Origin: a virus
Virus record (IMG/VR): IMGVR_UViG_3300050120_000073
Location: 1 to 48,009 of that record
Direction: 5' to 3' (one strand)
DNA: 48,009 bases
The translations under genes were made by a program, and so were the position numbers. Numbering within the stretch: position 1 is the stretch's first letter; each line of letters opens with the position of its first letter. The notes under the pieces are model-generated. The model saw only the letters and a program-made list of their open reading frames with translations. It had not been told where the DNA came from and made no database searches. Of this stretch, positions 1-48,009 are shown one piece after another.

Positions 1-434
1 AAGCGACTAATCCAGGCTGAGCGGTCCTGGCCGGTTAGCGTGATTTCGTACTTGCCCGCCGTTTTCTTGCTCTTGGGCTTAGTTAATCGAAATACGCCGA
101 GTGGGACCATCTCGGGCGCTCCACCCAACTGGTAGTCCACTCCTCGATAGACCTTCAACTCATTCATGGACGCTGGGTGAAGCAGGTCGCCCGCCGCCCT
201 AGGAATGAGCAAGTCCGCGAGTCGCCCCTGGCTCTCCACGGTGAGATTGAGCAGTCGGCGCACTTGCCGAGTCTCATCGATGTCCACGCTGCCGCCAATG
301 ACCACCGCACTGCCGGGAGAGCCACCGGTTAGTGACTGCAACACTGTGCCCACGGGGTTGCATATGTCTACGCGAACCACGGCCTTGTGATTCTGCATCA
401 TCGCAGCGGAAAAGGCGGAAGATACCGGATACAC
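1..434 (-). CDS. Minor tail protein, C-terminally truncated by window edge
   Basis: The open frame runs off the left edge; 144 codons are visible. I start it at a GTG (434) that overlaps the TAG stop of the upstream gene (TAGTG). The N-terminus then reads MYPVSSAFSAAM, which resembles the opening of actinophage minor tail proteins that begin with a similar hydrophobic motif. The next in-frame ATGs (401, 398) have no Shine-Dalgarno sequence. The visible part is beta-rich (VVRVDIC, YEITLTGQDRSAW) and resembles the DUF5047-type baseplate or tail-tip family. Its place after the tape measure and a large tail protein supports a tail-tip role. Its exact function cannot be told from this fragment. 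Confidence 0.6.
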   Translation of the reverse strand, partial: MYPVSSAFSAAMMQNHKAVVRVDICNPVGTVLQSLTGGSPGSAVVIGGSVDIDETRQVRRLLNLTVESQGRLADLLIPRAAGDLLHPASMNELKVYRGVDYQLGGAPEMVPLGVFRLTKPKSKKTAGKYEITLTGQDRSAWISR

Positions 435-2971
435 TAGGGTGCCGGTCTCACGCTGGGCAAGAAGGCCATATCTACCTGCCGCATCGGCCCACCTGTCTGC
501 AAGCGATTGCCGCGCAGGACGATAGCCGGGCGAGCCGCGCCCATGGTCATGAAGTAAACGCCTGCGCCCATGTCCGAGCGCACGGCCACCACGCGCTGCA
601 ATCCGCGTATCGCAGCGAACGCCGCCAACTGCGCATCGCTAGTGAAGACCATCGACATACTGAATCGCTCACCGCGCATGTCGCCGTGCACCACTAGCGA
701 GTCGGAACGCCCGAAGGGCAAGAACTCGCCCTGGTCCTCGTCCTGGTCGAACTGAATACTGGCATCACCGCCGCTGGAGAGAGTGGCGATTATCTTACTC
801 GCGCGGTTGACAGCCACGGCCAAGGCGGGGGAACCGGGGGTCCAAACCCACCACCTCCCCGTGGTCAGCGTTACTGCCCCCGTGGTCGCGGGAGTTCCTG
901 TAAGTACCCGACCGCCGCTGGTGCCGACTACGAAAACGTAGTAAGTCACGGGGGTGTTCGTGGGTGCTTCTGCGTCGTAGACGGTGACCGTCTGAGTAAT
1001 AGCGGGTATCGGATAAGGGTTGGCCGGGCTCGCTCCGCGTACGTACAGGCCGTCCGAACGCAAAATCACCAGTTCGGTGGTACCGAGGTAGCCGCCGATG
1101 GACCACGTAGTCGAGGTGCCCGGCCCCACCAATGCGCAGTCGGCGTAGAGCAACTCGCTAGTGCCTAGTCCTGCGCCACTGATGATAAGCGTCATAAACG
1201 CCGCTAATGCGGGGGCAGTGGTGGTGATGAAGGGCTGGCCACCGTTGCCCGACGTCGTTGAGTTCGTCGCACCCGACGTCGCTGTGGAGATGAGTCCGCC
1301 TGATGCGTTATAGAATGCGATGGCGACAGTACACGCTCGCGCACTAGCGGGTGAGTGGAACGACGCCAGCGCTCGCACTACTTGACCGGGTACGCACGCC
1401 ACCCCGCTAACGCCCGTAGGCGTGGTGGCCGACACTGCGCCGCTCGCCGTTGCGGTCATACGCAGCGAGTAAGTCCCGTCCTGCGCCCAAGTAGCCGACG
1501 CCGCCAGCGTCGTATTCGCCCCCGCTGCCCAGCCCGTAGTGGCGTTGGCCTCCAAACTCGATTGGTTGGCGGTTAATCCGTTGTCGTACGCCTGCGCCGC
1601 GATAGCGATTTCAGGCAAGCCTGACGTGGCGTCGACGGTTGTGGTCGCTATCGCTGAGGGGGTAGCGGGGGTGTCCGCCGATAGCGTGAAGTCACTATGT
1701 GCCCACGCGCCCACTTCCGGGCCGGTTTCAGTGACTTGCACAAAGGCACGGCAGGAGATGTTTAGGGGAAGCGGTGTTCCTACTAATATCGATGTAGACG
1801 CACTAGAGACTACTCCTGAGTCCCACGCACTAGTGCCACTACCAGGAACAGCGCCAAAGGAGCCCGATTCAATAACGATACGATAGGCTGTTTGTGAAGT
1901 AGAAGGAGCGAGTACCGAACTCCAAGTCACTGTAGGTTGCGTCATGCCATACGTGGTGCCCGATGGGGCGCTGACGGTAGTAGTTGGCGCGAGTTGAGCA
2001 GTGAACGTCAAATCAGAGGCAAACGCGCCTTGGATATTTGCTCCCGCTTCTTGGCTTGCGAACGACCAGTTGTAAACATGCCCATCGACGAAGGTACCCC
2101 CTGGTATCGTGACACCGTTTGGCACCGACACATTGAACGATGCGCCAGGGGCGGTCGATATCGTATTCCACACGGGACTAGATGAACTAAAGTCGGTACC
2201 ATTCCAGTAGCCGTACGACCCACCGCTCAGTTTAAGCCGCAAGGCATAGGCGTTTTGATTGAATCCATCGGTTGAATTGTAGACTGCGCTGAATGCCCCC
2301 GGCGATACGTCGTCATAACTCGCGTTTACCGGCGTTTGTAGTGTGGGGGCCGAGGGGGCCGATGGCGGAACGCAAATAAGTAGAATAGCAACAGCGCGAA
2401 CTCCGCCAGATGTAAGGGTGGAGGTCCACGCTGGTGCTTGCGATGTTGGTGATGATGCGCTGGTAGAGTAAACCAGGGAGGCTGTACCATTTCCACTAAC
2501 GGCGTAGTTGTATGTGAATCCAGCCGTGGAGCCGCCATCCCACTGGTTGCCAAACTGCATAGCGAAGTACAATTCGTTAGAGCCCGTGGGGGTGAGAGGT
2601 GGGTAAGTCCCCGAAGACAGACCATTCCACTGGCCGGTAGTGTTGCAAGCGGCACCGTCCTGCGTCCAATGGCCCGATGGGCCATGGAACTGTTGCGTCG
2701 CAAGAGTGGTGAGAGTGTAACTCGCTGCACTATTGACTATTGTAATGGTGCTGGCTCCAGTGGCAGTGACGATGCCCCACCACACACTGACCACGCCGCC
2801 GAGGTCAGTTTCTCCGCGATTCCACGTCGTTACTCCGCCGCCCGCCACAGACGTAGTCGCGTACTGGTCTCCTAAATAAAGAACCAAGACATCGCCTATA
2901 GCAGTAGGCGATACCGATAGCGTGTTAACGCCGTGACCCGATGCTAGCGACCCTACGGTGGTGATTGCCAT
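434..2971 (-). CDS. Large minor tail protein with fibronectin-like beta domains
   Basis: The protein has 845 residues and follows the tape measure with a 1-nt overlap. It is rich in Thr, Ser, Ala and Gly, with alternating beta-type segments. The middle (about 200-450) contains stretches resembling fibronectin type III strands (PSAPTLQTPVNASYDD, APTTTVSAPSG). The last 100 residues (DEDQGEFLPFGRSDSLVVHG onward) are more compact and charged and look like a tail-assembly domain. The first ~80 residues share GGGVTTW and VTATGA.TIT motifs with the start of the repeat protein at 21502-23961, so the two probably share an N-terminal module. A role in the tail tip or host contact is inferred from position and composition; no catalytic motif is visible. 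Confidence 0.7.
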   Translation of the reverse strand: MAITTVGSLASGHGVNTLSVSPTAIGDVLVLYLGDQYATTSVAGGGVTTWNRGETDLGGVVSVWWGIVTATGASTITIVNSAASYTLTTLATQQFHGPSGHWTQDGAACNTTGQWNGLSSGTYPPLTPTGSNELYFAMQFGNQWDGGSTAGFTYNYAVSGNGTASLVYSTSASSPTSQAPAWTSTLTSGGVRAVAILLICVPPSAPSAPTLQTPVNASYDDVSPGAFSAVYNSTDGFNQNAYALRLKLSGGSYGYWNGTDFSSSSPVWNTISTAPGASFNVSVPNGVTIPGGTFVDGHVYNWSFASQEAGANIQGAFASDLTFTAQLAPTTTVSAPSGTTYGMTQPTVTWSSVLAPSTSQTAYRIVIESGSFGAVPGSGTSAWDSGVVSSASTSILVGTPLPLNISCRAFVQVTETGPEVGAWAHSDFTLSADTPATPSAIATTTVDATSGLPEIAIAAQAYDNGLTANQSSLEANATTGWAAGANTTLAASATWAQDGTYSLRMTATASGAVSATTPTGVSGVACVPGQVVRALASFHSPASARACTVAIAFYNASGGLISTATSGATNSTTSGNGGQPFITTTAPALAAFMTLIISGAGLGTSELLYADCALVGPGTSTTWSIGGYLGTTELVILRSDGLYVRGASPANPYPIPAITQTVTVYDAEAPTNTPVTYYVFVVGTSGGRVLTGTPATTGAVTLTTGRWWVWTPGSPALAVAVNRASKIIATLSSGGDASIQFDQDEDQGEFLPFGRSDSLVVHGDMRGERFSMSMVFTSDAQLAAFAAIRGLQRVVAVRSDMGAGVYFMTMGAARPAIVLRGNRLQTGGPMRQVDMAFLPSVRPAP

Positions 2972-5853
2972 TACTGTCCTCTCGCGGCCATAAGATTTAC
3001 GAGATTCTCGTTGTTCTGCGAGATGGCCGTCTGCACCTGTGCCGCGATTTCGCTGGCGGTAGACGAAGTCGGCGCGGTTATAGTTACCGTAGTTACGGAG
3101 GTTATGGGCGAAACCGGCACCGGCAGGGTGCCGCCTATGGTGTTGGGATTAGACGCAGCAACGATGGGGGCAACAGCCGCGACGATAGCGGGCGCGGCAG
3201 TGGCTAGCGCTGCGGCTGCACTCGCTGCGTTGCCGTTGATGGTCTGCATGTTGGTGTCCCAACTCAATGCCGCCGCGAGTGAAGCCTCCTGCACCGTGGC
3301 CTGTGCATTCCAATTATCGAGTGCCGCCTGCGCATTGGCCTTAGCCGCAGCCGTAGTGGTAGCGTCTAATACGGCTTGCAGCGCTGCCGCCTGTTGCGCG
3401 TCAGTGAGTTTCCTTTGGTCGAGCGCGAGTTGTGCCGCCGCCACGGTGTATGCGTCACCCGTAAGCCCGGCCATATTGGCCTGGTCCTCATTGACGGTCT
3501 CTTGTGCGCCAATGGCCGCTGCTTGTCCGCCCGCCAGTTTCAGAGCAGCAGCGGCCTGTGCAGCGAGCGTCTGCGCTGCGAGGTTTTCCATCGCCTGCTT
3601 GTGCACAGCCACCAATTGAGTGGCCAGGGATTGCAGATTCTTATTGTGAGTGGCGTTGAGTTGAGCCTCTAGGGTGGTTAGTGCTCTAGTGTGGGCGGCG
3701 TTGAGCCCCGTATTGAGACTGGCCAGGCTCGTGGAGTTAACGAGCGAGATTTGCGTATTGAGTGCGGCGTTGGCGGTCTTGGAGTCGGAGGTAAGGATGG
3801 CGTTCTTCGCCACCTCCATGTTATGATAATCGGTAGTGATTTTGGTGGCCATCGCTTCGAGTTTCGTGTTGTGCGTGGCGTCGAGGCGGGTGATTAACGA
3901 CGCCGTGGCTTTAGTGTGCGCAGCGTCGAGTTGCTTATTCAGTTCCGCCAGGCTCTTGCTGTGCGCTGCCGTTACTTCGACATTGAGCGCCGCCGTACCC
4001 GCCGCCTGGAGTGCGAGTTCTGCGGGGTCCATCTTGGTGCTGCCTGCCGACCCTGTCTTCTTTTTCGTAGTCGTGGAGGGGGGCGCAATGTAGGCGTCGT
4101 GCTTTTTTGACGTCGCTGCAGCGGTGGGGTCGCCGGGGAACGAAGGACGAGGAGCGCCCGCGCGCTTGGCGGCATTGATAATGGCCTGGTTACGAGCGTC
4201 GTACGGGTTTGTAGTGGGCTTAACTCGCGCACCGGGGATAACATCGGCGGCAAGACCGGCTATGTCGTTGATGGGGTTCCATGAGCCGCCCTTGGTAAGG
4301 AAGTTGCCTACCTTGGTTCCTGGGCCAGTGTGCAAGAGTTTGTCCGCTACTGCCGCGACTCCTGCAATCGCCGTGGCCACTAACCCTATCGGCCCTAGCA
4401 GTGCGAGAAATGACGCTCCCGCCACCTCGTTGGCATCCACTATGGCTGTATCGGCGGCTTCGATTCCCGCCGCAGTGGACCACCAACTCGCAACAACGGT
4501 AGCGGCTGCGGTTATCGTGTCAGCGGCGTACATTGCCTCTAGAGCGATGGTTTCGCCCATGCTGGTCATCATGGCCCCGAATGCGGCTACGGCCTCGATG
4601 CCCATGCCCACCAACGCGGGAGTGAGCGACAACCCGATGGCCACTCCCAGAGCGATGGCCAAAGGCGAGCCCTTTTCGAACCATCCGGCCAAACTGATTA
4701 CGTCGTTGATCAGTGGCAAAATAGCGCCCGCTACCTTGGTAATCGCGGGCAACAACACTTCGCCTAGTCGAGTGGCCATGTCTTGAATGGCCACTTTAAG
4801 AATCTCTATTTCCACGGACAGCGTCTTGTCCTTGAGCGCCGCCGCGTCTTGCACGCTGTTGTGCTTAGTTACTGCATCGGTGGCCGCGTTGTAAGACCTA
4901 GTGCCACCGTCAATAACCGCCGTCATGCCCTTAGCCGCCGCGTTACCAAAGATGGTGGCCGACGTCGAGAGTTGCTGCGCCTGCGTCATCGTCGCGTACT
5001 TTGGTGCGAGTTTGTCAATGACAGTGGCCATAGATACCAGTTGGCCGTCAGCCGTTTGAGCAGCAATACCGTAATCGGCTAACGTCTGCTTGGCTAACTT
5101 GTTAACCTTAGTAGACCCCACCGCCGCGCCCATCAGGGCTGTCATCGCAGTGTTAAGTCCCGACAACGCGGTGCGCCCCGTGATGCCGTTTTTCGTCATG
5201 TCCACCATGAGCGCAGTCAGCGCGGCGAGGGGTGGCGATGTGTTGCCCAGTCTTGAACGCACGCGTTCCAAGGATGTGGCGAGCGCTGTGAATGACTGGC
5301 CAGTGGCATTACTTGCGTTAAACAAGACGTTGGATACGTTGGCGGCATCTTTGACTTTTAACTGGAACGCTTGCAGTACGCCGCCCAGCGTCTGCGTCGT
5401 GGTCCCTAGGTCCTGGCCCGACGCCTTAGCGAGGTCGGTAGCGGCATACATGAAGGTCATCGCTTGGGCGTTAGTTAGTGCCGCACCCTGCGTAGCCTTG
5501 AGTTGCCCCGCCACCGCCGCGTACGCCGTCGCCATCTGTTGGCCGGAGTATTCGGACTTACCACCCGTGCTGAGGAATGCATCGCCTAGGGACTTGGCCG
5601 CAGCCATTGACACGCCCGAGGACGCGGCGATGGCCGCATCGGCACTCTGCATCTTGACGGCCAACGACACCGCCGCGACACCCGCTCCCGCAATGGCCGT
5701 GCCCGTGAGAGCGAAACCAGTCATGAGGCTGGCGGGAACGCCCAAACTCCCGAGCATGCTCTTTAGTTTGGTTAGCCCGCCTTCGGTCTCACTAGTGAAG
5801 GTGTTGGTGATGGGGCGAACACGTACGAAGGCGTCACCGATTACGGTGGTCAT
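2971..5853 (-). CDS. Tail tape measure protein
   Basis: At 960 residues this is the longest gene in the window. It lies directly after the overlapping tail-chaperone frames (ATGA overlap) behind a strong AGGAGGTGAG ribosome site. The N-terminal half matches the TP901/phage tape-measure pattern: a small-residue amphipathic helix region (LGSLGVPASLMTGFALTGTA), then SADAAIAASSG and a Thr/Gly-rich core. Two hydrophobic segments follow (around 385-420 and 440-520). Residues 627-761 are nine tandem 15-residue helical repeats, listed separately. The protein sets tail length and probably takes part in DNA ejection. With about 1.5 angstrom per residue a tail of roughly 140 nm would be expected; this is an estimate from the family rule, not a measurement. 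Confidence 0.93.
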   Translation of the reverse strand: MTTVIGDAFVRVRPITNTFTSETEGGLTKLKSMLGSLGVPASLMTGFALTGTAIAGAGVAAVSLAVKMQSADAAIAASSGVSMAAAKSLGDAFLSTGGKSEYSGQQMATAYAAVAGQLKATQGAALTNAQAMTFMYAATDLAKASGQDLGTTTQTLGGVLQAFQLKVKDAANVSNVLFNASNATGQSFTALATSLERVRSRLGNTSPPLAALTALMVDMTKNGITGRTALSGLNTAMTALMGAAVGSTKVNKLAKQTLADYGIAAQTADGQLVSMATVIDKLAPKYATMTQAQQLSTSATIFGNAAAKGMTAVIDGGTRSYNAATDAVTKHNSVQDAAALKDKTLSVEIEILKVAIQDMATRLGEVLLPAITKVAGAILPLINDVISLAGWFEKGSPLAIALGVAIGLSLTPALVGMGIEAVAAFGAMMTSMGETIALEAMYAADTITAAATVVASWWSTAAGIEAADTAIVDANEVAGASFLALLGPIGLVATAIAGVAAVADKLLHTGPGTKVGNFLTKGGSWNPINDIAGLAADVIPGARVKPTTNPYDARNQAIINAAKRAGAPRPSFPGDPTAAATSKKHDAYIAPPSTTTKKKTGSAGSTKMDPAELALQAAGTAALNVEVTAAHSKSLAELNKQLDAAHTKATASLITRLDATHNTKLEAMATKITTDYHNMEVAKNAILTSDSKTANAALNTQISLVNSTSLASLNTGLNAAHTRALTTLEAQLNATHNKNLQSLATQLVAVHKQAMENLAAQTLAAQAAAALKLAGGQAAAIGAQETVNEDQANMAGLTGDAYTVAAAQLALDQRKLTDAQQAAALQAVLDATTTAAAKANAQAALDNWNAQATVQEASLAAALSWDTNMQTINGNAASAAAALATAAPAIVAAVAPIVAASNPNTIGGTLPVPVSPITSVTTVTITAPTSSTASEIAAQVQTAISQNNENLVNLMAARGQ
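3571..3975 (-). repeat. Nine tandem 15-residue repeats in the tape measure
   Basis: Nine consecutive 45-nt units encode helices of the form LxAAHxKxLxxLxxQ, for example LDAAHTKATASLITR, LNAAHTRALTTLEAQ and LNATHNKNLQSLATQ. The Leu/Ile/Val at position 1 and the His at position 5 are the most constant. Spacing is exact from 3975 down to 3571, with no insertion. The period of 15 differs from the heptad of a classical coiled coil and fits a right-handed or hybrid (7+8 or 11+4) coil. Units diverge in sequence, so the array is old rather than recently expanded. Confidence 0.85.
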
Positions 5854-6194
5854 TGCGGCTCACCTCCTATCGGCACACTCATGCCCGGCGCTAACGTGTT
5901 CATCCTGGCCTGTTTTTCGGCCATGGTTTCAATTTCGGGCGGTTGCTCAATAATCCAACGCACGTCGTCGAGTTGGTTGCTCGGTGTGTCTTTAGTGAGA
6001 ACCGCCCATACGGCATTGAGTAACTGCCGGGTGCTTAATTCGCCGCCACTTCGCCCGTGTCCAAGGAGATAACCCTCGACGCTGTCGAAGTTGGCTCCTC
6101 CCCAGGCGGCGAGGAAGATGGCGGCAAAGTAGGGCGGGCGGAGATTTCTTCCACCGCCATTTGCACGAAGGGCAGCAGGTCGTCGGCGTTCCAC
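5850..6194 (-). CDS. Tail assembly chaperone, frameshift extension (gpT-like)
   Basis: This frame lies one base back (-1) relative to the chaperone gene at 6035-6445 and overlaps its last 160 nt. It stops with TGA overlapping the tape-measure ATG. The part beyond the upstream stop (GGELSTRQLLNAVWAVLTK to the end) looks like a real folded segment. The ATG at 6194 lacks a ribosome site and would start with a low-complexity Arg stretch, so independent initiation is unlikely. In tailed phages the second chaperone is usually made as a fusion by programmed -1 slippage, and frame and order here fit that. I did not find a perfect XXXYYYZ heptamer, so the slip site is open. The listed start is only the frame limit. 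Confidence 0.65.
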   Translation of the reverse strand: MERRRPAALRANGGGRNLRPPYFAAIFLAAWGGANFDSVEGYLLGHGRSGGELSTRQLLNAVWAVLTKDTPSNQLDDVRWIIEQPPEIETMAEKQARMNTLAPGMSVPIGGEPQ

Positions 6195-6445
6195 TTGTTG
6201 GCTATCACCATCGTGCGGAAACGCACGTACGACTCGGGCTCCAGCACGTCCTTGTAGAACGCGATGAACGCCACGCTCGCGTCGGTGGGCTTGGCGTCTT
6301 CGGCTCCCGCCGCCGCCAACTCCATGAGCACGAATCCGCTGATTTCGCTTTGGCAGACGAAGTCTTCGCCGTTGATTTCGAGGATTAAAGGGTCCTCGTT
6401 TTGGGTGACCTCGCGCTTGGCGATGGTCAGTTGCTTCCTCGGCAT
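6035..6445 (-). CDS. Tail assembly chaperone (gpG-like)
   Basis: I start this at ATG 6445 (MPRKQLTIAKREV), which overlaps the stop of the tail-tube gene as TAATG; the frame extends further upstream but only through the other gene. The 136-residue product is acidic and helical (FVLMELAAAGAEDAK, YVRFRTMVIANKWNADDLLPF) and ends in a Pro/Ser/Thr-rich linker. It sits between the major tail protein and the tape measure, the standard position of the lambda G/T-type chaperones. These coat the tape measure during tube assembly and are absent from the virion. A longer G-T fusion by -1 frameshift is likely. Confidence 0.8.
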   Translation of the reverse strand: MPRKQLTIAKREVTQNEDPLILEINGEDFVCQSEISGFVLMELAAAGAEDAKPTDASVAFIAFYKDVLEPESYVRFRTMVIANKWNADDLLPFVQMAVEEISARPTLPPSSSPPGEEPTSTASRVISLDTGEVAAN

Positions 6446-7023
6446 TACGACGCCAGGGACGCGTCGAAGTAGTGCGTGAACAGCGACAGGCCAGTGGCGG
6501 GAACTTCGAGCACGAACTCCACGGGGAGGCTGTTCATGGCAGGCGGACGCTTGTGCGTCTGCTTGACCGTGCCAATCTGGATGCACTGCCTCCAGAGGAT
6601 GCGCTCCAGACCATCGAGGCGGTCCCATCCGAGCATGACGCGCACTTCGCCGCCCACCACGGGCGGGGTGAAAGTCGTGATACCGGAAGCGGTGGCCACG
6701 GTGCCGCCGTTGAAGGCGTTGCTCACGTGCGCCGCCGTGATTTCGGCCAGGGCGAAAATCACCTTGGCTTCCACCGACGAGGTCACGTAGCGGATAGGCG
6801 CGAGTTGCTCGGCCACGTCCAGCGGATCGAGTTTCGGGGTCCAGTCGAACTCGGAGCCGTCGAGGGTGTACCCCAACTGCGTCCAGGCGCTCGGCCACGC
6901 CACGGAGGTGGCGGGAGTGGTGATTGGGGAAAGGACACCGGCTGCGGGCTCGGGCGAACCCAGAGGCGCTAGCCACAAGGTCCCGGCTCCGACGACTACG
7001 TGTCCAGCGTTTGGTTCAGTCAT
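6445..7023 (-). CDS. Major tail protein (tail tube subunit)
   Basis: The 192-residue protein has the layout of siphovirus tail tube subunits: an N-terminal VGAGTLWLAPLGS strand segment, a central 'GYTLDGSEFDWTPKLDPLDV' region and a C-terminal beta region (PVEFVLEVPATGLSLFTHYF). The motif 'G-Y-T-x-D-G' followed by an acid/aromatic pair is common in actinophage tube proteins. It lies between the tail terminator genes and the tail chaperones, as expected. A clear ribosome site (GGAGGTC) precedes the ATG. Confidence is high from position plus fold-type pattern; no sequence search was possible. Confidence 0.88.
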   Translation of the reverse strand: MTEPNAGHVVVGAGTLWLAPLGSPEPAAGVLSPITTPATSVAWPSAWTQLGYTLDGSEFDWTPKLDPLDVAEQLAPIRYVTSSVEAKVIFALAEITAAHVSNAFNGGTVATASGITTFTPPVVGGEVRVMLGWDRLDGLERILWRQCIQIGTVKQTHKRPPAMNSLPVEFVLEVPATGLSLFTHYFDASLAS

Positions 7024-7046
7024 GCTTTCGACCTCCTGTGGTCAAC

Positions 7047-7475
7047 CTAAACGGCTTGCGCCTGTACTACACAATCGATTGAGTACCTCGGTCGTCCGCT
7101 TTCGGCGTCCGGTAAATAGTTCACCGTGAGCGCCGACACGCCAACCGCTCGCACTGTCGTCCCCAAGAGCGTACCGCATGGAAGGTCCAGGAGATTGGAT
7201 ATTAACGCTTGAGCGACGGCCTGGCACTCGACCTTGCCGCCCGTGTTGCCCCAAACGTCGAACTGCACGCGGGGCTCATCCATTGGGTAGTCTGCGCCCG
7301 TGGCCGGTCCACCACTCACCCGAAAGAGCACGATAACTGGGTAGGAACTGGGTCCACCGCGCGGCATCCCTAGAAAGACGCGGGTTCCTACGTTCGGGAG
7401 GTTGAGTCCGCGTAGCCACGTCTTTAGTCCGCCCTCGATGTCACTAAACGCTTTCGCGCCGATTAATGGGCTCAT
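7047..7475 (-). CDS. Tail terminator protein
   Basis: The 142-residue protein sits immediately upstream of the tail tube gene and overlaps the preceding gene by 4 nt (ATGA). Its pattern (AFSDIEGGLKTWLRGL, YPVIVLFRVSGG, PRVQFDVWGNTGGKVECQAVAQALISNLLD) matches the alpha/beta layout of tail terminators such as lambda gpU and the DUF3168 family. In these a helix is followed by an FxxW and a late helix. The protein would cap the tail tube and form the joining interface to the head. This is inferred from position and pattern. Confidence 0.72.
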   Translation of the reverse strand: MSPLIGAKAFSDIEGGLKTWLRGLNLPNVGTRVFLGMPRGGPSSYPVIVLFRVSGGPATGADYPMDEPRVQFDVWGNTGGKVECQAVAQALISNLLDLPCGTLLGTTVRAVGVSALTVNYLPDAESGRPRYSIDCVVQAQAV

Positions 7476-7828
7476 AGGTCACTCATATGAATCGCGACGT
7501 CGAGCGCGGGTCGAAGGAACGGCTGCGCCCCCGCGTGCTCGGTGCCCATTTCGACGTACACAGTGTACTCTACGTCACTGCCCACGTAGCCCACGATGCC
7601 CCCGGACTCCTCCTGCACCATGAAGCGAATCGAGGAGCGCAGGCGACCGGTAAGGACGGGGCACCGTCGCTTGGCCTCCGTCTCGGTCCGGATGCACACG
7701 CGAGTTACGTGCTTGGCCATAGAGCCATTGGGGCCACGCAGTAACTCCGCCAAAGTCACGGGGTCATAGACGATGTCCACCATTTGAAAGACGTTACCGC
7801 CTAGGTCCTTGTACGTGCCCGCAGCCAT
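7472..7828 (-). CDS. HK97 gp10-like tail completion protein
   Basis: I choose ATG 7828, which overlaps the upstream stop as TAATG; the longer frame from 7903 would run through the neighbour gene. The 118-residue product contains 'TRVCIRTETEAKRRCPVLTGRLRSSIRF' followed by 'YVGSDVEYTVYVEMGT' and 'AQPFLRPALD'. The run 'A...CPV.TGRLR.SI', then 'Y..YVE.GT' and 'QPFLRPAL' is the diagnostic pattern of HK97-gp10/phage minor capsid proteins. These act in head-tail joining. Position between the stopper and terminator candidates agrees. Confidence 0.88.
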   Translation of the reverse strand: MAAGTYKDLGGNVFQMVDIVYDPVTLAELLRGPNGSMAKHVTRVCIRTETEAKRRCPVLTGRLRSSIRFMVQEESGGIVGYVGSDVEYTVYVEMGTEHAGAQPFLRPALDVAIHMSDL

Positions 7829-8199
7829 TAGAGCGCGCCAATCTCCTGGAAGCATTCGCCTTCCAGGTAGGAGATGCCCATAACCGCGCGGGCGCGACAC
7901 CACAGTGCCGTGTAAACCTGGCCCACCGAGTCGGTCAATACGTCGTCTCCCAAGATGGTGTCGCCGTCGATAGGGTCGGTTTGGAATCGGTACATCACGC
8001 GCTCGCGCTCGCCACCCGCGCCGAAGGCTCGCACACCGCTCCCCGCATTAAGGTTGGCCCGCAGTCCTACGGCGATATCGACCGATTGCACGTTGGGAAA
8101 GACGTAGTCGGTCTCGGAGTCGAGGTCTTGCTCGGAGTTGGGGTCGCCACTCATTAGGCGCGTAACGGTAAGCGCGGTAGTCGCGAGCGGGATACTCAT
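7828..8199 (-). CDS. Head closure (stopper) protein candidate
   Basis: A 123-residue mostly beta protein lies between a Cys-rich small gene and the gp10-like gene. Segments such as LTVTRLMSG near the N-terminus, VDIAVGLRANLNAGSG in the middle and 'DTILGDDVLTDSVGQVYTALWCRARAVMG' near the end resemble the beta-barrel head-tail joining proteins (SPP1 gp16 / HK97 gp7 type). The order adaptor, stopper, gp10-like, terminator, tube is the usual siphovirus order. The assignment rests on order and beta pattern. Confidence 0.6.
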   Translation of the reverse strand: MSIPLATTALTVTRLMSGDPNSEQDLDSETDYVFPNVQSVDIAVGLRANLNAGSGVRAFGAGGERERVMYRFQTDPIDGDTILGDDVLTDSVGQVYTALWCRARAVMGISYLEGECFQEIGAL

Positions 8200-8203
8200 G
8201 CAT

Positions 8204-8566
8204 TCACCAACTGCCGTAGGAGTCGCCCACGCTGCCGAACAGTTCAGTGACGACCTCGATGTTACAGTGCTCGTCGCACAGTTCGTAGTAGTGCAGGTGG
8301 TCTACGCGTGCGGTCTTCGTCGTCCACTCGCCACACTTCATGCATCTGCGCTGCTCATTGGGGTGCTCGACGCCAAGACGTACCTTGTTCTCCAGGACAT
8401 ACTGCGTTTGGTGCTGGTACGCACCCTCTCGGGTGTCGTGGCCGGGACAGCCCGCGCAGTAACCTTCGGCCCACACCTTGCCGTCGTTCATGCAGGTGTA
8501 ACGCCACTTGCCCGCGTCGGGTCGGTCAGACTTCGGGTCCACCTGTCGTGGCTGGTGGTAGTTCAC
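8204..8566 (-). CDS. Cys/His-rich small protein inside the connector genes
   Basis: A 120-residue hydrophilic protein with paired cysteines: GYCAGCPGHD, RRCMKCGEW and LCDEHC, plus several His. This suggests one or two zinc-binding knuckles. It begins at ATG 8566, sharing one base with the adaptor stop, and ends 5 nt before the stopper gene, so it is cotranscribed with virion genes. Zinc-ribbon proteins of this kind are frequent in actinophages but normally in the early region; one within the head-tail connector genes is unusual. I do not recognise its family and assign no function. Confidence 0.7.
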   Translation of the reverse strand: MNYHQPRQVDPKSDRPDAGKWRYTCMNDGKVWAEGYCAGCPGHDTREGAYQHQTQYVLENKVRLGVEHPNEQRRCMKCGEWTTKTARVDHLHYYELCDEHCNIEVVTELFGSVGDSYGSW

Positions 8567-9216
8567 TATGGTAGCGACCTGTAGCGGTAGCCGTGCATCA
8601 TCTTGATGTCGTGGTCGTCAAACAGTCCGCCATAAGAGGCAGTGGTGCTAAACGAGACATCACCCACCTTGGGGTTGGCTACGCCAGGCACGGGTGGGTC
8701 GAGTTGTGTTCCTGGAGTCTGACGCCGCAACATTCGTACCGCGACTTTGAGTATCACGGTGCGCAATTCGCTGGGCAAAGACTCAGGGGTCCAGCCGCCC
8801 TGGTACGTGAGTGTGCCGTATTGCTCAATCCAGGTATAGCCCCAAAACCCGAGCATGACGTCGTCCGGTGGCATGTAGCGCACTTCGACTTGGTCCACCA
8901 CTTGCGTGCCCGCAGGTTCGATGACTTGCTGAATCGGGATAGCGGGTGGCCGCACGCTGCCCGCCGCTCCGAAGATGGCATCCACGTAGCCGTCGTACGA
9001 GATTCGGCATCGGTGCGTCCATATCGCATTGCGCAGGGGCCTACGCAAGTGCTCCTCTACCTTTTGCGTGGCCTTGTCCAGCAGGTCTTGGTCGACGGAG
9101 TATGTAGCGCCAAACTCATCTATCATGTCCTCCGGTAGGACCACTGACGCGATAGCGCCCGGCGCAGCGAGAATGGGCGGTGTCGGTGCAGCCGCTACCG
9201 GATTCCACATTACCAT
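8566..9216 (-). CDS. Head-tail adaptor (connector) protein
   Basis: The 216-residue protein has an all-helical middle (DQDLLDKATQKVEEHLRRPL), a beta hairpin, then 'YGTLTYQGGWTPESLPSELRTVILKVAVRMLRRQ'. This last element is typical of phage connector proteins of the HK97 gp6/SPP1 gp15 class: a YxGGW turn followed by a helix of the form LP..LR..I...A.R.. . It lies downstream of the major capsid gene and upstream of the stopper. The role would be to bind the portal ring and extend the DNA channel. Confidence 0.78.
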   Translation of the reverse strand: MVMWNPVAAAPTPPILAAPGAIASVVLPEDMIDEFGATYSVDQDLLDKATQKVEEHLRRPLRNAIWTHRCRISYDGYVDAIFGAAGSVRPPAIPIQQVIEPAGTQVVDQVEVRYMPPDDVMLGFWGYTWIEQYGTLTYQGGWTPESLPSELRTVILKVAVRMLRRQTPGTQLDPPVPGVANPKVGDVSFSTTASYGGLFDDHDIKMMHGYRYRSLP

Positions 9217-9618
9217 TTAAGACGCTCGCAGTTTCTGCCCCGCTGGCTTTTTCGCTCGACGCTTTACTGCCGCTACGGTCTCTTGCGCCACGCGCTGTTC
9301 GGTTACGGGCTCGCCGTCGTCATCCCCGCCTTCCACTTCGACGACGATGAGCGCGTGTTGCGGTGGTAGGCGCGGGGCCTCGGGTTCCACCAGTCCTAGT
9401 TCGGCGGCTTCCTCCCATGGGATAGGGGTGCCGATGCCGTACACCAGTCGCCCGTTTCGAGTTACGCGGGAAGTGGTGGTGAAGAACCGACCCGACTTCC
9501 ATTGACCGCTGCCCACGGGCTTGCCGCCGATTCCTAGCGGCACCGCCGCCATCATCGTGTCGCTGCATTCGCCGGGAGGACCACCACAGATGGCGCATGC
9601 GGTTAGTTCGACAGTCAC
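9217..9618 (-). CDS. Hypothetical protein with N-terminal CxxC and charged tail
   Basis: A 133-residue protein. The start contains CAICGGPPGEC, a possible metal-binding knuckle, followed by a Gly-rich beta section (GIGGKPVGSGQWKSGRFFTTT) and a long acidic-then-basic tail (EVEGGDDDGEP...VKRRAKKPAGQK). Genes with this layout commonly follow the capsid gene in actinophages, but their role is unknown. Its stop is directly adjacent to the adaptor start, and its own start overlaps the preceding small gene, so it belongs to the connector operon. Confidence 0.65.
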   Translation of the reverse strand: MTVELTACAICGGPPGECSDTMMAAVPLGIGGKPVGSGQWKSGRFFTTTSRVTRNGRLVYGIGTPIPWEEAAELGLVEPEAPRLPPQHALIVVEVEGGDDDGEPVTEQRVAQETVAAVKRRAKKPAGQKLRAS

Positions 9619-9851
9619 GTTATCTCCTGTCCCGCGCCGTTGTAGGTCGGCGGCAGTTCGGTCTCGGTGGGGCTCACGGGGGCCAGTTCGGTGGCGACAT
9701 TGGCCAGGTCCCCCAGGAGCAGGACCACCTGCCCGAGGCTGTCGGCCTGGCTGCGGACGGTCGCGGTGCCTGCAGCCTCCAGTTGGGCGGTCAGCGTGGT
9801 AGCGATGGCCTGTAAGGCGGTCACGGACCCGCTGATGTCAGTTGCACTCAT
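9615..9851 (-). CDS. Small hypothetical helical protein
   Basis: A 78-residue protein, mostly one long amphipathic helix (SVTALQAIATTLTAQLEAAGTA, then SLGQVVLLLGDLANVATEL) ending in a short Pro/Thr tail. It starts at ATG 9851 with no Shine-Dalgarno sequence. Instead a TAGACT -10 box lies exactly 6 nt upstream (9858-9863), which would put the ATG at the transcript's first base. It is the first gene of the connector operon and diverges from the plus-strand gene at 9927. Function unknown. Confidence 0.6.
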   Translation of the reverse strand: MSATDISGSVTALQAIATTLTAQLEAAGTATVRSQADSLGQVVLLLGDLANVATELAPVSPTETELPPTYNGAGQEIT

Positions 9852-9857
9852 GGGTCG

Positions 9858-9863
9858 AGTCTA
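9858..9863 (-). promoter_or_regulatory. -10 box of a leaderless minus-strand promoter
   Basis: TAGACT on the minus strand is followed by 6 nt and then the ATG at 9851. A GGACAC half-site lies upstream at the place where other promoters here carry GACAA. No good -35 hexamer is present, so this promoter is weaker or needs an activator. It is divergent from the promoter at 9892-9920. Confidence 0.45.
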
Positions 9864-9891
9864 CCACCGTGTCCGGGCGGGGCGGGGGTAC

Positions 9892-9920
9892 TTGACAGAG
9901 AGACAAAGATATGGTAGACT
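9892..9920 (+). promoter_or_regulatory. Promoter with TTGAC-N5-GACAA operator
   Basis: A -35 box TTGACA (9892-9897), a 17-nt spacer and a -10 box TAGACT (9915-9920), then 6 nt to an ATG at 9927. The dyad TTGAC-AGAGA-GACAA (9892-9906) overlaps the -35 box. This is the only member of the repeated promoter family that points along the plus strand. Confidence 0.8.
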
Positions 9921-9926
9921 TAAATC

Positions 9927-10217
9927 ATGAAGTTAACCACCACAGAGGAGAACACAATGGCACAAACCGTCACCGTCTTAGGGGGGAACCTCTCCAATAA
10001 GATGGACAACAAAGGTATGACCCATATCCACGCTGCTGGGTGCGGCGACATAGGCCGCAACTACACCAAGAAGGATGTCATCGGGACGTTCGAAATCGAG
10101 AGCATCGAAGCCTACATCAAGGCTGAATGGTACGACTTCCTTGACGAAGGCTGCTCGGTTGACGAGATTTTAGCCGACTTCTACATCGCGCCCTGTGTTG
10201 AGGTGCCGATTCACTAA
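9927..10217 (+). CDS. Lone plus-strand small protein
   Basis: The only plus-strand gene found. From ATG 9927 it gives 96 residues; an in-frame ATG at 9957 preceded by GAGGAG (6-nt spacing) gives 86 residues and is probably a strong start. The first ATG falls exactly where transcription should begin. The protein has a Gly-rich start (VTVLGGNLSNKMDNKG), a GCGDIGRNY turn and an acidic C-terminal half (SIEAYIKAEWYDFLDEG, SVDEILADFY) that looks like a small alpha/beta fold. I do not recognise it. It is insulated by its own promoter and a hairpin terminator, placed between capsid and connector operons, so it can be expressed at a different time from them. Confidence 0.8.
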   Translation: MKLTTTEENTMAQTVTVLGGNLSNKMDNKGMTHIHAAGCGDIGRNYTKKDVIGTFEIESIEAYIKAEWYDFLDEGCSVDEILADFYIAPCVEVPIH

Positions 10218-10238
10218 CGCACCCCACACAAGCAACTG

Positions 10239-10261
10239 CCCCGGCGCTCATAACGCCGGGG
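10239..10261. terminator. Hairpin between convergent genes
   Basis: A perfect 8-bp stem CCCCGGCG / CGCCGGGG with a 7-nt loop lies between the stop of the plus-strand gene (10217) and the stop of the capsid gene (10290). It can serve both strands. No long U-tract follows on either side, which is common in GC-rich phages. Confidence 0.75.
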
Positions 10262-10289
10262 TAGATTACTATTTGTAAGCGGAGGTTGC

Positions 10290-11603
10290 CTACAGGGTCG
10301 CCAACACGAACCAGTCGGGGCGGTAAACCGCGAGAGCGAGACGCTCTTCGATGAGAACCGCGACCTTGTTGTTCGTGAAGTAGTCGGCGTGCTGGTCGCC
10401 CACTCGGATGCTGGCCGCGCTGCGGTCGAACAACTGCGCACCGGTCTTGAAGGAGCCCACGAGCGCCTGACCGACTGCAATTGAACGACTGCGCACTGCG
10501 GGCATGCCCCAAACGGTCTTGGGCGCATCGCCATAGGGCGAGCCCGGACCAGTGGCAACCGGCGAACCGTCGAGCCACTGAGCGTGACGCGTGGTCACCA
10601 TGGTCCAGTAGTCGAGTGGGTTCATCGCCACGCCGTCCGCGTCACCGTCCACGCTCTCAATCAATCCGATTGCGAGACCGATGGTCGCGGCGTGGTCGCC
10701 GCTGACCGCAGTCTGCGTCTGGATGTTGGGAGTATTGGTGATGCCGCGAATGTCCGCGCCATTGCCCGTGCCGTTCAGCAACTGCTCTTCCTCGCGGACC
10801 CGAATCATGTACCCGAGGCGGGCATTGATGTAGGACTGCAGAGTCGGAGCGTCTTCGAGAATCTCGGTCGTGACCGGGACCCACGCGCCAATCTTGCGCA
10901 CTGGTGCGAGGTCCTGCGTGAACAGGACTTGCACCTCGGGCTTAGGCGTACCTTCGGCCACGGACGTCGCGCCCTCTTCGTACACTCGGGGGTTGAGTTC
11001 CCGAATGTAAGGAATCGCTGCCAACTCGGTGGTGCCGGTGGCGAGCAAATCCCGCATGAAGAGGCGGCGCTGGTCGATGGCCGAGGACGGCAGGTACGGG
11101 GTGCCACGAGGGACCCACAAACCAGCCGAACCGTTCGGGTCGAGGTAAGTGCCTTCACCGATGAGGAACGGGTCCCCCGCGATGACGGACGGCGCGCGCA
11201 CTTCGATGTCAGGCGACGTGCCCGAACCGTTGCCACGCTCGCGCCACTCCTTGAAGCGCTCGTTCTCGACGACCTGCTGGCCCATCGAGCGGTGGTAGAT
11301 GCCACTACCCGATATTCCGGCCCCGGTGCCCTGCGCGCCCGCGCCCTTGCGCTCTTGCGCTTGCTGACGGAGCGTCAGCGCGGCGAGATTCCACGAGTCC
11401 ACCTCGCGCTGCTCCGCCACGCGGAGTTCCGCGTCGAGCGAGTAGACGAGGTGGGCGGAGTCCCGCATCTCCTGCGTCCACTTGTCGGACCGCTGGTCCT
11501 TGGGCTTGGTGCGCAACTCCCGTAGGTGGTTGCCCAGTTCGTAGAGGGACGTCCGCAGTTCGGCTGCGGGCTGGACCTCCAAGGTGTTTACTTCGGGTGC
11601 CAT
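10290..11603 (-). CDS. Major capsid protein, HK97 fold
   Basis: The 437-residue protein has the two-part layout of HK97 capsid precursors. Residues 1-100 are a charged helical region (LYELGNHLRELRTKPKDQ, AELRVAEQREVDSWN) acting as a built-in scaffold (delta domain) that the protease would remove. The rest shows capsid signatures: 'IPYIRELNP...EEGATSVAEGTPKPEVQVLFTQ', 'KIGAWVPVTTEILEDAPTLQSYI', 'EEEQLLNGTGNGADIRGI' and a late 'GMPAVRSRSIAVGQALVGSF'. The AEG..KP...F.......KI....P.T.E.L.D pattern is diagnostic for the Phage_capsid family. A good AGGAG ribosome site precedes the ATG. It is separated from its protease gene by the glycan cassette, which is unusual. Confidence 0.95.
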   Translation of the reverse strand: MAPEVNTLEVQPAAELRTSLYELGNHLRELRTKPKDQRSDKWTQEMRDSAHLVYSLDAELRVAEQREVDSWNLAALTLRQQAQERKGAGAQGTGAGISGSGIYHRSMGQQVVENERFKEWRERGNGSGTSPDIEVRAPSVIAGDPFLIGEGTYLDPNGSAGLWVPRGTPYLPSSAIDQRRLFMRDLLATGTTELAAIPYIRELNPRVYEEGATSVAEGTPKPEVQVLFTQDLAPVRKIGAWVPVTTEILEDAPTLQSYINARLGYMIRVREEEQLLNGTGNGADIRGITNTPNIQTQTAVSGDHAATIGLAIGLIESVDGDADGVAMNPLDYWTMVTTRHAQWLDGSPVATGPGSPYGDAPKTVWGMPAVRSRSIAVGQALVGSFKTGAQLFDRSAASIRVGDQHADYFTNNKVAVLIEERLALAVYRPDWFVLATL

Positions 11604-11662
11604 TATGGCTCCTTTTCTTGTAGGTGCTGCTCTTGCAGTCGGGTGGTCGCTATCGGCCCGTT

Positions 11663-11743
11663 TTAGGTTTCCCCGTACTCCCGCCAGCGTACTAGGTCAA
11701 AAGCGTGTCCGGTGGACGACTTGCCCACGAGACATATCTCCAT
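11663..11743 (-). CDS. Possible 26-residue ORF before the capsid gene
   Basis: ATG 11743 is preceded by GAGAAAGGC and opens a 26-codon frame (MEICLVGKSSTGHAF...). It lies in the 191-nt gap between the glycan cassette and the capsid gene. A peptide of this size may be a leader, or chance. No family is recognised. The rest of the gap holds only a hairpin. Confidence 0.25.
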   Translation of the reverse strand: MEICLVGKSSTGHAFDLVRWREYGET

Positions 11744-11772
11744 GCCTTTCTCTTGTCATCGAGCCCAGTTTG

Positions 11773-11786
11773 GGGGCGCTTGCCCC
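11773..11786. terminator. Hairpin after the glycan cassette
   Basis: GGGGC-gctt-GCCCC forms a compact stem just beyond the stop of the gene at 11795, with GCCC/GGGC outside it as a possible extension. It may end the minus-strand transcript of the cassette before the capsid gene. No U-tract is present. Confidence 0.45.
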
Positions 11787-11794
11787 TCACGGGC

Positions 11795-12430
11795 CTACGA
11801 GCGGAAAAGAGACAAATCGGGCCACCCCGGAAGGAGGTCGTCTACGAGAGGGTTCTTGCTACCTAGCCAGGTTTCGCCAAACCATCGATTCTCATAGGAA
11901 GGTTCATCGAGCCTACGCACGTAAGTGGCCTTGGCCCACCACCAGTTACCCCCGAAGAACGGGGTATCCACATTATCGGGCCACTCCTCCTTGGACAGCC
12001 AATGGCACCCCACGGCGTCTACCGGCTCCAACCTCCTAAGACACTCCCGCCACCCCTGCACTACTACGGCCTCCATCGAGCGCCGCCAGGCTACGTTGAT
12101 TTCGCTGGGGTCGTGCACACCTTTGGTGTGCGCATATAATATCGCGCCCTCTCGGTTTTGTATGTGCTCCCACACTCTAATCATCGAGAGCGTGGCTTGC
12201 TCCCAACCCGAATAACAGTAACGCACTACGTTGACGCTGCTTACCCTCTCGCTGCAAAAGTCGTAGACTCGCTCTTGTTCTTCACGCGTGCTGGCGACGA
12301 TGCCAACTCGAAAGCCATCATGATCGAGTGCGTCCATTAGGCCGCTCTCGGTCAGTGCGGTCAGGTGTTCTTCGACGACGTCCTCCCAACCCTCGACGGC
12401 GTAGATGTGGTAGTAGTGGCGAAGGTTCAT
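11795..12430 (-). CDS. Glycosyltransferase-like protein
   Basis: A 211-residue protein. It shows the pattern of a family seen in viruses and bacteria that are annotated as glycosyltransferases: 'LYAHTKGVHDPSEINVAWRRSMEAV' (the HTKG and the later WRR..E element) and 'TPFFGGNWWWAKATYVRRL' (GNWWWA acceptor loop). The N-terminal part (YHIYAVEGWEDVVEEHL) matches the opening of the same family. It is the last gene of the sugar cassette and overlaps the upstream gene by 4 nt. It probably adds a sugar to a virion protein or glycan. Donor and acceptor are unknown. Confidence 0.7.
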   Translation of the reverse strand: MNLRHYYHIYAVEGWEDVVEEHLTALTESGLMDALDHDGFRVGIVASTREEQERVYDFCSERVSSVNVVRYCYSGWEQATLSMIRVWEHIQNREGAILYAHTKGVHDPSEINVAWRRSMEAVVVQGWRECLRRLEPVDAVGCHWLSKEEWPDNVDTPFFGGNWWWAKATYVRRLDEPSYENRWFGETWLGSKNPLVDDLLPGWPDLSLFRS

Positions 12431-12936
12431 GCGGTGGCTCGATACTTAATCATGTAGCCGGTGTCGTGCGGCACGTTGTTACGTCCGTGCAACTGCACGG
12501 CCTCGCCCCACTCTTGCTTGTGGTCAAAGCAGGTGACTGCACCGGCTGCGGCTTGATAGCCGAGCGTCCAGCCCCATTCGCCCAAATAGATGGAATCGTG
12601 CTTGTTGTAGACACGAGGCACACCGACTGCCTCTAGTGCCCATCGATCATATACGCCCATGTGGCACGAGTAGTGCATGTGGGCGGCATGATTGAGGCAA
12701 ATCGACCCCGGTGTGACCGCGATGCGGTCGAACACCGTGGAGTCAGTGATGACCATTGAATCCTGCAAGAAGACGAGTCGGTCAAAGCGCTCGTTATCCA
12801 AGCACCAGCGAATGACGCCGAGTTCGAACTCCCCCTCGCGGCTGACTACTATGTGCGGTCGTTTGATTGACGCCGACGCATCGCGCACCCATTCTTCACG
12901 ACCGTCCGCTGTGCCCACTACGATAAGGTCAATCAC
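12427..12936 (-). CDS. Glycosyltransferase-fold protein
   Basis: A 169-residue protein with a beta-strand start (MIDLIVVGTADGREEWV), then 'RWCLDNERFDRLVFLQDSMVITD' where the LVFLQDS segment occupies the place of the DxD-containing strand of GT-A enzymes, although only one Asp is present. Later there is 'LGEWGWTLGYQ'. The order of elements fits a small GT-A-like enzyme. Both ends overlap neighbours by a few bases, as in a translationally coupled operon. The missing DxD means it may be metal-independent, non-catalytic or a different fold; the call rests partly on context. Confidence 0.5.
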   Translation of the reverse strand: MIDLIVVGTADGREEWVRDASASIKRPHIVVSREGEFELGVIRWCLDNERFDRLVFLQDSMVITDSTVFDRIAVTPGSICLNHAAHMHYSCHMGVYDRWALEAVGVPRVYNKHDSIYLGEWGWTLGYQAAAGAVTCFDHKQEWGEAVQLHGRNNVPHDTGYMIKYRATA

Positions 12937-13336
12937 GGTGCGTCTTCACGATGGTGCTACTGATGTCGGGTACCAGGGGTACGTAGACCACGCCAATCCG
13001 GTGTTCGTCGAGCCAATCCTGCGTGACGCCGAGTTGGCCTAGGTAGTCGCGGCGCGCCCAATCCGAACCAATAACTAGATACTCCGGCGTTCGCGTCTCG
13101 ATAAAGTGGCCGGTATCGCCCGAGTGCAGGGTGGCCGCGCCGTATGCTTCTACTTGTCGCAAACGCGAATATTCGGGCACCCAAGGAAGAGCGCCCTTAT
13201 ATGACTCCACGAACTCGTCGCTATTAACTCCAATCATCACGGTGCCATGCTTACCGGCTAGAGCGCGACAACGTCGAAATAGGTCGATATGGCCTTCATG
13301 CAATAAGTCGAAAGTACCGACAGTGAGGATTCGCAC
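12929..13336 (-). CDS. Cytidylyltransferase (TagD-like nucleotidyltransferase)
   Basis: A 135-residue protein, the usual size of glycerol-3-phosphate cytidylyltransferases. The N-terminus reads 'ILTVGTFDLLHEGHIDLFRRCRAL', with the HxGH nucleotide-binding motif as HEGH. The late 'PDISSTIVK' corresponds to the ISST phosphate-binding loop. The reaction would be CTP + sugar- or polyol-phosphate to CDP-activated product plus diphosphate. Within this cassette it would supply an activated donor to the neighbouring transferases. Substrate cannot be read from sequence; related enzymes use glycerol-3-phosphate, heptose or ethanolamine phosphates. Confidence 0.88.
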   Translation of the reverse strand: MRILTVGTFDLLHEGHIDLFRRCRALAGKHGTVMIGVNSDEFVESYKGALPWVPEYSRLRQVEAYGAATLHSGDTGHFIETRTPEYLVIGSDWARRDYLGQLGVTQDWLDEHRIGVVYVPLVPDISSTIVKTHRD

Positions 13337-13893
13337 TACGCCTTCCTTAAGAAAACGATTTGCGGGTAGATGTGTACCTCACTCACCTCGCCAAGTTCTT
13401 GCAGCAGCAGGTCGATAGTGTCGTGCAGTCGGTCGCTGGCCACGCTCCCTTTGACCGGGTCACCCAACCACACCGGATGCCACTGCACCGCCAGGTCTTC
13501 AATCACGTACCACCCGCCCGGCATGATGTACGGCCACAATCGGTCGCACGCCGCCACGACGTCGGTGCCCAGGTGGCTACCATCGTCGATAATGATGTCG
13601 TACGGGCGGTCGGGTTCAAAGTCTTTGACGTCTCCCAAAGTCACACGTACGCGTTCATCATCGAACACTAAGTCAGCGCAGGCCGGGTCGATGTCCACGC
13701 CTTGAATGGAGCCCGCAGGGTGATAGAAGTAGTCGGCCCACAAACGCAACGAGCCACCGTGATACACCCCGATTTCGAGCAGGTTAACGGGCTCCCCGCG
13801 CAGTTCCGCGAAGTGGCGTTCGTAGTGCGGACAGTAGCCGTGCTCCCACTTGTCTGTCCCGTGATGCGCGGCCATCCGTTCCATTGCCGTCAT
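13336..13893 (-). CDS. Class I SAM-dependent methyltransferase (sugar O-methyltransferase type)
   Basis: A 185-residue protein beginning 'MAAHHGTDKWEHGYCPHYERHF', the characteristic opening of the macrocin/mycinose-type sugar O-methyltransferases and CmcI relatives. The SAM site follows as 'LLEIGVYHGGSLRLWADYF' (motif I, EIGxxxGGS) and 'IQGVDIDPAC' (acidic loop). 'DIIIDDGSHLGTDVVAACDRLWPYIMPGGWYVIEDL' holds the D..DGSH metal/active-site segment. It would methylate a sugar hydroxyl on the virion glycan or a nucleotide sugar. It overlaps its neighbours by 1 to 4 nt. Confidence 0.88.
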   Translation of the reverse strand: MTAMERMAAHHGTDKWEHGYCPHYERHFAELRGEPVNLLEIGVYHGGSLRLWADYFYHPAGSIQGVDIDPACADLVFDDERVRVTLGDVKDFEPDRPYDIIIDDGSHLGTDVVAACDRLWPYIMPGGWYVIEDLAVQWHPVWLGDPVKGSVASDRLHDTIDLLLQELGEVSEVHIYPQIVFLRKA

Positions 13894-14972
13894 TTGTTGC
13901 TGCTCCTTTGTTGGTGGTGGTTCTTCACAGCCTGTTCCCAGGCGCTAGCCCATCGATGGGCCTGCTTCTCGTAGGTGAGACTCGCAGCGATTTCCCTCCC
14001 GTGGCCCCTCGTTTGCTCTCGGAGGTCACGGCTGGCCAGCAGGGCACTGAGGTGCCGATGCCATTGGTGGGGGTACTGGGCGAGCAACCCAGCGCCCAAT
14101 CGAGAAAGACTCTCATACTGTTGCGTGGGGGAGGCAATGAAGGGCACACCGAGAGCGGCATACTCTAGCCCCTTGAGCCACGACTTGGATTCGTTGAATG
14201 CATTGAGTCGCAAGGGTACCAGGCCGATATCAAGACCCGCCACCACCGCAGGGTAGTTCTCTAACTGGATAGGTGGCGAATAAGCCGACTCTCCAGCGTC
14301 GAACCCGAGCATGCGACCGGTGGCCTGCGAACCAATGGTGAAGAACACTGCGCTCTCGTCGCCCCGCACGGCCCGTACCACGGCGTCCCCCACCGTCTCC
14401 AGGTCGCGCGGGTGGGTGGCGGGATTGCCGGTCCAGCCCACTATCGTGCGCCCTTCCATCAGTGCCCACGCGTCCCCCGGACTTACTTCCGTCGTAAGGT
14501 AGGACTCGGGCACGTAGTTGGGAAGGACGCGAACGCGACCACGTGCGGCAGGCGTCTCTTGGGCGAGCGTCGGCGTGCTTACCGTGACCAAGTCCGCGAG
14601 ACTGCAGGCGCGGGCCAGATGCGCAGGCGACCGCGTACTCGGATTGGTCGGGTGCAGGTAGGCGACGTTCTGGCGGTCGATGTTCCAGAAGTCGTCGTCG
14701 AACTCGACCACGACCGCGCTACCGTTGGCCTGAATAAAGGGGATAGCCTCGACGATGTGTTGGTCGAGTGGTCGCTGGAAGATGACGACGTCGTAATCGA
14801 GCGGGGCCACGCTGATGACGTGTCCGTCCGCCCATCCGCACAGAATGGACGCGCCGTTCTCGTCGAGCGCCACCTCGATATCGGGTTCCATCGATTGTAG
14901 CGCATGGGCGGGCGCGAGTAGACGATAGAACCCGCACCCGCCCAGGTCGGCATTGACGATTAAGACGCGCAC
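13890..14972 (-). CDS. GT-B glycosyltransferase (group 1 type)
   Basis: I start at GTG 14972 (VRVLIVNADLGGCGFYRLL), which overlaps the preceding stop by 13 nt; longer ATG starts run through the upstream gene. The 360-residue product has a GT-B layout: N-terminal Rossmann start 'VLIVNADLGGCGFYRLLAPAHAL', an inter-domain 'VVVEFDDDFWNI', then 'IVGWTGNPATHPRDLETV' opening the second domain and 'DIGLVPLRLNAFNESKSWLKGLEYAALGVPFIAS', the E-x7-E-like donor phosphate element (LEYAALGVP). It is the first committed gene of the cassette. The sugar donor is unknown. Confidence 0.85.
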   Translation of the reverse strand: MRVLIVNADLGGCGFYRLLAPAHALQSMEPDIEVALDENGASILCGWADGHVISVAPLDYDVVIFQRPLDQHIVEAIPFIQANGSAVVVEFDDDFWNIDRQNVAYLHPTNPSTRSPAHLARACSLADLVTVSTPTLAQETPAARGRVRVLPNYVPESYLTTEVSPGDAWALMEGRTIVGWTGNPATHPRDLETVGDAVVRAVRGDESAVFFTIGSQATGRMLGFDAGESAYSPPIQLENYPAVVAGLDIGLVPLRLNAFNESKSWLKGLEYAALGVPFIASPTQQYESLSRLGAGLLAQYPHQWHRHLSALLASRDLREQTRGHGREIAASLTYEKQAHRWASAWEQAVKNHHQQRSSNK

Positions 14973-15229
14973 AGCGGCTCCAGTTCTGGCCAGTCGTAGC
15001 CGTACCCCAGCATTACCGGTTGAATCGAGCGCCCCGGCCCCTCGGGGTCGCGATTGAGTAACCGTGACTCGTAGCGATAGCGCGCGAGGTCGAAATCGAT
15101 GTAGTGCTCCGCACATTCGCGTTTGACGCGCTGCAAGCACCACTCTTCGAATGTGGCCTTGTCGTCGGGCAAATGCATGACCGAATACTCGCACTCTACC
15201 CTGATATTGAACAAGTTGTGATGAGCCAT
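14960..15229 (-). CDS. Hypothetical protein opening the glycan cassette
   Basis: An 89-residue protein, acidic and aromatic (MAHHNLFNIRVECEYSV, YIDFDLARYRYESRLLN). No family is recognised. ATG 15229 lies 5 nt after a TAGACT -10 box, with no ribosome site, so the message is probably leaderless. It overlaps the glycosyltransferase start, indicating coupled translation, and so may be an accessory factor of the cassette. Confidence 0.6.
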   Translation of the reverse strand: MAHHNLFNIRVECEYSVMHLPDDKATFEEWCLQRVKRECAEHYIDFDLARYRYESRLLNRDPEGPGRSIQPVMLGYGYDWPELEPLCAS

Positions 15230-15234
15230 GCGCC

Positions 15235-15264
15235 AGTCTAGCGCAGGATTTGCCTATTCGGCAC
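15235..15264 (-). promoter_or_regulatory. Promoter of the glycan cassette, degenerate operator
   Basis: The -10 box TAGACT (15235-15240) is 18 nt from a poor -35 hexamer GTGCCG (15259-15264). The dyad reads TTGCC-TATTC-GGCAC on the plus strand, one mismatch from the family TTGNC-N5-GNCAA. It would drive 15229 to 11795. Confidence 0.55.
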
Positions 15265-15271
15265 GGACATG

Positions 15272-15544
15272 TTAGAACCTCCGCACGATTGCGGTGGTGA
15301 TGCCGTTAGTGACGCTGCGGCTGATGGTGAATCCCGCACTCTGCAAAACAACGATGGCCTCGGCCACCAGCAACTCGCTGGTGTATTCAATGTTCTGCGC
15401 GTAGACCGCGACGGCGTCTAAGCCGTAGTCTTCGACGGACAAGAACGGCGACGTGTTGACCAGGTCGCCCAATGCTCGCTCGACGGCTCCGGTGGTGGTG
15501 GTGGTCATGGTCTTGGCTCCTTGTGCGGTAGTCTGGTTCTTCAT
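15272..15544 (-). CDS. Small protein behind a dual-start promoter
   Basis: A 90-residue protein from ATG 15544, or 78 residues from the in-frame ATG 15508 that has an AAGGAG ribosome site. The first 12 residues (MKNQTTAQGAKT) are the Thr/Lys-rich extension seen on several genes of this phage. The rest is a short alpha/beta protein (VYAQNIEYTSELLVAEAIVVLQSAGFTISR). I do not recognise it. It has its own promoter and sits between the glycan cassette and the decoration gene. Confidence 0.7.
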   Translation of the reverse strand: MKNQTTAQGAKTMTTTTTGAVERALGDLVNTSPFLSVEDYGLDAVAVYAQNIEYTSELLVAEAIVVLQSAGFTISRSVTNGITTAIVRRF

Positions 15545-15550
15545 ATCCCC

Positions 15551-15579
15551 AGTCTATCACCCATTTGTCCCCGTGTCAA
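15551..15579 (-). promoter_or_regulatory. Promoter with TTGAC-N5-GACAA operator
   Basis: On the minus strand: TTGACA, 17-nt spacer, TAGACT, 6 nt, then ATG 15544. The dyad occupies 15565-15579. The -35 through GGGGACAAAT segment is identical to that of the promoter at 42920-42949. Confidence 0.82.
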
Positions 15580-15613
15580 GTACCCGGTCAAACCGGCCCC
15601 GGATACAGCGAGA

Positions 15614-15631
15614 CCCCGCCCGAAGGCGGGG
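15614..15631 (-). terminator. GC-rich hairpin with UUCG-type loop
   Basis: CCCCGCC-cgaa-GGCGGGG lies 35 nt beyond the stop of the gene at 15666. On the minus-strand transcript the loop is UUCG, the very stable tetraloop. It separates the head operon from the following promoter. There is no U-tract. Confidence 0.65.
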
Positions 15632-15665
15632 CCGCTGCCGTGTTCGAGTTGGGGTGCCCTCGCGA

Positions 15666-16124
15666 CTAAGCGCCAAACCAGTTCGTGCCGTCCGAGTAAA
15701 ACGCCTTCTTGGTGTACTGCGTGGTCACAGTCACCGACGCCGCGCCGTTGACGAGCGAACCCGCAGGAGCGGTAACGGTGCAGGTGATGCTCGCGCCATT
15801 GCTAATGACGTCCACCTTCGCGCCGATTTGTGGCGCGGGCAACGTGACCGCGCCAGTCACCGTGGTGAGGACAACGTCGCCGTTCACGGCCTGGTACGTC
15901 GCTTCGTTCAAGGCGATGAAGTGACCGGTTCCGGGTACCAGGTTGCCGTCGCTGGCGATGAGCGCCCAGTAGGTACCTACCGTGTCACCCGATGGGTCGT
16001 TGCCCGTCGAGCCTGACGCGTTGATGCACTCGTACTTGTAGCCCTCAAAATCGACTACATCGTACTGCGCGTACGCGGTGCCAACGGCCCACGGTCCGCG
16101 CAGGTTTGCTGTGTTAACGCCCAT
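15666..16124 (-). CDS. Decoration-like protein with carbohydrate-binding module
   Basis: A 152-residue protein. The N-terminal half 'GPWAVGTAYAQYDVVDFEGYKYECINA...TYWALI' matches the CBM5/12 (ChiC) pattern: W..GTAY..YDVV...G..Y.C......W. The C-terminal half is a Thr/Val-rich beta domain of the type ending in 'AFYSDGTNWFGA', common in phage fibres and capsid decoration proteins. It lies right after the prohead protease, where decoration proteins are usually encoded. It would give the capsid or a fibre affinity for polysaccharide. A good GGAG ribosome site precedes the ATG. Confidence 0.7.
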   Translation of the reverse strand: MGVNTANLRGPWAVGTAYAQYDVVDFEGYKYECINASGSTGNDPSGDTVGTYWALIASDGNLVPGTGHFIALNEATYQAVNGDVVLTTVTGAVTLPAPQIGAKVDVISNGASITCTVTAPAGSLVNGAASVTVTTQYTKKAFYSDGTNWFGA

Positions 16125-16167
16125 TTACTGCTCCTTAAGGTTGAGGTTGATAGGACCTATCGCCCGC

Positions 16168-16179
16168 CAGCCTAGCACG
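16168..16179 (-). promoter_or_regulatory. Shared extended -10 element (late promoter candidate)
   Basis: The minus strand reads CGTGCTAGGCTG, containing an extended -10 (TGC-TAGGCT). The same 12-mer occurs at 25907-25918, also just upstream of a structural gene. A GATAGG-N-CCTATC inverted repeat (16149-16161) follows it and may be an operator. No clear -35 is seen. Confidence 0.4.
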
Positions 16180-16203
16180 ACGCACGTAGAACGAGTGGAC
16201 TAC

Positions 16204-17385
16204 TTACCAGCCGCGCGAAGCGAGTTGCGCCATTACGCGGTCGGCTTCGGTTTCTGCGGCGAGATGAGCGTTGCGAACTTCGATTTCGGCCTGGTTGCGT
16301 GCCTCCGTAGCCGCATCCTCTTCTGCGGCTAGCGCAGTCTCGCGCTGTTCATCAGTCATCGCGGCCCACACTTCGACGGTGAAGTCGTCGCTACGTCCCG
16401 CGTTAACCGCCGTCTTAGGCAAGACCTTGCCGTCACCCTTGCATACTGGGCATTTGCGGTTACCGCGCAGGATGGTGCCCTTGCCCTTGCACACTGGGCA
16501 TTGCACGGCGTTGGGGGCGGTGCTGCGTCGTTCAGCGTCTCGCGCCGCGCGCATCGGTGCGTCGTCGGGGTCTCCCACGTCGAGCGCGTCGAGCAGTGCG
16601 TCACACGCGGACTCTGCGAGTCCCACCAGTGCCAACGCTTGGCTGTTGTCGTCGCTGGTAGGGGTGGTCAACTCCGCACGGATAGCATCCACCGCAGCGT
16701 CCACGTTGCTGGCCAAGTCCACGATGTCACTGGGCAGCACCTGCGAGCCCGTGTCGCCCGCTGGGTGCGCTAGTGCGTCGCGCGTCTCAGCCAAGGCGTC
16801 GGTCAGCGACAGTTCGCCCGTAGCCATGCGCAATAGCACGCCCGCCACCACGTCGGCTTGCGAGCCCCGAGTCCCGGACAGAGTGATTAGCCCCGTTCCT
16901 GCGTTGCTGGCTTCGACCACAATGCTAACCTCCGGTAGTTGGTACTGCGTGATGATGGTGAATGAGTCGGTTGGGTCGCGTTGGTCCATCTCGCGAATGA
17001 ACCCGACGCTGAACGAGTCGAACGTGCCGGATTGCAGTTGCGCGTACGCCTGCCGAGCAGCGGGCACAGCGTCGAAATCGTCGAACTCCATAAGGACGTC
17101 GAGCCCAGTGTTGTCCTCGCGCCAGTCCACCGCATGCCCGAGCACCGAGTGAATGCCGCCCTGCATGCCGTGCCCGTACAGAAACGTTGGGCGGTTGGGA
17201 TGCGCGTCCATGTAGGCTTTGCAGCCGCCCGGCGCAAACCGCGTGCCGTAGGTGTCGGTCTGCGTGTAGTCGTTGACTCGAATCCACGCCTGTGCGGGTA
17301 CGCCGTCGCCTGCGGCGCGGGTCTCCAGGACCCGGCACTTAACTACGCGATGCTCAACGCTTCGGCGCTCTAGGGTCTTTGTCAT
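16204..17385 (-). CDS. Prohead protease with DnaJ-type zinc finger
   Basis: A 393-residue protein with three parts. Residues 1-175 match HK97 prohead proteases (U35): 'WIRVNDYTQTDTYGTRFAPGG', 'PTFLYGHGMQGGIHSVLGHAV' with the active-site His region, and 'QSGTFDSFSVGFI' carrying the catalytic Ser segment. A linker follows, then 'CPVCKGKG' and 'CPVCKGDG' (about residues 294-320), two CxxCxGxG units as in the DnaJ zinc finger, and a charged helical tail (RETALAAEEDAATEARNQAEIEVRN). The protease matures the capsid; the zinc finger might bind the scaffold or portal. GGAGG sits before the ATG. Confidence 0.88.
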   Translation of the reverse strand: MTKTLERRSVEHRVVKCRVLETRAAGDGVPAQAWIRVNDYTQTDTYGTRFAPGGCKAYMDAHPNRPTFLYGHGMQGGIHSVLGHAVDWREDNTGLDVLMEFDDFDAVPAARQAYAQLQSGTFDSFSVGFIREMDQRDPTDSFTIITQYQLPEVSIVVEASNAGTGLITLSGTRGSQADVVAGVLLRMATGELSLTDALAETRDALAHPAGDTGSQVLPSDIVDLASNVDAAVDAIRAELTTPTSDDNSQALALVGLAESACDALLDALDVGDPDDAPMRAARDAERRSTAPNAVQCPVCKGKGTILRGNRKCPVCKGDGKVLPKTAVNAGRSDDFTVEVWAAMTDEQRETALAAEEDAATEARNQAEIEVRNAHLAAETEADRVMAQLASRGW

Positions 17386-17425
17386 GATTCCTCCAGTGTA
17401 GCAGTAGTGGGAGAGACGAAGTGGG

Positions 17426-19795
17426 CTACTCCCATAGCCCGTCGCGTAACCCCCGCAAGTCGAAACGGGTCTCCATCTTGTTGGCCGAGCGACCGCTAAA
17501 CTCCGCAGGGGTCAGGATGCCGAGAGTGCATCGGCATTGGATAACGTTCTCGGGCGAGCCCGCTGGGTCGCCGGGGTATTGCAAGTCCTCGCCATCTACG
17601 CTAAACGGGTCGCCGCAAGCCACCTGCTGGCCGTCTGCTGCCTCGTGTGCCGCCCGCGTATGGTCGTCCAATTCCGCTATCCATTCTTCGCCCGCCGCCA
17701 CGTCGCTAGGCAGGGAGTTCGCGATTTGGTCGGTAGCGCCGTTGTACGCGCCGATGACCTCCGTGCGCGCAATCATCACGGCGCGGCTAGTCGTCGCCAC
17801 GTCGAAGACGTTTTGAATGCGCGAGGCAATCTGCGGTATCGACTCGCCCGCTTGCGCGCCTTCATCCATCTGGTTCTGTATGGCGTCGTAGGTCGAGTCC
17901 GTGACCGACCCCGCCAACTGATTGGCCCGCGCATCGATGAAGTCTTGCGCCTGCGGGTCCTTGACGTTGTAACCGTAGATGTCACCGGTCGAGTTTTGGT
18001 AGAGCGTACCTATTTTCGCGTTAGCGGCTTCACCGGCTGCAGTCGCGATAACGGCGTACTGTCCGCGCATCGCGTCAGCGGTCTCGGCTGCCCAGTGCTT
18101 CTTATCGAATACCTTAGACGCGTCCTTGCGAGTCTCCAGGTCACGGCCACGCCGGCCACCCAAGCGCGCGAGTACGGACGTCTCCTGCTTCTTGAACACT
18201 AGCGTGATGGCGTCGGCAAAGATAGGCTCCATGCTGGCCACCTTCTTGTCCACCGCTCGCCACTCCACCTCGCGAACCTCACGAGTGCGCCCGCGAATCT
18301 CCACCAGTTCAGCGGCGAGTTTTCCTATGGGCGCACCGGGGGGCAAGGCGGCAGGCGGGCCGTCGCCCGTCCCCACGCCCGGCTTATCGGTGGGGGCTTT
18401 GCCGTCGCCCACCGGTAGGTCGCTCGGGGTAGCGCCAGGACGTAACGCGGGCGGGATATTGGCGAGTTTCTGCGCCGCGAGTTTCGCCTCATTGACTGGG
18501 TCGTCTGGTCGCTCTTCGGGCAGGCCCAACTCGCTGCGGAACTCGCTGGTGGCGATGGGCAGGCCCGAGCCCACCATCAATGGCAGGATGGCCCCGAGCG
18601 CGAGCAGGCGCGAGTCCGACTGCAGCGCCTTAATCTGCGAAAAGTCGAACCAGCCCACCTCGTTGCCGAAGCGCGGGGCGAGTTGCATGTTGATTTCGTC
18701 AGCGATTTCGAAGCACAGCGGCTGCAGCGTACCCTCCCACCAGTTACGGTGCTCGACGTTGGCCGCGTCGTAGGTGCGCTTGCTGGAGTCACCAAGAATC
18801 GACATCGGCGTGCCCAGGGCCACGCAAATCTCGGCTATCTTCTGCTCGTAACGAGCAATGAATTGGCCGTCGCGCTGCGAGAGACCTAAGGTCTTGACGT
18901 CGATTGCGCCCGCCACTCCCCCCGGACCGTCGCCCATTGATTGAATAAACAGCGCTTTGCCCGCGTTGTCCGGTCCGCGAAAGTCGCCGCGAAAAGCGCG
19001 GATGAAGGCGTCGCGCTCCTGGTCGAGATTGAATGCCTCGTGCACTACTATGGCCGCAGGTCGTGCGTCGTTGCGCAGGAACGCGAAGTCGTAGCGGTCC
19101 TGCATGACGGCGACCGAGACGCCGAGTCTCGCGGCCATGAGCGCCGACTCGGGCTGGCGAAAGTCGTGCTGTGAGGGTCGCCACCCGTAGAACACTTGGT
19201 CGGGTTGCATGTCCACTATCTTGTTCTTGTCCGCCGAGGGCTTGCCGTACGCGTAGCCGGTGAAGTACGCGTTGCCCCCGCTACTGGGCTTGGGGTGCAG
19301 GGCGCACGATACCAGGGGCCAGAGGTTGGCGATGTCGCCTTGACCGCCCGGCTCCGTGCCCTCGATTTCCCAAGCGTACTTGCCAGTTATCATGTACTGG
19401 GCCACGGTCCAGGCAAACAGACGACGCGCCGACACGCCGGGCGCGGGACCGCCGGGGGGCGGCGAGAGCAATACCGCCATGGGTGCCTTGGGGTCGAAAA
19501 TGTCCGGTTTCTCGGGGTCGCTACCTACGCGGAAGGCCAGCCCACCGATGGCCGTGGCGCACGCTTGCACGCAGCGGTAAACAAAGACGTTGGAGTAGTA
19601 CGCGAGTCGAATCGCTTCGTCGGCGTTCCACTCCGACACCATGGTCTTGCTCATAGCGGCGTACGGCGATATGGAGTTGGTGGCTGCGCTAGGGTCGCGG
19701 ATTTCGATACTAGAGCCTCCCAGTCGCTCCATTGCCGACGAGAGCGCCCGTTGCTCCCCGGATATCACCGACCGGATTCGTTCTAACGCGCTCAT
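17426..19795 (-). CDS. Portal protein fused to MuF-type minor head protein
   Basis: The 789 residues hold two proteins. Residues 1-450 match HK97-type portals: 'SNVFVYRCVQACATAIGGLAFRV', 'MITGKYAWEIEG', 'DQVFYGWRPS', 'IAEICVALGTPMSILGDSSKRTYDAANVEHRNWWEGTLQPL'. After a Pro/Gly linker (about 450-520) comes a Phage_Mu_F-like domain ending 'AVMIARTEVIGAYNGATDQIAN', 'WIAELDDHTRAAHEAADGQQV' and 'SPENVIQCRCTLGI', the R.E....N, D.R....H..L.G and P....CRC pattern of MuF. Portal and MuF are usually separate genes. The start overlaps the terminase stop (ATGA). Confidence 0.92.
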   Translation of the reverse strand: MSALERIRSVISGEQRALSSAMERLGGSSIEIRDPSAATNSISPYAAMSKTMVSEWNADEAIRLAYYSNVFVYRCVQACATAIGGLAFRVGSDPEKPDIFDPKAPMAVLLSPPPGGPAPGVSARRLFAWTVAQYMITGKYAWEIEGTEPGGQGDIANLWPLVSCALHPKPSSGGNAYFTGYAYGKPSADKNKIVDMQPDQVFYGWRPSQHDFRQPESALMAARLGVSVAVMQDRYDFAFLRNDARPAAIVVHEAFNLDQERDAFIRAFRGDFRGPDNAGKALFIQSMGDGPGGVAGAIDVKTLGLSQRDGQFIARYEQKIAEICVALGTPMSILGDSSKRTYDAANVEHRNWWEGTLQPLCFEIADEINMQLAPRFGNEVGWFDFSQIKALQSDSRLLALGAILPLMVGSGLPIATSEFRSELGLPEERPDDPVNEAKLAAQKLANIPPALRPGATPSDLPVGDGKAPTDKPGVGTGDGPPAALPPGAPIGKLAAELVEIRGRTREVREVEWRAVDKKVASMEPIFADAITLVFKKQETSVLARLGGRRGRDLETRKDASKVFDKKHWAAETADAMRGQYAVIATAAGEAANAKIGTLYQNSTGDIYGYNVKDPQAQDFIDARANQLAGSVTDSTYDAIQNQMDEGAQAGESIPQIASRIQNVFDVATTSRAVMIARTEVIGAYNGATDQIANSLPSDVAAGEEWIAELDDHTRAAHEAADGQQVACGDPFSVDGEDLQYPGDPAGSPENVIQCRCTLGILTPAEFSGRSANKMETRFDLRGLRDGLWE

Positions 19796-21171
19796 CGTAT
19801 TGAGTATCCCAACTGTCGGCCTTGCTTGCGTAAGAGGAGTTCGCTAAAAGCGTACACCTCTGCATCCATTCGGTTGGGGGATGCCTGCCCTTTTTGCTTC
19901 GGTATCCACGACGTCCATTCGTCTTCCAGTTTCGGGAAGTTGCCGACGTAGTGAATGAGTCCCTGCTCGTGCAGCCCAGCCACGGGCTCCGCGCGTACGT
20001 CCTTGCCTCGACTCGCGGTTATCTGCTTAAATCGTGGCATTTGCAGCCCGCGTGCCGTCGTCACCGAGCGCAGCGTTACTTCGACGAGGTCCCCGCCATT
20101 GTTTACTTCCGCAATGATGCGGTCGGCTTCATACTGGTCATACAGGTCTAGCGCGAGCCCCGCCCACTTCTCACCTTTCATGCGACCCGAGCGGTCGTCG
20201 AGCAAATAGCCGTGATTGTCCTCGCCTAGCGCCGCCACGATGATGCCCGCTTCGTCCGACTCGCGCTGCCTCTTGCCAGTCAACGCGTTGCGCGCGGGGT
20301 TGTCGGACACTGACGGGTCGATACTCACCAGCAGCGCGATAAGGTCGGCCACGTCCACGTAGGCGTTGTTCTCGATTTCTTGGTGCATAGGCACCGACGT
20401 CACGCGGTTGGCGTCGATGACGCTCTGCTTGAGCAACGCACCGTCCACGTCCTCCAGGATTTCGGCGTCCAACTCCTGGCGGCCCAGTCGTGTGCCTATG
20501 TAAGGCAGGATGACGCGGCTGTAGTATTTCTTGCTGAGGTTGGCTTCGTTGTCCTTGCTCCGTCCTTTGGTGATGACGTCGGCCTGCGCTATCAGGAACT
20601 TGATAAACGGTGTGGCTTTCGGCGTGCCGGTTACGCAGATACGCGGGTCGCCCTTGCGCATCATGAACTGCAGGGTATCCCAAGTCTCTTGACCGAAACG
20701 CCACGACGCGGGCTCGTCGCACCACGCCGAGCGGACGTTAGGTCCACGCACGCCGTCCGGTTTCTCCGCCGTGTAGGTGTCGGCGCGTGCTCCGCCCCGT
20801 ATCTTGAAGTGGCCTAGTGAGCGGTTCCAATCCACGCGCATCTTGCGATTCTCGGCGCAGGCCAGTAGTCCGGATTCGCCCTCCACCATCGTGTCGCGCG
20901 TCTCGTCGGTGTTGGCCCCGATGACGGCGTAGCGGTAGTAGGGAAAGGCGCTCATCTCGTCGAGCAGCCACTCGGCCCCGGTGCGCGTCTTGCCCCAACC
21001 ACGACCGGCGAGGATGAACCACAGATACCAGTCGGCGGGAGTGGTGGGCGCGCACTGCGAAGGGCGGCGCACCGAGCGCCACGACTGCATGCCCTGGCTA
21101 ATCTCCTCCAGCGAGAACTGCGGGTCGAGTTGGTCGGCGGCGAGTTCGAAAGGGCTAAGTAGCAGGCTCAT
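19792..21171 (-). CDS. Terminase large subunit
   Basis: I start at ATG 21171 (MSLLLSPFELAADQL), overlapping the preceding stop as ATGA; the upstream extension is out of character. The 459-residue protein has the ATPase motifs: Walker A 'AGRGWGKT' (residues 55-62), Walker B/DE 'RSAWCDEPA', and the coupling segment 'ICVTGTPKATPFIKFL'. The nuclease domain has 'LLVSIDPSVSD' as the first acidic strand, 'ADRIIAEVNNGGDLVEVTLRS' and 'PNRMDAEVYAFSEL' near the end. It packages DNA into the prohead and cuts concatemers. The Walker A form GRGWGKT is typical of the Terminase_6 group. Confidence 0.96.
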   Translation of the reverse strand: MSLLLSPFELAADQLDPQFSLEEISQGMQSWRSVRRPSQCAPTTPADWYLWFILAGRGWGKTRTGAEWLLDEMSAFPYYRYAVIGANTDETRDTMVEGESGLLACAENRKMRVDWNRSLGHFKIRGGARADTYTAEKPDGVRGPNVRSAWCDEPASWRFGQETWDTLQFMMRKGDPRICVTGTPKATPFIKFLIAQADVITKGRSKDNEANLSKKYYSRVILPYIGTRLGRQELDAEILEDVDGALLKQSVIDANRVTSVPMHQEIENNAYVDVADLIALLVSIDPSVSDNPARNALTGKRQRESDEAGIIVAALGEDNHGYLLDDRSGRMKGEKWAGLALDLYDQYEADRIIAEVNNGGDLVEVTLRSVTTARGLQMPRFKQITASRGKDVRAEPVAGLHEQGLIHYVGNFPKLEDEWTSWIPKQKGQASPNRMDAEVYAFSELLLRKQGRQLGYSIR

Positions 21172-21497
21172 ATGACCGTAACGGTGCCCGCGCGAATGAT
21201 GGGCGTCTCGGGCGAGTCGGCGAACTTGAGCCACACAGCGTAGGTGGACCCCAGCACCAGCGCCGATTCGTCGCCAGCCGGTCCCACCAGGCACCGCGCC
21301 GTCCACACCACCGGGCCTCCACCCGGTACCCACGACGCCGTGACCCAGGTGGCAGTGCCGTCGGGGCTCGAACTCAGGTCTTTCCAGAAGGTGAACTGCA
21401 CCGTATCGGTGGACGGGTCGCCGACCAGAGCCACGTCGTTGACTCGCACGTCACAGTACACGTACTCGGTCGAGAGCGCGGGTAGGTTCATTTTCAT
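21168..21497 (-). CDS. Hypothetical beta-rich structural protein
   Basis: A 109-residue protein between the repeat protein and the terminase, with 4-nt overlaps to the latter. It is beta-rich (EYVYCDVRVNDVALVGDPSTDTVQFTFWKD, STYAVWLKFADSPETPIIRAGTVTVI). The pattern resembles small Ig-like proteins that pair with phage fibres. The ending 'TPIIRAGTVTVI' is common in such modules. Position after fibre-type genes suggests a virion role, not shown directly. Confidence 0.6.
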   Translation of the reverse strand: MKMNLPALSTEYVYCDVRVNDVALVGDPSTDTVQFTFWKDLSSSPDGTATWVTASWVPGGGPVVWTARCLVGPAGDESALVLGSTYAVWLKFADSPETPIIRAGTVTVI

Positions 21498-21501
21498 TCT
21501 C

Positions 21502-23961
21502 CTATCTCGGCGCTGCCGACGTTCGATTGGTCGTCAATCCTCCAGCGTACCACGACGCTTCGGGTTCACTTGAACGTCTTAGGGCATTGCGCATTTGAGT
21601 AGACCACGAACCCGCACTCACGCTAGCCGAGTAGCCCCGCCTAAAGGCGATGATGGTGAAGTCTCGATACCACAGCGCAGGCGTCCATACTTCGATAGTG
21701 CCCGCACTGAACGTAGCCAACAGCGCCGCTGTGGCCGCACTGGCCCGAGTGGTCGTAGCCCCGCCCGAGTAGGTGGCTACGAGCCCGCCACTCCCCCGAA
21801 TCACTACGGTTAGGGTGCTGCCCCCGGAATACGATGCAGTGAACGACGACGTGGCGGGCACCTTCGCCGCGACGGTGGACCCGCCTGAATAGGTAGCCAC
21901 GAACGCGCTGGACTGGGGCACTCGTATGACGCCGGTTGCGTTGCCCGAGTAGGCGGCCGTCAGCGCTCCCGTCATCGGCACTTGGGTGACCAGGGCGTCG
22001 GTACCGGTGAACGTCGCTACGAAGTTCGCAGAAGTTCGAAGAGTTAGAACTCCCGCACCGGAGTAGGCGGCCATGAAAGCGTCGGCCAGCGACACCCCGG
22101 CCAGCAGCGAGTCGGTGCCGACGAACGTGGCCACGAAGTTGGCGGAAGTTCGCAGAGTTAAGGCTCCCGCCCCCGAGTAGGTAGCGACCAGCGCACCCGT
22201 AAGCGGCACCTTGACCAACGGCGTTATCGTGGCCACGAACTGCGCCAAGGTCGCGCCGACGAGGGGCACCTGCACCAGTGCGGAGTCGGTGGCCGTGAAC
22301 AGCGCGAGCAGCGCGCTAGTGAGTGGCACCTTGGTTACCCACGCTGCGGTCCCGGTAAACGCCGCCAGAGTCGCATCGGCGAGCGGCAGTTGCGGAATCG
22401 GTGAAGCCGTGCCCAGGAACGCCGCCGTAAACGCGCTGGTGAGCGGTACCTTGGTGATTAGTGTGGCCGCGCCGGTAAAGGCCGCTACCAGGGCCGTGGC
22501 GAGTTGAGCGCCCCCCGTCAGCACCGCGCTACCGACGTAGGCGGCCACGAAGCCCGACGAGGTCGCCAGCGAAAGCGCCGCCGAACCCGTGAACACGGCC
22601 TGGAAGGCGCTCGGTAGGGGCACCTGCACCAGCAGCCCCGCCGAGCCCGAGAAGACAGCGGAGAACAAAGGAGATATCGCCAACGCCAAGGCGCTGGTGC
22701 TGGTAAAGGACGCGACCAGGCCGTCGGACAGTGGGACCTTAACCAACAGGCCGGTATCCGTGCCAGTGAACGACGCCACCAGGCCCGGCGAGACGACGAG
22801 CGAGAGCGCCACCGCGCCCGCGTACGCGGCCAAGAAGTTGATGGCGAGCGGGACTTGGACCAGCGGCGCGTCCGAGCCCGAGAACAAAGCGACGAACGCC
22901 GAAGACGTGGCCAGCGATAGGGCGGCAGTGCCGGTGAAGGTAGCCACGAGCGAGTCCGCTAACGGCACCTTAATCAATGGCGTGTCCGTACCGGTGAACT
23001 GCGCCAGTAGAGCGGAGCCTAGCGGGACCTTGACTATCGGTGCGGCACTCCCCAGGTACGCGGCTACGAAAGCGTCAGTCAAGACCACGGGCGCGGAGAG
23101 TGCGGCGCTCCCCGCGTAGGTAGCGACAAACGCGTCGTGAATGGCCAAAGACAGAGCCGTCGTGCCCGCGTAGTTAGCAATAAAGGCCCCGACCATGGGG
23201 ACCTGGACCACTGGCGTGTCCGTTCCGGTAAACGTGGCCACGAATCCCGCGCTTTCGGCCAGCGACAGCGTGGAGTCGGTGCCCGAGAAGGTAGCCACCA
23301 ATCCGTCCGTAAGCGGCATGATGGCTTGAATGATGACGCCCCATTCCGCCCAGGCCGTCGTGGTGGGAGTGGGCGTGACCACGGGTGCGTAGGCCGTGCT
23401 GGCAGCCAGCGTGCCGTCGAAAATCGAGGCGTTGCCGTTGGCGTTGGCCGCTGAACAAGTAAAGCCGGTAGTGGTCGTGCCGGTGATGGTGGTCCCACCA
23501 CCACGAGTTGTGCCCCAATAGGCTTGATTGGTTCCCGCATCGGAGGTCAACGACGGAAAGGCCCATGATACACCGCTCGCGCCCAGGGTGATTCCCCCCA
23601 CCACGAAAGCCCACGACGCGGGTATCCCACCACTCCATGCGGGCTCGGATGACCACAGTTCACTGCTTACGCCCGTCGCGCTGTACCCATTGACGGTGAT
23701 CGTCTGCGCGCCAGTGGCAGTGACCACGCCACCCCAAATCTCGTAGTTGCCCGGCTCCGTGACCGTCTCGATTATGGAGTAGAGTTTGGTCCAGGTCGTG
23801 ACGCCGCCTCCCGAGATGCTGGAGACGGGAAACGACGTGCCTGACGAGACCTTCGTGCTGATGATGCGATAGTTGCCGATGGCGACGTTGGACACGGCCA
23901 GCGTGCTGACGTTCGTGCCGAAGTTACTGTAGAACGCGGTACCCGCGAGGCTGATGCTCAC
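21502..23961 (-). CDS. Repeat-rich tail fibre or adhesin-like protein
   Basis: An 819-residue protein starting at GTG 23961. The first ~210 residues form a beta domain sharing GGGVTTW and VVTATGAQTITV with the tail protein at 434-2971. From about residue 217 to 755 it is built of some 28 repeats of 19-21 residues, followed by a short C-terminal cap (EVWTPALWYRDFTIIAFRRGY). It has almost no Cys and few charged residues, as expected for an extended fibrous beta structure. Location beside a GH16 enzyme and fibre-like genes suggests a host-contact structure. The repeats do not match a family I can name. Confidence 0.75.
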   Translation of the reverse strand: MSISLAGTAFYSNFGTNVSTLAVSNVAIGNYRIISTKVSSGTSFPVSSISGGGVTTWTKLYSIIETVTEPGNYEIWGGVVTATGAQTITVNGYSATGVSSELWSSEPAWSGGIPASWAFVVGGITLGASGVSWAFPSLTSDAGTNQAYWGTTRGGGTTITGTTTTGFTCSAANANGNASIFDGTLAASTAYAPVVTPTPTTTAWAEWGVIIQAIMPLTDGLVATFSGTDSTLSLAESAGFVATFTGTDTPVVQVPMVGAFIANYAGTTALSLAIHDAFVATYAGSAALSAPVVLTDAFVAAYLGSAAPIVKVPLGSALLAQFTGTDTPLIKVPLADSLVATFTGTAALSLATSSAFVALFSGSDAPLVQVPLAINFLAAYAGAVALSLVVSPGLVASFTGTDTGLLVKVPLSDGLVASFTSTSALALAISPLFSAVFSGSAGLLVQVPLPSAFQAVFTGSAALSLATSSGFVAAYVGSAVLTGGAQLATALVAAFTGAATLITKVPLTSAFTAAFLGTASPIPQLPLADATLAAFTGTAAWVTKVPLTSALLALFTATDSALVQVPLVGATLAQFVATITPLVKVPLTGALVATYSGAGALTLRTSANFVATFVGTDSLLAGVSLADAFMAAYSGAGVLTLRTSANFVATFTGTDALVTQVPMTGALTAAYSGNATGVIRVPQSSAFVATYSGGSTVAAKVPATSSFTASYSGGSTLTVVIRGSGGLVATYSGGATTTRASAATAALLATFSAGTIEVWTPALWYRDFTIIAFRRGYSASVSAGSWSTQMRNALRRSSEPEASWYAGGLTTNRTSAAPR
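21695..23316 (-). repeat. About 28 tandem 19-21-residue repeats
   Basis: Units follow the form [KQ]VPLx(S/G/D)AFVATYSGTDA, such as KVPLTGALVATYSGAGA and QVPMTGALTAAYSGNAT, alternating with a second type LTLRTSANFVATFVGTD. The constant core is a (F/L)VA(T/A)(F/Y)xG(T/S) strand-turn. Unit length is 57-63 nt. Some adjacent units are nearly identical (two copies of LTLRTSANFVATF), showing recent duplication inside an older array. Confidence 0.85.
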
Positions 23962-23964
23962 GGC

Positions 23965-24942
23965 TTACGCCGGGATGTCTACCGCGACGGGACCCACGTA
24001 CATCGTTATCGGGTTGGCCGCCGTCACGCTCGCGTCGGCTGGCGGGTTGCCGGGGTCTCCGGTTTGGTGCTGCAGTCCGAGGAACTGCGGCGTGGCCAGC
24101 GAGTACGAGTTCGTCGGGTCCACGGCCACGGCGGTGTGGTCCGCGTACGTCACCGTGCACGTGGCCGCCACGTTGCCCGCAGCGTCGGTCACCGTAGTGA
24201 TCGCACCCGTGGTGGTCGACTTGAACACCCACAGGTGCTCTTGGCTGAGGTCCGCTCCCGCCGCGATGACGACGGCCACCTGGAACTGCGAGTTGGGCGC
24301 GGCGTAGTGGTACGACTGCTGGTAGGGCTGGGGCACTCCGCCCTTGAGCGCGGCGTTCATCTCTAGAATGTCGATTTCCGGTGGCCAGTTCTTGCGCCCC
24401 ATGAGCAAGACGATAGGCGTCATGCCGGGCATCGTGTCCCACTTGGCGACGAAGGCGAGATTCATGGTGGCGGGAAAGAGCGCGGTGCTCTGCAGGCCCG
24501 CGCCGCCCCATTGGTTGACGTGCGCCGCGATAGTCGCATCGTACTGCCAGCACTGCGCGAGTCCCGCCGGGTCGGGGTAGGCTTGCAGTCGCAGCCAACC
24601 GTCGCCCTTGAGCACGGTATGCTTGCCGACGAAGAAGCCCGTCTGCCCGCCCTCACTGCGTCCGTTGTAGGGCGTGGTCCAGAGCGCGGCGTTAAGTGTC
24701 GTCGAGGTCCACGCCTCCGCCAGTACGCGCTTGAAGCCCGCAGCCACGGCAGGCAGATTGAAGCCCGGCGCGGGTACGGGCGACGGGGGTGGCGTAACCG
24801 GAGGAGTGACCTTGGGAGTGGCCCAGTTCGGGTCCGCCAACTCCACCGTGACGGACACTGCGGACGAGTAAACCAGCCAGCCGTTGGTGCGGGCGGTGGC
24901 GGCTTGCGCGGGTGTTAGGACAACGAGCGGTGCGTCGGCCAC
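23965..24942 (-). CDS. GH16-family glycoside hydrolase (virion depolymerase candidate)
   Basis: A 325-residue protein starting at GTG 24942 behind GGAGGCG. After a short N-terminal domain and a Pro-rich linker (PPVTPPPSPVP, about 45-60), the rest has GH16 signatures: 'AALWTTPYNGRSEGGQTG', 'GGAGLQSTALFPATMNLAFVAKWD' and the catalytic 'PPEIDILEMN', matching the family's ExDxxE (E-I-D-I-L-E). 'HYAAPNSQF' and a distal 'EHLWVFKS' fit the jelly-roll. The enzyme would hydrolyse a beta-1,3/1,4-linked polysaccharide such as a host capsule or glucan. Encoded among fibre genes, so most likely virion-attached. Substrate cannot be fixed from sequence. Confidence 0.87.
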   Translation of the reverse strand: MADAPLVVLTPAQAATARTNGWLVYSSAVSVTVELADPNWATPKVTPPVTPPPSPVPAPGFNLPAVAAGFKRVLAEAWTSTTLNAALWTTPYNGRSEGGQTGFFVGKHTVLKGDGWLRLQAYPDPAGLAQCWQYDATIAAHVNQWGGAGLQSTALFPATMNLAFVAKWDTMPGMTPIVLLMGRKNWPPEIDILEMNAALKGGVPQPYQQSYHYAAPNSQFQVAVVIAAGADLSQEHLWVFKSTTTGAITTVTDAAGNVAATCTVTYADHTAVAVDPTNSYSLATPQFLGLQHQTGDPGNPPADASVTAANPITMYVGPVAVDIPA

Positions 24943-24944
24943 GA

Positions 24945-25283
24945 TTACGCCTCCGGTACGGGTGCAGCCTCTGCGGGCGCGTCGCCCACTTGAACGACAA
25001 ACTCGTCGCTGGGCACCAGCCCTTCGAACGTGCCATGCTCGACGTGAAAGGCCCGAATCTTGGCCTTGAGTTCCGCATCATGGTCGACGTGAATGCCGAT
25101 GAACTTGTCCGTCACGTTATACGGCGTGCCGTCGTCCATGCGCAGCGTCGTGGAGATGGGGCCGGTCCAGAAGATGTGATGCGTGGCGGGCATCGGATTG
25201 GCCGGGTCGTCGAAGTCAAAGGTGAAGTTCGGCGTGCCGTCCTCGTTGTCGCCGTTGTACGTTTTGGTCGGATGGAACTGCAT
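24945..25283 (-). CDS. Small hypothetical virion-associated protein
   Basis: A 112-residue acidic protein (FTFDFDDPANPMPATHHIFW, IHVDHDAELKAKIRAFHVEHG, ending in an Ala/Pro tail). AGGAGG lies before the ATG. It sits between the fibre-like gene and GH16 within the same operon, 2 nt from the latter. No family is recognised; an adaptor or chaperone role for the neighbouring enzymes is only a guess from position. Confidence 0.6.
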   Translation of the reverse strand: MQFHPTKTYNGDNEDGTPNFTFDFDDPANPMPATHHIFWTGPISTTLRMDDGTPYNVTDKFIGIHVDHDAELKAKIRAFHVEHGTFEGLVPSDEFVVQVGDAPAEAAPVPEA

Positions 25284-25292
25284 GTGGCCTCC

Positions 25293-25871
25293 TTAGCCCT
25301 GTACTGCGACGGTTAGTGCGCCTACGGCTGCCGACACCGTGGCACCCGACGGCACGACGAGGGAGGAGCCTAACGCCGTGCCGCCGTTCCACGAGCCACC
25401 AGACACGGCAGACCAATAGCCCTGGTGGGTGATGGTCACGCTCGGCATCGCGGTGAACGTTTGGCTGTTGGTCGAGGCTTTGACTCCCGACGCGGCGATG
25501 CCCAGGGTGACGGACTGGCGAGCGTATGAACCGCCCGAGGCTTCGTTGGCTCCGGTCTGCCCCGGCGATGCGGTGTGCAGGCTCGCCCACTGCGCCATGG
25601 TGAAGACGTAGGCGCTGACGGTCAAGGTGGTGATGGTGCCCGTGAGGGTCACCACGCCGGTCGTGTAGTTGACCGAGACCACCAAGCCACCGGAGGTGAT
25701 GCCCGCGCCGGTCACGGTCATGCCCGCCAAAATCAGCGCCGCCGTGGTTACGTCGTAGGTCAAGGTCGTGGTGCCGTTGGTCGCGGTGCAGGTGCGCGTG
25801 ATGGCCGCCGAGGGGAACAACGCCTCTACCGCCGCGTTTGAGTTGTTGTTAGTCAGGTAGGTGTTGGCCAC
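25293..25871 (-). CDS. Tail fibre or decoration-like protein
   Basis: A 192-residue Thr/Ser/Ala/Gly-rich beta protein starting at GTG 25871 with a GGAGCACA ribosome site. The central 'ASLHTASPGQTGANEASGGSYARQSV' is a motif repeatedly met in phage tail fibre and head-fibre proteins (LHTA.PG.TG.NE..GG.YARQ). The C-terminal 'GYWSAVSGGSWNGGTALGSSLVVPSGATV' fits the same family. It is the first gene of the fibre/terminase operon after the extended -10 element. Confidence 0.75.
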   Translation of the reverse strand: MANTYLTNNNSNAAVEALFPSAAITRTCTATNGTTTLTYDVTTAALILAGMTVTGAGITSGGLVVSVNYTTGVVTLTGTITTLTVSAYVFTMAQWASLHTASPGQTGANEASGGSYARQSVTLGIAASGVKASTNSQTFTAMPSVTITHQGYWSAVSGGSWNGGTALGSSLVVPSGATVSAAVGALTVAVQG

Positions 25872-25906
25872 GGGCTGTGCTCCTTATTGGGCGGACGACA
25901 TGGGGA

Positions 25907-25918
25907 CAGCCTAGCACG
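25907..25918 (-). promoter_or_regulatory. Shared extended -10 element (late promoter candidate)
   Basis: CGTGCTAGGCTG on the minus strand, the same 12-mer as at 16168-16179. It stands 36 nt before the GTG of the first fibre gene and overlaps the 3' end of the WhiB gene. Expected role: start of the structural-gene transcript. Confidence 0.4.
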
Positions 25919-26159
25919 CTTCGGTCGCTTTGCGGAGACGTTGCAGCAAGCGGCGACTCCGTCCTGACTCGCCACCCCACATGCCAATGCGATGGTGGTG
26001 GTCGAGCGCGTAGTCAAGGCATGAAAAGCGCACCGGGCACGAGTCGCAAATCAGGCGAGCGGCCTCGACGTCCCGAGGGTGCGGCGAGAAGAAAAGGTCG
26101 GTTTGTCCTTTACACTTGGCCCGGTCGCGCCAGCCTTCATCTTGTCCGTCTTCGCTCAC
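25911..26159 (-). CDS. WhiB-family iron-sulfur transcription factor
   Basis: From GTG 26159 the protein has 82 residues. Four cysteines at 16, 38, 41 and 47 give C-x21-CxxC-x5-C, the WhiB iron-sulfur cluster pattern, followed by 'RIGMWGGES' (the G[IV/M]WGG turn) and a basic 'GRSRRLLQRLRK' helix for DNA binding. WhiB proteins are found only in actinobacteria and their phages, where they bind the host sigma factor and change transcription. The frame is open to GTG 26237, but that start overlaps the upstream gene and lacks a ribosome site. It stands directly before the structural operon, so it may control it or the host division genes. Confidence 0.93.
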   Translation of the reverse strand: MSEDGQDEGWRDRAKCKGQTDLFFSPHPRDVEAARLICDSCPVRFSCLDYALDHHHRIGMWGGESGRSRRLLQRLRKATEAC

Positions 26160-26200
26160 CCACGTGCCTGCACGGAAACCAGTGAAGCACGCGGTTTGGG

Positions 26201-26563
26201 TCAATAGCCGCCCGTGCAGTGTCCCTGGTCGGGCCACCAGCCGCCGTTGGCGGCTACGAAGTGCGCCATCGCCCAGGCTTGCTGCTCAATCGTCGCCTGC
26301 GACATGTAGCGCGGGAACGACGGCGCTTTGTACATCAGCCAGGTAGCGTCGAGCCAGCCGAGCCCGCCGAAGTATTGTGGCCCGCTAACGTTCCACACTG
26401 GCTCTTCACAGTTGTGGACGTTGAGCGTCTTGCGCAATATCGCCGCGCTGACTAGGGGGTGCGGGTGATGATGAGTCACAGCCGAAGCGGCGACAGGCGA
26501 GCCCGTCGCCAGCACGACGGCCAATGTGATGATGAGGCTGGTTTTGCGTAGAAGGTGAGTCAC
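26201..26563 (-). CDS. Secreted Rpf/transglycosylase-like protein
   Basis: A 120-residue protein from GTG 26563 (GGAGAACC ribosome site). Residues 1-30 are a Sec signal peptide: basic start (HLLRK), hydrophobic core (TSLIITLAVVLATG), small residues at the likely cut (AASAVT). The mature part resembles the resuscitation-promoting factor / small transglycosylase domain: a CE pair (NCEEPVWN, putative catalytic Glu), 'YFGGLGWLDATW' and a distal 'EQQAWAMAHFVAANGGWWPDQGHC', which parallel the Rpf elements 'YYGGLQF...TW' and 'EQ...A......G..WP.C'. The two Cys may form a disulfide. Expected action: cleavage of host peptidoglycan from outside the membrane. Short for the family; the Glu assignment is inference. 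Confidence 0.78.
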   Translation of the reverse strand: MTHLLRKTSLIITLAVVLATGSPVAASAVTHHHPHPLVSAAILRKTLNVHNCEEPVWNVSGPQYFGGLGWLDATWLMYKAPSFPRYMSQATIEQQAWAMAHFVAANGGWWPDQGHCTGGY

Positions 26564-26621
26564 GGTTCTCCAATGCTTGGGGGTTAGAGCGCACTGCTAC
26601 TACTCGTTGGGTTCACGGGCA

Positions 26622-26798
26622 TCACCTCCTCTCGCGTCCCGAATGGTGCAGGGTGGTCACGTATTGGCAGGTGTCGGTCAAGTGGTTCTGCAGCGTGCGA
26701 ATGTCGGCTAAGGTCCAGCCAAGCACCACCGCACACTCCTGCATGACGCCGCACAGCGGGCACACCACACTTACGGCCTCCAGTTCAATATCGCTCAC
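26622..26798 (-). CDS. Tiny zinc-knuckle protein
   Basis: A 58-residue protein from GTG 26798, which overlaps the stop of the previous tiny gene (GTGA). It contains 'VVCPLCGVMQECAVV' and a later 'NHLTDTCQYV', giving CxxC...C and H...C as possible zinc ligands. It ends in a Arg-rich GRERR, whose codons form the AGGAGG ribosome site for what follows. Small proteins of this kind are common in actinophages; no function is known. After it a 12-codon frame (ATG 26623) fills part of the gap to the Rpf-like gene and may be only a spacer. Confidence 0.6.
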   Translation of the reverse strand: MSDIELEAVSVVCPLCGVMQECAVVLGWTLADIRTLQNHLTDTCQYVTTLHHSGRERR

Positions 26799-26923
26799 CA
26801 GGCTACCGCTTGATAGGTGAGTTGCTCGTCGTTAAGTGCCCAAGCGCCCGACTCGGTCTCGGGCAAGAACACCAGCAGCAGTACCGCAACCAGCGGCACT
26901 AACCAGAATAAGCGGCGCTTCAT
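26795..26923 (-). CDS. Tiny membrane peptide
   Basis: A 42-residue protein from ATG 26923, overlapping the preceding stop (ATGA). It has a basic start (MKRRLFW), one hydrophobic segment (LVPLVAVLLLVFLP) and a polar tail (ETESGAWALNDEQLTYQ). The layout is that of a single-span inner-membrane peptide with the tail outside. Small phage membrane peptides of this kind can act in lysis timing or superinfection exclusion, but nothing here identifies a role. Confidence 0.6.
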   Translation of the reverse strand: MKRRLFWLVPLVAVLLLVFLPETESGAWALNDEQLTYQAVAW

Positions 26924-27111
26924 ATTGCAGTCACTCGGTCGGCCATGCGTTGCAGTTCTCGCAATATGGCTGGCTTGCCTACCGGTTCGCGTGGCAGGAT
27001 TCGCACGTGGCTGCGCGGCTCGCGCGTAGCGTCGAACCGTTGGGTGGTGATGTTGTGCGACCGCATACCCCAGCCTATCACGACATTTGCCGCGTGGACA
27101 CGCTCAGTCAT
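26920..27111 (-). CDS. Small basic hypothetical protein
   Basis: A 63-residue protein from ATG 27111, overlapping the previous stop by 8 nt. It is basic with few hydrophobics (TTQRFDATREPRSHVRILPREP, ILRELQRMADRV). The longer frame from 27231 lies wholly inside the neighbour gene and was not used. Function unknown; possible nucleic-acid binding from charge only. Confidence 0.5.
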   Translation of the reverse strand: MTERVHAANVVIGWGMRSHNITTQRFDATREPRSHVRILPREPVGKPAILRELQRMADRVTAI

Positions 27112-27400
27112 CGTCGCTACCCTCCACGTGCTTGTCGCTACCGCAGAAGTCACACGTCCGCGCGCCGTCCTTGACGTACTCAAAGCAGTCTTGGCAGTAG
27201 TGCAGGTGGTGGCGCTCCATGTCGAGTTCATCGACCGACTCGGTGGTCTCGTCGTCGGCCATCTCGTTGTAGTCTTCCAGTTGCAAGCGCAGCCGGGCGA
27301 TTAGGTTGATGGCGTCCTGGTGGCTGCCGTTGGCGAAGTCGATAGCCGCCAGATTGCGCGCGTTGTTCAGGCGCTCGTCTTCGTTGATTGATTTGGTCAT
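27104..27400 (-). CDS. Zinc-ribbon protein with acidic ends
   Basis: A 98-residue protein. A helical N-terminal part (AINLIARLRLQLEDYNEM) leads to a C-terminal ribbon 'YCQDCFEYVKDGARTCDFCGSD' with two CxxC pairs, then an acidic end. This is a classic zinc ribbon. It starts the operon behind the promoter at 27435-27463; the leader is CA-rich (ACGAACCACCGACC) with an AAAGGA ribosome site. Here the first codon position at +1 is ACG, not ATG, so this gene lacks the dual start. Confidence 0.75.
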   Translation of the reverse strand: MTKSINEDERLNNARNLAAIDFANGSHQDAINLIARLRLQLEDYNEMADDETTESVDELDMERHHLHYCQDCFEYVKDGARTCDFCGSDKHVEGSDDD

Positions 27401-27434
27401 GGTGGTGGTCCTTTGGTCGGTGGTTCGTTAAACC

Positions 27435-27463
27435 AGTCTACCACACCCTTGTCACAGAGTCAA
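27435..27463 (-). promoter_or_regulatory. Promoter with TTGAC-N5-GACAA operator
   Basis: Minus strand: TTGACT, 17-nt spacer, TAGACT. The dyad TTGTC-ACAGA-GTCAA occupies 27449-27463 on the plus strand. It drives the small-gene cluster that includes the Rpf-like and WhiB genes. Confidence 0.8.
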
Positions 27464-27522
27464 GCACCCCGCTCGATGTCCTGCCAACCGTCCTCGCGCC
27501 CGCCCCGCACCCGGTACCCGTT

Positions 27523-27693
27523 TCATCGGTTGCCCGTGTGGTAGTCGTGGTTGTGCCGCTCCCAGTCCTTGCGGGCTTCGTTCCAGGAGTTGCGCCACTT
27601 GAACGACACACCAGGACAGTGGCCACAGCCGAAGCGCGCCGCCTCACCACTCCTGCGTAGTTCGCGGGTGTGACGACGTGCAGCCTTACCCAC
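27523..27693 (-). CDS. Small basic CxxC/His protein
   Basis: A 56-residue protein from GTG 27693, just after the stop of the preceding gene (27696). It is strongly basic and has 'FGCGHCPGVSFKWRNSWNEARKDWERHNHDYH'-type layout: CxxC followed by two spaced His, consistent with a C2H2-like zinc site. It fills most of the gap before the promoter at 27435. Ribosome site is weak. Function unknown, DNA binding is plausible. Confidence 0.55.
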   Translation of the reverse strand: MGKAARRHTRELRRSGEAARFGCGHCPGVSFKWRNSWNEARKDWERHNHDYHTGNR

Positions 27694-27695
27694 GT

Positions 27696-28325
27696 TCAAT
27701 CACGCGGCATCGTCCTTAGAATCTCGGCGGCGACCACGCGCCCCTCGATGATGGTCTCGGCGGAGAGCCCTAGACGTGGCGACTGCAGTAGGGACAGCAT
27801 CGCAGCCACGATACGCCCAGCCTGCGTCTCCAGGATGTCGATTTGCCGCTGCTCGATACCAGCGTCGAGTGCCATCTTGCAGAGTCGAGCATGCTGTATG
27901 CGCTCCTCCGACCACGCCTGCAGTAGCGGGTTAAGGCGCTCGCCGCTCGGCCCGACGTGCGACAACTGCCAATCCTCCAGCGCCTCGCACGCCTCGCCCA
28001 ACGCACGCGCCACCTGCCCCGACCACAGCACTTCGCGCAGTAGTCCCGCTTCTGGCGTCTCCTGGTCGTCGGCGTTGAAGGCCACGAGTTGCGCCGCCCT
28101 TCGCTGTATCTCGACGAGTGCCACTCGCTTAGTCGCGTTGGCCTTGGCCTGCGGATTGTCGCCCCCGTGTAGGCGACAAACGAATTGACCCGTCATGGGT
28201 GAGATTCCGCACGGCTTGCCCTTGCGATTGTGTGCCCGGCACCGAGGGTGCACCTTCTTGTACAGTTCACATTCTTTGCGGTCGCACGGCGATTTGACCA
28301 ACGACAACACGCGAGTCGGCGTCAT
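27696..28325 (-). CDS. DNA-binding protein with HGG-type zinc motif (small terminase candidate)
   Basis: A 209-residue protein from ATG 28325 (ATGA overlap with the preceding gene). The N-terminus has a Cys pair (PCDRKEC) and 'CRAHNRKGKPCGISPMTGQFVCRLHGGDNPQAK', the C..(N)..G..C......FVC..HGG motif frequent in phage and actinobacterial proteins annotated as terminase small subunits or hypothetical zinc proteins. The remaining 150 residues are helical and charged. In this phage no other small terminase is evident next to the large subunit, so it is a candidate, though 6 kb away. A dyad resembling the operator (28330-28344) lies just upstream. Confidence 0.6.
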   Translation of the reverse strand: MTPTRVLSLVKSPCDRKECELYKKVHPRCRAHNRKGKPCGISPMTGQFVCRLHGGDNPQAKANATKRVALVEIQRRAAQLVAFNADDQETPEAGLLREVLWSGQVARALGEACEALEDWQLSHVGPSGERLNPLLQAWSEERIQHARLCKMALDAGIEQRQIDILETQAGRIVAAMLSLLQSPRLGLSAETIIEGRVVAAEILRTMPRD

Positions 28326-28522
28326 GGGGTTGCCCACGTGTCAAGGTCTTTGCTGCATTCGATACTGGTCGAAAGGGTCATCTCTCCTACCTTTTGTCCA
28401 CAGGACATGCGCGACCGCCTCTTGCCGCATCGGCTGCAGCGCTGATATTGCCTACCGTCTATCCCGTAGCCCAATATGCGCCACTGATGACGACTGCTCC
28501 ACCAGCACTGCAGCCTTCGCAC
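28322..28522 (-). CDS. Small zinc-ribbon protein
   Basis: A 66-residue protein from GTG 28522, following the previous stop by 1 nt. The sequence 'HQWRILGYGIDGRQYQRCSRCGKRRSRMSCG' is a compact zinc-ribbon of the W...Y..C..CGKR type common among phage small proteins. Basic overall. It is translationally coupled at both ends. No specific role known. Confidence 0.62.
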   Translation of the reverse strand: MRRLQCWWSSRHQWRILGYGIDGRQYQRCSRCGKRRSRMSCGQKVGEMTLSTSIECSKDLDTWATP

Positions 28523-28523
28523 T

Positions 28524-28757
28524 CTACGACTCGTCAGCGTCGTGGATGCTTACGCGCTCGCTGCCTTCGGCCTCCGCGCTGCCTTCCAGCGATGCGGTCA
28601 AGGACGTGATGCGTGACGCGTCTTCGCTAAAGACGTTCTCGCCCTCGTTCCACAAGTGCAGGACGCCATCGGCCACTGTGACCGCGTCGGCCTCGATTTC
28701 GTGCTCCACGGCGTTGCCTCCGAGTTGATGCACTCGAATCTGGTATTTTTCCATCAT
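28524..28757 (-). CDS. Small acidic hypothetical protein
   Basis: A 77-residue strongly acidic protein (VEHEIEADAVTVADGVLHLWNEGENVFSEDA, ending SIHDADES). Beta-type segments suggest a small barrel. GGAGCAGGC precedes the ATG-ATG start, which overlaps the preceding stop. The acidic character could mean a nucleic-acid mimic or an inhibitor, but this is speculation from composition. Unknown family. Confidence 0.6.
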   Translation of the reverse strand: MMEKYQIRVHQLGGNAVEHEIEADAVTVADGVLHLWNEGENVFSEDASRITSLTASLEGSAEAEGSERVSIHDADES

Positions 28758-28909
28758 GCCTGCTCCCCCACTATTGCTTTTTTTGCTGCCTCGCTATTTG
28801 CGACTGTCATCACTCCGAACCCGTCATCGGCTCTCACGTAATGTGGCCCCTCGTGCTCCAACTCGCGCCTGCACCGGTCGCTGTTCCTCACGTATTCGCA
28901 TGCTTTCAT
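28754..28909 (-). CDS. Tiny Cys-containing protein
   Basis: A 51-residue protein from ATG 28909 with AAGGGG before it and a 4-nt overlap with the next gene. 'CEYVRNSDRCRRELEHEGPHYVRADDG' has two Cys and two His, a possible knuckle of the C..C..H..H type with the 'HEGPHY' element seen in many actinophage small proteins (C....C...L..GPH). Function unknown. Confidence 0.6.
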   Translation of the reverse strand: MKACEYVRNSDRCRRELEHEGPHYVRADDGFGVMTVANSEAAKKAIVGEQA

Positions 28910-28937
28910 GGTTGCCCCTTCGACACTCCATCCTACA

Positions 28938-29120
28938 CTACTTCTTGTTGTGTCGCCAGTGTCGCCAATGAAGCACTTGAGTGCCGCCCAAATGCCCGCC
29001 AGTCACCTTGATGGTCTTACCGCACGTGAAGCATGCCGCGTAGCCCAGCGACACGCTGCCTTTGCGCGGAGTTGGCGTGTGTGCCTTCTCCGACTCAGTG
29101 ACCGCTGCTACCGAACCCAT
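28938..29120 (-). CDS. Small basic CxxC protein
   Basis: A 60-residue basic protein from ATG 29120, overlapping the dUTPase gene by 26 nt (GAGGGTGCG ribosome site). 'YAACFTCGKTIKVTGGHLGG' and 'HWRHWRH' give CxxC followed by clustered His and Trp. It looks like a small zinc or nucleic-acid binder. Function unknown. Confidence 0.55.
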   Translation of the reverse strand: MGSVAAVTESEKAHTPTPRKGSVSLGYAACFTCGKTIKVTGGHLGGTQVLHWRHWRHNKK

Positions 29121-29538
29121 CGCACCCTCGCTCAGTCCTCGTATCCACTACCCCTTGCTCGATTCGGACGTTTATCGCACAATTCTGCATGAGCACCAAC
29201 TGCGCCAGGCGCGTGCCCGAAGGCACCACCACGGCTCGATCACTCACGTTGTGCACGCCGATGTACAGCGGCCCGCGATATAGCGTGTCGATGACCGAAC
29301 TGCGCACCTCCAGCCCCCAACGCTCGCGAGTGGACGAGCGCGTGTGGAGGAGACCGAACGCCCAACCCGGCAGGTGCAGGGCCTTGACTCCCGTGTAGAT
29401 GCGCGTGCGCTCGCCCGCTTCGATCAGCGCTCCTTCCCCGTCCCCCCACGTCGCGAGGTCCAGCCCCGCATCGCCCACCTTCGCGATACTGGGAAGCAGT
29501 GCGCCTGGTTCCAATTCGAATCGCACGGTATTAATCAT
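29095..29538 (-). CDS. dut: dUTPase (dUTP diphosphatase)
   Basis: I use ATG 29538 (MINTVRFEL), which overlaps the preceding stop as ATGA; the 147 residues match the normal trimeric dUTPase length. All five motifs are present: 'GDAGLDLAT' (1, with catalytic-site Asp), 'HTRSSTRERWGL' (2), 'VIDTLYRGPLYIGVHNVSD' (3, the Tyr and Asp of the uracil pocket), 'VPSGTRLAQLVLM' (4) and 'ERGCDGFGSSGH' (5, the mobile Arg/Phe/Gly tail). It hydrolyses dUTP to dUMP and diphosphate, keeping U out of DNA and feeding thymidylate synthesis. In the context of a modified-base genome it is one of several pool-cleaning enzymes. Confidence 0.96.
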   Translation of the reverse strand: MINTVRFELEPGALLPSIAKVGDAGLDLATWGDGEGALIEAGERTRIYTGVKALHLPGWAFGLLHTRSSTRERWGLEVRSSVIDTLYRGPLYIGVHNVSDRAVVVPSGTRLAQLVLMQNCAINVRIEQGVVDTRTERGCDGFGSSGH

Positions 29539-29741
29539 CGCTGGTCCGTCGCTATCGTCTTGCAACTCTCGTTGCACGCCGTGCGCATGCGCTGCAGGGG
29601 CGATGACCATTTGCTGTGCGTGTGCACCAGGGACGCTGCGCCGACGTTGCTAAAGTGCTGGCGAGCCATGCGCTCGATGTCACTCCTGGAGTTCTCGTCG
29701 AGCACGTAATAGTGCGACGTTATCTCGGTTTCCACGCTCAT
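29535..29741 (-). CDS. Small protein, paralogue of its neighbour
   Basis: A 68-residue protein. The core 'HYYVLDENSRSDIERMARQHFSNVGAASLVHTHSK' and 'TACNESCKT' resembles the next gene (29738-29932) in the order of hydrophobic, His and Cys residues. It carries a pair of late Cys. Tandem duplication is likely. Unknown function; both sit between dUTPase and the MazG-like gene with 4-nt overlaps. Confidence 0.55.
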   Translation of the reverse strand: MSVETEITSHYYVLDENSRSDIERMARQHFSNVGAASLVHTHSKWSSPLQRMRTACNESCKTIATDQR

Positions 29742-29932
29742 GATTTCTCCATTGGCCAGTTATAGCATTGCTCGTTGCACTTTAAACCTTGCGCGTGGTT
29801 ATGAATTGAGCAAGGCGCACCCGATATAGCATGTGTGGCCCCCGCAATGCGCGCTAAGTCCTTGTGCGACACCGCATTTACTGCGTAGACGTGCTGTGCC
29901 TCTGTCTCCACTTTTGCTGTTTTAGTTGCCAT
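29738..29932 (-). CDS. Small protein, paralogue of its neighbour
   Basis: A 64-residue protein. 'HVYAVNAVSHKDLARIAGATHAISGAPCSIHNHAQG' and 'CNEQCYNW' parallel the 29535-29741 protein: HxY, a helix with DLAR/DIER, then a SxxxxHxH and CNExC. Possible metal binding through H and C. No family is recognised. Confidence 0.55.
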   Translation of the reverse strand: MATKTAKVETEAQHVYAVNAVSHKDLARIAGATHAISGAPCSIHNHAQGLKCNEQCYNWPMEKS

Positions 29933-30419
29933 TCGGCCAACCTCCCACTTCCCGAGCCCTAATGCCCATCGCTGCGTACACGTGTAGGTCCAGCCACGAA
30001 TCGTCCGATGGTAGGCGTCCGTCCTTGTACGCCCCGATGATGCGCGTAATCTTGCCCAGCGAGTAAAACGCGATGGCGATTTCGGCAGCGTTCACCTGCG
30101 GGTGTGCCTTCTCGTTGAAGCAGTCGGCCAAGATGTTGCCCATATAGGCTAGGTCGTCGCCTCCGTACTCCTGCGCCTTGTCCATGGTCTGGTCGAACTC
30201 TCGCCTCGCCAGACCTAACCACCAATCCGCGAGTTCTCGCTGCGGCTGCGTTGGTCGCGCCGCTACGGGCTCTTCGCTGTGCCATGACAAGTCTCGAAAC
30301 TCCACGACGGGAGTCGATATCACTGGCTCCGGTTGCTTGGCGGCGTTGTGCACGCAGCAGCGCCCCTCCTCGTCGCGCTCGGTCATTCCGTGACACGTTA
30401 TGCAATATAGCGTGCTCAT
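29922..30419 (-). CDS. MazG/DUF1599-like protein with zinc knuckle (MazZ candidate)
   Basis: I use ATG 30419 (MSTLYCITCHG), overlapping the PurZ-type stop as ATGA. The 165 residues hold an N-terminal zinc knuckle (CITC...CCVH) and a C-terminal helical domain (about 75-165). There 'MDKAQEYGGDDLAYMGNILADCF', 'EIAIAFYSLGKITRIIGAYKDG' and 'DSWLDLHVYAAMG' match the nucleotide-modification-associated DUF1599 / MazG-type all-alpha NTP pyrophosphohydrolases: KA.EYG, E...Y.LGK..R and D..DL..Y. In Z-genome phages a MazG-like enzyme (MazZ) turns dGTP into dGMP for PurZ. Adjacency to the PurA-family gene makes that role plausible; substrate is inference. Confidence 0.65.
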   Translation of the reverse strand: MSTLYCITCHGMTERDEEGRCCVHNAAKQPEPVISTPVVEFRDLSWHSEEPVAARPTQPQRELADWWLGLARREFDQTMDKAQEYGGDDLAYMGNILADCFNEKAHPQVNAAEIAIAFYSLGKITRIIGAYKDGRLPSDDSWLDLHVYAAMGIRAREVGGWPNGN

Positions 30420-31462
30420 GATTTCCTCAAGTCCACTACGCTCGCCACGCCCGTACCCACCAGTTCGATTTTCTGCCCGATGTCGTCGGCGTAGTCGTTT
30501 AGCAAAGGGTCCTCGCTCCACACCTCGCTGCTGGTGCAATTCGCAATACTCGGGCGCACGTAGTCAAAGAACGTTAGGGCCACGTGCACTGCACCTACTG
30601 GTCCACCGTTAGCCTCGACAGCGGCCCGAGCCAATCGCGGGTCCCAGTTGCCCACTCGCCGCGTTTTCTTGGTCACCGTCGTCTGCTCGGTGGGTATGTG
30701 GTCCCCCCACGTCGTGCGCAACTCTTCCCACGACGTCTCGCCTTCGTGAAACGGCCCCGAGTTGCCCGCCACCCTTATGGGGTGGGTGCGCAGCACGACC
30801 CACGCTTCGAACTCCGACGCCATCCACGGCGACAGTCCTGCTTGGCTAAGGAAGTCGATGGCCGTGCAGTCGTTGCCGGTGCAGTGCGGGTACTCGCCCG
30901 CGTGCGTGCCCAGGCCGTAGCCCTGCGTGCCCTCAATCATCACGCAGCCATCGGTCCGCAGCCATTCGCGCATCATGCCCGCCGTATCGGTCAATAGCGG
31001 AGCACCGTCGAGCCCAGCCCACGACATTGCGAGTTCCGCGTCTCGAATCATGCGAGAGGCTCGTGCGCGGTTCACTCCCTTGCCGGTGCCACCCCACCTC
31101 GACGAGGACGCGTGCATGCCCTGGTACGCCGGGTCGATGATGGTGGCCTGGTCGTCGAGGTAGTAGCGATTGCGCGTGTCGTAACGCGCCGTCTGGCGCA
31201 ACTCCTTCTGCAACTGCTCCCACTCCACCTCACTACCCGACGCCGACACCAGCAGTGCGTTATCGCGCACCGCTGCCGCAACCGGCAAGGACTGGAGTTT
31301 GAACTCCACGCCATCGCGCCACACCGTGTGGCCCGCGTTCGGCCCACCCACGCGTACGGCCATCAGCGGGCGTTTCTCCGTCACGCTGAGGTGACCGGCA
31401 ATTAAGCCTTTACCCTCAGAGCCGTACTGGCCCCCGCTCACTACCACTATCTTGCCTGGCAT
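30416..31462 (-). CDS. purZ: Phage PurZ-type adenylosuccinate synthetase homologue
   Basis: A 348-residue enzyme of the PurA family (bacterial PurA about 430). The P-loop region reads 'VVVSGGQYGSEGKGLIAGHL': the catalytic Asp of PurA (QWGDEGKGK) is Ser15. 'GGPNAGHTV' keeps the catalytic His45. 'GTQGYGLGTHAGEYPHCTGNDCTA', 'VLRTHPIRVAGNSGPF' and 'EQTTVTKKTRRVGNWD' cover the GTP/IMP-binding and Arg regions. Published PurZ enzymes make 2-aminoadenylosuccinate from dGMP and Asp, lack this Asp and have a small residue there, which opens room for the 2-amino group. The start overlaps the HNH pseudogene stop as TAATG. Next to it are dUTPase, a MazG-like gene and a PolA. Confidence 0.85.
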   Translation of the reverse strand: MPGKIVVVSGGQYGSEGKGLIAGHLSVTEKRPLMAVRVGGPNAGHTVWRDGVEFKLQSLPVAAAVRDNALLVSASGSEVEWEQLQKELRQTARYDTRNRYYLDDQATIIDPAYQGMHASSSRWGGTGKGVNRARASRMIRDAELAMSWAGLDGAPLLTDTAGMMREWLRTDGCVMIEGTQGYGLGTHAGEYPHCTGNDCTAIDFLSQAGLSPWMASEFEAWVVLRTHPIRVAGNSGPFHEGETSWEELRTTWGDHIPTEQTTVTKKTRRVGNWDPRLARAAVEANGGPVGAVHVALTFFDYVRPSIANCTSSEVWSEDPLLNDYADDIGQKIELVGTGVASVVDLRKS

Positions 31463-31751
31463 TACTTACTCTCTTTCTGTTTGGCACTGCTTTTGGTCGA
31501 TTTGTTTGACTGATGCGGACATCCTTCTACTCGCTCTTTGGCCATGTTGCAGTTAGCGCACAAGACCTGGAACTCGCCCTGTGGGTAGCCCAATCGCCGC
31601 AACAGGCACACACGCCGCCGTAGGCGTCGATGGTCTCACGTCGCGATTTCACGCGGCTTCGAGCGCGAATGATTCGTTGCTTTTCTTTATTCGCCTCACG
31701 CACGGCGTAATAGCGAACCATGGCCTGGTCACGTTCGGTTTGGCTTCTCAT
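31462..31751 (-). pseudogene. HNH endonuclease pseudogene with internal deletion
   Basis: The intact relative is the HNH gene at 32205-32555. Here the beginning (RRETIDAYGGVCACCG) matches 'KRTMVDAYGGQCVCCG'. The next bases shift to another frame that reads 'RRLGYPQGEFQVLCANCNMAKERVEGCPHQ', matching 'RWLKENNYPPGFQILCWNCNAAKH..GICPHQ'. About 30 residues with the catalytic His region (TADHIGGDG) are missing. The junction TGTTGCGGCGATTGG contains TTGCGGC, which would end one side and begin the other, so deletion through a 7-nt repeat is likely. The open frame to 31527 is a by-product. The old stop still overlaps the PurZ ATG (TAATG). Confidence 0.82.
31475..31500. repeat. 26-bp element copy 1, before purZ
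   Basis: Plus-strand TTCTGTTTGG-C-ACTGCTTTT-G-GTCGA; 24 of 26 bases match 39180-39205. On the minus strand both copies give a CAGTRCCAAACAGAA leader just before a gene start and encode STKSS(A/T)KQK. Confidence 0.7.
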
Positions 31752-32194
31752 CTCGACTTCTTGTCCGGTTTGTTAGTGTACCACCAGCCGTGCAAAACGG
31801 CATCGGCAGCGTGCCCGCCCTTGCCCAACGCCGTCGCGAGGTTCGGCACTCCCCGCGCCGCCATCTGCGCTCGCGCTACGCGCTTGATGGACGCGCCCTG
31901 TTGCACCAGTTCCACTTTCTCGCGCTCGCACAGGTAGCGCACCACGCCGATGACCTCGACGGTCTTGAGTTGGCTATATCCCTGCACCCCGGCCTTGTCG
32001 GGGTAGAGCCGGAACTCCTCGATGACCACGACGTCGAGGGGTTCGAACTCCACCAACCGGAATAAGTCGGCGGGTGACACTTCGAGGGTGCGTACGCACG
32101 TGTACGCTGACTTAGTCAGCACCATCTTGGCGGGTTCGAAAATAGCAATACCGCAGTGCACTTCGCCGGGGTCGATGGCTAGGACTCGTCGCAT
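31748..32194 (-). CDS. RuvC-like Holliday junction resolvase
   Basis: I start at ATG 32194 (MRRVLAIDPGEVHCG), 7 nt after a TAGCGT -10 box and without a ribosome site; GTG 32200 is 3 nt nearer and less likely. The 148 residues match the RNase H-fold resolvases: 'VLAIDPGEVHCGIAIF' (first catalytic Asp), 'LDVVVIEEFRLYP' (central Glu) and 'GKGGHAADAVLHGWW' (distal Asp with HxxD-A). The length is that of small phage RuvC proteins. It would cut branched replication or recombination intermediates before packaging. Confidence 0.88.
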   Translation of the reverse strand: MRRVLAIDPGEVHCGIAIFEPAKMVLTKSAYTCVRTLEVSPADLFRLVEFEPLDVVVIEEFRLYPDKAGVQGYSQLKTVEVIGVVRYLCEREKVELVQQGASIKRVARAQMAARGVPNLATALGKGGHAADAVLHGWWYTNKPDKKSR

Positions 32195-32201
32195 ACCCAC
32201 T

Positions 32202-32231
32202 ACGCTACCATAGAGTTTGTCTCGTGGACAA
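32202..32231 (-). promoter_or_regulatory. Promoter with TTGTC-N5-GACAA operator
   Basis: Minus strand: TTGTCC, 18-nt spacer, TAGCGT, 7 nt, ATG 32194. The dyad TTGTC-TCGTG-GACAA (32217-32231) is a perfect inverted repeat. The TAG of the HNH stop is the start of the -10 box. Confidence 0.6.
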
Positions 32232-32555
32232 TTGGTGCGGACAGATGCCTACCAGGTGTTTGGCTGCGTTGCAGTTCCAACATAAAATCTGAAAACCGGG
32301 CGGGTAGTTGTTTTCTTTGAGCCATCGCAACATTGAACCACGCTCTAACCCCACGCTGCGGCGATGAGACGCCCCGTCGCCCCCAATATGATCGGCGGTC
32401 AAGAACACTAATTCTTTCTCGCCGCAACACACACACTGGCCACCATAAGCATCGACCATCGTTCGTTTGTCGCGTTGTCGGTATTCTTTGTTGTACTTCC
32501 GCATATATTCTTTTTGTTTGTCCGAGCCATCGTAGGCTGTTCGCTTTCGTGTCAT
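32205..32555 (-). CDS. HNH endonuclease (intact)
   Basis: A 116-residue protein from ATG 32555, 6 nt after a TAGCCT -10 box. It has a basic N-terminal part (YMRKYNKEYRQRDKR), then 'CVCCGEKELVFLTADHIGGDG', and 'GFQILCWNCNAAKHLVGICPHQ': the two CxxC pairs hold zinc and the DH and distal N/H residues form the beta-beta-alpha metal site. Small HNH enzymes of this form are homing or nicking endonucleases in phages. Its relative at 31462-31751 is broken. It sits between the polymerase and resolvase, so it is probably a mobile gene. Confidence 0.9.
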   Translation of the reverse strand: MTRKRTAYDGSDKQKEYMRKYNKEYRQRDKRTMVDAYGGQCVCCGEKELVFLTADHIGGDGASHRRSVGLERGSMLRWLKENNYPPGFQILCWNCNAAKHLVGICPHQLSTRQTLW

Positions 32556-32559
32556 TCAT

Positions 32560-34401
32560 CTAGGCTACCATCACCGTTTGTTCGTCGGCAAGTGTCTTCC
32601 ACTGCTTCGATTCGGCGTACATCGGCACTTCAAAGAACTCGGTCGCCATCCACGTGCCGGTTTCCACGATGGTGTCGATGACGTCTTCGCTGTTCTTATC
32701 CACTTCGACCACGATGGAGTCGTGTATCTGCAGCAGCACGTCGGCGTATTCGTCGGTGGCCACCATCCATCGCTTGACGAACTGCGCAATCGAGCCCTGA
32801 ATCACGGCGTTAAACGCCTTATGCAGTTCCTCGTGTGGTGCGAAGTATCGCCACCTCCCGTCGAGCAACTGCACGCGTCCCTGCGTCGTCGCCGTGCGCT
32901 CCCAACGCTTCGCCGCCCTACCAAACTCCGGATAGAGTTTGCGCCACGACTCCACGATGCTGCGCGCCTCATATTCGGTGAGGATGAGCCCCGCCTGCTT
33001 CTCGGTATCGCGCTTAAAGGTCGTGGGGCCGACGCCGTAGATGAGCGAGAAGTTCGCGCGCTTCGCCAGTTGCCGATGTTCGTACTCCGCGTCCCCAAAT
33101 AGTCGTATCGCGGTCTCGGAGTGCAAGTCGCGGGGCTCCGCCGATTCGAACATCTCGAGCCAGGGCACGCACTTGGCCACCTTCGCCGCTACTCGTGCCT
33201 CGGCCTGTGCGAGGTCGAACTCCCACAACTCGTACCCTTCCTTCGCCATAAAGAGACTACGCGGCGTAACGATGCCCTCTAGCCTCTCTAGGCGAAAATC
33301 TTGCGGGATGGCTTGGAGGTTTACGCGCTTTGACGCAAACCGCATAGTGCTGGTTCCCGCCTGTTTAAAATCCGTGCGCAAGCGTCCGTCCGCACCCGTG
33401 GCCATTGCGTAGCCCTCGTACCAAGTGCCAATGGCGTGCTGCACCTTCTGCAAGGCTGCAAACTCGTCCGCGTGCGGCACGCGTTGCGCGATGAGAGACC
33501 GGACGCAGCATTCGGCCACCGATGGCGTCTTGTTCTCCTTAGTCACGCAGTGCGGCATGGCCTTAAGTGTGTCGAAGAAGTAACGTCGTGCGCCCATCGG
33601 CGTGGGCTTAAAAGGTAAGGCATTCTGCAACTGCGCCAACATTGAGCGAGCCTTAGCCGCCTCCTCAAGCGAACGAGGAGAATCATACCCGATACCGCGA
33701 TAGGCCATGCGGGTTAGCGTCCTTGACACCGCGAACTCCAGGTCGAGTTGTTCGAATATCTCCGCCGCCTCTACTCCATCGCGCTCTTGTAGCCAGTTCA
33801 ACTGCCATTCGTACAGGCGCAACGTCAACTCCGCGTCCTTCGCGGCATACGGCCAGAGCACGTCCCATGGCAGGAGGTCGAAGCGATTGCCATTCTTCGC
33901 CAGCAGGGGCTTGATGGCATCCTGCTCGGCGCGCTCGTCTTCCCCCCACAGCCTGGCCGATGTAGGTTTCAATGACGAAGAGTGCTCGGGGTCGATGACC
34001 CATTGCGCGACCTGTGTACACCATATGACCGCCGCCGACAGGTCCACGCCACCCCCGTAGACTCGGTGACCCGCGTGCAATATCTGCAAATCGAACTTCG
34101 CGTGATGCATGACCACGTTCTGTTGAAAGAGCCACTTCATCAGTTCGTGCCACTCGCGCTCGCCGAGGTTTGTGTCCACTTCGAACAGTGACGGCGTACC
34201 GATGCCGGGCTTATCGAGCGCGCCCTGGTCGAAGGGGAAGGCCCGCGATTCGATACCGCCTACGTCGTTTCTCCAAGCCACCGAGACCGCCGATACGCGC
34301 GCCCCGTCGTCGGGGTACAGTCCCGACGTCTCGGTGTCGCACGTCACGATTCGTCGGCCCTTGGGCAGACCTAGCGTCGGGGTTACTTGTCTCTTTGTCA
34401 T
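32560..34401 (-). CDS. Family A DNA polymerase with 3'-5' exonuclease (DpoZ candidate)
   Basis: A 613-residue PolA without the 5' nuclease. Exonuclease motifs: 'VTCDTETSGLYP' (D, E), 'MHHAKFDLQIL' (FD) and 'PYAAKDAELTLRLYEW' (YxxxD). Polymerase motifs: A 'ELWEFDLAQAEARVAAKV' (usual DYSQIE), B 'RQLAKRANFSLIYGVG' (K...NF..IYG) and C 'LLQIHDSIVVEV'. Motif C has HDS where most PolA enzymes have HDE. Motif A also has Ala in place of the usual Ile. It replicates the phage genome. Together with the PurZ-type gene this suggests a DpoZ-like enzyme that prefers dZTP, which cannot be read from sequence. Confidence 0.9.
   Translation of the reverse strand: MTKRQVTPTLGLPKGRRIVTCDTETSGLYPDDGARVSAVSVAWRNDVGGIESRAFPFDQGALDKPGIGTPSLFEVDTNLGEREWHELMKWLFQQNVVMHHAKFDLQILHAGHRVYGGGVDLSAAVIWCTQVAQWVIDPEHSSSLKPTSARLWGEDERAEQDAIKPLLAKNGNRFDLLPWDVLWPYAAKDAELTLRLYEWQLNWLQERDGVEAAEIFEQLDLEFAVSRTLTRMAYRGIGYDSPRSLEEAAKARSMLAQLQNALPFKPTPMGARRYFFDTLKAMPHCVTKENKTPSVAECCVRSLIAQRVPHADEFAALQKVQHAIGTWYEGYAMATGADGRLRTDFKQAGTSTMRFASKRVNLQAIPQDFRLERLEGIVTPRSLFMAKEGYELWEFDLAQAEARVAAKVAKCVPWLEMFESAEPRDLHSETAIRLFGDAEYEHRQLAKRANFSLIYGVGPTTFKRDTEKQAGLILTEYEARSIVESWRKLYPEFGRAAKRWERTATTQGRVQLLDGRWRYFAPHEELHKAFNAVIQGSIAQFVKRWMVATDEYADVLLQIHDSIVVEVDKNSEDVIDTIVETGTWMATEFFEVPMYAESKQWKTLADEQTVMVA
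32562..32591 (-). promoter_or_regulatory. Leaderless-gene promoter with degenerate operator
   Basis: Minus strand: TTGCCG, 18-nt spacer, TAGCCT, 6 nt, ATG 32555. The right half-site is shifted by one base compared with the family (GAACAAA for GAGACAAA), so the operator may be weakened. The promoter is inside the polymerase 3' end. Confidence 0.5.
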
Positions 34402-34410
34402 CCATCTATC

Positions 34411-34677
34411 CTATCTTGTCATTTGGACAACTGTAGGCACTAATCGTCGAGAGCGTCGGACGCGCCCGCGTACGCGACGCGCGCGCACGACGCGCGCGGG
34501 GGAGTTCGCTCTACGGTAAGTATGCCTCATATGCCTCATATCCTTTTTCTTACGGGTTTCTGACGTAGGCACCCCCAGTGTCTCATATAGGGCCTCGGGG
34601 GGTGCCACCATCTCTTTGCCTCGACGACAAGTCTTAGCCCGAGGCACCCCTGTAGGCAGGGATAGCGCCTCGGTCAT
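34411..34677 (-). CDS. Small Arg-rich protein between primase and polymerase
   Basis: An 88-residue protein from ATG 34677, overlapping the primase stop as ATGA and ending 9 nt before the polymerase ATG, so it exactly fills the space. The first half is mixed (EALSLPTGVPRAKTCRRGKE, EALYETLGVPTSETRKKK; note the internal L.LPTGVP / L.TLGVPTS repeat). The second half is very basic (RRANSPARVVRARRVRGRVRR). The DNA of that part is a CG-rich run. Exact fit of the frame supports coding; a basic DNA-binding or structural role is a guess. Alternatively it is non-coding DNA with an origin or operator. Confidence 0.5.
   Translation of the reverse strand: MTEALSLPTGVPRAKTCRRGKEMVAPPEALYETLGVPTSETRKKKDMRHMRHTYRRANSPARVVRARRVRGRVRRSRRLVPTVVQMTR
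34416..34430. promoter_or_regulatory. Perfect TTGTC-N5-GACAA dyad before the polymerase
   Basis: TTGTC-ATTTG-GACAA, a perfect inverted repeat, 15 nt upstream of the polymerase ATG. A TAGGAT (6 nt before the ATG) could be a -10 box, but then the dyad would overlap the spacer, not the -35. It may act as an operator or roadblock more than as part of a promoter. Confidence 0.5.
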
Positions 34678-37226
34678 AGCAGCCGTCCTTCGTCGTCGTC
34701 GAGCCATCCCGCCGCCTCTCGCACGGCGCGACTGGCGTCCAGCGGTAGGCGCTGGTAGCGTATCGACGGATTGCCCCCCGGTGCCGTCCGCTTGTTCGTT
34801 CCTTTGCCCTCGATACCCAGTCGGCGTCGTTGGTCCCGCAGGCTCTCTAGTGACCCCAACTGGCGTTCTCGGGCGGTTAGGTTGTGGCGTTGCGCCCAGG
34901 CGTCGGCCATCGCCTCCTCGCGATACCACATGTAGCCGTCGCGGTCCAAGAAGACCACCACGCCGTTATTCGAGGATTGTGGGTATCCCAGGTCGCGCCA
35001 CGCCCACGGCAAGACGGCCTGCGTCAGTAGGTTGGCGTTAGGGTCGTAGATGGTGGTGCGGTTGTCGACCCACTCGTCTACCGTGGCCACCACCCTAGGG
35101 TCCGCGCCGAGTTCGACCAGCACGCGAGATCCTAGCCGCACGATGGCCATCGAGTCATTGAATCGACCGCCGCCTCCCGCTGGCCGTAGGTCCTGCAGGC
35201 CCTCGACCATGGGCAGGCACTCTAGCGCCATCGAGCAGAAGTGACCGGCCATCTGCGTGAGGTTGCGCTGCCACTGCAACTGCAAGTCCGTGATGTCGTC
35301 CCACTGCGGGCGCGTCGGGTCATTCAAACTCACACGCCCTACGGGCGAAGGTACTGTGAGTTTAATAGCGCGGTCCGATAGCGCCTTCTCAGTGCTGAGT
35401 GCCTGCAGTCCCTCAGCACTCATGACGATGGGCGCGACTAGCGTCACAGTCTCTTGGCTGTGGCGATTTTCGCCCTTTTTCGACCGGCTGCCCCCGCTGG
35501 TGGCCTGGCGTATGAGGTCGAGCGTCTGCGCGGGGTCCGACATGTCGTCTATCCACACTGGCCCGTTCTTGTGCGCCGATACTCGGTCGCGCAGCACGGC
35601 CATCGTGTACTCGCCGTGCCCCTCACGGTTACCCGACAGTTGCATCATGAGCGAGAAGAAGCCGGTGGTCTTGCCACTCTCCGAGGGAGCCTCCAGCGCC
35701 ATGAATGGAAACAGCGCCGTGCGCTGCACGATTTGTTCCTTGAGGAAGCACGCCGCCCACCATGCGCCGTAAACTGCGCAGACTTCCTCGTCGTGGAAAG
35801 TCATCACTTCGGCCAGTACGGCCTTAGCCCCGGCCCTAGTGCCCGCAAAGCCGTAATGGTACGGTGCCCATTCCGAGAGAATCGGAGCGGGCCGCACGTC
35901 ACCGAAGGGCAACGACTGCGTAGCCCCCGCCGTGATGATGCCCTCGTGACAGATGAAGCCCGACACTTCGTCGCTCCAGCCCAGTGCGTCCACCGAGGAG
36001 TATACGGGCGCGTCCTGGGAGTTGATGTAGCGCAGTAGTCGCCCAGCCACCGACTGCCTGGCGTTCATATCCTTGGGCGGGGGCATCACTGACACTCGAC
36101 GCTCGGCCAGCCACACCGTGAGGTCGCGCGTCGAGCCCAGTATTTTGCCCGACACCTTGCACTCCAGCGCGCCGTAGGCACTGCACAGTTCCACTAGGTA
36201 GTCGGTGTTCTCGCCGCCTCGAATGATGCCAAGCGTCTTAATGTCGAAGTCGGCCCAGGCCACCAGGGCCTCGTGCTTAGTCTCGCCTTCGCCCACCATG
36301 GCCGGGCACAGCAGCGCGGCCCCTGAGCCGACTAGCCAGCCATTGACCGAGTCTGGCTCCCCGCTCACGATTCCCTGCGCCCGCAGGTTGGCTATGGTGT
36401 CGGGTCCTTTAGTTTGTTCCATCTCCCACGCCGAGTTCGCCGTCTTGCGAACCTCCGCGTCGGACAGTGGGTCCTTTAGTGACTTGTTCATCTGCTTGAC
36501 CATCGCGTGATAGGCGTCCTCGAATGGCATCATCTTGGCCAGGTGCCCCGCGACCCGAATGAGCCACTCGTTGCGGCCCCCCTCGCTAGGCGGATTGTTT
36601 AACAGTTGCTCTAGGAGAGTCCGCATCGGCCCGGCGTCTTCGGCTCCTTGCCCGTCCGTGGGGTCTCCGTGGTCGTCCTTTCCGCTCTCGCCCTTTAGGC
36701 GGGCCAGCGCCCCCCGGCCCTTGTCGAGGAGAAGGGAAGGGCACGGAAAGATTGACGCGGGCTCCCGGACCCAAGAGTAGAAGCCGCCAAAGGGGTGCGG
36801 ACTCGGCGGGGTCATCACACCACCTCCCTCAGCCTTCACGTCAAACGATATATCGCCTTCATGGTACGCCCACGAGTCCACCTTCTGGCCCGGACCGATG
36901 GAGAACCAATAGTGATGGCCCTTCGCGGTCTTCACGCAGGTGGTCGCCTCCATCTCCGCGCCGATGAGCCCGCGCCAGAAGGTCTCGGCCTCGGCGGAGT
37001 CGCAGTCCAGGACTACGAGCCCCGAGATTGCGCCGGTCGCGGTCCAGATGCCGACGTACCCGCTACCGGTGCCCCACCAGGTCTCGACCATCGAGTCGGT
37101 GCGCTCGCGCTGGTACTTCTTCCAGGATTCCACACCCGGAGACTTCTTGCCTCTACGAGTGGGTAGTGGGTTAAACCCCAGGCTGGCTAGTTGCTTGGCT
37201 TGCTCCAGCACTGACGATGTGGTCAC
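34674..37226 (-). CDS. PrimPol fused to superfamily helicase
   Basis: An 850-residue protein. The N-terminal domain matches bifunctional primase-polymerases: 'FNPLPTRRGKKSPGVESWKKYQ', 'GLVVLDCDSAEAETF' (catalytic DxD at 74-76), 'TCVKTAKGHHYWFS' (sxH-type HH) and 'ISFDVKAEGGGVMTPPS'. A middle helical region is followed by an ATPase with Walker A 'APSESGKTTGFF' (about 510) and 'PVWIDDMSD' as Walker B. The C-terminus is Gly/Asp-rich and basic. It makes primers and unwinds the fork, replacing separate primase and helicase. PrimPol also occurs in the cyanophage S-2L group of Z-genome phages. The 3' end overlaps the small Arg-rich ORF. Confidence 0.9.
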   Translation of the reverse strand: MTTSSVLEQAKQLASLGFNPLPTRRGKKSPGVESWKKYQRERTDSMVETWWGTGSGYVGIWTATGAISGLVVLDCDSAEAETFWRGLIGAEMEATTCVKTAKGHHYWFSIGPGQKVDSWAYHEGDISFDVKAEGGGVMTPPSPHPFGGFYSWVREPASIFPCPSLLLDKGRGALARLKGESGKDDHGDPTDGQGAEDAGPMRTLLEQLLNNPPSEGGRNEWLIRVAGHLAKMMPFEDAYHAMVKQMNKSLKDPLSDAEVRKTANSAWEMEQTKGPDTIANLRAQGIVSGEPDSVNGWLVGSGAALLCPAMVGEGETKHEALVAWADFDIKTLGIIRGGENTDYLVELCSAYGALECKVSGKILGSTRDLTVWLAERRVSVMPPPKDMNARQSVAGRLLRYINSQDAPVYSSVDALGWSDEVSGFICHEGIITAGATQSLPFGDVRPAPILSEWAPYHYGFAGTRAGAKAVLAEVMTFHDEEVCAVYGAWWAACFLKEQIVQRTALFPFMALEAPSESGKTTGFFSLMMQLSGNREGHGEYTMAVLRDRVSAHKNGPVWIDDMSDPAQTLDLIRQATSGGSRSKKGENRHSQETVTLVAPIVMSAEGLQALSTEKALSDRAIKLTVPSPVGRVSLNDPTRPQWDDITDLQLQWQRNLTQMAGHFCSMALECLPMVEGLQDLRPAGGGGRFNDSMAIVRLGSRVLVELGADPRVVATVDEWVDNRTTIYDPNANLLTQAVLPWAWRDLGYPQSSNNGVVVFLDRDGYMWYREEAMADAWAQRHNLTARERQLGSLESLRDQRRRLGIEGKGTNKRTAPGGNPSIRYQRLPLDASRAVREAAGWLDDDEGRLL

Positions 37227-37265
37227 GGTCTCTCTTTTCTTTCGTCACGGTCAAAAGACGCCGAA

Positions 37266-37295
37266 CCCCCGGTCCGCCGTGAAACGAACCGGGGG
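37266..37295 (-). terminator. Hairpin after the SSB-like gene
   Basis: CCCCCGGT and ACCGGGGG form an 8-bp stem with a 14-nt loop. On the minus strand a TCTTTTG run follows about 10 nt on. It may reduce read-through from the SSB-like gene into the PrimPol gene, letting the two be expressed at different levels. Confidence 0.6.
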
Positions 37296-37340
37296 CGACG
37301 TTACTGCGGCACTACGTACTACCTTACTACGGTGCTCGGA

Positions 37341-37751
37341 CTAGTCGTCGTCGTCCGCGCCCTCTCCGTCATAAGGTAGAACCTCGGCCACCGTGTTGGC
37401 CAACTCCTTGGTGTCCTTGCGCGTGCGGATTCCGATGCGCAGGGTAACCATGGTGCCGCACAACTCGTCGGTGTTCGTGTCTGCCGACACGCCGAACGCG
37501 TCGAACGCCTTCTTGAGGAACGGCTTGCTCTTTTCCGAGAGCGAGGTGTTGTTCCAGAATCGACGACCGGCGTACTCGTGGTCTTCGGGGATTTCGTACT
37601 CCCACACCCAGTACGGACCGGAGGGTCCGTCCTTCACTTCGACGCTCCTAAGGAACGCGAAATAGAGACCGGCGGGAATCGGCTCAAATCCGCCCCCCGC
37701 TGCCTCGGTGTTGTCCACTGCGCTGGCCGTTTTCTTGTCTAACTTTGGCAT
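37341..37751 (-). CDS. SSB-like/DUF669-type protein
   Basis: A 136-residue protein. 'FEPIPAGLYFAFLRSVEVKDGPSGPYWVWEYEIPEDHEYAGRRFWNNTSLSEKSKPFLKKAF' is an OB-like beta pattern typical of DUF669/DUF2815 single-strand binding proteins in phages, and 'GTMVTLRIGIRT..DTKELANTVAEVLPY' follows. The tail is acidic (GEGADDDD), as in SSBs that recruit partners. It lies with recombination and replication genes. A GAAAGCAG ribosome site and CA-rich leader precede the ATG. Confidence 0.72.
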   Translation of the reverse strand: MPKLDKKTASAVDNTEAAGGGFEPIPAGLYFAFLRSVEVKDGPSGPYWVWEYEIPEDHEYAGRRFWNNTSLSEKSKPFLKKAFDAFGVSADTNTDELCGTMVTLRIGIRTRKDTKELANTVAEVLPYDGEGADDDD

Positions 37752-37805
37752 TTCAACTGCTTTCTTTGGTTGGTGGTTGTTATTGGTGTTGGTGTACTGC
37801 CGGAC

Positions 37806-37820
37806 TAGCCTAGCAGGCTA
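37806..37820. promoter_or_regulatory. Inverted repeat containing TGCTAGGCT
   Basis: TAGCCT-AGC-AGGCTA is a perfect dyad. On the minus strand it contains the same TGCTAGGCT core as the elements at 16168 and 25907, 55-65 nt before the SSB-like start. It could be a promoter or a small operator. The stop codon of 37818-38231 is inside it. Confidence 0.35.
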
Positions 37821-38231
37821 TTCCGTGTCGCCCATGCTCCGGGCGATGATGTGCGGCTCCTCCTCCTCTCCCATTGTGCTGCGCGGCTCTTCGTACAGGT
37901 GTTGAAAATATGGATTGTTATCCGTGTGTTTAGCCGCCCCCTCGACAGCACCACAACGAGCGCACGGCTGCTTCGCCGGTTCGATGGGCAATTCGCCCTG
38001 CGTCTCCCGCCTCTCCACTCGCACGCCGTCGATTACTTCGATACGAGTCTTTACCTTGGGCTCCTTGTCATCCTTCGCGGGTGCCGTCGTGGTGACCGGC
38101 TCCCCCGCGATGAACGTCTCGAACTGTTTAGCCACACCGATTATCTCGTTCGGCCCCGCTCTCAAGGCTCGCGCCGAGTTGTGTTTGATGGCGAGGTCCA
38201 ACGCCATCGCTCGCTCCTGCGACGTGCTCAC
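37818..38231 (-). CDS. Hypothetical charged protein with Cys pair
   Basis: A 137-residue protein. A helical N-terminal part (RAMALDLAIKHNSARAL, IIGVAKQFETFIAG) is followed by a Lys/Glu-rich middle (AKDDKEPKVKTRIEVIDGVRVERRETQGELP) and one 'PCARCGAVEG' pair with a later His. It overlaps the Sak4-like gene by 4 nt and looks like an accessory factor of the recombination operon, for example a co-loader. No family is recognised. Confidence 0.55.
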   Translation of the reverse strand: MSTSQERAMALDLAIKHNSARALRAGPNEIIGVAKQFETFIAGEPVTTTAPAKDDKEPKVKTRIEVIDGVRVERRETQGELPIEPAKQPCARCGAVEGAAKHTDNNPYFQHLYEEPRSTMGEEEEPHIIARSMGDTE

Positions 38232-39235
38232 TGGGGAACCGCCACTCGACGAGGTGGGCGCTTCGGTCCGGTAGCCACTACGGGCTGGCCCTCCGTGGCC
38301 TTTCCTTTGTCCTCCTCGGGGCTCTCGGCGTCGTCGGGGGCACTAGCCCCTGCGGCGACTCTGCGGCCCTTCTCGGGCTTCGCCTTGGCCATCGCCTCCT
38401 GCATCTCGGGGTCGGAGTCCACGTCCATCTCCCATTGCAGGTACTTCACGACGCGGTCGAGCGACGGGTTGATGAGTCGCGGGGGCAGCGCGTGGAATCG
38501 GTCGCCGCCCACGTACACGCCCTTGTTGCGAAACTCGGCCCAATACTGCGGCTCCTCTTCGCCCTCGACTGACACCGTGTAGGTGTGGCCGATGACGTCT
38601 ACGTAACCCAGCAGGTCCGACGCCAGTTTGTCAGTCAAGTCCGGTCCGTACTTGACCTTGCCCGTGTTCTCGTCCTGCGTGCGCTTCTCCAGCGCCACGA
38701 AGACGGTGTGGCACGGTAGGTCGCGGAACTGTCGCAACAGGTGGCGCATCTCGGCGGTGTTGGTGCCGTAGTCGCCCAACTCCGTGGTATAGGCTTCGCG
38801 CTCCTTGCCCGCTGCTAGCGCCTTATCGCGTGACCTCCTCGCGGTAGCCTCCAGCAGTTTCTTGTGCGACTCCGAGACCGAGTCCCACACCAGCGATACG
38901 GGCACGTCCTCCTGCAACTCCCAAAACAACGCGTCGAGCGCGTCAATGGTGATGTCCGAGTACGGCTCGATGTTGGTGATGGGGATGCCGAACGATGAAA
39001 GCGGGCCTTTCTTCAAGCCCGCCTCCGCGTCGATGTAGCACACACGCCCGAGTCGTGCCGCTGCAGCCGCTGCCGTGGTCTTGCCGGATTTCGGCTCGCC
39101 ATATAGCAGGACGTTGGCGAACAACTCCTGGTCGGCCAGTGACGGCCTCTCTGTCTTTTTGGTGGTCATGGTTTCTGCTTTCTGTTTGGTACTGCTTTTT
39201 GTCGAAGGTGCGTAATTGAACATATCATCGTCCAT
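38228..39235 (-). CDS. Sak4-like RecA-fold ATPase
   Basis: I list ATG 39235 (TAATG overlap), giving 335 residues; the in-frame ATG 39170 (MTTKKTERPS), preceded by AGAAAGCAG, may be the real start since its leader is a copy of one before purZ. ATPase motifs: Walker A 'LLYGEPKSGKTTAAAAAA', Walker B 'PVSLVWDSVSES' and 'YIDAEAG' / 'HTVFVALEKRT'. This is the AAA_24/Sak4 layout of phage single-strand annealing ATPases. It would act with the SSB-like protein and the RecB-like nuclease. The C-terminus is low-complexity (KAKPEKGRR). Confidence 0.85.
   Translation of the reverse strand: MDDDMFNYAPSTKSSTKQKAETMTTKKTERPSLADQELFANVLLYGEPKSGKTTAAAAAARLGRVCYIDAEAGLKKGPLSSFGIPITNIEPYSDITIDALDALFWELQEDVPVSLVWDSVSESHKKLLEATARRSRDKALAAGKEREAYTTELGDYGTNTAEMRHLLRQFRDLPCHTVFVALEKRTQDENTGKVKYGPDLTDKLASDLLGYVDVIGHTYTVSVEGEEEPQYWAEFRNKGVYVGGDRFHALPPRLINPSLDRVVKYLQWEMDVDSDPEMQEAMAKAKPEKGRRVAAGASAPDDAESPEEDKGKATEGQPVVATGPKRPPRRVAVPQ
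39180..39205. repeat. 26-bp element copy 2, before the Sak4-like start
   Basis: 24 of 26 bases equal 31475-31500. It lies 10 nt upstream of ATG 39170 in the leader or extension of the Sak4-like gene. Confidence 0.7.
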
Positions 39236-39663
39236 TAGAAGAGCCCCGGTCGTGTCTGCAGGCAAGTGAGCCCGAGTTCGCGCCACATGGCCACGACTGA
39301 GTCGCGGTCGTCGAGCACGAGTTCGATGTTCCAATGCGGGGCGATGTGCGACTCGTAAATCTCGCGCTTCACTACGGTGTCGGAGCGCTGGTCGCCCGTC
39401 TCGCGCATGAAGAGCGTAGGCAGCAAGATACGCGATTGGCCCAGGTACCACTTGAACGTCTCGGAGAGCCACAGGTTCGTGGCCATGCTGCAGGAATCCT
39501 CGCGCCCCGTCACGAACAGGACCGCGTGGTGCTGGCGCAGGATGTTGACCAGCCTCACGATGGGCTCGATTCGCGAGTCGGTGTGCACCAGGTGCCAGTC
39601 GAAGTGCCCGCGTTCTTCCGCGTGGTCGGCTATCGTGCCGTCGATATCGCAGATGATGGACAT
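39235..39663 (-). CDS. HAD-superfamily phosphatase (PNK 3'-phosphatase-like)
   Basis: A 142-residue protein from ATG 39663 (TGATG overlap). HAD motifs: 'IICDIDGTIADH' (DxD nucleophile), 'VLFVTGRED' (motif II T), 'DTVVKREIYE' (Lys, motif III) and 'IELVLDDRDSVVAMW' (DD motif IV). The insertion 'FDWHLVHTDSRIEPIVRLVNIL' and the order resemble the 3'-phosphatase domain of T4 polynucleotide kinase. No kinase domain is fused. It may repair nicks or remove 3' phosphates from DNA or RNA, or act on nucleotides. Confidence 0.82.
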   Translation of the reverse strand: MSIICDIDGTIADHAEERGHFDWHLVHTDSRIEPIVRLVNILRQHHAVLFVTGREDSCSMATNLWLSETFKWYLGQSRILLPTLFMRETGDQRSDTVVKREIYESHIAPHWNIELVLDDRDSVVAMWRELGLTCLQTRPGLF

Positions 39664-40343
39664 CAACTCGGCCCTACAGATGGCGACAGAAGAACGCGAT
39701 TGAGAATTATCGACACGACCTCACGCATCAGCCCTTTGTTGGCGGCTGGTACGTCGGCCCAGTTCACCGCTGACGCCTCACGGGTCTTGTAACCGTAATT
39801 CGGGGCGAGTCGTTCGTATTCATTGTGAAACTGGCACGCGATGTCATCAACGTATTCGATGGTCAGGCGCGGCGCGGGTACTGGCTCTACCGGCGCACCG
39901 ACGAATCCAAGACGCATCAGTTCGCGCTTCAACCTCTCCGCACCGTGTCGCGCAACGCCTTCTGCCACGATGGATTCCGCGTCAAGGTCACACTGTTGAA
40001 ACTCGCTCTCAATTAGCGCGTCCAGTCGCTCTTTCGTAAGCGGCGCGGGTGTCTCTAGAACGGGGAGAGCCCGGGACCGAATTATTTTTTCGGCTTTCGT
40101 GGCCTCGGCGTACAGCTCGGCTGACTCTGCCGCGCTGCAACAGAACTCTTGCTCCGTCGAACCTGCGAACCCGTGCATCAGGTCAATGGCCCATTCCAAT
40201 TCTTCGTCTGTTGCCGGTTCGACAACGGGGAGAGCGGCGAGAACGGCTTGAATGTCGTTTCGCAGGTCGTACGCGGCAGTGTGGCCGCGACTCAGCACTT
40301 CTTCAATCGCGACGAGCATTTGGTCTCGGTCAACGTAGGTCAT
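39663..40343 (-). CDS. Hypothetical protein of the recombination operon
   Basis: I use ATG 40343, overlapping the nuclease stop as TAATG; the long frame to 40460 lies in that gene. The 226 residues are helical and acidic with few basic residues (QMLVAIEEVLSRGH, AAESAELYAEATKAEKIIRSR, TKERLDALIESEFQQCDLDAESIVAEGVARHG). The end (WADVPAANKGLMREVVSIIL) has a 'DVPxxNKxLMxEVV' element common among actinophage proteins. No HD, MazG or nuclease motif is visible. Function unknown. Confidence 0.6.
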   Translation of the reverse strand: MTYVDRDQMLVAIEEVLSRGHTAAYDLRNDIQAVLAALPVVEPATDEELEWAIDLMHGFAGSTEQEFCCSAAESAELYAEATKAEKIIRSRALPVLETPAPLTKERLDALIESEFQQCDLDAESIVAEGVARHGAERLKRELMRLGFVGAPVEPVPAPRLTIEYVDDIACQFHNEYERLAPNYGYKTREASAVNWADVPAANKGLMREVVSIILNRVLLSPSVGPS

Positions 40344-41260
40344 TAGTGACGCTCCCGGTTCTGAGTGAAGCCCGATAGCGTGAGCGAGTGCTGCAGGTAG
40401 CCCCTGGGGTCGCGGTCCTTGCGCGAGCCCAAGCAGGTCTCGGTGAAATCGCAGCGCCAACGGCAGGTGTCCTCGTTGGTGTTGCGCTCCGCCTCACCCT
40501 CCTTGGTCGCTCCCCACGCGCGCCGCGCGGTCTTGTACGCTTCGACGGCGATGGTGTTTAACTCCTCGTCCGTCCGATACAGCGGCGTGCGCAAGAATCG
40601 CTCCGCCAGTTCCATCGGCCCCTTGTTGCGCTGGGTGCGGCACGCGTTGTGAATGGCCCCGCGCACCTCCATGCCCAACTGCCGCAGGCCCCATATGTAG
40701 AGCCCGAATTGATCATTGAGTTCCAGCATCTTGTCGGTCGGTAGGTTCTTGCACGACTTGTGGTCCCAAATCCATAGTTGGCCGGTCGTGCGCTGGCGCA
40801 TGATGAGATCGAGTTTCATCTTTATCTTGTAGTTGGACCGCCCGCCGTTGACCGTGGGCAACCAGAACTCGTTAGCATATTCCACTGCCACGATTTCCCA
40901 CTCTAGTTGGTCGTAGCCAAATGCCGCCAAGTAGCCCTCATACATCCACTCGACGAGATTCTGCTGCTCGGTCTGCATCGTGCGCACGCCACCCCTGCGG
41001 CCCAACAACACGTCAATGGTGTCCATTTGCTCCGCTACCCTGCTTTCGGTAACCGTAGGCATGGTTCCCTTGGCGTCTTGATTCAGTTTCATGGCGAGGT
41101 AGTGCGCCTCCATGACTTCGTGAAGGAGCGTGCCCCGCGACAACGGCCCGCCCTCCTCGGGAGTCTTGCTCCAGCGTTGCTTGTAGGCGAGTTCGTGCTT
41201 GAATGGGCACTGGCGGAACGTGTCTATCTCGCTCCAACTAACGGTGTGGGTTTTGGGCAT
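40343..41260 (-). CDS. PD-(D/E)XK nuclease, RecB/Cas4-like
   Basis: A 305-residue protein. 'VSWSEIDTFRQCPFKHELAYK' is the typical RecB/Cas4 start with its first Cys; 'RGTLLHEVMEAHY' carries the His; 'IKMKLDLIMRQRTTGQLWIWDHKS' is the D...(E/Q)xK core (LDLI...WDHK). The C-terminus 'EDTCRWRCDFTETCLG' has three Cys that with the first would bind an iron-sulfur cluster. It is a 5'-3' exonuclease candidate, making single strands for the Sak4-like protein. First gene of the operon from the promoter at 41296-41325. Confidence 0.9.
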   Translation of the reverse strand: MPKTHTVSWSEIDTFRQCPFKHELAYKQRWSKTPEEGGPLSRGTLLHEVMEAHYLAMKLNQDAKGTMPTVTESRVAEQMDTIDVLLGRRGGVRTMQTEQQNLVEWMYEGYLAAFGYDQLEWEIVAVEYANEFWLPTVNGGRSNYKIKMKLDLIMRQRTTGQLWIWDHKSCKNLPTDKMLELNDQFGLYIWGLRQLGMEVRGAIHNACRTQRNKGPMELAERFLRTPLYRTDEELNTIAVEAYKTARRAWGATKEGEAERNTNEDTCRWRCDFTETCLGSRKDRDPRGYLQHSLTLSGFTQNRERH

Positions 41261-41295
41261 TGGTGGCTCTCTTTCGGTGGTTGGTCTAGGTGTCT

Positions 41296-41325
41296 AGTGT
41301 ACTACGTGGTTTGTCTAGCGGTCAA
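41296..41325 (-). promoter_or_regulatory. Promoter with TTGAC-N5-GACAA operator
   Basis: Minus strand: TTGACC, 18-nt spacer, TACACT; dyad TTGTC-TAGCG-GTCAA at 41311-41325. There is no ATG at the predicted start; the nuclease gene uses an AAAGAGAG ribosome site after a CA-rich leader. Drives replication and recombination genes. Confidence 0.75.
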
Positions 41326-41520
41326 CTATCGCCCTTTGCCGGTGAACGCCTCCACGATATCGGCCATCTCGTATACGGTGATGTCCCCCGCTTTGCTTGC
41401 GGCGTGGTGAGCCAGTGCCTGCCACATGGCACGCATGCGTAACCGCTGGCGATAGCGAGCCAGGCCGAAGCCCAGCCCGCTACCTGCCAACGTCGCCACC
41501 ACAGCGACTATTTCAATCAT
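41326..41520 (-). CDS. Small membrane protein
   Basis: A 64-residue protein from ATG 41520 (ATGA overlap). The N-terminus is one hydrophobic helix (MIEIVAVVATLAGSGLGFGLA) followed by a basic stretch (RYRQRLRMR) and an acidic helix. N-out/C-in single-span topology is likely. Function unknown; small early membrane proteins can interfere with the host or with superinfection. Confidence 0.6.
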   Translation of the reverse strand: MIEIVAVVATLAGSGLGFGLARYRQRLRMRAMWQALAHHAASKAGDITVYEMADIVEAFTGKGR

Positions 41521-41750
41521 CGCCACTCCGCCCACAGGCGACCGTGCCGAGTTTCGGCGTGATATTCGCAAAACTGGCTGCCGTCAGTTGCGTGCCTTCG
41601 TTTGCGATTGCACGCCGCGTAAATGAACGTGCACTCTCCACAACGACCGGTCACGCGGTAATATGCGCCACGAATGCGAACGCCCATCGACCCGCGACAC
41701 ACGTAGAACTGATTGCGCCAAGATTCGCGCAGAGCGTCGCGGTCTTTCAT
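41517..41750 (-). CDS. Small Cys-rich protein
   Basis: A 77-residue basic protein from ATG 41750 (ATGA overlap). Five Cys and several His: 'FYVCRGSMGVRIRGAYYRVTGRCGECTFIYAACNRK' and 'GSQFCEYHAETRHG'. The CxxC plus C and C-x2-H would suit a zinc site. No family is recognised. Confidence 0.6.
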   Translation of the reverse strand: MKDRDALRESWRNQFYVCRGSMGVRIRGAYYRVTGRCGECTFIYAACNRKRRHATDGSQFCEYHAETRHGRLWAEWR

Positions 41751-41908
41751 CGTCCGAACCTCGGCGGTGGCTCCAGCGGGTTCATGGGAAACGACTCTTC
41801 CGAAATCAGGAACGGGTCCTGCGGACCTGTGCAGTCGGAGGTGTGGACATATTGCCCGGTCGCGTAATCGAAATCGGGCTGGCAGCATTCGTAGTTGAAT
41901 GGCATCAT
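41747..41908 (-). CDS. Small acidic protein
   Basis: A 53-residue acidic protein from ATG 41908 (AAGGAG ribosome site, 4-nt overlap on both sides). 'YECCQPDFDYATGQYVHTSDC' contains three Cys; the rest is Pro/Glu-rich with a 'DPFLISEESFPMNPLEPPPRFGR' end. Unknown function. Confidence 0.55.
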   Translation of the reverse strand: MMPFNYECCQPDFDYATGQYVHTSDCTGPQDPFLISEESFPMNPLEPPPRFGR

Positions 41909-42021
41909 CGTGACTCCTTAATAGCGACTACACAGACTAGCATAGCCCCGACCGTCGCGCCGGTCCACGCCGCCGCCCATAAGACGTGGACAGCGGCGTG
42001 GTAGAAGATGACCCAGGTCAT
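41905..42021 (-). CDS. Tiny membrane peptide
   Basis: A 38-residue peptide from ATG 42021 (ATGA overlap). Two short hydrophobic segments (VIFYHAAVHVLWAAAWTGATVGAMLVCVVA) form one long or two short membrane spans with a basic end (IKESR). Unknown function. Confidence 0.5.
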   Translation of the reverse strand: MTWVIFYHAAVHVLWAAAWTGATVGAMLVCVVAIKESR

Positions 42022-42596
42022 CCGACCATCTCCTCGACGACGCCCTCGCCTTTGCCGGGCGCATGCTTGATTTCCGCCTCGTTGGCGGGCCACGACTTCA
42101 ACGCCTTGACGCTCGCGGCCAGGATGGCCAGGTAGTTCTCGCGAGTGACCGTGATGCGGTCGCCGGGCTGTGTTCCGTTGCGCCCGGCCTCCTTCACCTT
42201 AGCCGCTGCAGCCTTCATGCCCAGGATGCGGTCGGTGGCTTCGGCGGCGTTCTCAGTCGCCTTCTGGTGCTTCGCGGCTTTGTGCTCGCTAGGTACCCGC
42301 ACCGCCACCGTGCGCGACTTCTCTAGGAATCGCGTCCAGTTGCGGCGCGCCAACTCTGCCTCGGCTTGCTCCACCGTCAAGGGCGCGCCACCCCCCCGCT
42401 GCAGTGCGGCCTTAACGAGCGCCGACTTGTATTTGGCGTCGTGACCGATGGAGAACTCGCCCCCCTTGGTCATCTCGCCGCAGTGACACCCGCACGCCCT
42501 AGGTGTCGGCGCGGGCTTGGCGCTGGTCTTGCGCGCCTGACCCGATGCCTTCGCCGCCTTGCGCACACTGTCCTGTTGAGCCTGGGAGCGCGCCAT
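42018..42596 (-). CDS. GHDAK-motif protein
   Basis: I use ATG 42596 (TAATG overlap). The 192 residues begin with a basic Ala/Lys-rich part, then 'ACGCHCGEMTKGGEFSIGHDAKYKSALVKAAL', a C.C.C motif followed by GHDAK. The same C-x-C...GHDAK element is in the gene at 43851-44447 and is common in actinophage early proteins. The C-terminus is helical and basic (AAAAKVKEAGRNG). Function of the motif is unknown; metal and nucleic-acid binding are likely. Confidence 0.65.
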   Translation of the reverse strand: MARSQAQQDSVRKAAKASGQARKTSAKPAPTPRACGCHCGEMTKGGEFSIGHDAKYKSALVKAALQRGGGAPLTVEQAEAELARRNWTRFLEKSRTVAVRVPSEHKAAKHQKATENAAEATDRILGMKAAAAKVKEAGRNGTQPGDRITVTRENYLAILAASVKALKSWPANEAEIKHAPGKGEGVVEEMVG

Positions 42597-42913
42597 TAGC
42601 GTGAGCCCATCTTGAGCGCGCCCTGAAACGAAACTACGGCTTCGACGGTGGTAATCTGCCAGGTGTTGCGCCCGCCAATCTTGCGGGCATTGACGCGGTG
42701 GCCATCCCAGCAGTGGACCCAGCCCGTGAACTCGCGGACCTCGTCTCCCACTAGGTAGGACAGTCGGCCTCGCGCCTCGACTGCGGGAATGTGGACCGCC
42801 TTGCACGCTTGAGCCATTTGGTAGGCTCGCACGGACTCGGGGCTCGCTGGTGGGTACCCATCTGTGTGTTCCATTGTGTTGCTCCTTCGGTGGTTGGTGG
42901 CGGTGGACTTCAT
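42596..42913 (-). CDS. Small protein behind a dual-start promoter
   Basis: 105 residues from ATG 42913, or 92 from ATG 42874, which has AAGGAG 6-7 nt ahead. The extension MKSTATNHRRSNT has the Thr-rich character of other extensions here. The body has 'RLSYLVGDEVREFTGWVHCWDGHRVNARKIGG', a small beta fold. Unknown function. First gene of a unit running to 41326. Confidence 0.7.
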   Translation of the reverse strand: MKSTATNHRRSNTMEHTDGYPPASPESVRAYQMAQACKAVHIPAVEARGRLSYLVGDEVREFTGWVHCWDGHRVNARKIGGRNTWQITTVEAVVSFQGALKMGSR

Positions 42914-42919
42914 TTAACC

Positions 42920-42949
42920 AGTATACCATGGGATTTGTCCCCGTGTCAA
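42920..42949 (-). promoter_or_regulatory. Promoter with TTGAC-N5-GACAA operator
   Basis: Minus strand: TTGACA, 18-nt spacer, TATACT, 6 nt, ATG 42913. Dyad TTGTC-CCCGT-GTCAA at 42935-42949. Its boxes are the closest to consensus of the set. Confidence 0.85.
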
Positions 42950-42956
42950 GCATTCT

Positions 42957-43379
42957 CTAGTAGCGCGTCACCTCCTCGATTAACGCGGCCAACATCGCGG
43001 CCTTGCGCGAGTGACCGATGGCCTTCTTGTACTGGTCGCGCAGCGGCGCGCACATCGTGGTAAATGCGTCGTCGTCGCGAGCCGCGCGCTTGTCGCGGGC
43101 CAGCATCTCCTTGCGCGTCGAATCGGCGCGGTCGGCGGCTATCCACTGCAGCACTTGGTCCGCGCCCACTTCACTCTCGACGCTGGACAGGTACGCGAGG
43201 GTGGCGGGGTCGACGGAGCAGCGGTCTTCGGTGGCCTCGACTGAGTAGGCCGCGCCGATGCTGCGGCCCACCAGTTTGTCGAACCAACGCTCCGCGCCCG
43301 ACTCGTCGAGCCAGACGTACGACAGCGTGTTCTTGGCGTTGAGCCTGCGCCCGGTGTAGATGAATGTGACGGTGTCCAT
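42957..43379 (-). CDS. Hypothetical early protein
   Basis: I use ATG 43379 (TAATG overlap), giving 140 residues. The first part is beta-type (TVTFIYTGRRLNAKNTLSYVWLDESG), the second helical and charged (DRADSTRKEMLARDKRAARDDD). No family is recognised. It is coupled to the gene before it. Confidence 0.6.
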   Translation of the reverse strand: MDTVTFIYTGRRLNAKNTLSYVWLDESGAERWFDKLVGRSIGAAYSVEATEDRCSVDPATLAYLSSVESEVGADQVLQWIAADRADSTRKEMLARDKRAARDDDAFTTMCAPLRDQYKKAIGHSRKAAMLAALIEEVTRY

Positions 43380-43726
43380 TAGCGGACCATCCCTTCGATG
43401 TGGTATTTGATGAGGTTGAAGCGGCACTTGTTACTGCCGGTGAACAAGTGATTGCCCCACGCGTTGAACGACCAGCGCTTGGTGCTGTACTCGCTGATGC
43501 CGCGCGTTGCGATGATGATGAACGATTCGTGGTTGTTGATTTGGCCAAGCGCGTTCTTCACTTCGACCGGCTGGCGAGTGATGCGTACCACGAACTGCTG
43601 CGTGGTGTCGTGGCTGTTATTCTCAACTTCGGCGTTGAGCCCGAGGTCCTGGGCTTGCTTGATGAATCGGTCAAGCGCCGCGCTTCCGGTCTTCATGGTG
43701 ATTTCTCCTGTGGTGGTTAATGTCAT
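43379..43726 (-). CDS. Early protein behind a dual-start promoter
   Basis: 115 residues from ATG 43726, or 105 from ATG 43696 (CAGGAG ribosome site). The extension is MTLTTTGEIT. The body 'ENNSHDTTQQFVVRITRQPVEVKNALGQINNHESFIIIATRG' is a beta sheet fold, then 'YSTKRWSFNAWGNHLFTG'. Unknown function. The leader is nearly identical to that of the lone plus-strand gene at 9927. Confidence 0.7.
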   Translation of the reverse strand: MTLTTTGEITMKTGSAALDRFIKQAQDLGLNAEVENNSHDTTQQFVVRITRQPVEVKNALGQINNHESFIIIATRGISEYSTKRWSFNAWGNHLFTGSNKCRFNLIKYHIEGMVR

Positions 43727-43732
43727 GGTTTA

Positions 43733-43761
43733 AGTCTACCACCCCTTTGTCTCCGCGTCAA
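43733..43761 (-). promoter_or_regulatory. Promoter with TTGAC-N5-GACAA operator
   Basis: Minus strand: TTGACG, 17-nt spacer, TAGACT, 6 nt, ATG 43726. Dyad at 43747-43761. The region from -10 to the ribosome site (TAGACTTAAA.CATGA, then TTAACCACCACAG) matches the plus-strand promoter at 9915-9945. Confidence 0.83.
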
Positions 43762-43799
43762 GTACCCTCCTAGAGCCCGCCTCCCGCCCGGAGACGGCT

Positions 43800-43827
43800 C
43801 TGTCCCGGCCACTAAGGACCGGGACAG
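43800..43827 (-). terminator. Hairpin after the GHDAK gene
   Basis: CTGTCCCGG / CCGGGACAG, a perfect 9-bp stem with a 10-nt loop, 23 nt after the stop at 43851. It isolates the GHDAK gene from the next promoter. Confidence 0.7.
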
Positions 43828-43850
43828 GCGTTCGCTGTGCCAGGCGAAGT

Positions 43851-44447
43851 CTAGGCGGCGACCGTGATTTCGCTCGCCTTGAGGGTCTTGCTCATCACGC
43901 GACCCGTCTTCGCTGTCCAGACGACCTCGACGTCATCACCTTCGACGCCAGTGACGCGACCCACGGCCACGCCACCCCGGAAGGTGAAGGATGCCGTAGC
44001 GCCAACGTACGGCTTCTCGGGCTTGGTAGCCTTCGCAGCCTTAACCGCCTTCGCAGCCTTGGGCTTGGCGGTGCGGGCCTTGCGCACGGGGGCCTCGGTG
44101 AGGTAGTGCTCCCAGCCGTACTGCTTGGCCAGCGCCTTGGGCGTGACTGCGGCCTCGCCCTTGAGTTGCATTTTCACACCAGCGCGAAAGGCGCGGATGA
44201 TTTGGCCCTTCAACTTCGCGTCGTGTCCCTGCTTGAAGACGTTGCTGCAGGTCTCCTTGCACGCGGTGTACTTCCACACTTCGGTGCTGGTCTGATTGTC
44301 GGCGGGAATCCAGCACTGGCAGGGATTCAGCACGCTCTTGCGCTTGCCTTTGCCGTCTGCCACGATGGTCTCGGTTCCGTCTCCGTTATTGGTGCTGCTC
44401 ATGATGTCCTGCTTTCTTGGTTTGGTGTTGGTGGTTTGGTGCTTCAT
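43851..44447 (-). CDS. GHDAK-motif protein with basic linker
   Basis: 198 residues from ATG 44447 (7 nt after the -10 box) or 183 from ATG 44402. The extension is MKHQTTNTKPRKQDI. The core 'PCQCWIPADNQTSTEVWKYTACKETCSNVFKQGHDAKLKGQIIRAF' has C.C...C...C...GHDAK; then 'ALAKQYGWEHYL', a Lys/Ala-rich linker (TAKPKAAKAVKAAKATKP) and a small beta end (SFTFRGGVAVGRVTGVEGDDVEVVW) like a Tudor/KOW-type barrel. Such a basic, barrel-ended protein probably binds nucleic acid. Exact role unknown. Confidence 0.7.
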   Translation of the reverse strand: MKHQTTNTKPRKQDIMSSTNNGDGTETIVADGKGKRKSVLNPCQCWIPADNQTSTEVWKYTACKETCSNVFKQGHDAKLKGQIIRAFRAGVKMQLKGEAAVTPKALAKQYGWEHYLTEAPVRKARTAKPKAAKAVKAAKATKPEKPYVGATASFTFRGGVAVGRVTGVEGDDVEVVWTAKTGRVMSKTLKASEITVAA

Positions 44448-44454
44448 GGAAGTA

Positions 44455-44483
44455 AGTATATCACAGATTTGCCCCCGTGTCAA
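44455..44483 (-). promoter_or_regulatory. Promoter with TTGAC-N5-GGCAA operator
   Basis: Minus strand: TTGACA, 17-nt spacer, TATACT, 7 nt, ATG 44447. Dyad TTGCC-CCCGT-GTCAA at 44469-44483. Begins immediately after the helicase stop (44489). Confidence 0.83.
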
Positions 44484-44488
44484 GTCCG

Positions 44489-45862
44489 CTACGCGACGGC
44501 CCCCTGGAGTATCGAGTAGAATTGCCTCGCCGTAAGCGCCGCGCGCTGGTGACTCGACTTCCCCTTTACCGTCGAGCGCATGCCGATATCGACGCTTCCC
44601 TTAGTCCACAAGTGAACTACGTGGACGTGGGCGGTCTTGCCCATGACCATCGCACGCTTAATCGCCTGTTCGTTCTTCCACGGCACCCAGGCGTGCTCGA
44701 CGAAGATTTCGGTTCCCGCTCGCGCGAACTCCAGGCCAGTCGATACGGTCGATAGCGTGCCGACCATCACGTCGAGTTGGCCGTCGCGAAACGCGTCTTC
44801 GATGCGGGTTCGCTCGCGCCCGAGCGGGACTCCGCCGTGAATCATGCCGACGCGCAGGCCCATCGAGCGCGCCAGCGCATTGCACGCCTCGGCGGTAGAG
44901 CGGAAGTGGCAAAACACGAGAGTGGGCGAGCGCGGCGCATCCTGCAGTAACTGCGCGAGCACTTCGAGTTTGCCCGAGCCCGCGTTGCCGGGCTCCAGCA
45001 CCTCTAGCCCCGTGCTGGCCTTGTGCAGCATCGTGTGCAGCCCACCATCGCTCCAGGCGCTCACTTCGTCGCCCGTATCTTCCATCCATGCGACGTAATC
45101 GCGCTCCAGGGCCTTGTAAACCTTCGCCTGCTTCGTCGTCATCGCGACTTCGATATCCTCTTCGGTGAAGGGCACGCCCAGGTCCACCTCGCGCTGCAGC
45201 ATGCGGCCATCGTAGCCGTCTAGCCCGTTCGCCATCCAGAAGTCGGCCCAAGTCACACCATCCTTAGGGCCGAGTGCGTCGGGGTTGGGCGGCACGACCT
45301 TAAGCCCGCCCCAGGGCGGCTGCCAGGTGTCGAACCACTCGTCTATCCAGCGGCGTTTATTGGTGAACCGCCTGTCACCGGGGTAGAGCATGCGCAGGGG
45401 CATGAGCAGTTCCGTCGCCCAGTTGGGAATCGGCGTGCCCGTTGCCATGTACAGGCGCTCGGTCTGGATTTTCGCAGTAGCCGCCGTCCAGTCGGCCTGC
45501 GTATTGACTAGCGCGTGCGCCTCGTCCGCGATAACGGTGCCCCAGGGGCCGACCAAGTCGGCGCGCGGAATCGGTAAGGTCTTGAGCATCTTTCCCTGTG
45601 CGTTGGCCGTGCGCCTCGCCACGCTACTGTAGCCGACGAAGTGAATATCGAGGTCCGGTCGCCAAAGGTCGCGCTGTCGAGTCCACGTGTCGTGAAGGTG
45701 GGGTGGTGCGATGACCAGAGTCTCGCCCTGCGCCGCTAGTAGGAGTTGCGCGGTCTTCCCGGAGCGGGGCGAGTCCCCCAAGAGCCCGCGACCAACTCGG
45801 GAAAGCCAGGCGATGCCCTCCTGCTGGTGCTCCTTAAGGGGTGGCGGGCTGGTTAAAGACAT
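44489..45862 (-). CDS. SNF2/DEAH-type helicase
   Basis: I use ATG 45862, which overlaps the regulator gene by 29 nt; upstream ATGs lie deeper in that gene. The 457 residues have helicase motifs: 'LKEHQQEGIAWL' (Q motif of SNF2), 'LLGDSPRSGKTAQLLLAA' (I), 'TVIADEAHALVN' (II, DEAH), 'MATGTPIPN' (III) and, in the second half, 'LVFCHFRSTAEACNAL' (IV), 'GTLSTVSTGLEFARAG' (V) and 'WKNEQAIKRA' in place of QAxGRxxR (VI). The motif VI deviation is notable. Likely roles: remodelling of replication forks, or removing proteins from DNA. Confidence 0.85.
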   Translation of the reverse strand: MSLTSPPPLKEHQQEGIAWLSRVGRGLLGDSPRSGKTAQLLLAAQGETLVIAPPHLHDTWTRQRDLWRPDLDIHFVGYSSVARRTANAQGKMLKTLPIPRADLVGPWGTVIADEAHALVNTQADWTAATAKIQTERLYMATGTPIPNWATELLMPLRMLYPGDRRFTNKRRWIDEWFDTWQPPWGGLKVVPPNPDALGPKDGVTWADFWMANGLDGYDGRMLQREVDLGVPFTEEDIEVAMTTKQAKVYKALERDYVAWMEDTGDEVSAWSDGGLHTMLHKASTGLEVLEPGNAGSGKLEVLAQLLQDAPRSPTLVFCHFRSTAEACNALARSMGLRVGMIHGGVPLGRERTRIEDAFRDGQLDVMVGTLSTVSTGLEFARAGTEIFVEHAWVPWKNEQAIKRAMVMGKTAHVHVVHLWTKGSVDIGMRSTVKGKSSHQRAALTARQFYSILQGAVA

Positions 45863-46112
45863 TGGCTCGGAGCCACGCGCCATATAGGGCGCGTCGGCGT
45901 TCCAGGGGCACGGCCTTGGAGAGCACGCTGGAGAGTTCATCCTTCTGCTTCGGCGTCAAGTCAAACTCCGAGAGGATACGCATGGTGATGGCCGTCGAAG
46001 GTACGCGCTCGCCGTTGCGATAGCGACTGGCGGTCGTGTGGTGGCACCCCACGCGACGAGCGAACTCGATATTAGTCATCTTTCCGGTTTCGAGTTCTTG
46101 AGTATGTGTCAT
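45834..46112 (-). CDS. Small HTH transcription regulator (XRE/Cro-like)
   Basis: 92 residues from ATG 46112, exactly 6 nt after the -10 box; an in-frame ATG 46079 (MTNIEFARR) has CCGGAAAG before it. 'NIEFARRVGCHHTTASRYRNGERVPSTAITMRILSEFDLT' is the five-helix XRE domain: VGCHHTTASRYRNG gives the turn and recognition helix. The tail is helical. It carries the family operator in its own promoter, so autoregulation is likely, and it is the best candidate to bind the dyads throughout the window. No integrase or lysogeny gene is nearby. Confidence 0.85.
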   Translation of the reverse strand: MTHTQELETGKMTNIEFARRVGCHHTTASRYRNGERVPSTAITMRILSEFDLTPKQKDELSSVLSKAVPLERRRALYGAWLRANVFNQPATP

Positions 46113-46118
46113 AGAGAC

Positions 46119-46148
46119 AGTGTACCCCAGCGTTTGCCGCTTCGTCAA
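46119..46148 (-). promoter_or_regulatory. Promoter of the HTH gene with operator
   Basis: Minus strand: TTGACG, 18-nt spacer, TACACT, 6 nt, ATG 46112. Dyad TTGCC-GCTTC-GTCAA at 46134-46148. Sits right after the stop at 46150. Would separate early from lysis transcription. Confidence 0.8.
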
Positions 46149-46149
46149 T

Positions 46150-46728
46150 CTAGGGGCGCTTGGCCCCCAACCACATCGCAATACGCATGGGCTCGACCCG
46201 AACCGGTAAACGGTCGCCCATGAAGCCCGCCGCACCCCCCACAATCATGGCATGCGCCGAGCAGATGACGTGGTCGGCGTAGGACGCCGACAGCCCCAAG
46301 CCCGTGACGTCGTCCGCCACAATCGAGGGGTATTCTAGCCACCCGTATTCGGCCCCCACCATGGCGTCGTCGAAAGCGGACATTGCTGCCCGCTGTTCGG
46401 GCACTATCCGGAGGTTCACTACCGCCCCGAGTCGCTCCTTGTAGTCCAGGAACGGTCGGCGTTCGTAGCCCTTGAATCCCATCTCCGACACTATCGTCTC
46501 CGGTCCGAGGTCGGTTCTGATGATGCCGACGTGTCCGCACCAGGTAAAGCCCCGCAACGCGGGCTCCCTTATGGTGGCGAGTTTTTCCAGGTCTTCAATA
46601 AGCGTAGACGCGATAGAACCGTGGTCCACCAAGAGGATGTCCCCGTTTTGAGGGTCCGTGCAGTGTTCGCCCTTTTCGTAGAACCGGACGGTGTGCGATG
46701 GTACGACTAGGCCGAAATGGCCGCTCAT
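46150..46728 (-). CDS. Permuted NlpC/P60-like protein (endolysin candidate)
   Basis: A 192-residue protein. 'QNGDILLVDHGS' opens the beta barrel, 'WCGHVGIIRTD' gives the catalytic His and its strand, 'SEMGFKGYERRPFLDY' a Glu, and near the C-terminus 'YADHVICSAHAMIVGGAAGF' the catalytic Cys and helix. H before C is the order in permuted papain-fold enzymes (YiiX/YebB group) and not in ordinary NlpC/P60. It could cleave peptidoglycan peptides or lipids. Overlaps the membrane protein gene by 4 nt, so a lysis role is reasonable. Confidence 0.7.
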   Translation of the reverse strand: MSGHFGLVVPSHTVRFYEKGEHCTDPQNGDILLVDHGSIASTLIEDLEKLATIREPALRGFTWCGHVGIIRTDLGPETIVSEMGFKGYERRPFLDYKERLGAVVNLRIVPEQRAAMSAFDDAMVGAEYGWLEYPSIVADDVTGLGLSASYADHVICSAHAMIVGGAAGFMGDRLPVRVEPMRIAMWLGAKRP

Positions 46729-47057
46729 GTTGTCTTATTCTGCAACTCCGCCAGTTGCTGTTGCAGAGCGGCGATTTGTGCAGCCTGTGTGACCTTTACT
46801 GGCGGCGCGTAGGTTGGGGCACCTAGGTACCCAAGTAGGACGCCCACCCACGGCCAGCGCTTCTCGGCGGCGTGTAGGATGACAGTCAGACCCACGAAGC
46901 CACCACCGACAATCTGAATGACTGTGGCGAGCGATACGTGGTATCCAAAGTGCGCAATGGCCGACGCCACGAGCGAATAAAGCATCGGCATTAGGGACCG
47001 GATTAGGGACTTGACCAGGTTGCGCACCTGGTTAGGGGTTGGTGTGGTTTCTGCCAT
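46725..47057 (-). CDS. Two-segment membrane protein (holin candidate)
   Basis: A 110-residue protein with two hydrophobic segments (LMPMLYSLVASAIAHFGY and VIQIVGGGFVGLTVILHAA), a basic/aromatic loop (EKRWPWVGVLLGYLG could be a third) and a coiled C-terminus (AAQIAALQQQLAELQ). The layout fits class II holins or the phage membrane proteins found beside them. It lies between two cysteine-enzyme candidates. A structural inner-membrane role is also possible. Confidence 0.65.
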   Translation of the reverse strand: MAETTPTPNQVRNLVKSLIRSLMPMLYSLVASAIAHFGYHVSLATVIQIVGGGFVGLTVILHAAEKRWPWVGVLLGYLGAPTYAPPVKVTQAAQIAALQQQLAELQNKTT

Positions 47058-47071
47058 GATTTCTCTTTCTA

Positions 47072-47866
47072 TTATGCGCCAGGTAGCGCGGTACAGAGCG
47101 TGTCGAGTTTGGATACGGGCAGGACGTACTTACCGGCGTCCAGAACGGGGGGCAACACGCCCGTGTACGCCTCTACACATGTGTTAGTGACCCACGACCA
47201 CGTCGAGCGAAAGCCCTTAGCCCAAGAGACTGTGTACGGCCCGACGTTGCGCTTATCAAAGCCGGTGAAAATAACGAAGTGACCGCCGACGACTGGCGAA
47301 CCGGGTACGTAGTCCCAACGTTGGCCGCTAGAGAACTGGTCCTCCTGCGCCTGCTGGAGATTCGACGCCACCCCCACCCAGCCGAAGGTAGCAATAGCGT
47401 CCTTCATCTGCTGTACGTTAGTCGGGTCGAGTGATACGAACGGCCCGCCCTTGCCAAATATCCGTGCGGGCGCGGGTAGAGTGCCGCCCTGCCACTCTTC
47501 GAATACCCCAGGGGGATTGAGTCCCGAGTCCACGCCACCCGTTAGTGCAAGGTACGCAGCGAGTGCTTCGGGGGTAGTGAACGATGCCGCCACTTTCAGA
47601 AACGACGCTACCGCCATAATGGCGTGCAGGATACCCGCCACCACGCAGTCGCCAGCGCCGTTGGGGAATTGCGGAGTGTTCGCAGGGTCCGGTCCGTTAC
47701 CGAGCATGCCCCAGCGCACGCGCGGGGAGGTCCAACTCGCGGGGGCGGTAGGCAGGGCGATGGCTGAAGGTTTGAATCCCTTCGTCGGTATCCAGCCCTT
47801 CTCGCCTACCTTGCGCGGAAAGACGTAAAACCACAGTCTGCGCAAGAAGTAGTAAATAGCGGTCAT
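47072..47866 (-). CDS. Papain-like cysteine peptidase family protein
   Basis: A 264-residue protein. A basic-hydrophobic start (IYYFLRRLWFYVF) is followed by 'PNGAGDCVVAGILHAIMAVASF', a Cys at the head of a helix as in papain/C39 enzymes, and 'VVGGHFVIFTGFDKRNVGPYTVSW', with the catalytic His, and finally 'WVTNTCVEAYTG'. The Cys-His order and spacing (~130) suit the papain fold. It could be a lysin or a processing peptidase. It overlaps the gene before it by 4 nt (ATGA), with GGAGCAAC as the ribosome site. Confidence 0.65.
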   Translation of the reverse strand: MTAIYYFLRRLWFYVFPRKVGEKGWIPTKGFKPSAIALPTAPASWTSPRVRWGMLGNGPDPANTPQFPNGAGDCVVAGILHAIMAVASFLKVAASFTTPEALAAYLALTGGVDSGLNPPGVFEEWQGGTLPAPARIFGKGGPFVSLDPTNVQQMKDAIATFGWVGVASNLQQAQEDQFSSGQRWDYVPGSPVVGGHFVIFTGFDKRNVGPYTVSWAKGFRSTWSWVTNTCVEAYTGVLPPVLDAGKYVLPVSKLDTLCTALPGA

Positions 47867-48009
47867 GTTGCTCCTTTTTGGTCGTTGTGATGCGTTTCAA
47901 TCGCTTCCGCCGTCAGGGGCGTGGTCTCGTCTATTGCCGGGTGGTGCTTCTTGCACAGTTTGTGCTTCACCCCGCCCATCTCGTATTCGTGGCGACCGAT
48001 ACGCCAGCA
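47863..48009 (-). CDS. Cys/His-rich protein, N-terminally truncated by window edge
   Basis: Only the last 48 residues are inside the window. They read 'CWRIGRHEYEMGGVKHKLCKKHHPAIDETTPL', so Cys and His residues are spaced as in a zinc knuckle, then a plain tail. TGA overlaps the next ATG. Nothing more can be said. Confidence 0.55.
   Translation of the reverse strand, partial: CWRIGRHEYEMGGVKHKLCKKHHPAIDETTPLTAEAIETHHNDQKGAT

Follow-up and report, generated by a model that had tools for sequence, protein, structure and literature searches.

What would a set of predicted sugar-transferring enzymes do among the genes that build a phage head? The question is raised by the window, a viral DNA stretch of 48,009 nucleotides (IMG/VR record IMGVR_UViG_3300050120_000073) analyzed at its full length, where five leftward enzyme-like genes and a small upstream ORF sit between the prohead protease and major capsid genes (Table 1). 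The initial annotation described a coupled gene set that splits the head module, and this description was confirmed: six minus-strand frames lie at that place, and all five junctions, from the 89-aa gene to the 211-aa gene, overlap (by 13, 4, 1, 8, and 4 nt). That these frames are chance ORFs was rejected, given the homologs found at the equivalent place in related contigs.

Table 1. Features of the cassette and its surroundings in the window
Feature	Position	Strand	Evidence or remark
Major capsid protein, candidate acceptor	10290-11603	minus	PF05065 (Phage_capsid), E = 3e-32
211-aa GT-A-fold protein, probable glycosyltransferase	11795-12430	minus	AlphaFold model; YxHxK, WR, and GN.W motifs
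169-aa GT-A-fold protein, probable transferase	12427-12936	minus	AlphaFold model; beside the CTPT-like gene
Cytidylyl/adenylyltransferase-like (CTPT-like) protein, 135 aa	12929-13336	minus	PF01467; HEGH motif
Sugar O-methyltransferase-like protein (MycE/demethylmacrocin O-methyltransferase type), 185 aa	13336-13893	minus	PDB profile matches
GT-B (GT4-like) glycosyltransferase, 360 aa	13890-14972	minus	Profiles and slot recurrence
89-aa hypothetical protein, first cassette gene	14960-15229	minus	Relatives directly upstream of or beside GT-B in L002, L003, and L016
90-aa hypothetical ORF, cassette membership uncertain	15272-15544	minus	Separated by 42 nt from the downstream 89-aa gene
Promoter/operator-like element	15551-15579	minus	One of four copies in the window
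152-aa Ser/Thr-rich (18%) protein, possible decoration protein and acceptor	15666-16124	minus	Weak CBM5/12 and tail-fiber similarity
Prohead protease, flank of the cassette	16204-17385		Peptidase_S78

The GT-B gene is the conserved core of the cassette and a regular part of the head module. Its true start is probably the GTG at 14972 because the alignment with relatives begins near residue 75 of the longer ORF; with that longer ORF as the query, profile searches matched PHROG 7162 (E = 1e-40) and, slightly above the cut-off, Pfam Glyco_trans_1_2, and a profile match to 3c4q was also found (E = 0.0045). Nine capsid relatives (42 to 76% capsid identity) have a protease-capsid slot that can be read, and in eight of them it holds a GT-B gene; the GT-B proteins of L009, L012, and L013 (315 to 316 aa) were detected by iterative search only. 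The slot of the capsid relative L015 holds no glycosyltransferase, so that GT-B is not essential to this head type. Distance to the capsid gene is a weaker test than the slot. Forty-six of the 65 GT-B loci are in records without a PF05065 capsid match, many of which are fragments or have other capsid types; at the remaining 19, GT-B is always on the capsid strand and in 12 cases lies within 6 kb. In the 13 records of at least 20 kb, seven GT-B genes are within 6 kb of the capsid gene versus 3.4 expected (P = 0.027), with L080 scored as far from the capsid even though this contig could be circularly permuted; in L059 and L063, 25 to 29 kb separate the two genes. Apparent near-duplicates (L016/L017, L012/L013, L048/L080, and L093/L095) mean that the locus counts are not all independent. 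Counted irrespective of genome position, GT-B relatives occur in 141 phage records, with Escherichia phages accounting for 104. No match came from scans of viral contigs with either the GT-B or the 169-aa protein as a single query, nor did a search of genome contigs with the capsid confirm any relative.

The divergence of GT-B tracks that of the capsid as closely as portal or protease divergence does. The correlation of GT-B with capsid distances (r = 0.78, n = 15, p = 0.0001, the lowest value attainable with 9,999 permutations) compares with 0.77 for capsid and portal (n = 14) and 0.78 for capsid and protease (n = 15), in a comparison of head genes only and over a hand-chosen set, namely, the window and 14 loci with both genes, seven of which were picked via GT-B. 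Omitted from the set are L012, L017, and L080 as near-duplicates; L014 and L015, where no GT-B was seen; and L026, L027, L054, L056, L057, L059, and L063. Recent foreign insertion of GT-B was rejected, since GT-B distances run parallel to head-protein distances and the GC content of the region is 0.578 to 0.619 (2-kb windows, minimum at 12001-14000) versus 0.61 to 0.63 on either side.

Around this core are genes predicted to tailor a glycan. The methyltransferase contains a PF13578 domain (E = 1e-10, above the cut-off), and its profile matches to PDB 3ssm (E = 2.7e-22), which we take to be MycE, and 8ia9 (E = 5e-20) align the DDGSH and IED motifs, the metal and base residues of MycE-type sugar O-methyltransferases; both the domain and the motifs expected of that type are present. 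The similarity to MycE and demethylmacrocin O-methyltransferase covers ∼130 residues, although those enzymes have ∼400 aa, and these closest relatives methylate an already attached sugar. The methyltransferase and 211-aa genes, both missing from L002 to L004, have likely been exchanged between phages. In favor of a virion role, a homolog of the methyltransferase adjoins a Che8 gp110 homolog (45% identity) in the prophage prophiFSAT01-1; against it, the homolog in mycobacteriophage MaryV sits amid small genes of hypothetical function, with the terminase and portal genes on the other strand.

Judging from its domain and motif (PF01467, E = 4e-14; HEGH; TIGR00125 above the cut-off), the CTPT-like protein probably makes an activated donor. 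That this donor is a CDP-activated sugar or polyol, as initially proposed, is not established: the heptose-1-phosphate adenylyltransferase model TIGR02199 (E = 2e-11, 43.8 bits) matches slightly better than the glycerol-3-phosphate cytidylyltransferase model TIGR01518 (E = 9e-9, 35.6 bits), and both scores are far under the cut-offs (181.5 bits and, for the curated model of the TagD-type enzyme, 165.4 bits). The CTPT gene adjoins the 169-aa gene in all five phages with a full-length copy of the latter.

For the 169-aa and 211-aa proteins, family matches in profile searches reached E = 0.07 at best, and PF00535 (glycosyltransferase family 2) had no match at E = 0.001 anywhere in the record, these two proteins included; yet the AlphaFold models of both are GT-A folds, which upholds the initial description of two glycosyltransferase-like genes. 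The 211-aa model (pLDDT 94.9; VIA Z of 13.5 to heparosan synthase 2) points to a probable glycosyltransferase. The three motifs of this protein are invariant, and in four further contigs (L092, L094, L096, and L098) its domain and GT-B form a single fused protein. A PF05065 match (one below the cut-off) is present at 8 of the 16 loci of this family, always within 6 kb, and four of these eight capsid-near loci are in records of at least 20 kb, versus 1.5 expected (P = 0.016). In the phages collection, the 211-aa protein matched five records, cyanophage and uncultured, and the 169-aa protein matched none. The five 169-aa models vary widely, with pLDDT values from 81 down to 36; the best (81) makes this protein a probable transferase, with VIA Z of 11.6 to 6p61 and 11.3 to TarS and TarP, among many others. 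Foldseek also matched this model to the GT-A-fold capsid glycosyltransferase of PBCV-1 (2p73 and 2p6w, presumably A064R; rank 34, E = 0.004), described as glycosylating a viral capsid; however, the identity is 9 to 10%, many other GT-A enzymes match equally well or better, and the PBCV-1 enzyme is not among the 50 VIA matches listed.

The operator-type promoter initially placed in front of the cassette is supported as a recurrent element, though one that precedes an additional ORF. The element TTGAC-(15-20)-TAGACT has four copies in the window (mean 0.05, maximum 1, in 100 shuffles). A generic sigma-70 scan of 9800-17500 found two sites versus 2.1 expected, that is, no excess; the copy in Table 1 is one of the two. 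It ends 6 nt ahead of the 90-aa ORF, not ahead of the first cassette ORF, in front of which there is only TAGACTGG, at 15233-15240. The latter is a weak candidate, since the three words of this type in the window were reached in 2 of 100 shuffles. The 90-aa ORF, omitted from the initial annotation, had no significant family match in profile searches.

The idea of virion glycosylation is known from mycobacteriophages, but the enzyme set here appears to be different; in a literature search, the cluster O paper and those that cite Freeman 2023 came closest, and PMC13252515 and PMC10893344 contributed nothing decisive. Soluble phage-encoded glycosyltransferases, a feature of the Corndog/Che8 type, are predicted here as well (GT-B by profile and two GT-A by model), and the position in the head operon, which is not a feature of Che8, is seen both in the window and in the relatives with GT-B in the slot. 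In Corndog, an O-methyltransferase gene (gp35) and three glycosyltransferase genes (gp36-38) lie between portal and protease (PMC4351075), and gp38 is reported to be essential for capsid glycosylation (PMC12363180). The likeness, one of gene content and place, is an O-methyltransferase with several glycosyltransferases in a head operon; the differences are the interval, protease-capsid here, and the CTPT-like gene, which is not among the four genes named there for Corndog. Che8 gp108-110 likewise combine several glycosyltransferases with a methyltransferase domain (PF13578, part of a fusion in gp108) but lie near the right genome end and have GT2- and GT25-type domains; comparison with the cassette proteins gave no match, and no homology was detected. 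For Rhodococcus cluster CB phages, again compared by gene content, the authors infer virion glycosylation from glycosyltransferase and methyltransferase genes, although the pair is apart in Peregrin (genes 60 and 49) (PMC13313380).

Taken together, the cassette is quite probably a virion-glycosylation module, cytosolic, acting on a virion protein and equipped with swappable tailoring genes. The gene overlaps, the four fusions of the 211-aa domain to GT-B, and the pairing of the CTPT-like and 169-aa genes point to functional linkage. What the enzymes do, in which order, and with which donor and acceptor we infer as follows. The soluble GT-B would move a host nucleotide-sugar onto a virion protein, or start its glycan, the likeliest target being the capsid or some other head protein, either ahead of assembly or in its course. 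Extension or completion of the glycan would fall to the 211-aa enzyme, the MycE-type enzyme would O-methylate a hydroxyl of the already attached sugar, and the CTPT-like enzyme would supply an activated donor from which the 169-aa enzyme adds a unit. Swapping of tailoring genes between relatives would alter the glycan, with the GT-B core retained. It speaks against this reading that the capsid ends in a short, conserved C-terminus without an extended tail, the place of glycan attachment reported for mycobacteriophages (PMC12619734). The 152-aa Ser/Thr-rich protein is present in L002 and L003 and was not found in L016.

The initial annotation offered capsid or decoration protein glycosylation, or host surface modification that blocks superinfection. 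Virion proteins are the most plausible targets, given that GT-B co-diverges with the capsid and fills most readable slots; the host surface is less likely. The enzymes could change a cell-wall polymer, or its lipid-linked precursor in the cytosol, and thereby stop phage adsorption to the infected or lysogenic cell. The resemblance of the 169-aa model to TarS and TarP, which glycosylate wall teichoic acid and are two of many enzymes it resembles, and the potential of the CTPT-like protein to make CDP-glycerol fit this explanation. It is nevertheless unlikely: GT-B lies in the head operon, co-diverging with head proteins, and neither GtrA (PF04138) nor a tyrosine integrase had a match in this possibly incomplete record. 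Membrane-like segments are likewise absent from the five cassette enzymes (best mean Kyte-Doolittle value over 19 residues of 1.32; the usual threshold is 1.6), so that of the hallmarks of Gtr serotype-conversion cassettes, the GtrA flippase and a membrane glycosyltransferase, the first is not seen in the record and the second is not seen in the cassette.

Morons are common in phages, and a cargo set with no fixed virion role, for example, small-molecule glycosylation for host metabolism, could occupy a permissive gap in the head operon. The variation of tailoring genes among relatives and the one slot without GT-B would agree with this, but the recurrence of GT-B in the other slots, its co-divergence with head proteins, and the tight gene overlap make it a rather improbable account. 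Phage GT-B enzymes acting on DNA also exist, and a PurZ-like protein is among the products of this genome, so that an unusual base may already be present in the phage DNA; glycosylation of modified bases by GT-B is nonetheless very improbable, with the cassette among head genes, away from the replication genes at 30 to 46 kb, a methyltransferase that resembles antibiotic-sugar methylases, and no PF00303 (thymidylate synthase/hydroxymethylase family) match in the record.

If virion glycosylation is the role of the cassette, a broader and more tentative possibility is that capsid glycosylation belongs to the near-core, vertically inherited traits of the head module in this lineage, in which the slot GT-B primes, exchangeable tailoring sets vary the coat glycan from phage to phage, and the CTPT-like/GT-A pair may add a phospho-polyol or heptose, with an origin independent of the mycobacteriophage systems. 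Virion glycosylation would then be an enduring feature of a wider phage lineage, carried out by an unrelated enzyme set, beyond an extra of some mycobacteriophages. The two unassigned GT-A families would gain a predicted role and a partner, and the role of the coat glycan in an environmental phage, whether in protection, adsorption, or evasion of surface-binding defenses, would become accessible to tests.

The window, a virus record of 48,009 bases, has the gene layout of a tailed phage: a minus-strand head and tail run extends from the large terminase through the tape measure to an ORF weakly similar to minor tail proteins, and replication genes lie at 30 to 46 kb. The glycan cassette noticed in the initial annotation is real, its open frames being located between the prohead protease and the major capsid gene. 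Six ORFs, encoding in order an 89-aa protein, a GT-B glycosyltransferase, a sugar O-methyltransferase-like protein, a cytidylyl/adenylyltransferase-like (CTPT-like) protein, and proteins of 169 and 211 aa, overlap end to end by 13, 4, 1, 8, and 4 nt, and 191 nt separate the last of them from the capsid gene.

Elsewhere in the record, the AT skew switches sign across an 819-aa ORF upstream of the terminase, for which no PHROG or Pfam match was found at an E value of 0.01. The protease carries a C-terminal DnaJ-like CxxCxGxG motif at about residues 292 to 319 (PF00684, E = 2e-4, below cutoff), and a similar stretch is visible in the protease of the related locus L002. A moron-like rightward unit (9892-10264) interrupts the leftward run. 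Finally, a PurZ-like protein (PHROG 1211, E = 3e-64; NCBIfam PurZ, E = 4e-72, 243 bits against a cutoff of 300) has GSEGKG at the place of the GDEGKG motif of PurA and is encoded near a PolA-type polymerase; the phage genome may contain 2-aminoadenine (Z) DNA.

Features of the window outside the cassette ORFs
Feature	Position	Strand	Remark
434-2971 ORF	434-2971	-	end of head/tail run
Tape measure	2971-5853	-	
Shorter form TGnTAGACT	9858-9866	-	fifth place
Promoter element TTGAC-(15-20)-TAGACT	9892-9920	+	before 96-aa ORF; rightward unit
96-aa ORF	9927-10217	+	rightward unit
Terminator-like hairpin	10236-10264	+	rightward unit
Promoter element	15551-15579	-	before 90-aa ORF, cassette after it
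Prohead protease	16204-17385	-	
Large terminase	19792-21333	-	
819-aa ORF	21502-23961	-	
Promoter element	27435-27463	-	no ATG in next 14 nt
PurZ-like protein	30416-31462	-	
PolA-type polymerase	32560-34401		
Promoter element	43733-43761	-	6 nt before ATG

The GT-B protein matches PHROG 7162 (glycosyltransferase, E = 1e-40), is barely above the cutoff for Pfam Glyco_trans_1_2, and shows a weak profile match to the solved "predicted glycosyltransferases" 3c4q and 3c48, which we take to be the GT4 enzyme MshA. The methyltransferase is above the PF13578 cutoff, and its DDGSH and IED motifs align with those of solved relatives, the best being 3ssm (E = 2.7e-22), presumably MycE, and demethylmacrocin O-methyltransferase (8ia9, E = 5e-20); the substrate of both enzymes is a sugar already on the antibiotic. 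The cytidylyltransferase originally proposed was upheld at the level of the general signature (PF01467 and TIGR00125, above cutoffs); scores against the two specific models, one for heptose-1-P adenylyltransferase and one for glycerol-3-P cytidylyltransferase, fall well short of their cutoffs, so that the CDP-activated donor proposed with it is a possibility only. For the 169-aa and 211-aa proteins, no Pfam or PHROG hit fell below an E value of 0.07. AlphaFold models based on 5 and 16 aligned sequences, respectively, reached best mean pLDDT values of 81 and 94.9, the 169-aa model being less certain because its five models span 81 to 36. In VIA-align, both resemble GT-A glycosyltransferases and nucleotidyltransferases related to them (best Z of 11.6, rmsd of 2.5 over 139 residues, and Z of 13.5, rmsd of 3.2 over 173 residues), with modest best Foldseek E values (1.6e-4 and 9.6e-5); because several GT-A families tie, both are kept at the GT-A level. 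An invariant YxHxK at the end of a strand (residues 96 to 101) in the 211-aa family appears to sit about where GT-A enzymes have DxD.

Capsid-based scans, which picked relatives without regard to any glycan gene, yielded 10 loci. The protease-capsid slot was readable in nine and held GT-B in eight, L012 and L013 apparently being one phage; the slot of L015 spans 377 bases and lacks GT-B, and the record of L014 starts within the capsid gene. GT-B is the sole recognized cassette gene in the slots of L009 to L013, is joined by the CTPT-like and 169-aa genes in L002 and L003, and in L004 by a 252-aa protein without assignment, a different methyltransferase, and an NAD-dependent epimerase. Among loci found via GT-B, L016 has GT-B, the methyltransferase, and the 211-aa gene, and L050 has these plus the CTPT-like and 169-aa genes. 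In a set partly picked through GT-B and compared with head genes alone, GT-B and capsid distances correlate (r = 0.78, n = 15; Mantel P = 0.0001, the floor) as strongly as those of head-gene pairs (capsid-portal, 0.77, n = 14; capsid-terminase, 0.77, n = 8; capsid-protease, 0.78, n = 15), and r reaches 0.86 for GT-B-portal and 0.82 for GT-B-protease; given this composition, co-divergence shows joint descent, not function. Thus, from slot variation and distance correlations, GT-B behaves like a head-module member, and the tailoring genes like ones swapped between phages.

The cassette genes are also linked to one another. Four loci (L092, L094, L096, and L098) encode the 211-aa domain as an N-terminal fusion to GT-B; in L092, PHROG 7162 matches residues 216 to 523 of 533. 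The 211-aa gene lies just upstream of the capsid gene in the window and L016 and ∼2 kb downstream, midpoint to midpoint, in L088, L090, L093, and L095; a PF05065 match is absent from 8 others of the family's 16 loci. The CTPT-like gene adjoins the 169-aa gene in all five phages with a full-length copy (the window, L002, L003, L050, and L092), which suggests that one makes a donor that the other uses; L038 and L070 have CTPT without the 169-aa gene. Separately, in a prophage-like region of a Solirubrobacterales MAG contig (L099, 818-10312), matches to capsid and tail genes are interspersed with a relative of the 211-aa protein, an epimerase, and a glycosyltransferase.

The operator-type promoter initially placed in front of the cassette was borne out in part: a recurrent element is there, but a 90-aa ORF intervenes, and a generic sigma-70 scan of the region found no excess of sites. 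The window holds four copies of the element, against no more than one in each of 100 shuffles. A stricter pattern that also requires conserved spacer bases, derived from these very four sites, recovers just those four, and shuffled sequences give no hit. The distance to the ATG is 6 nt at three of four full sites (four of five counting the shorter form), suggesting a shared promoter that gives leaderless transcripts, possibly under repressor control.

The five enzymes lack membrane-like segments (top 19-residue hydropathy mean, 1.32) and would work in the cytosol, the site of virion protein synthesis and assembly. There, GT-B would probably start a glycan on one of the head proteins, to be lengthened by the GT-A proteins, and the methyltransferase would cap a hydroxyl. 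The capsid C terminus is short and conserved. A candidate acceptor is the Ser/Thr-rich 152-aa protein adjoining the cassette, although L016, with its GT-B, methyltransferase, and 211-aa genes, yielded no copy of it. Of the two functions first suggested, capsid glycosylation is the best reading and, in our judgment, a likely one. Two things make modification of the host surface less likely: searches detected neither GtrA in the record nor membrane enzymes in the cassette, and GT-B is co-inherited with head proteins. The lack of any detected gene of the thymidylate synthase family makes DNA modification by the cassette unlikely; since the record may be incomplete, these absences are weak evidence.

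Capsid glycosylation also has counterparts in mycobacteriophages. For the Corndog locus, where an O-methyltransferase gene and three glycosyltransferase genes are flanked by those for portal and protease, the authors proposed capsid modification (PMC4351075). Later work, as summarized in PMC12363180, reported that capsids are glycosylated and that Corndog gp38 and Che8 gp110 are essential for this. Che8 gp108 fuses a PF13578 methyltransferase domain with a GT2 domain, and prophage prophiFSAT01-1 carries, directly next to a Che8 gp110 homolog (45% identical), a homolog of the methyltransferase of the window. This adjacency ties the methyltransferase family to a locus that probably serves virion glycosylation; the MaryV homolog of the methyltransferase is located elsewhere. 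The window enzymes show no detectable homology to the Che8 set. Without claiming kinship by descent, we propose that the cassette works like the mycobacteriophage system.
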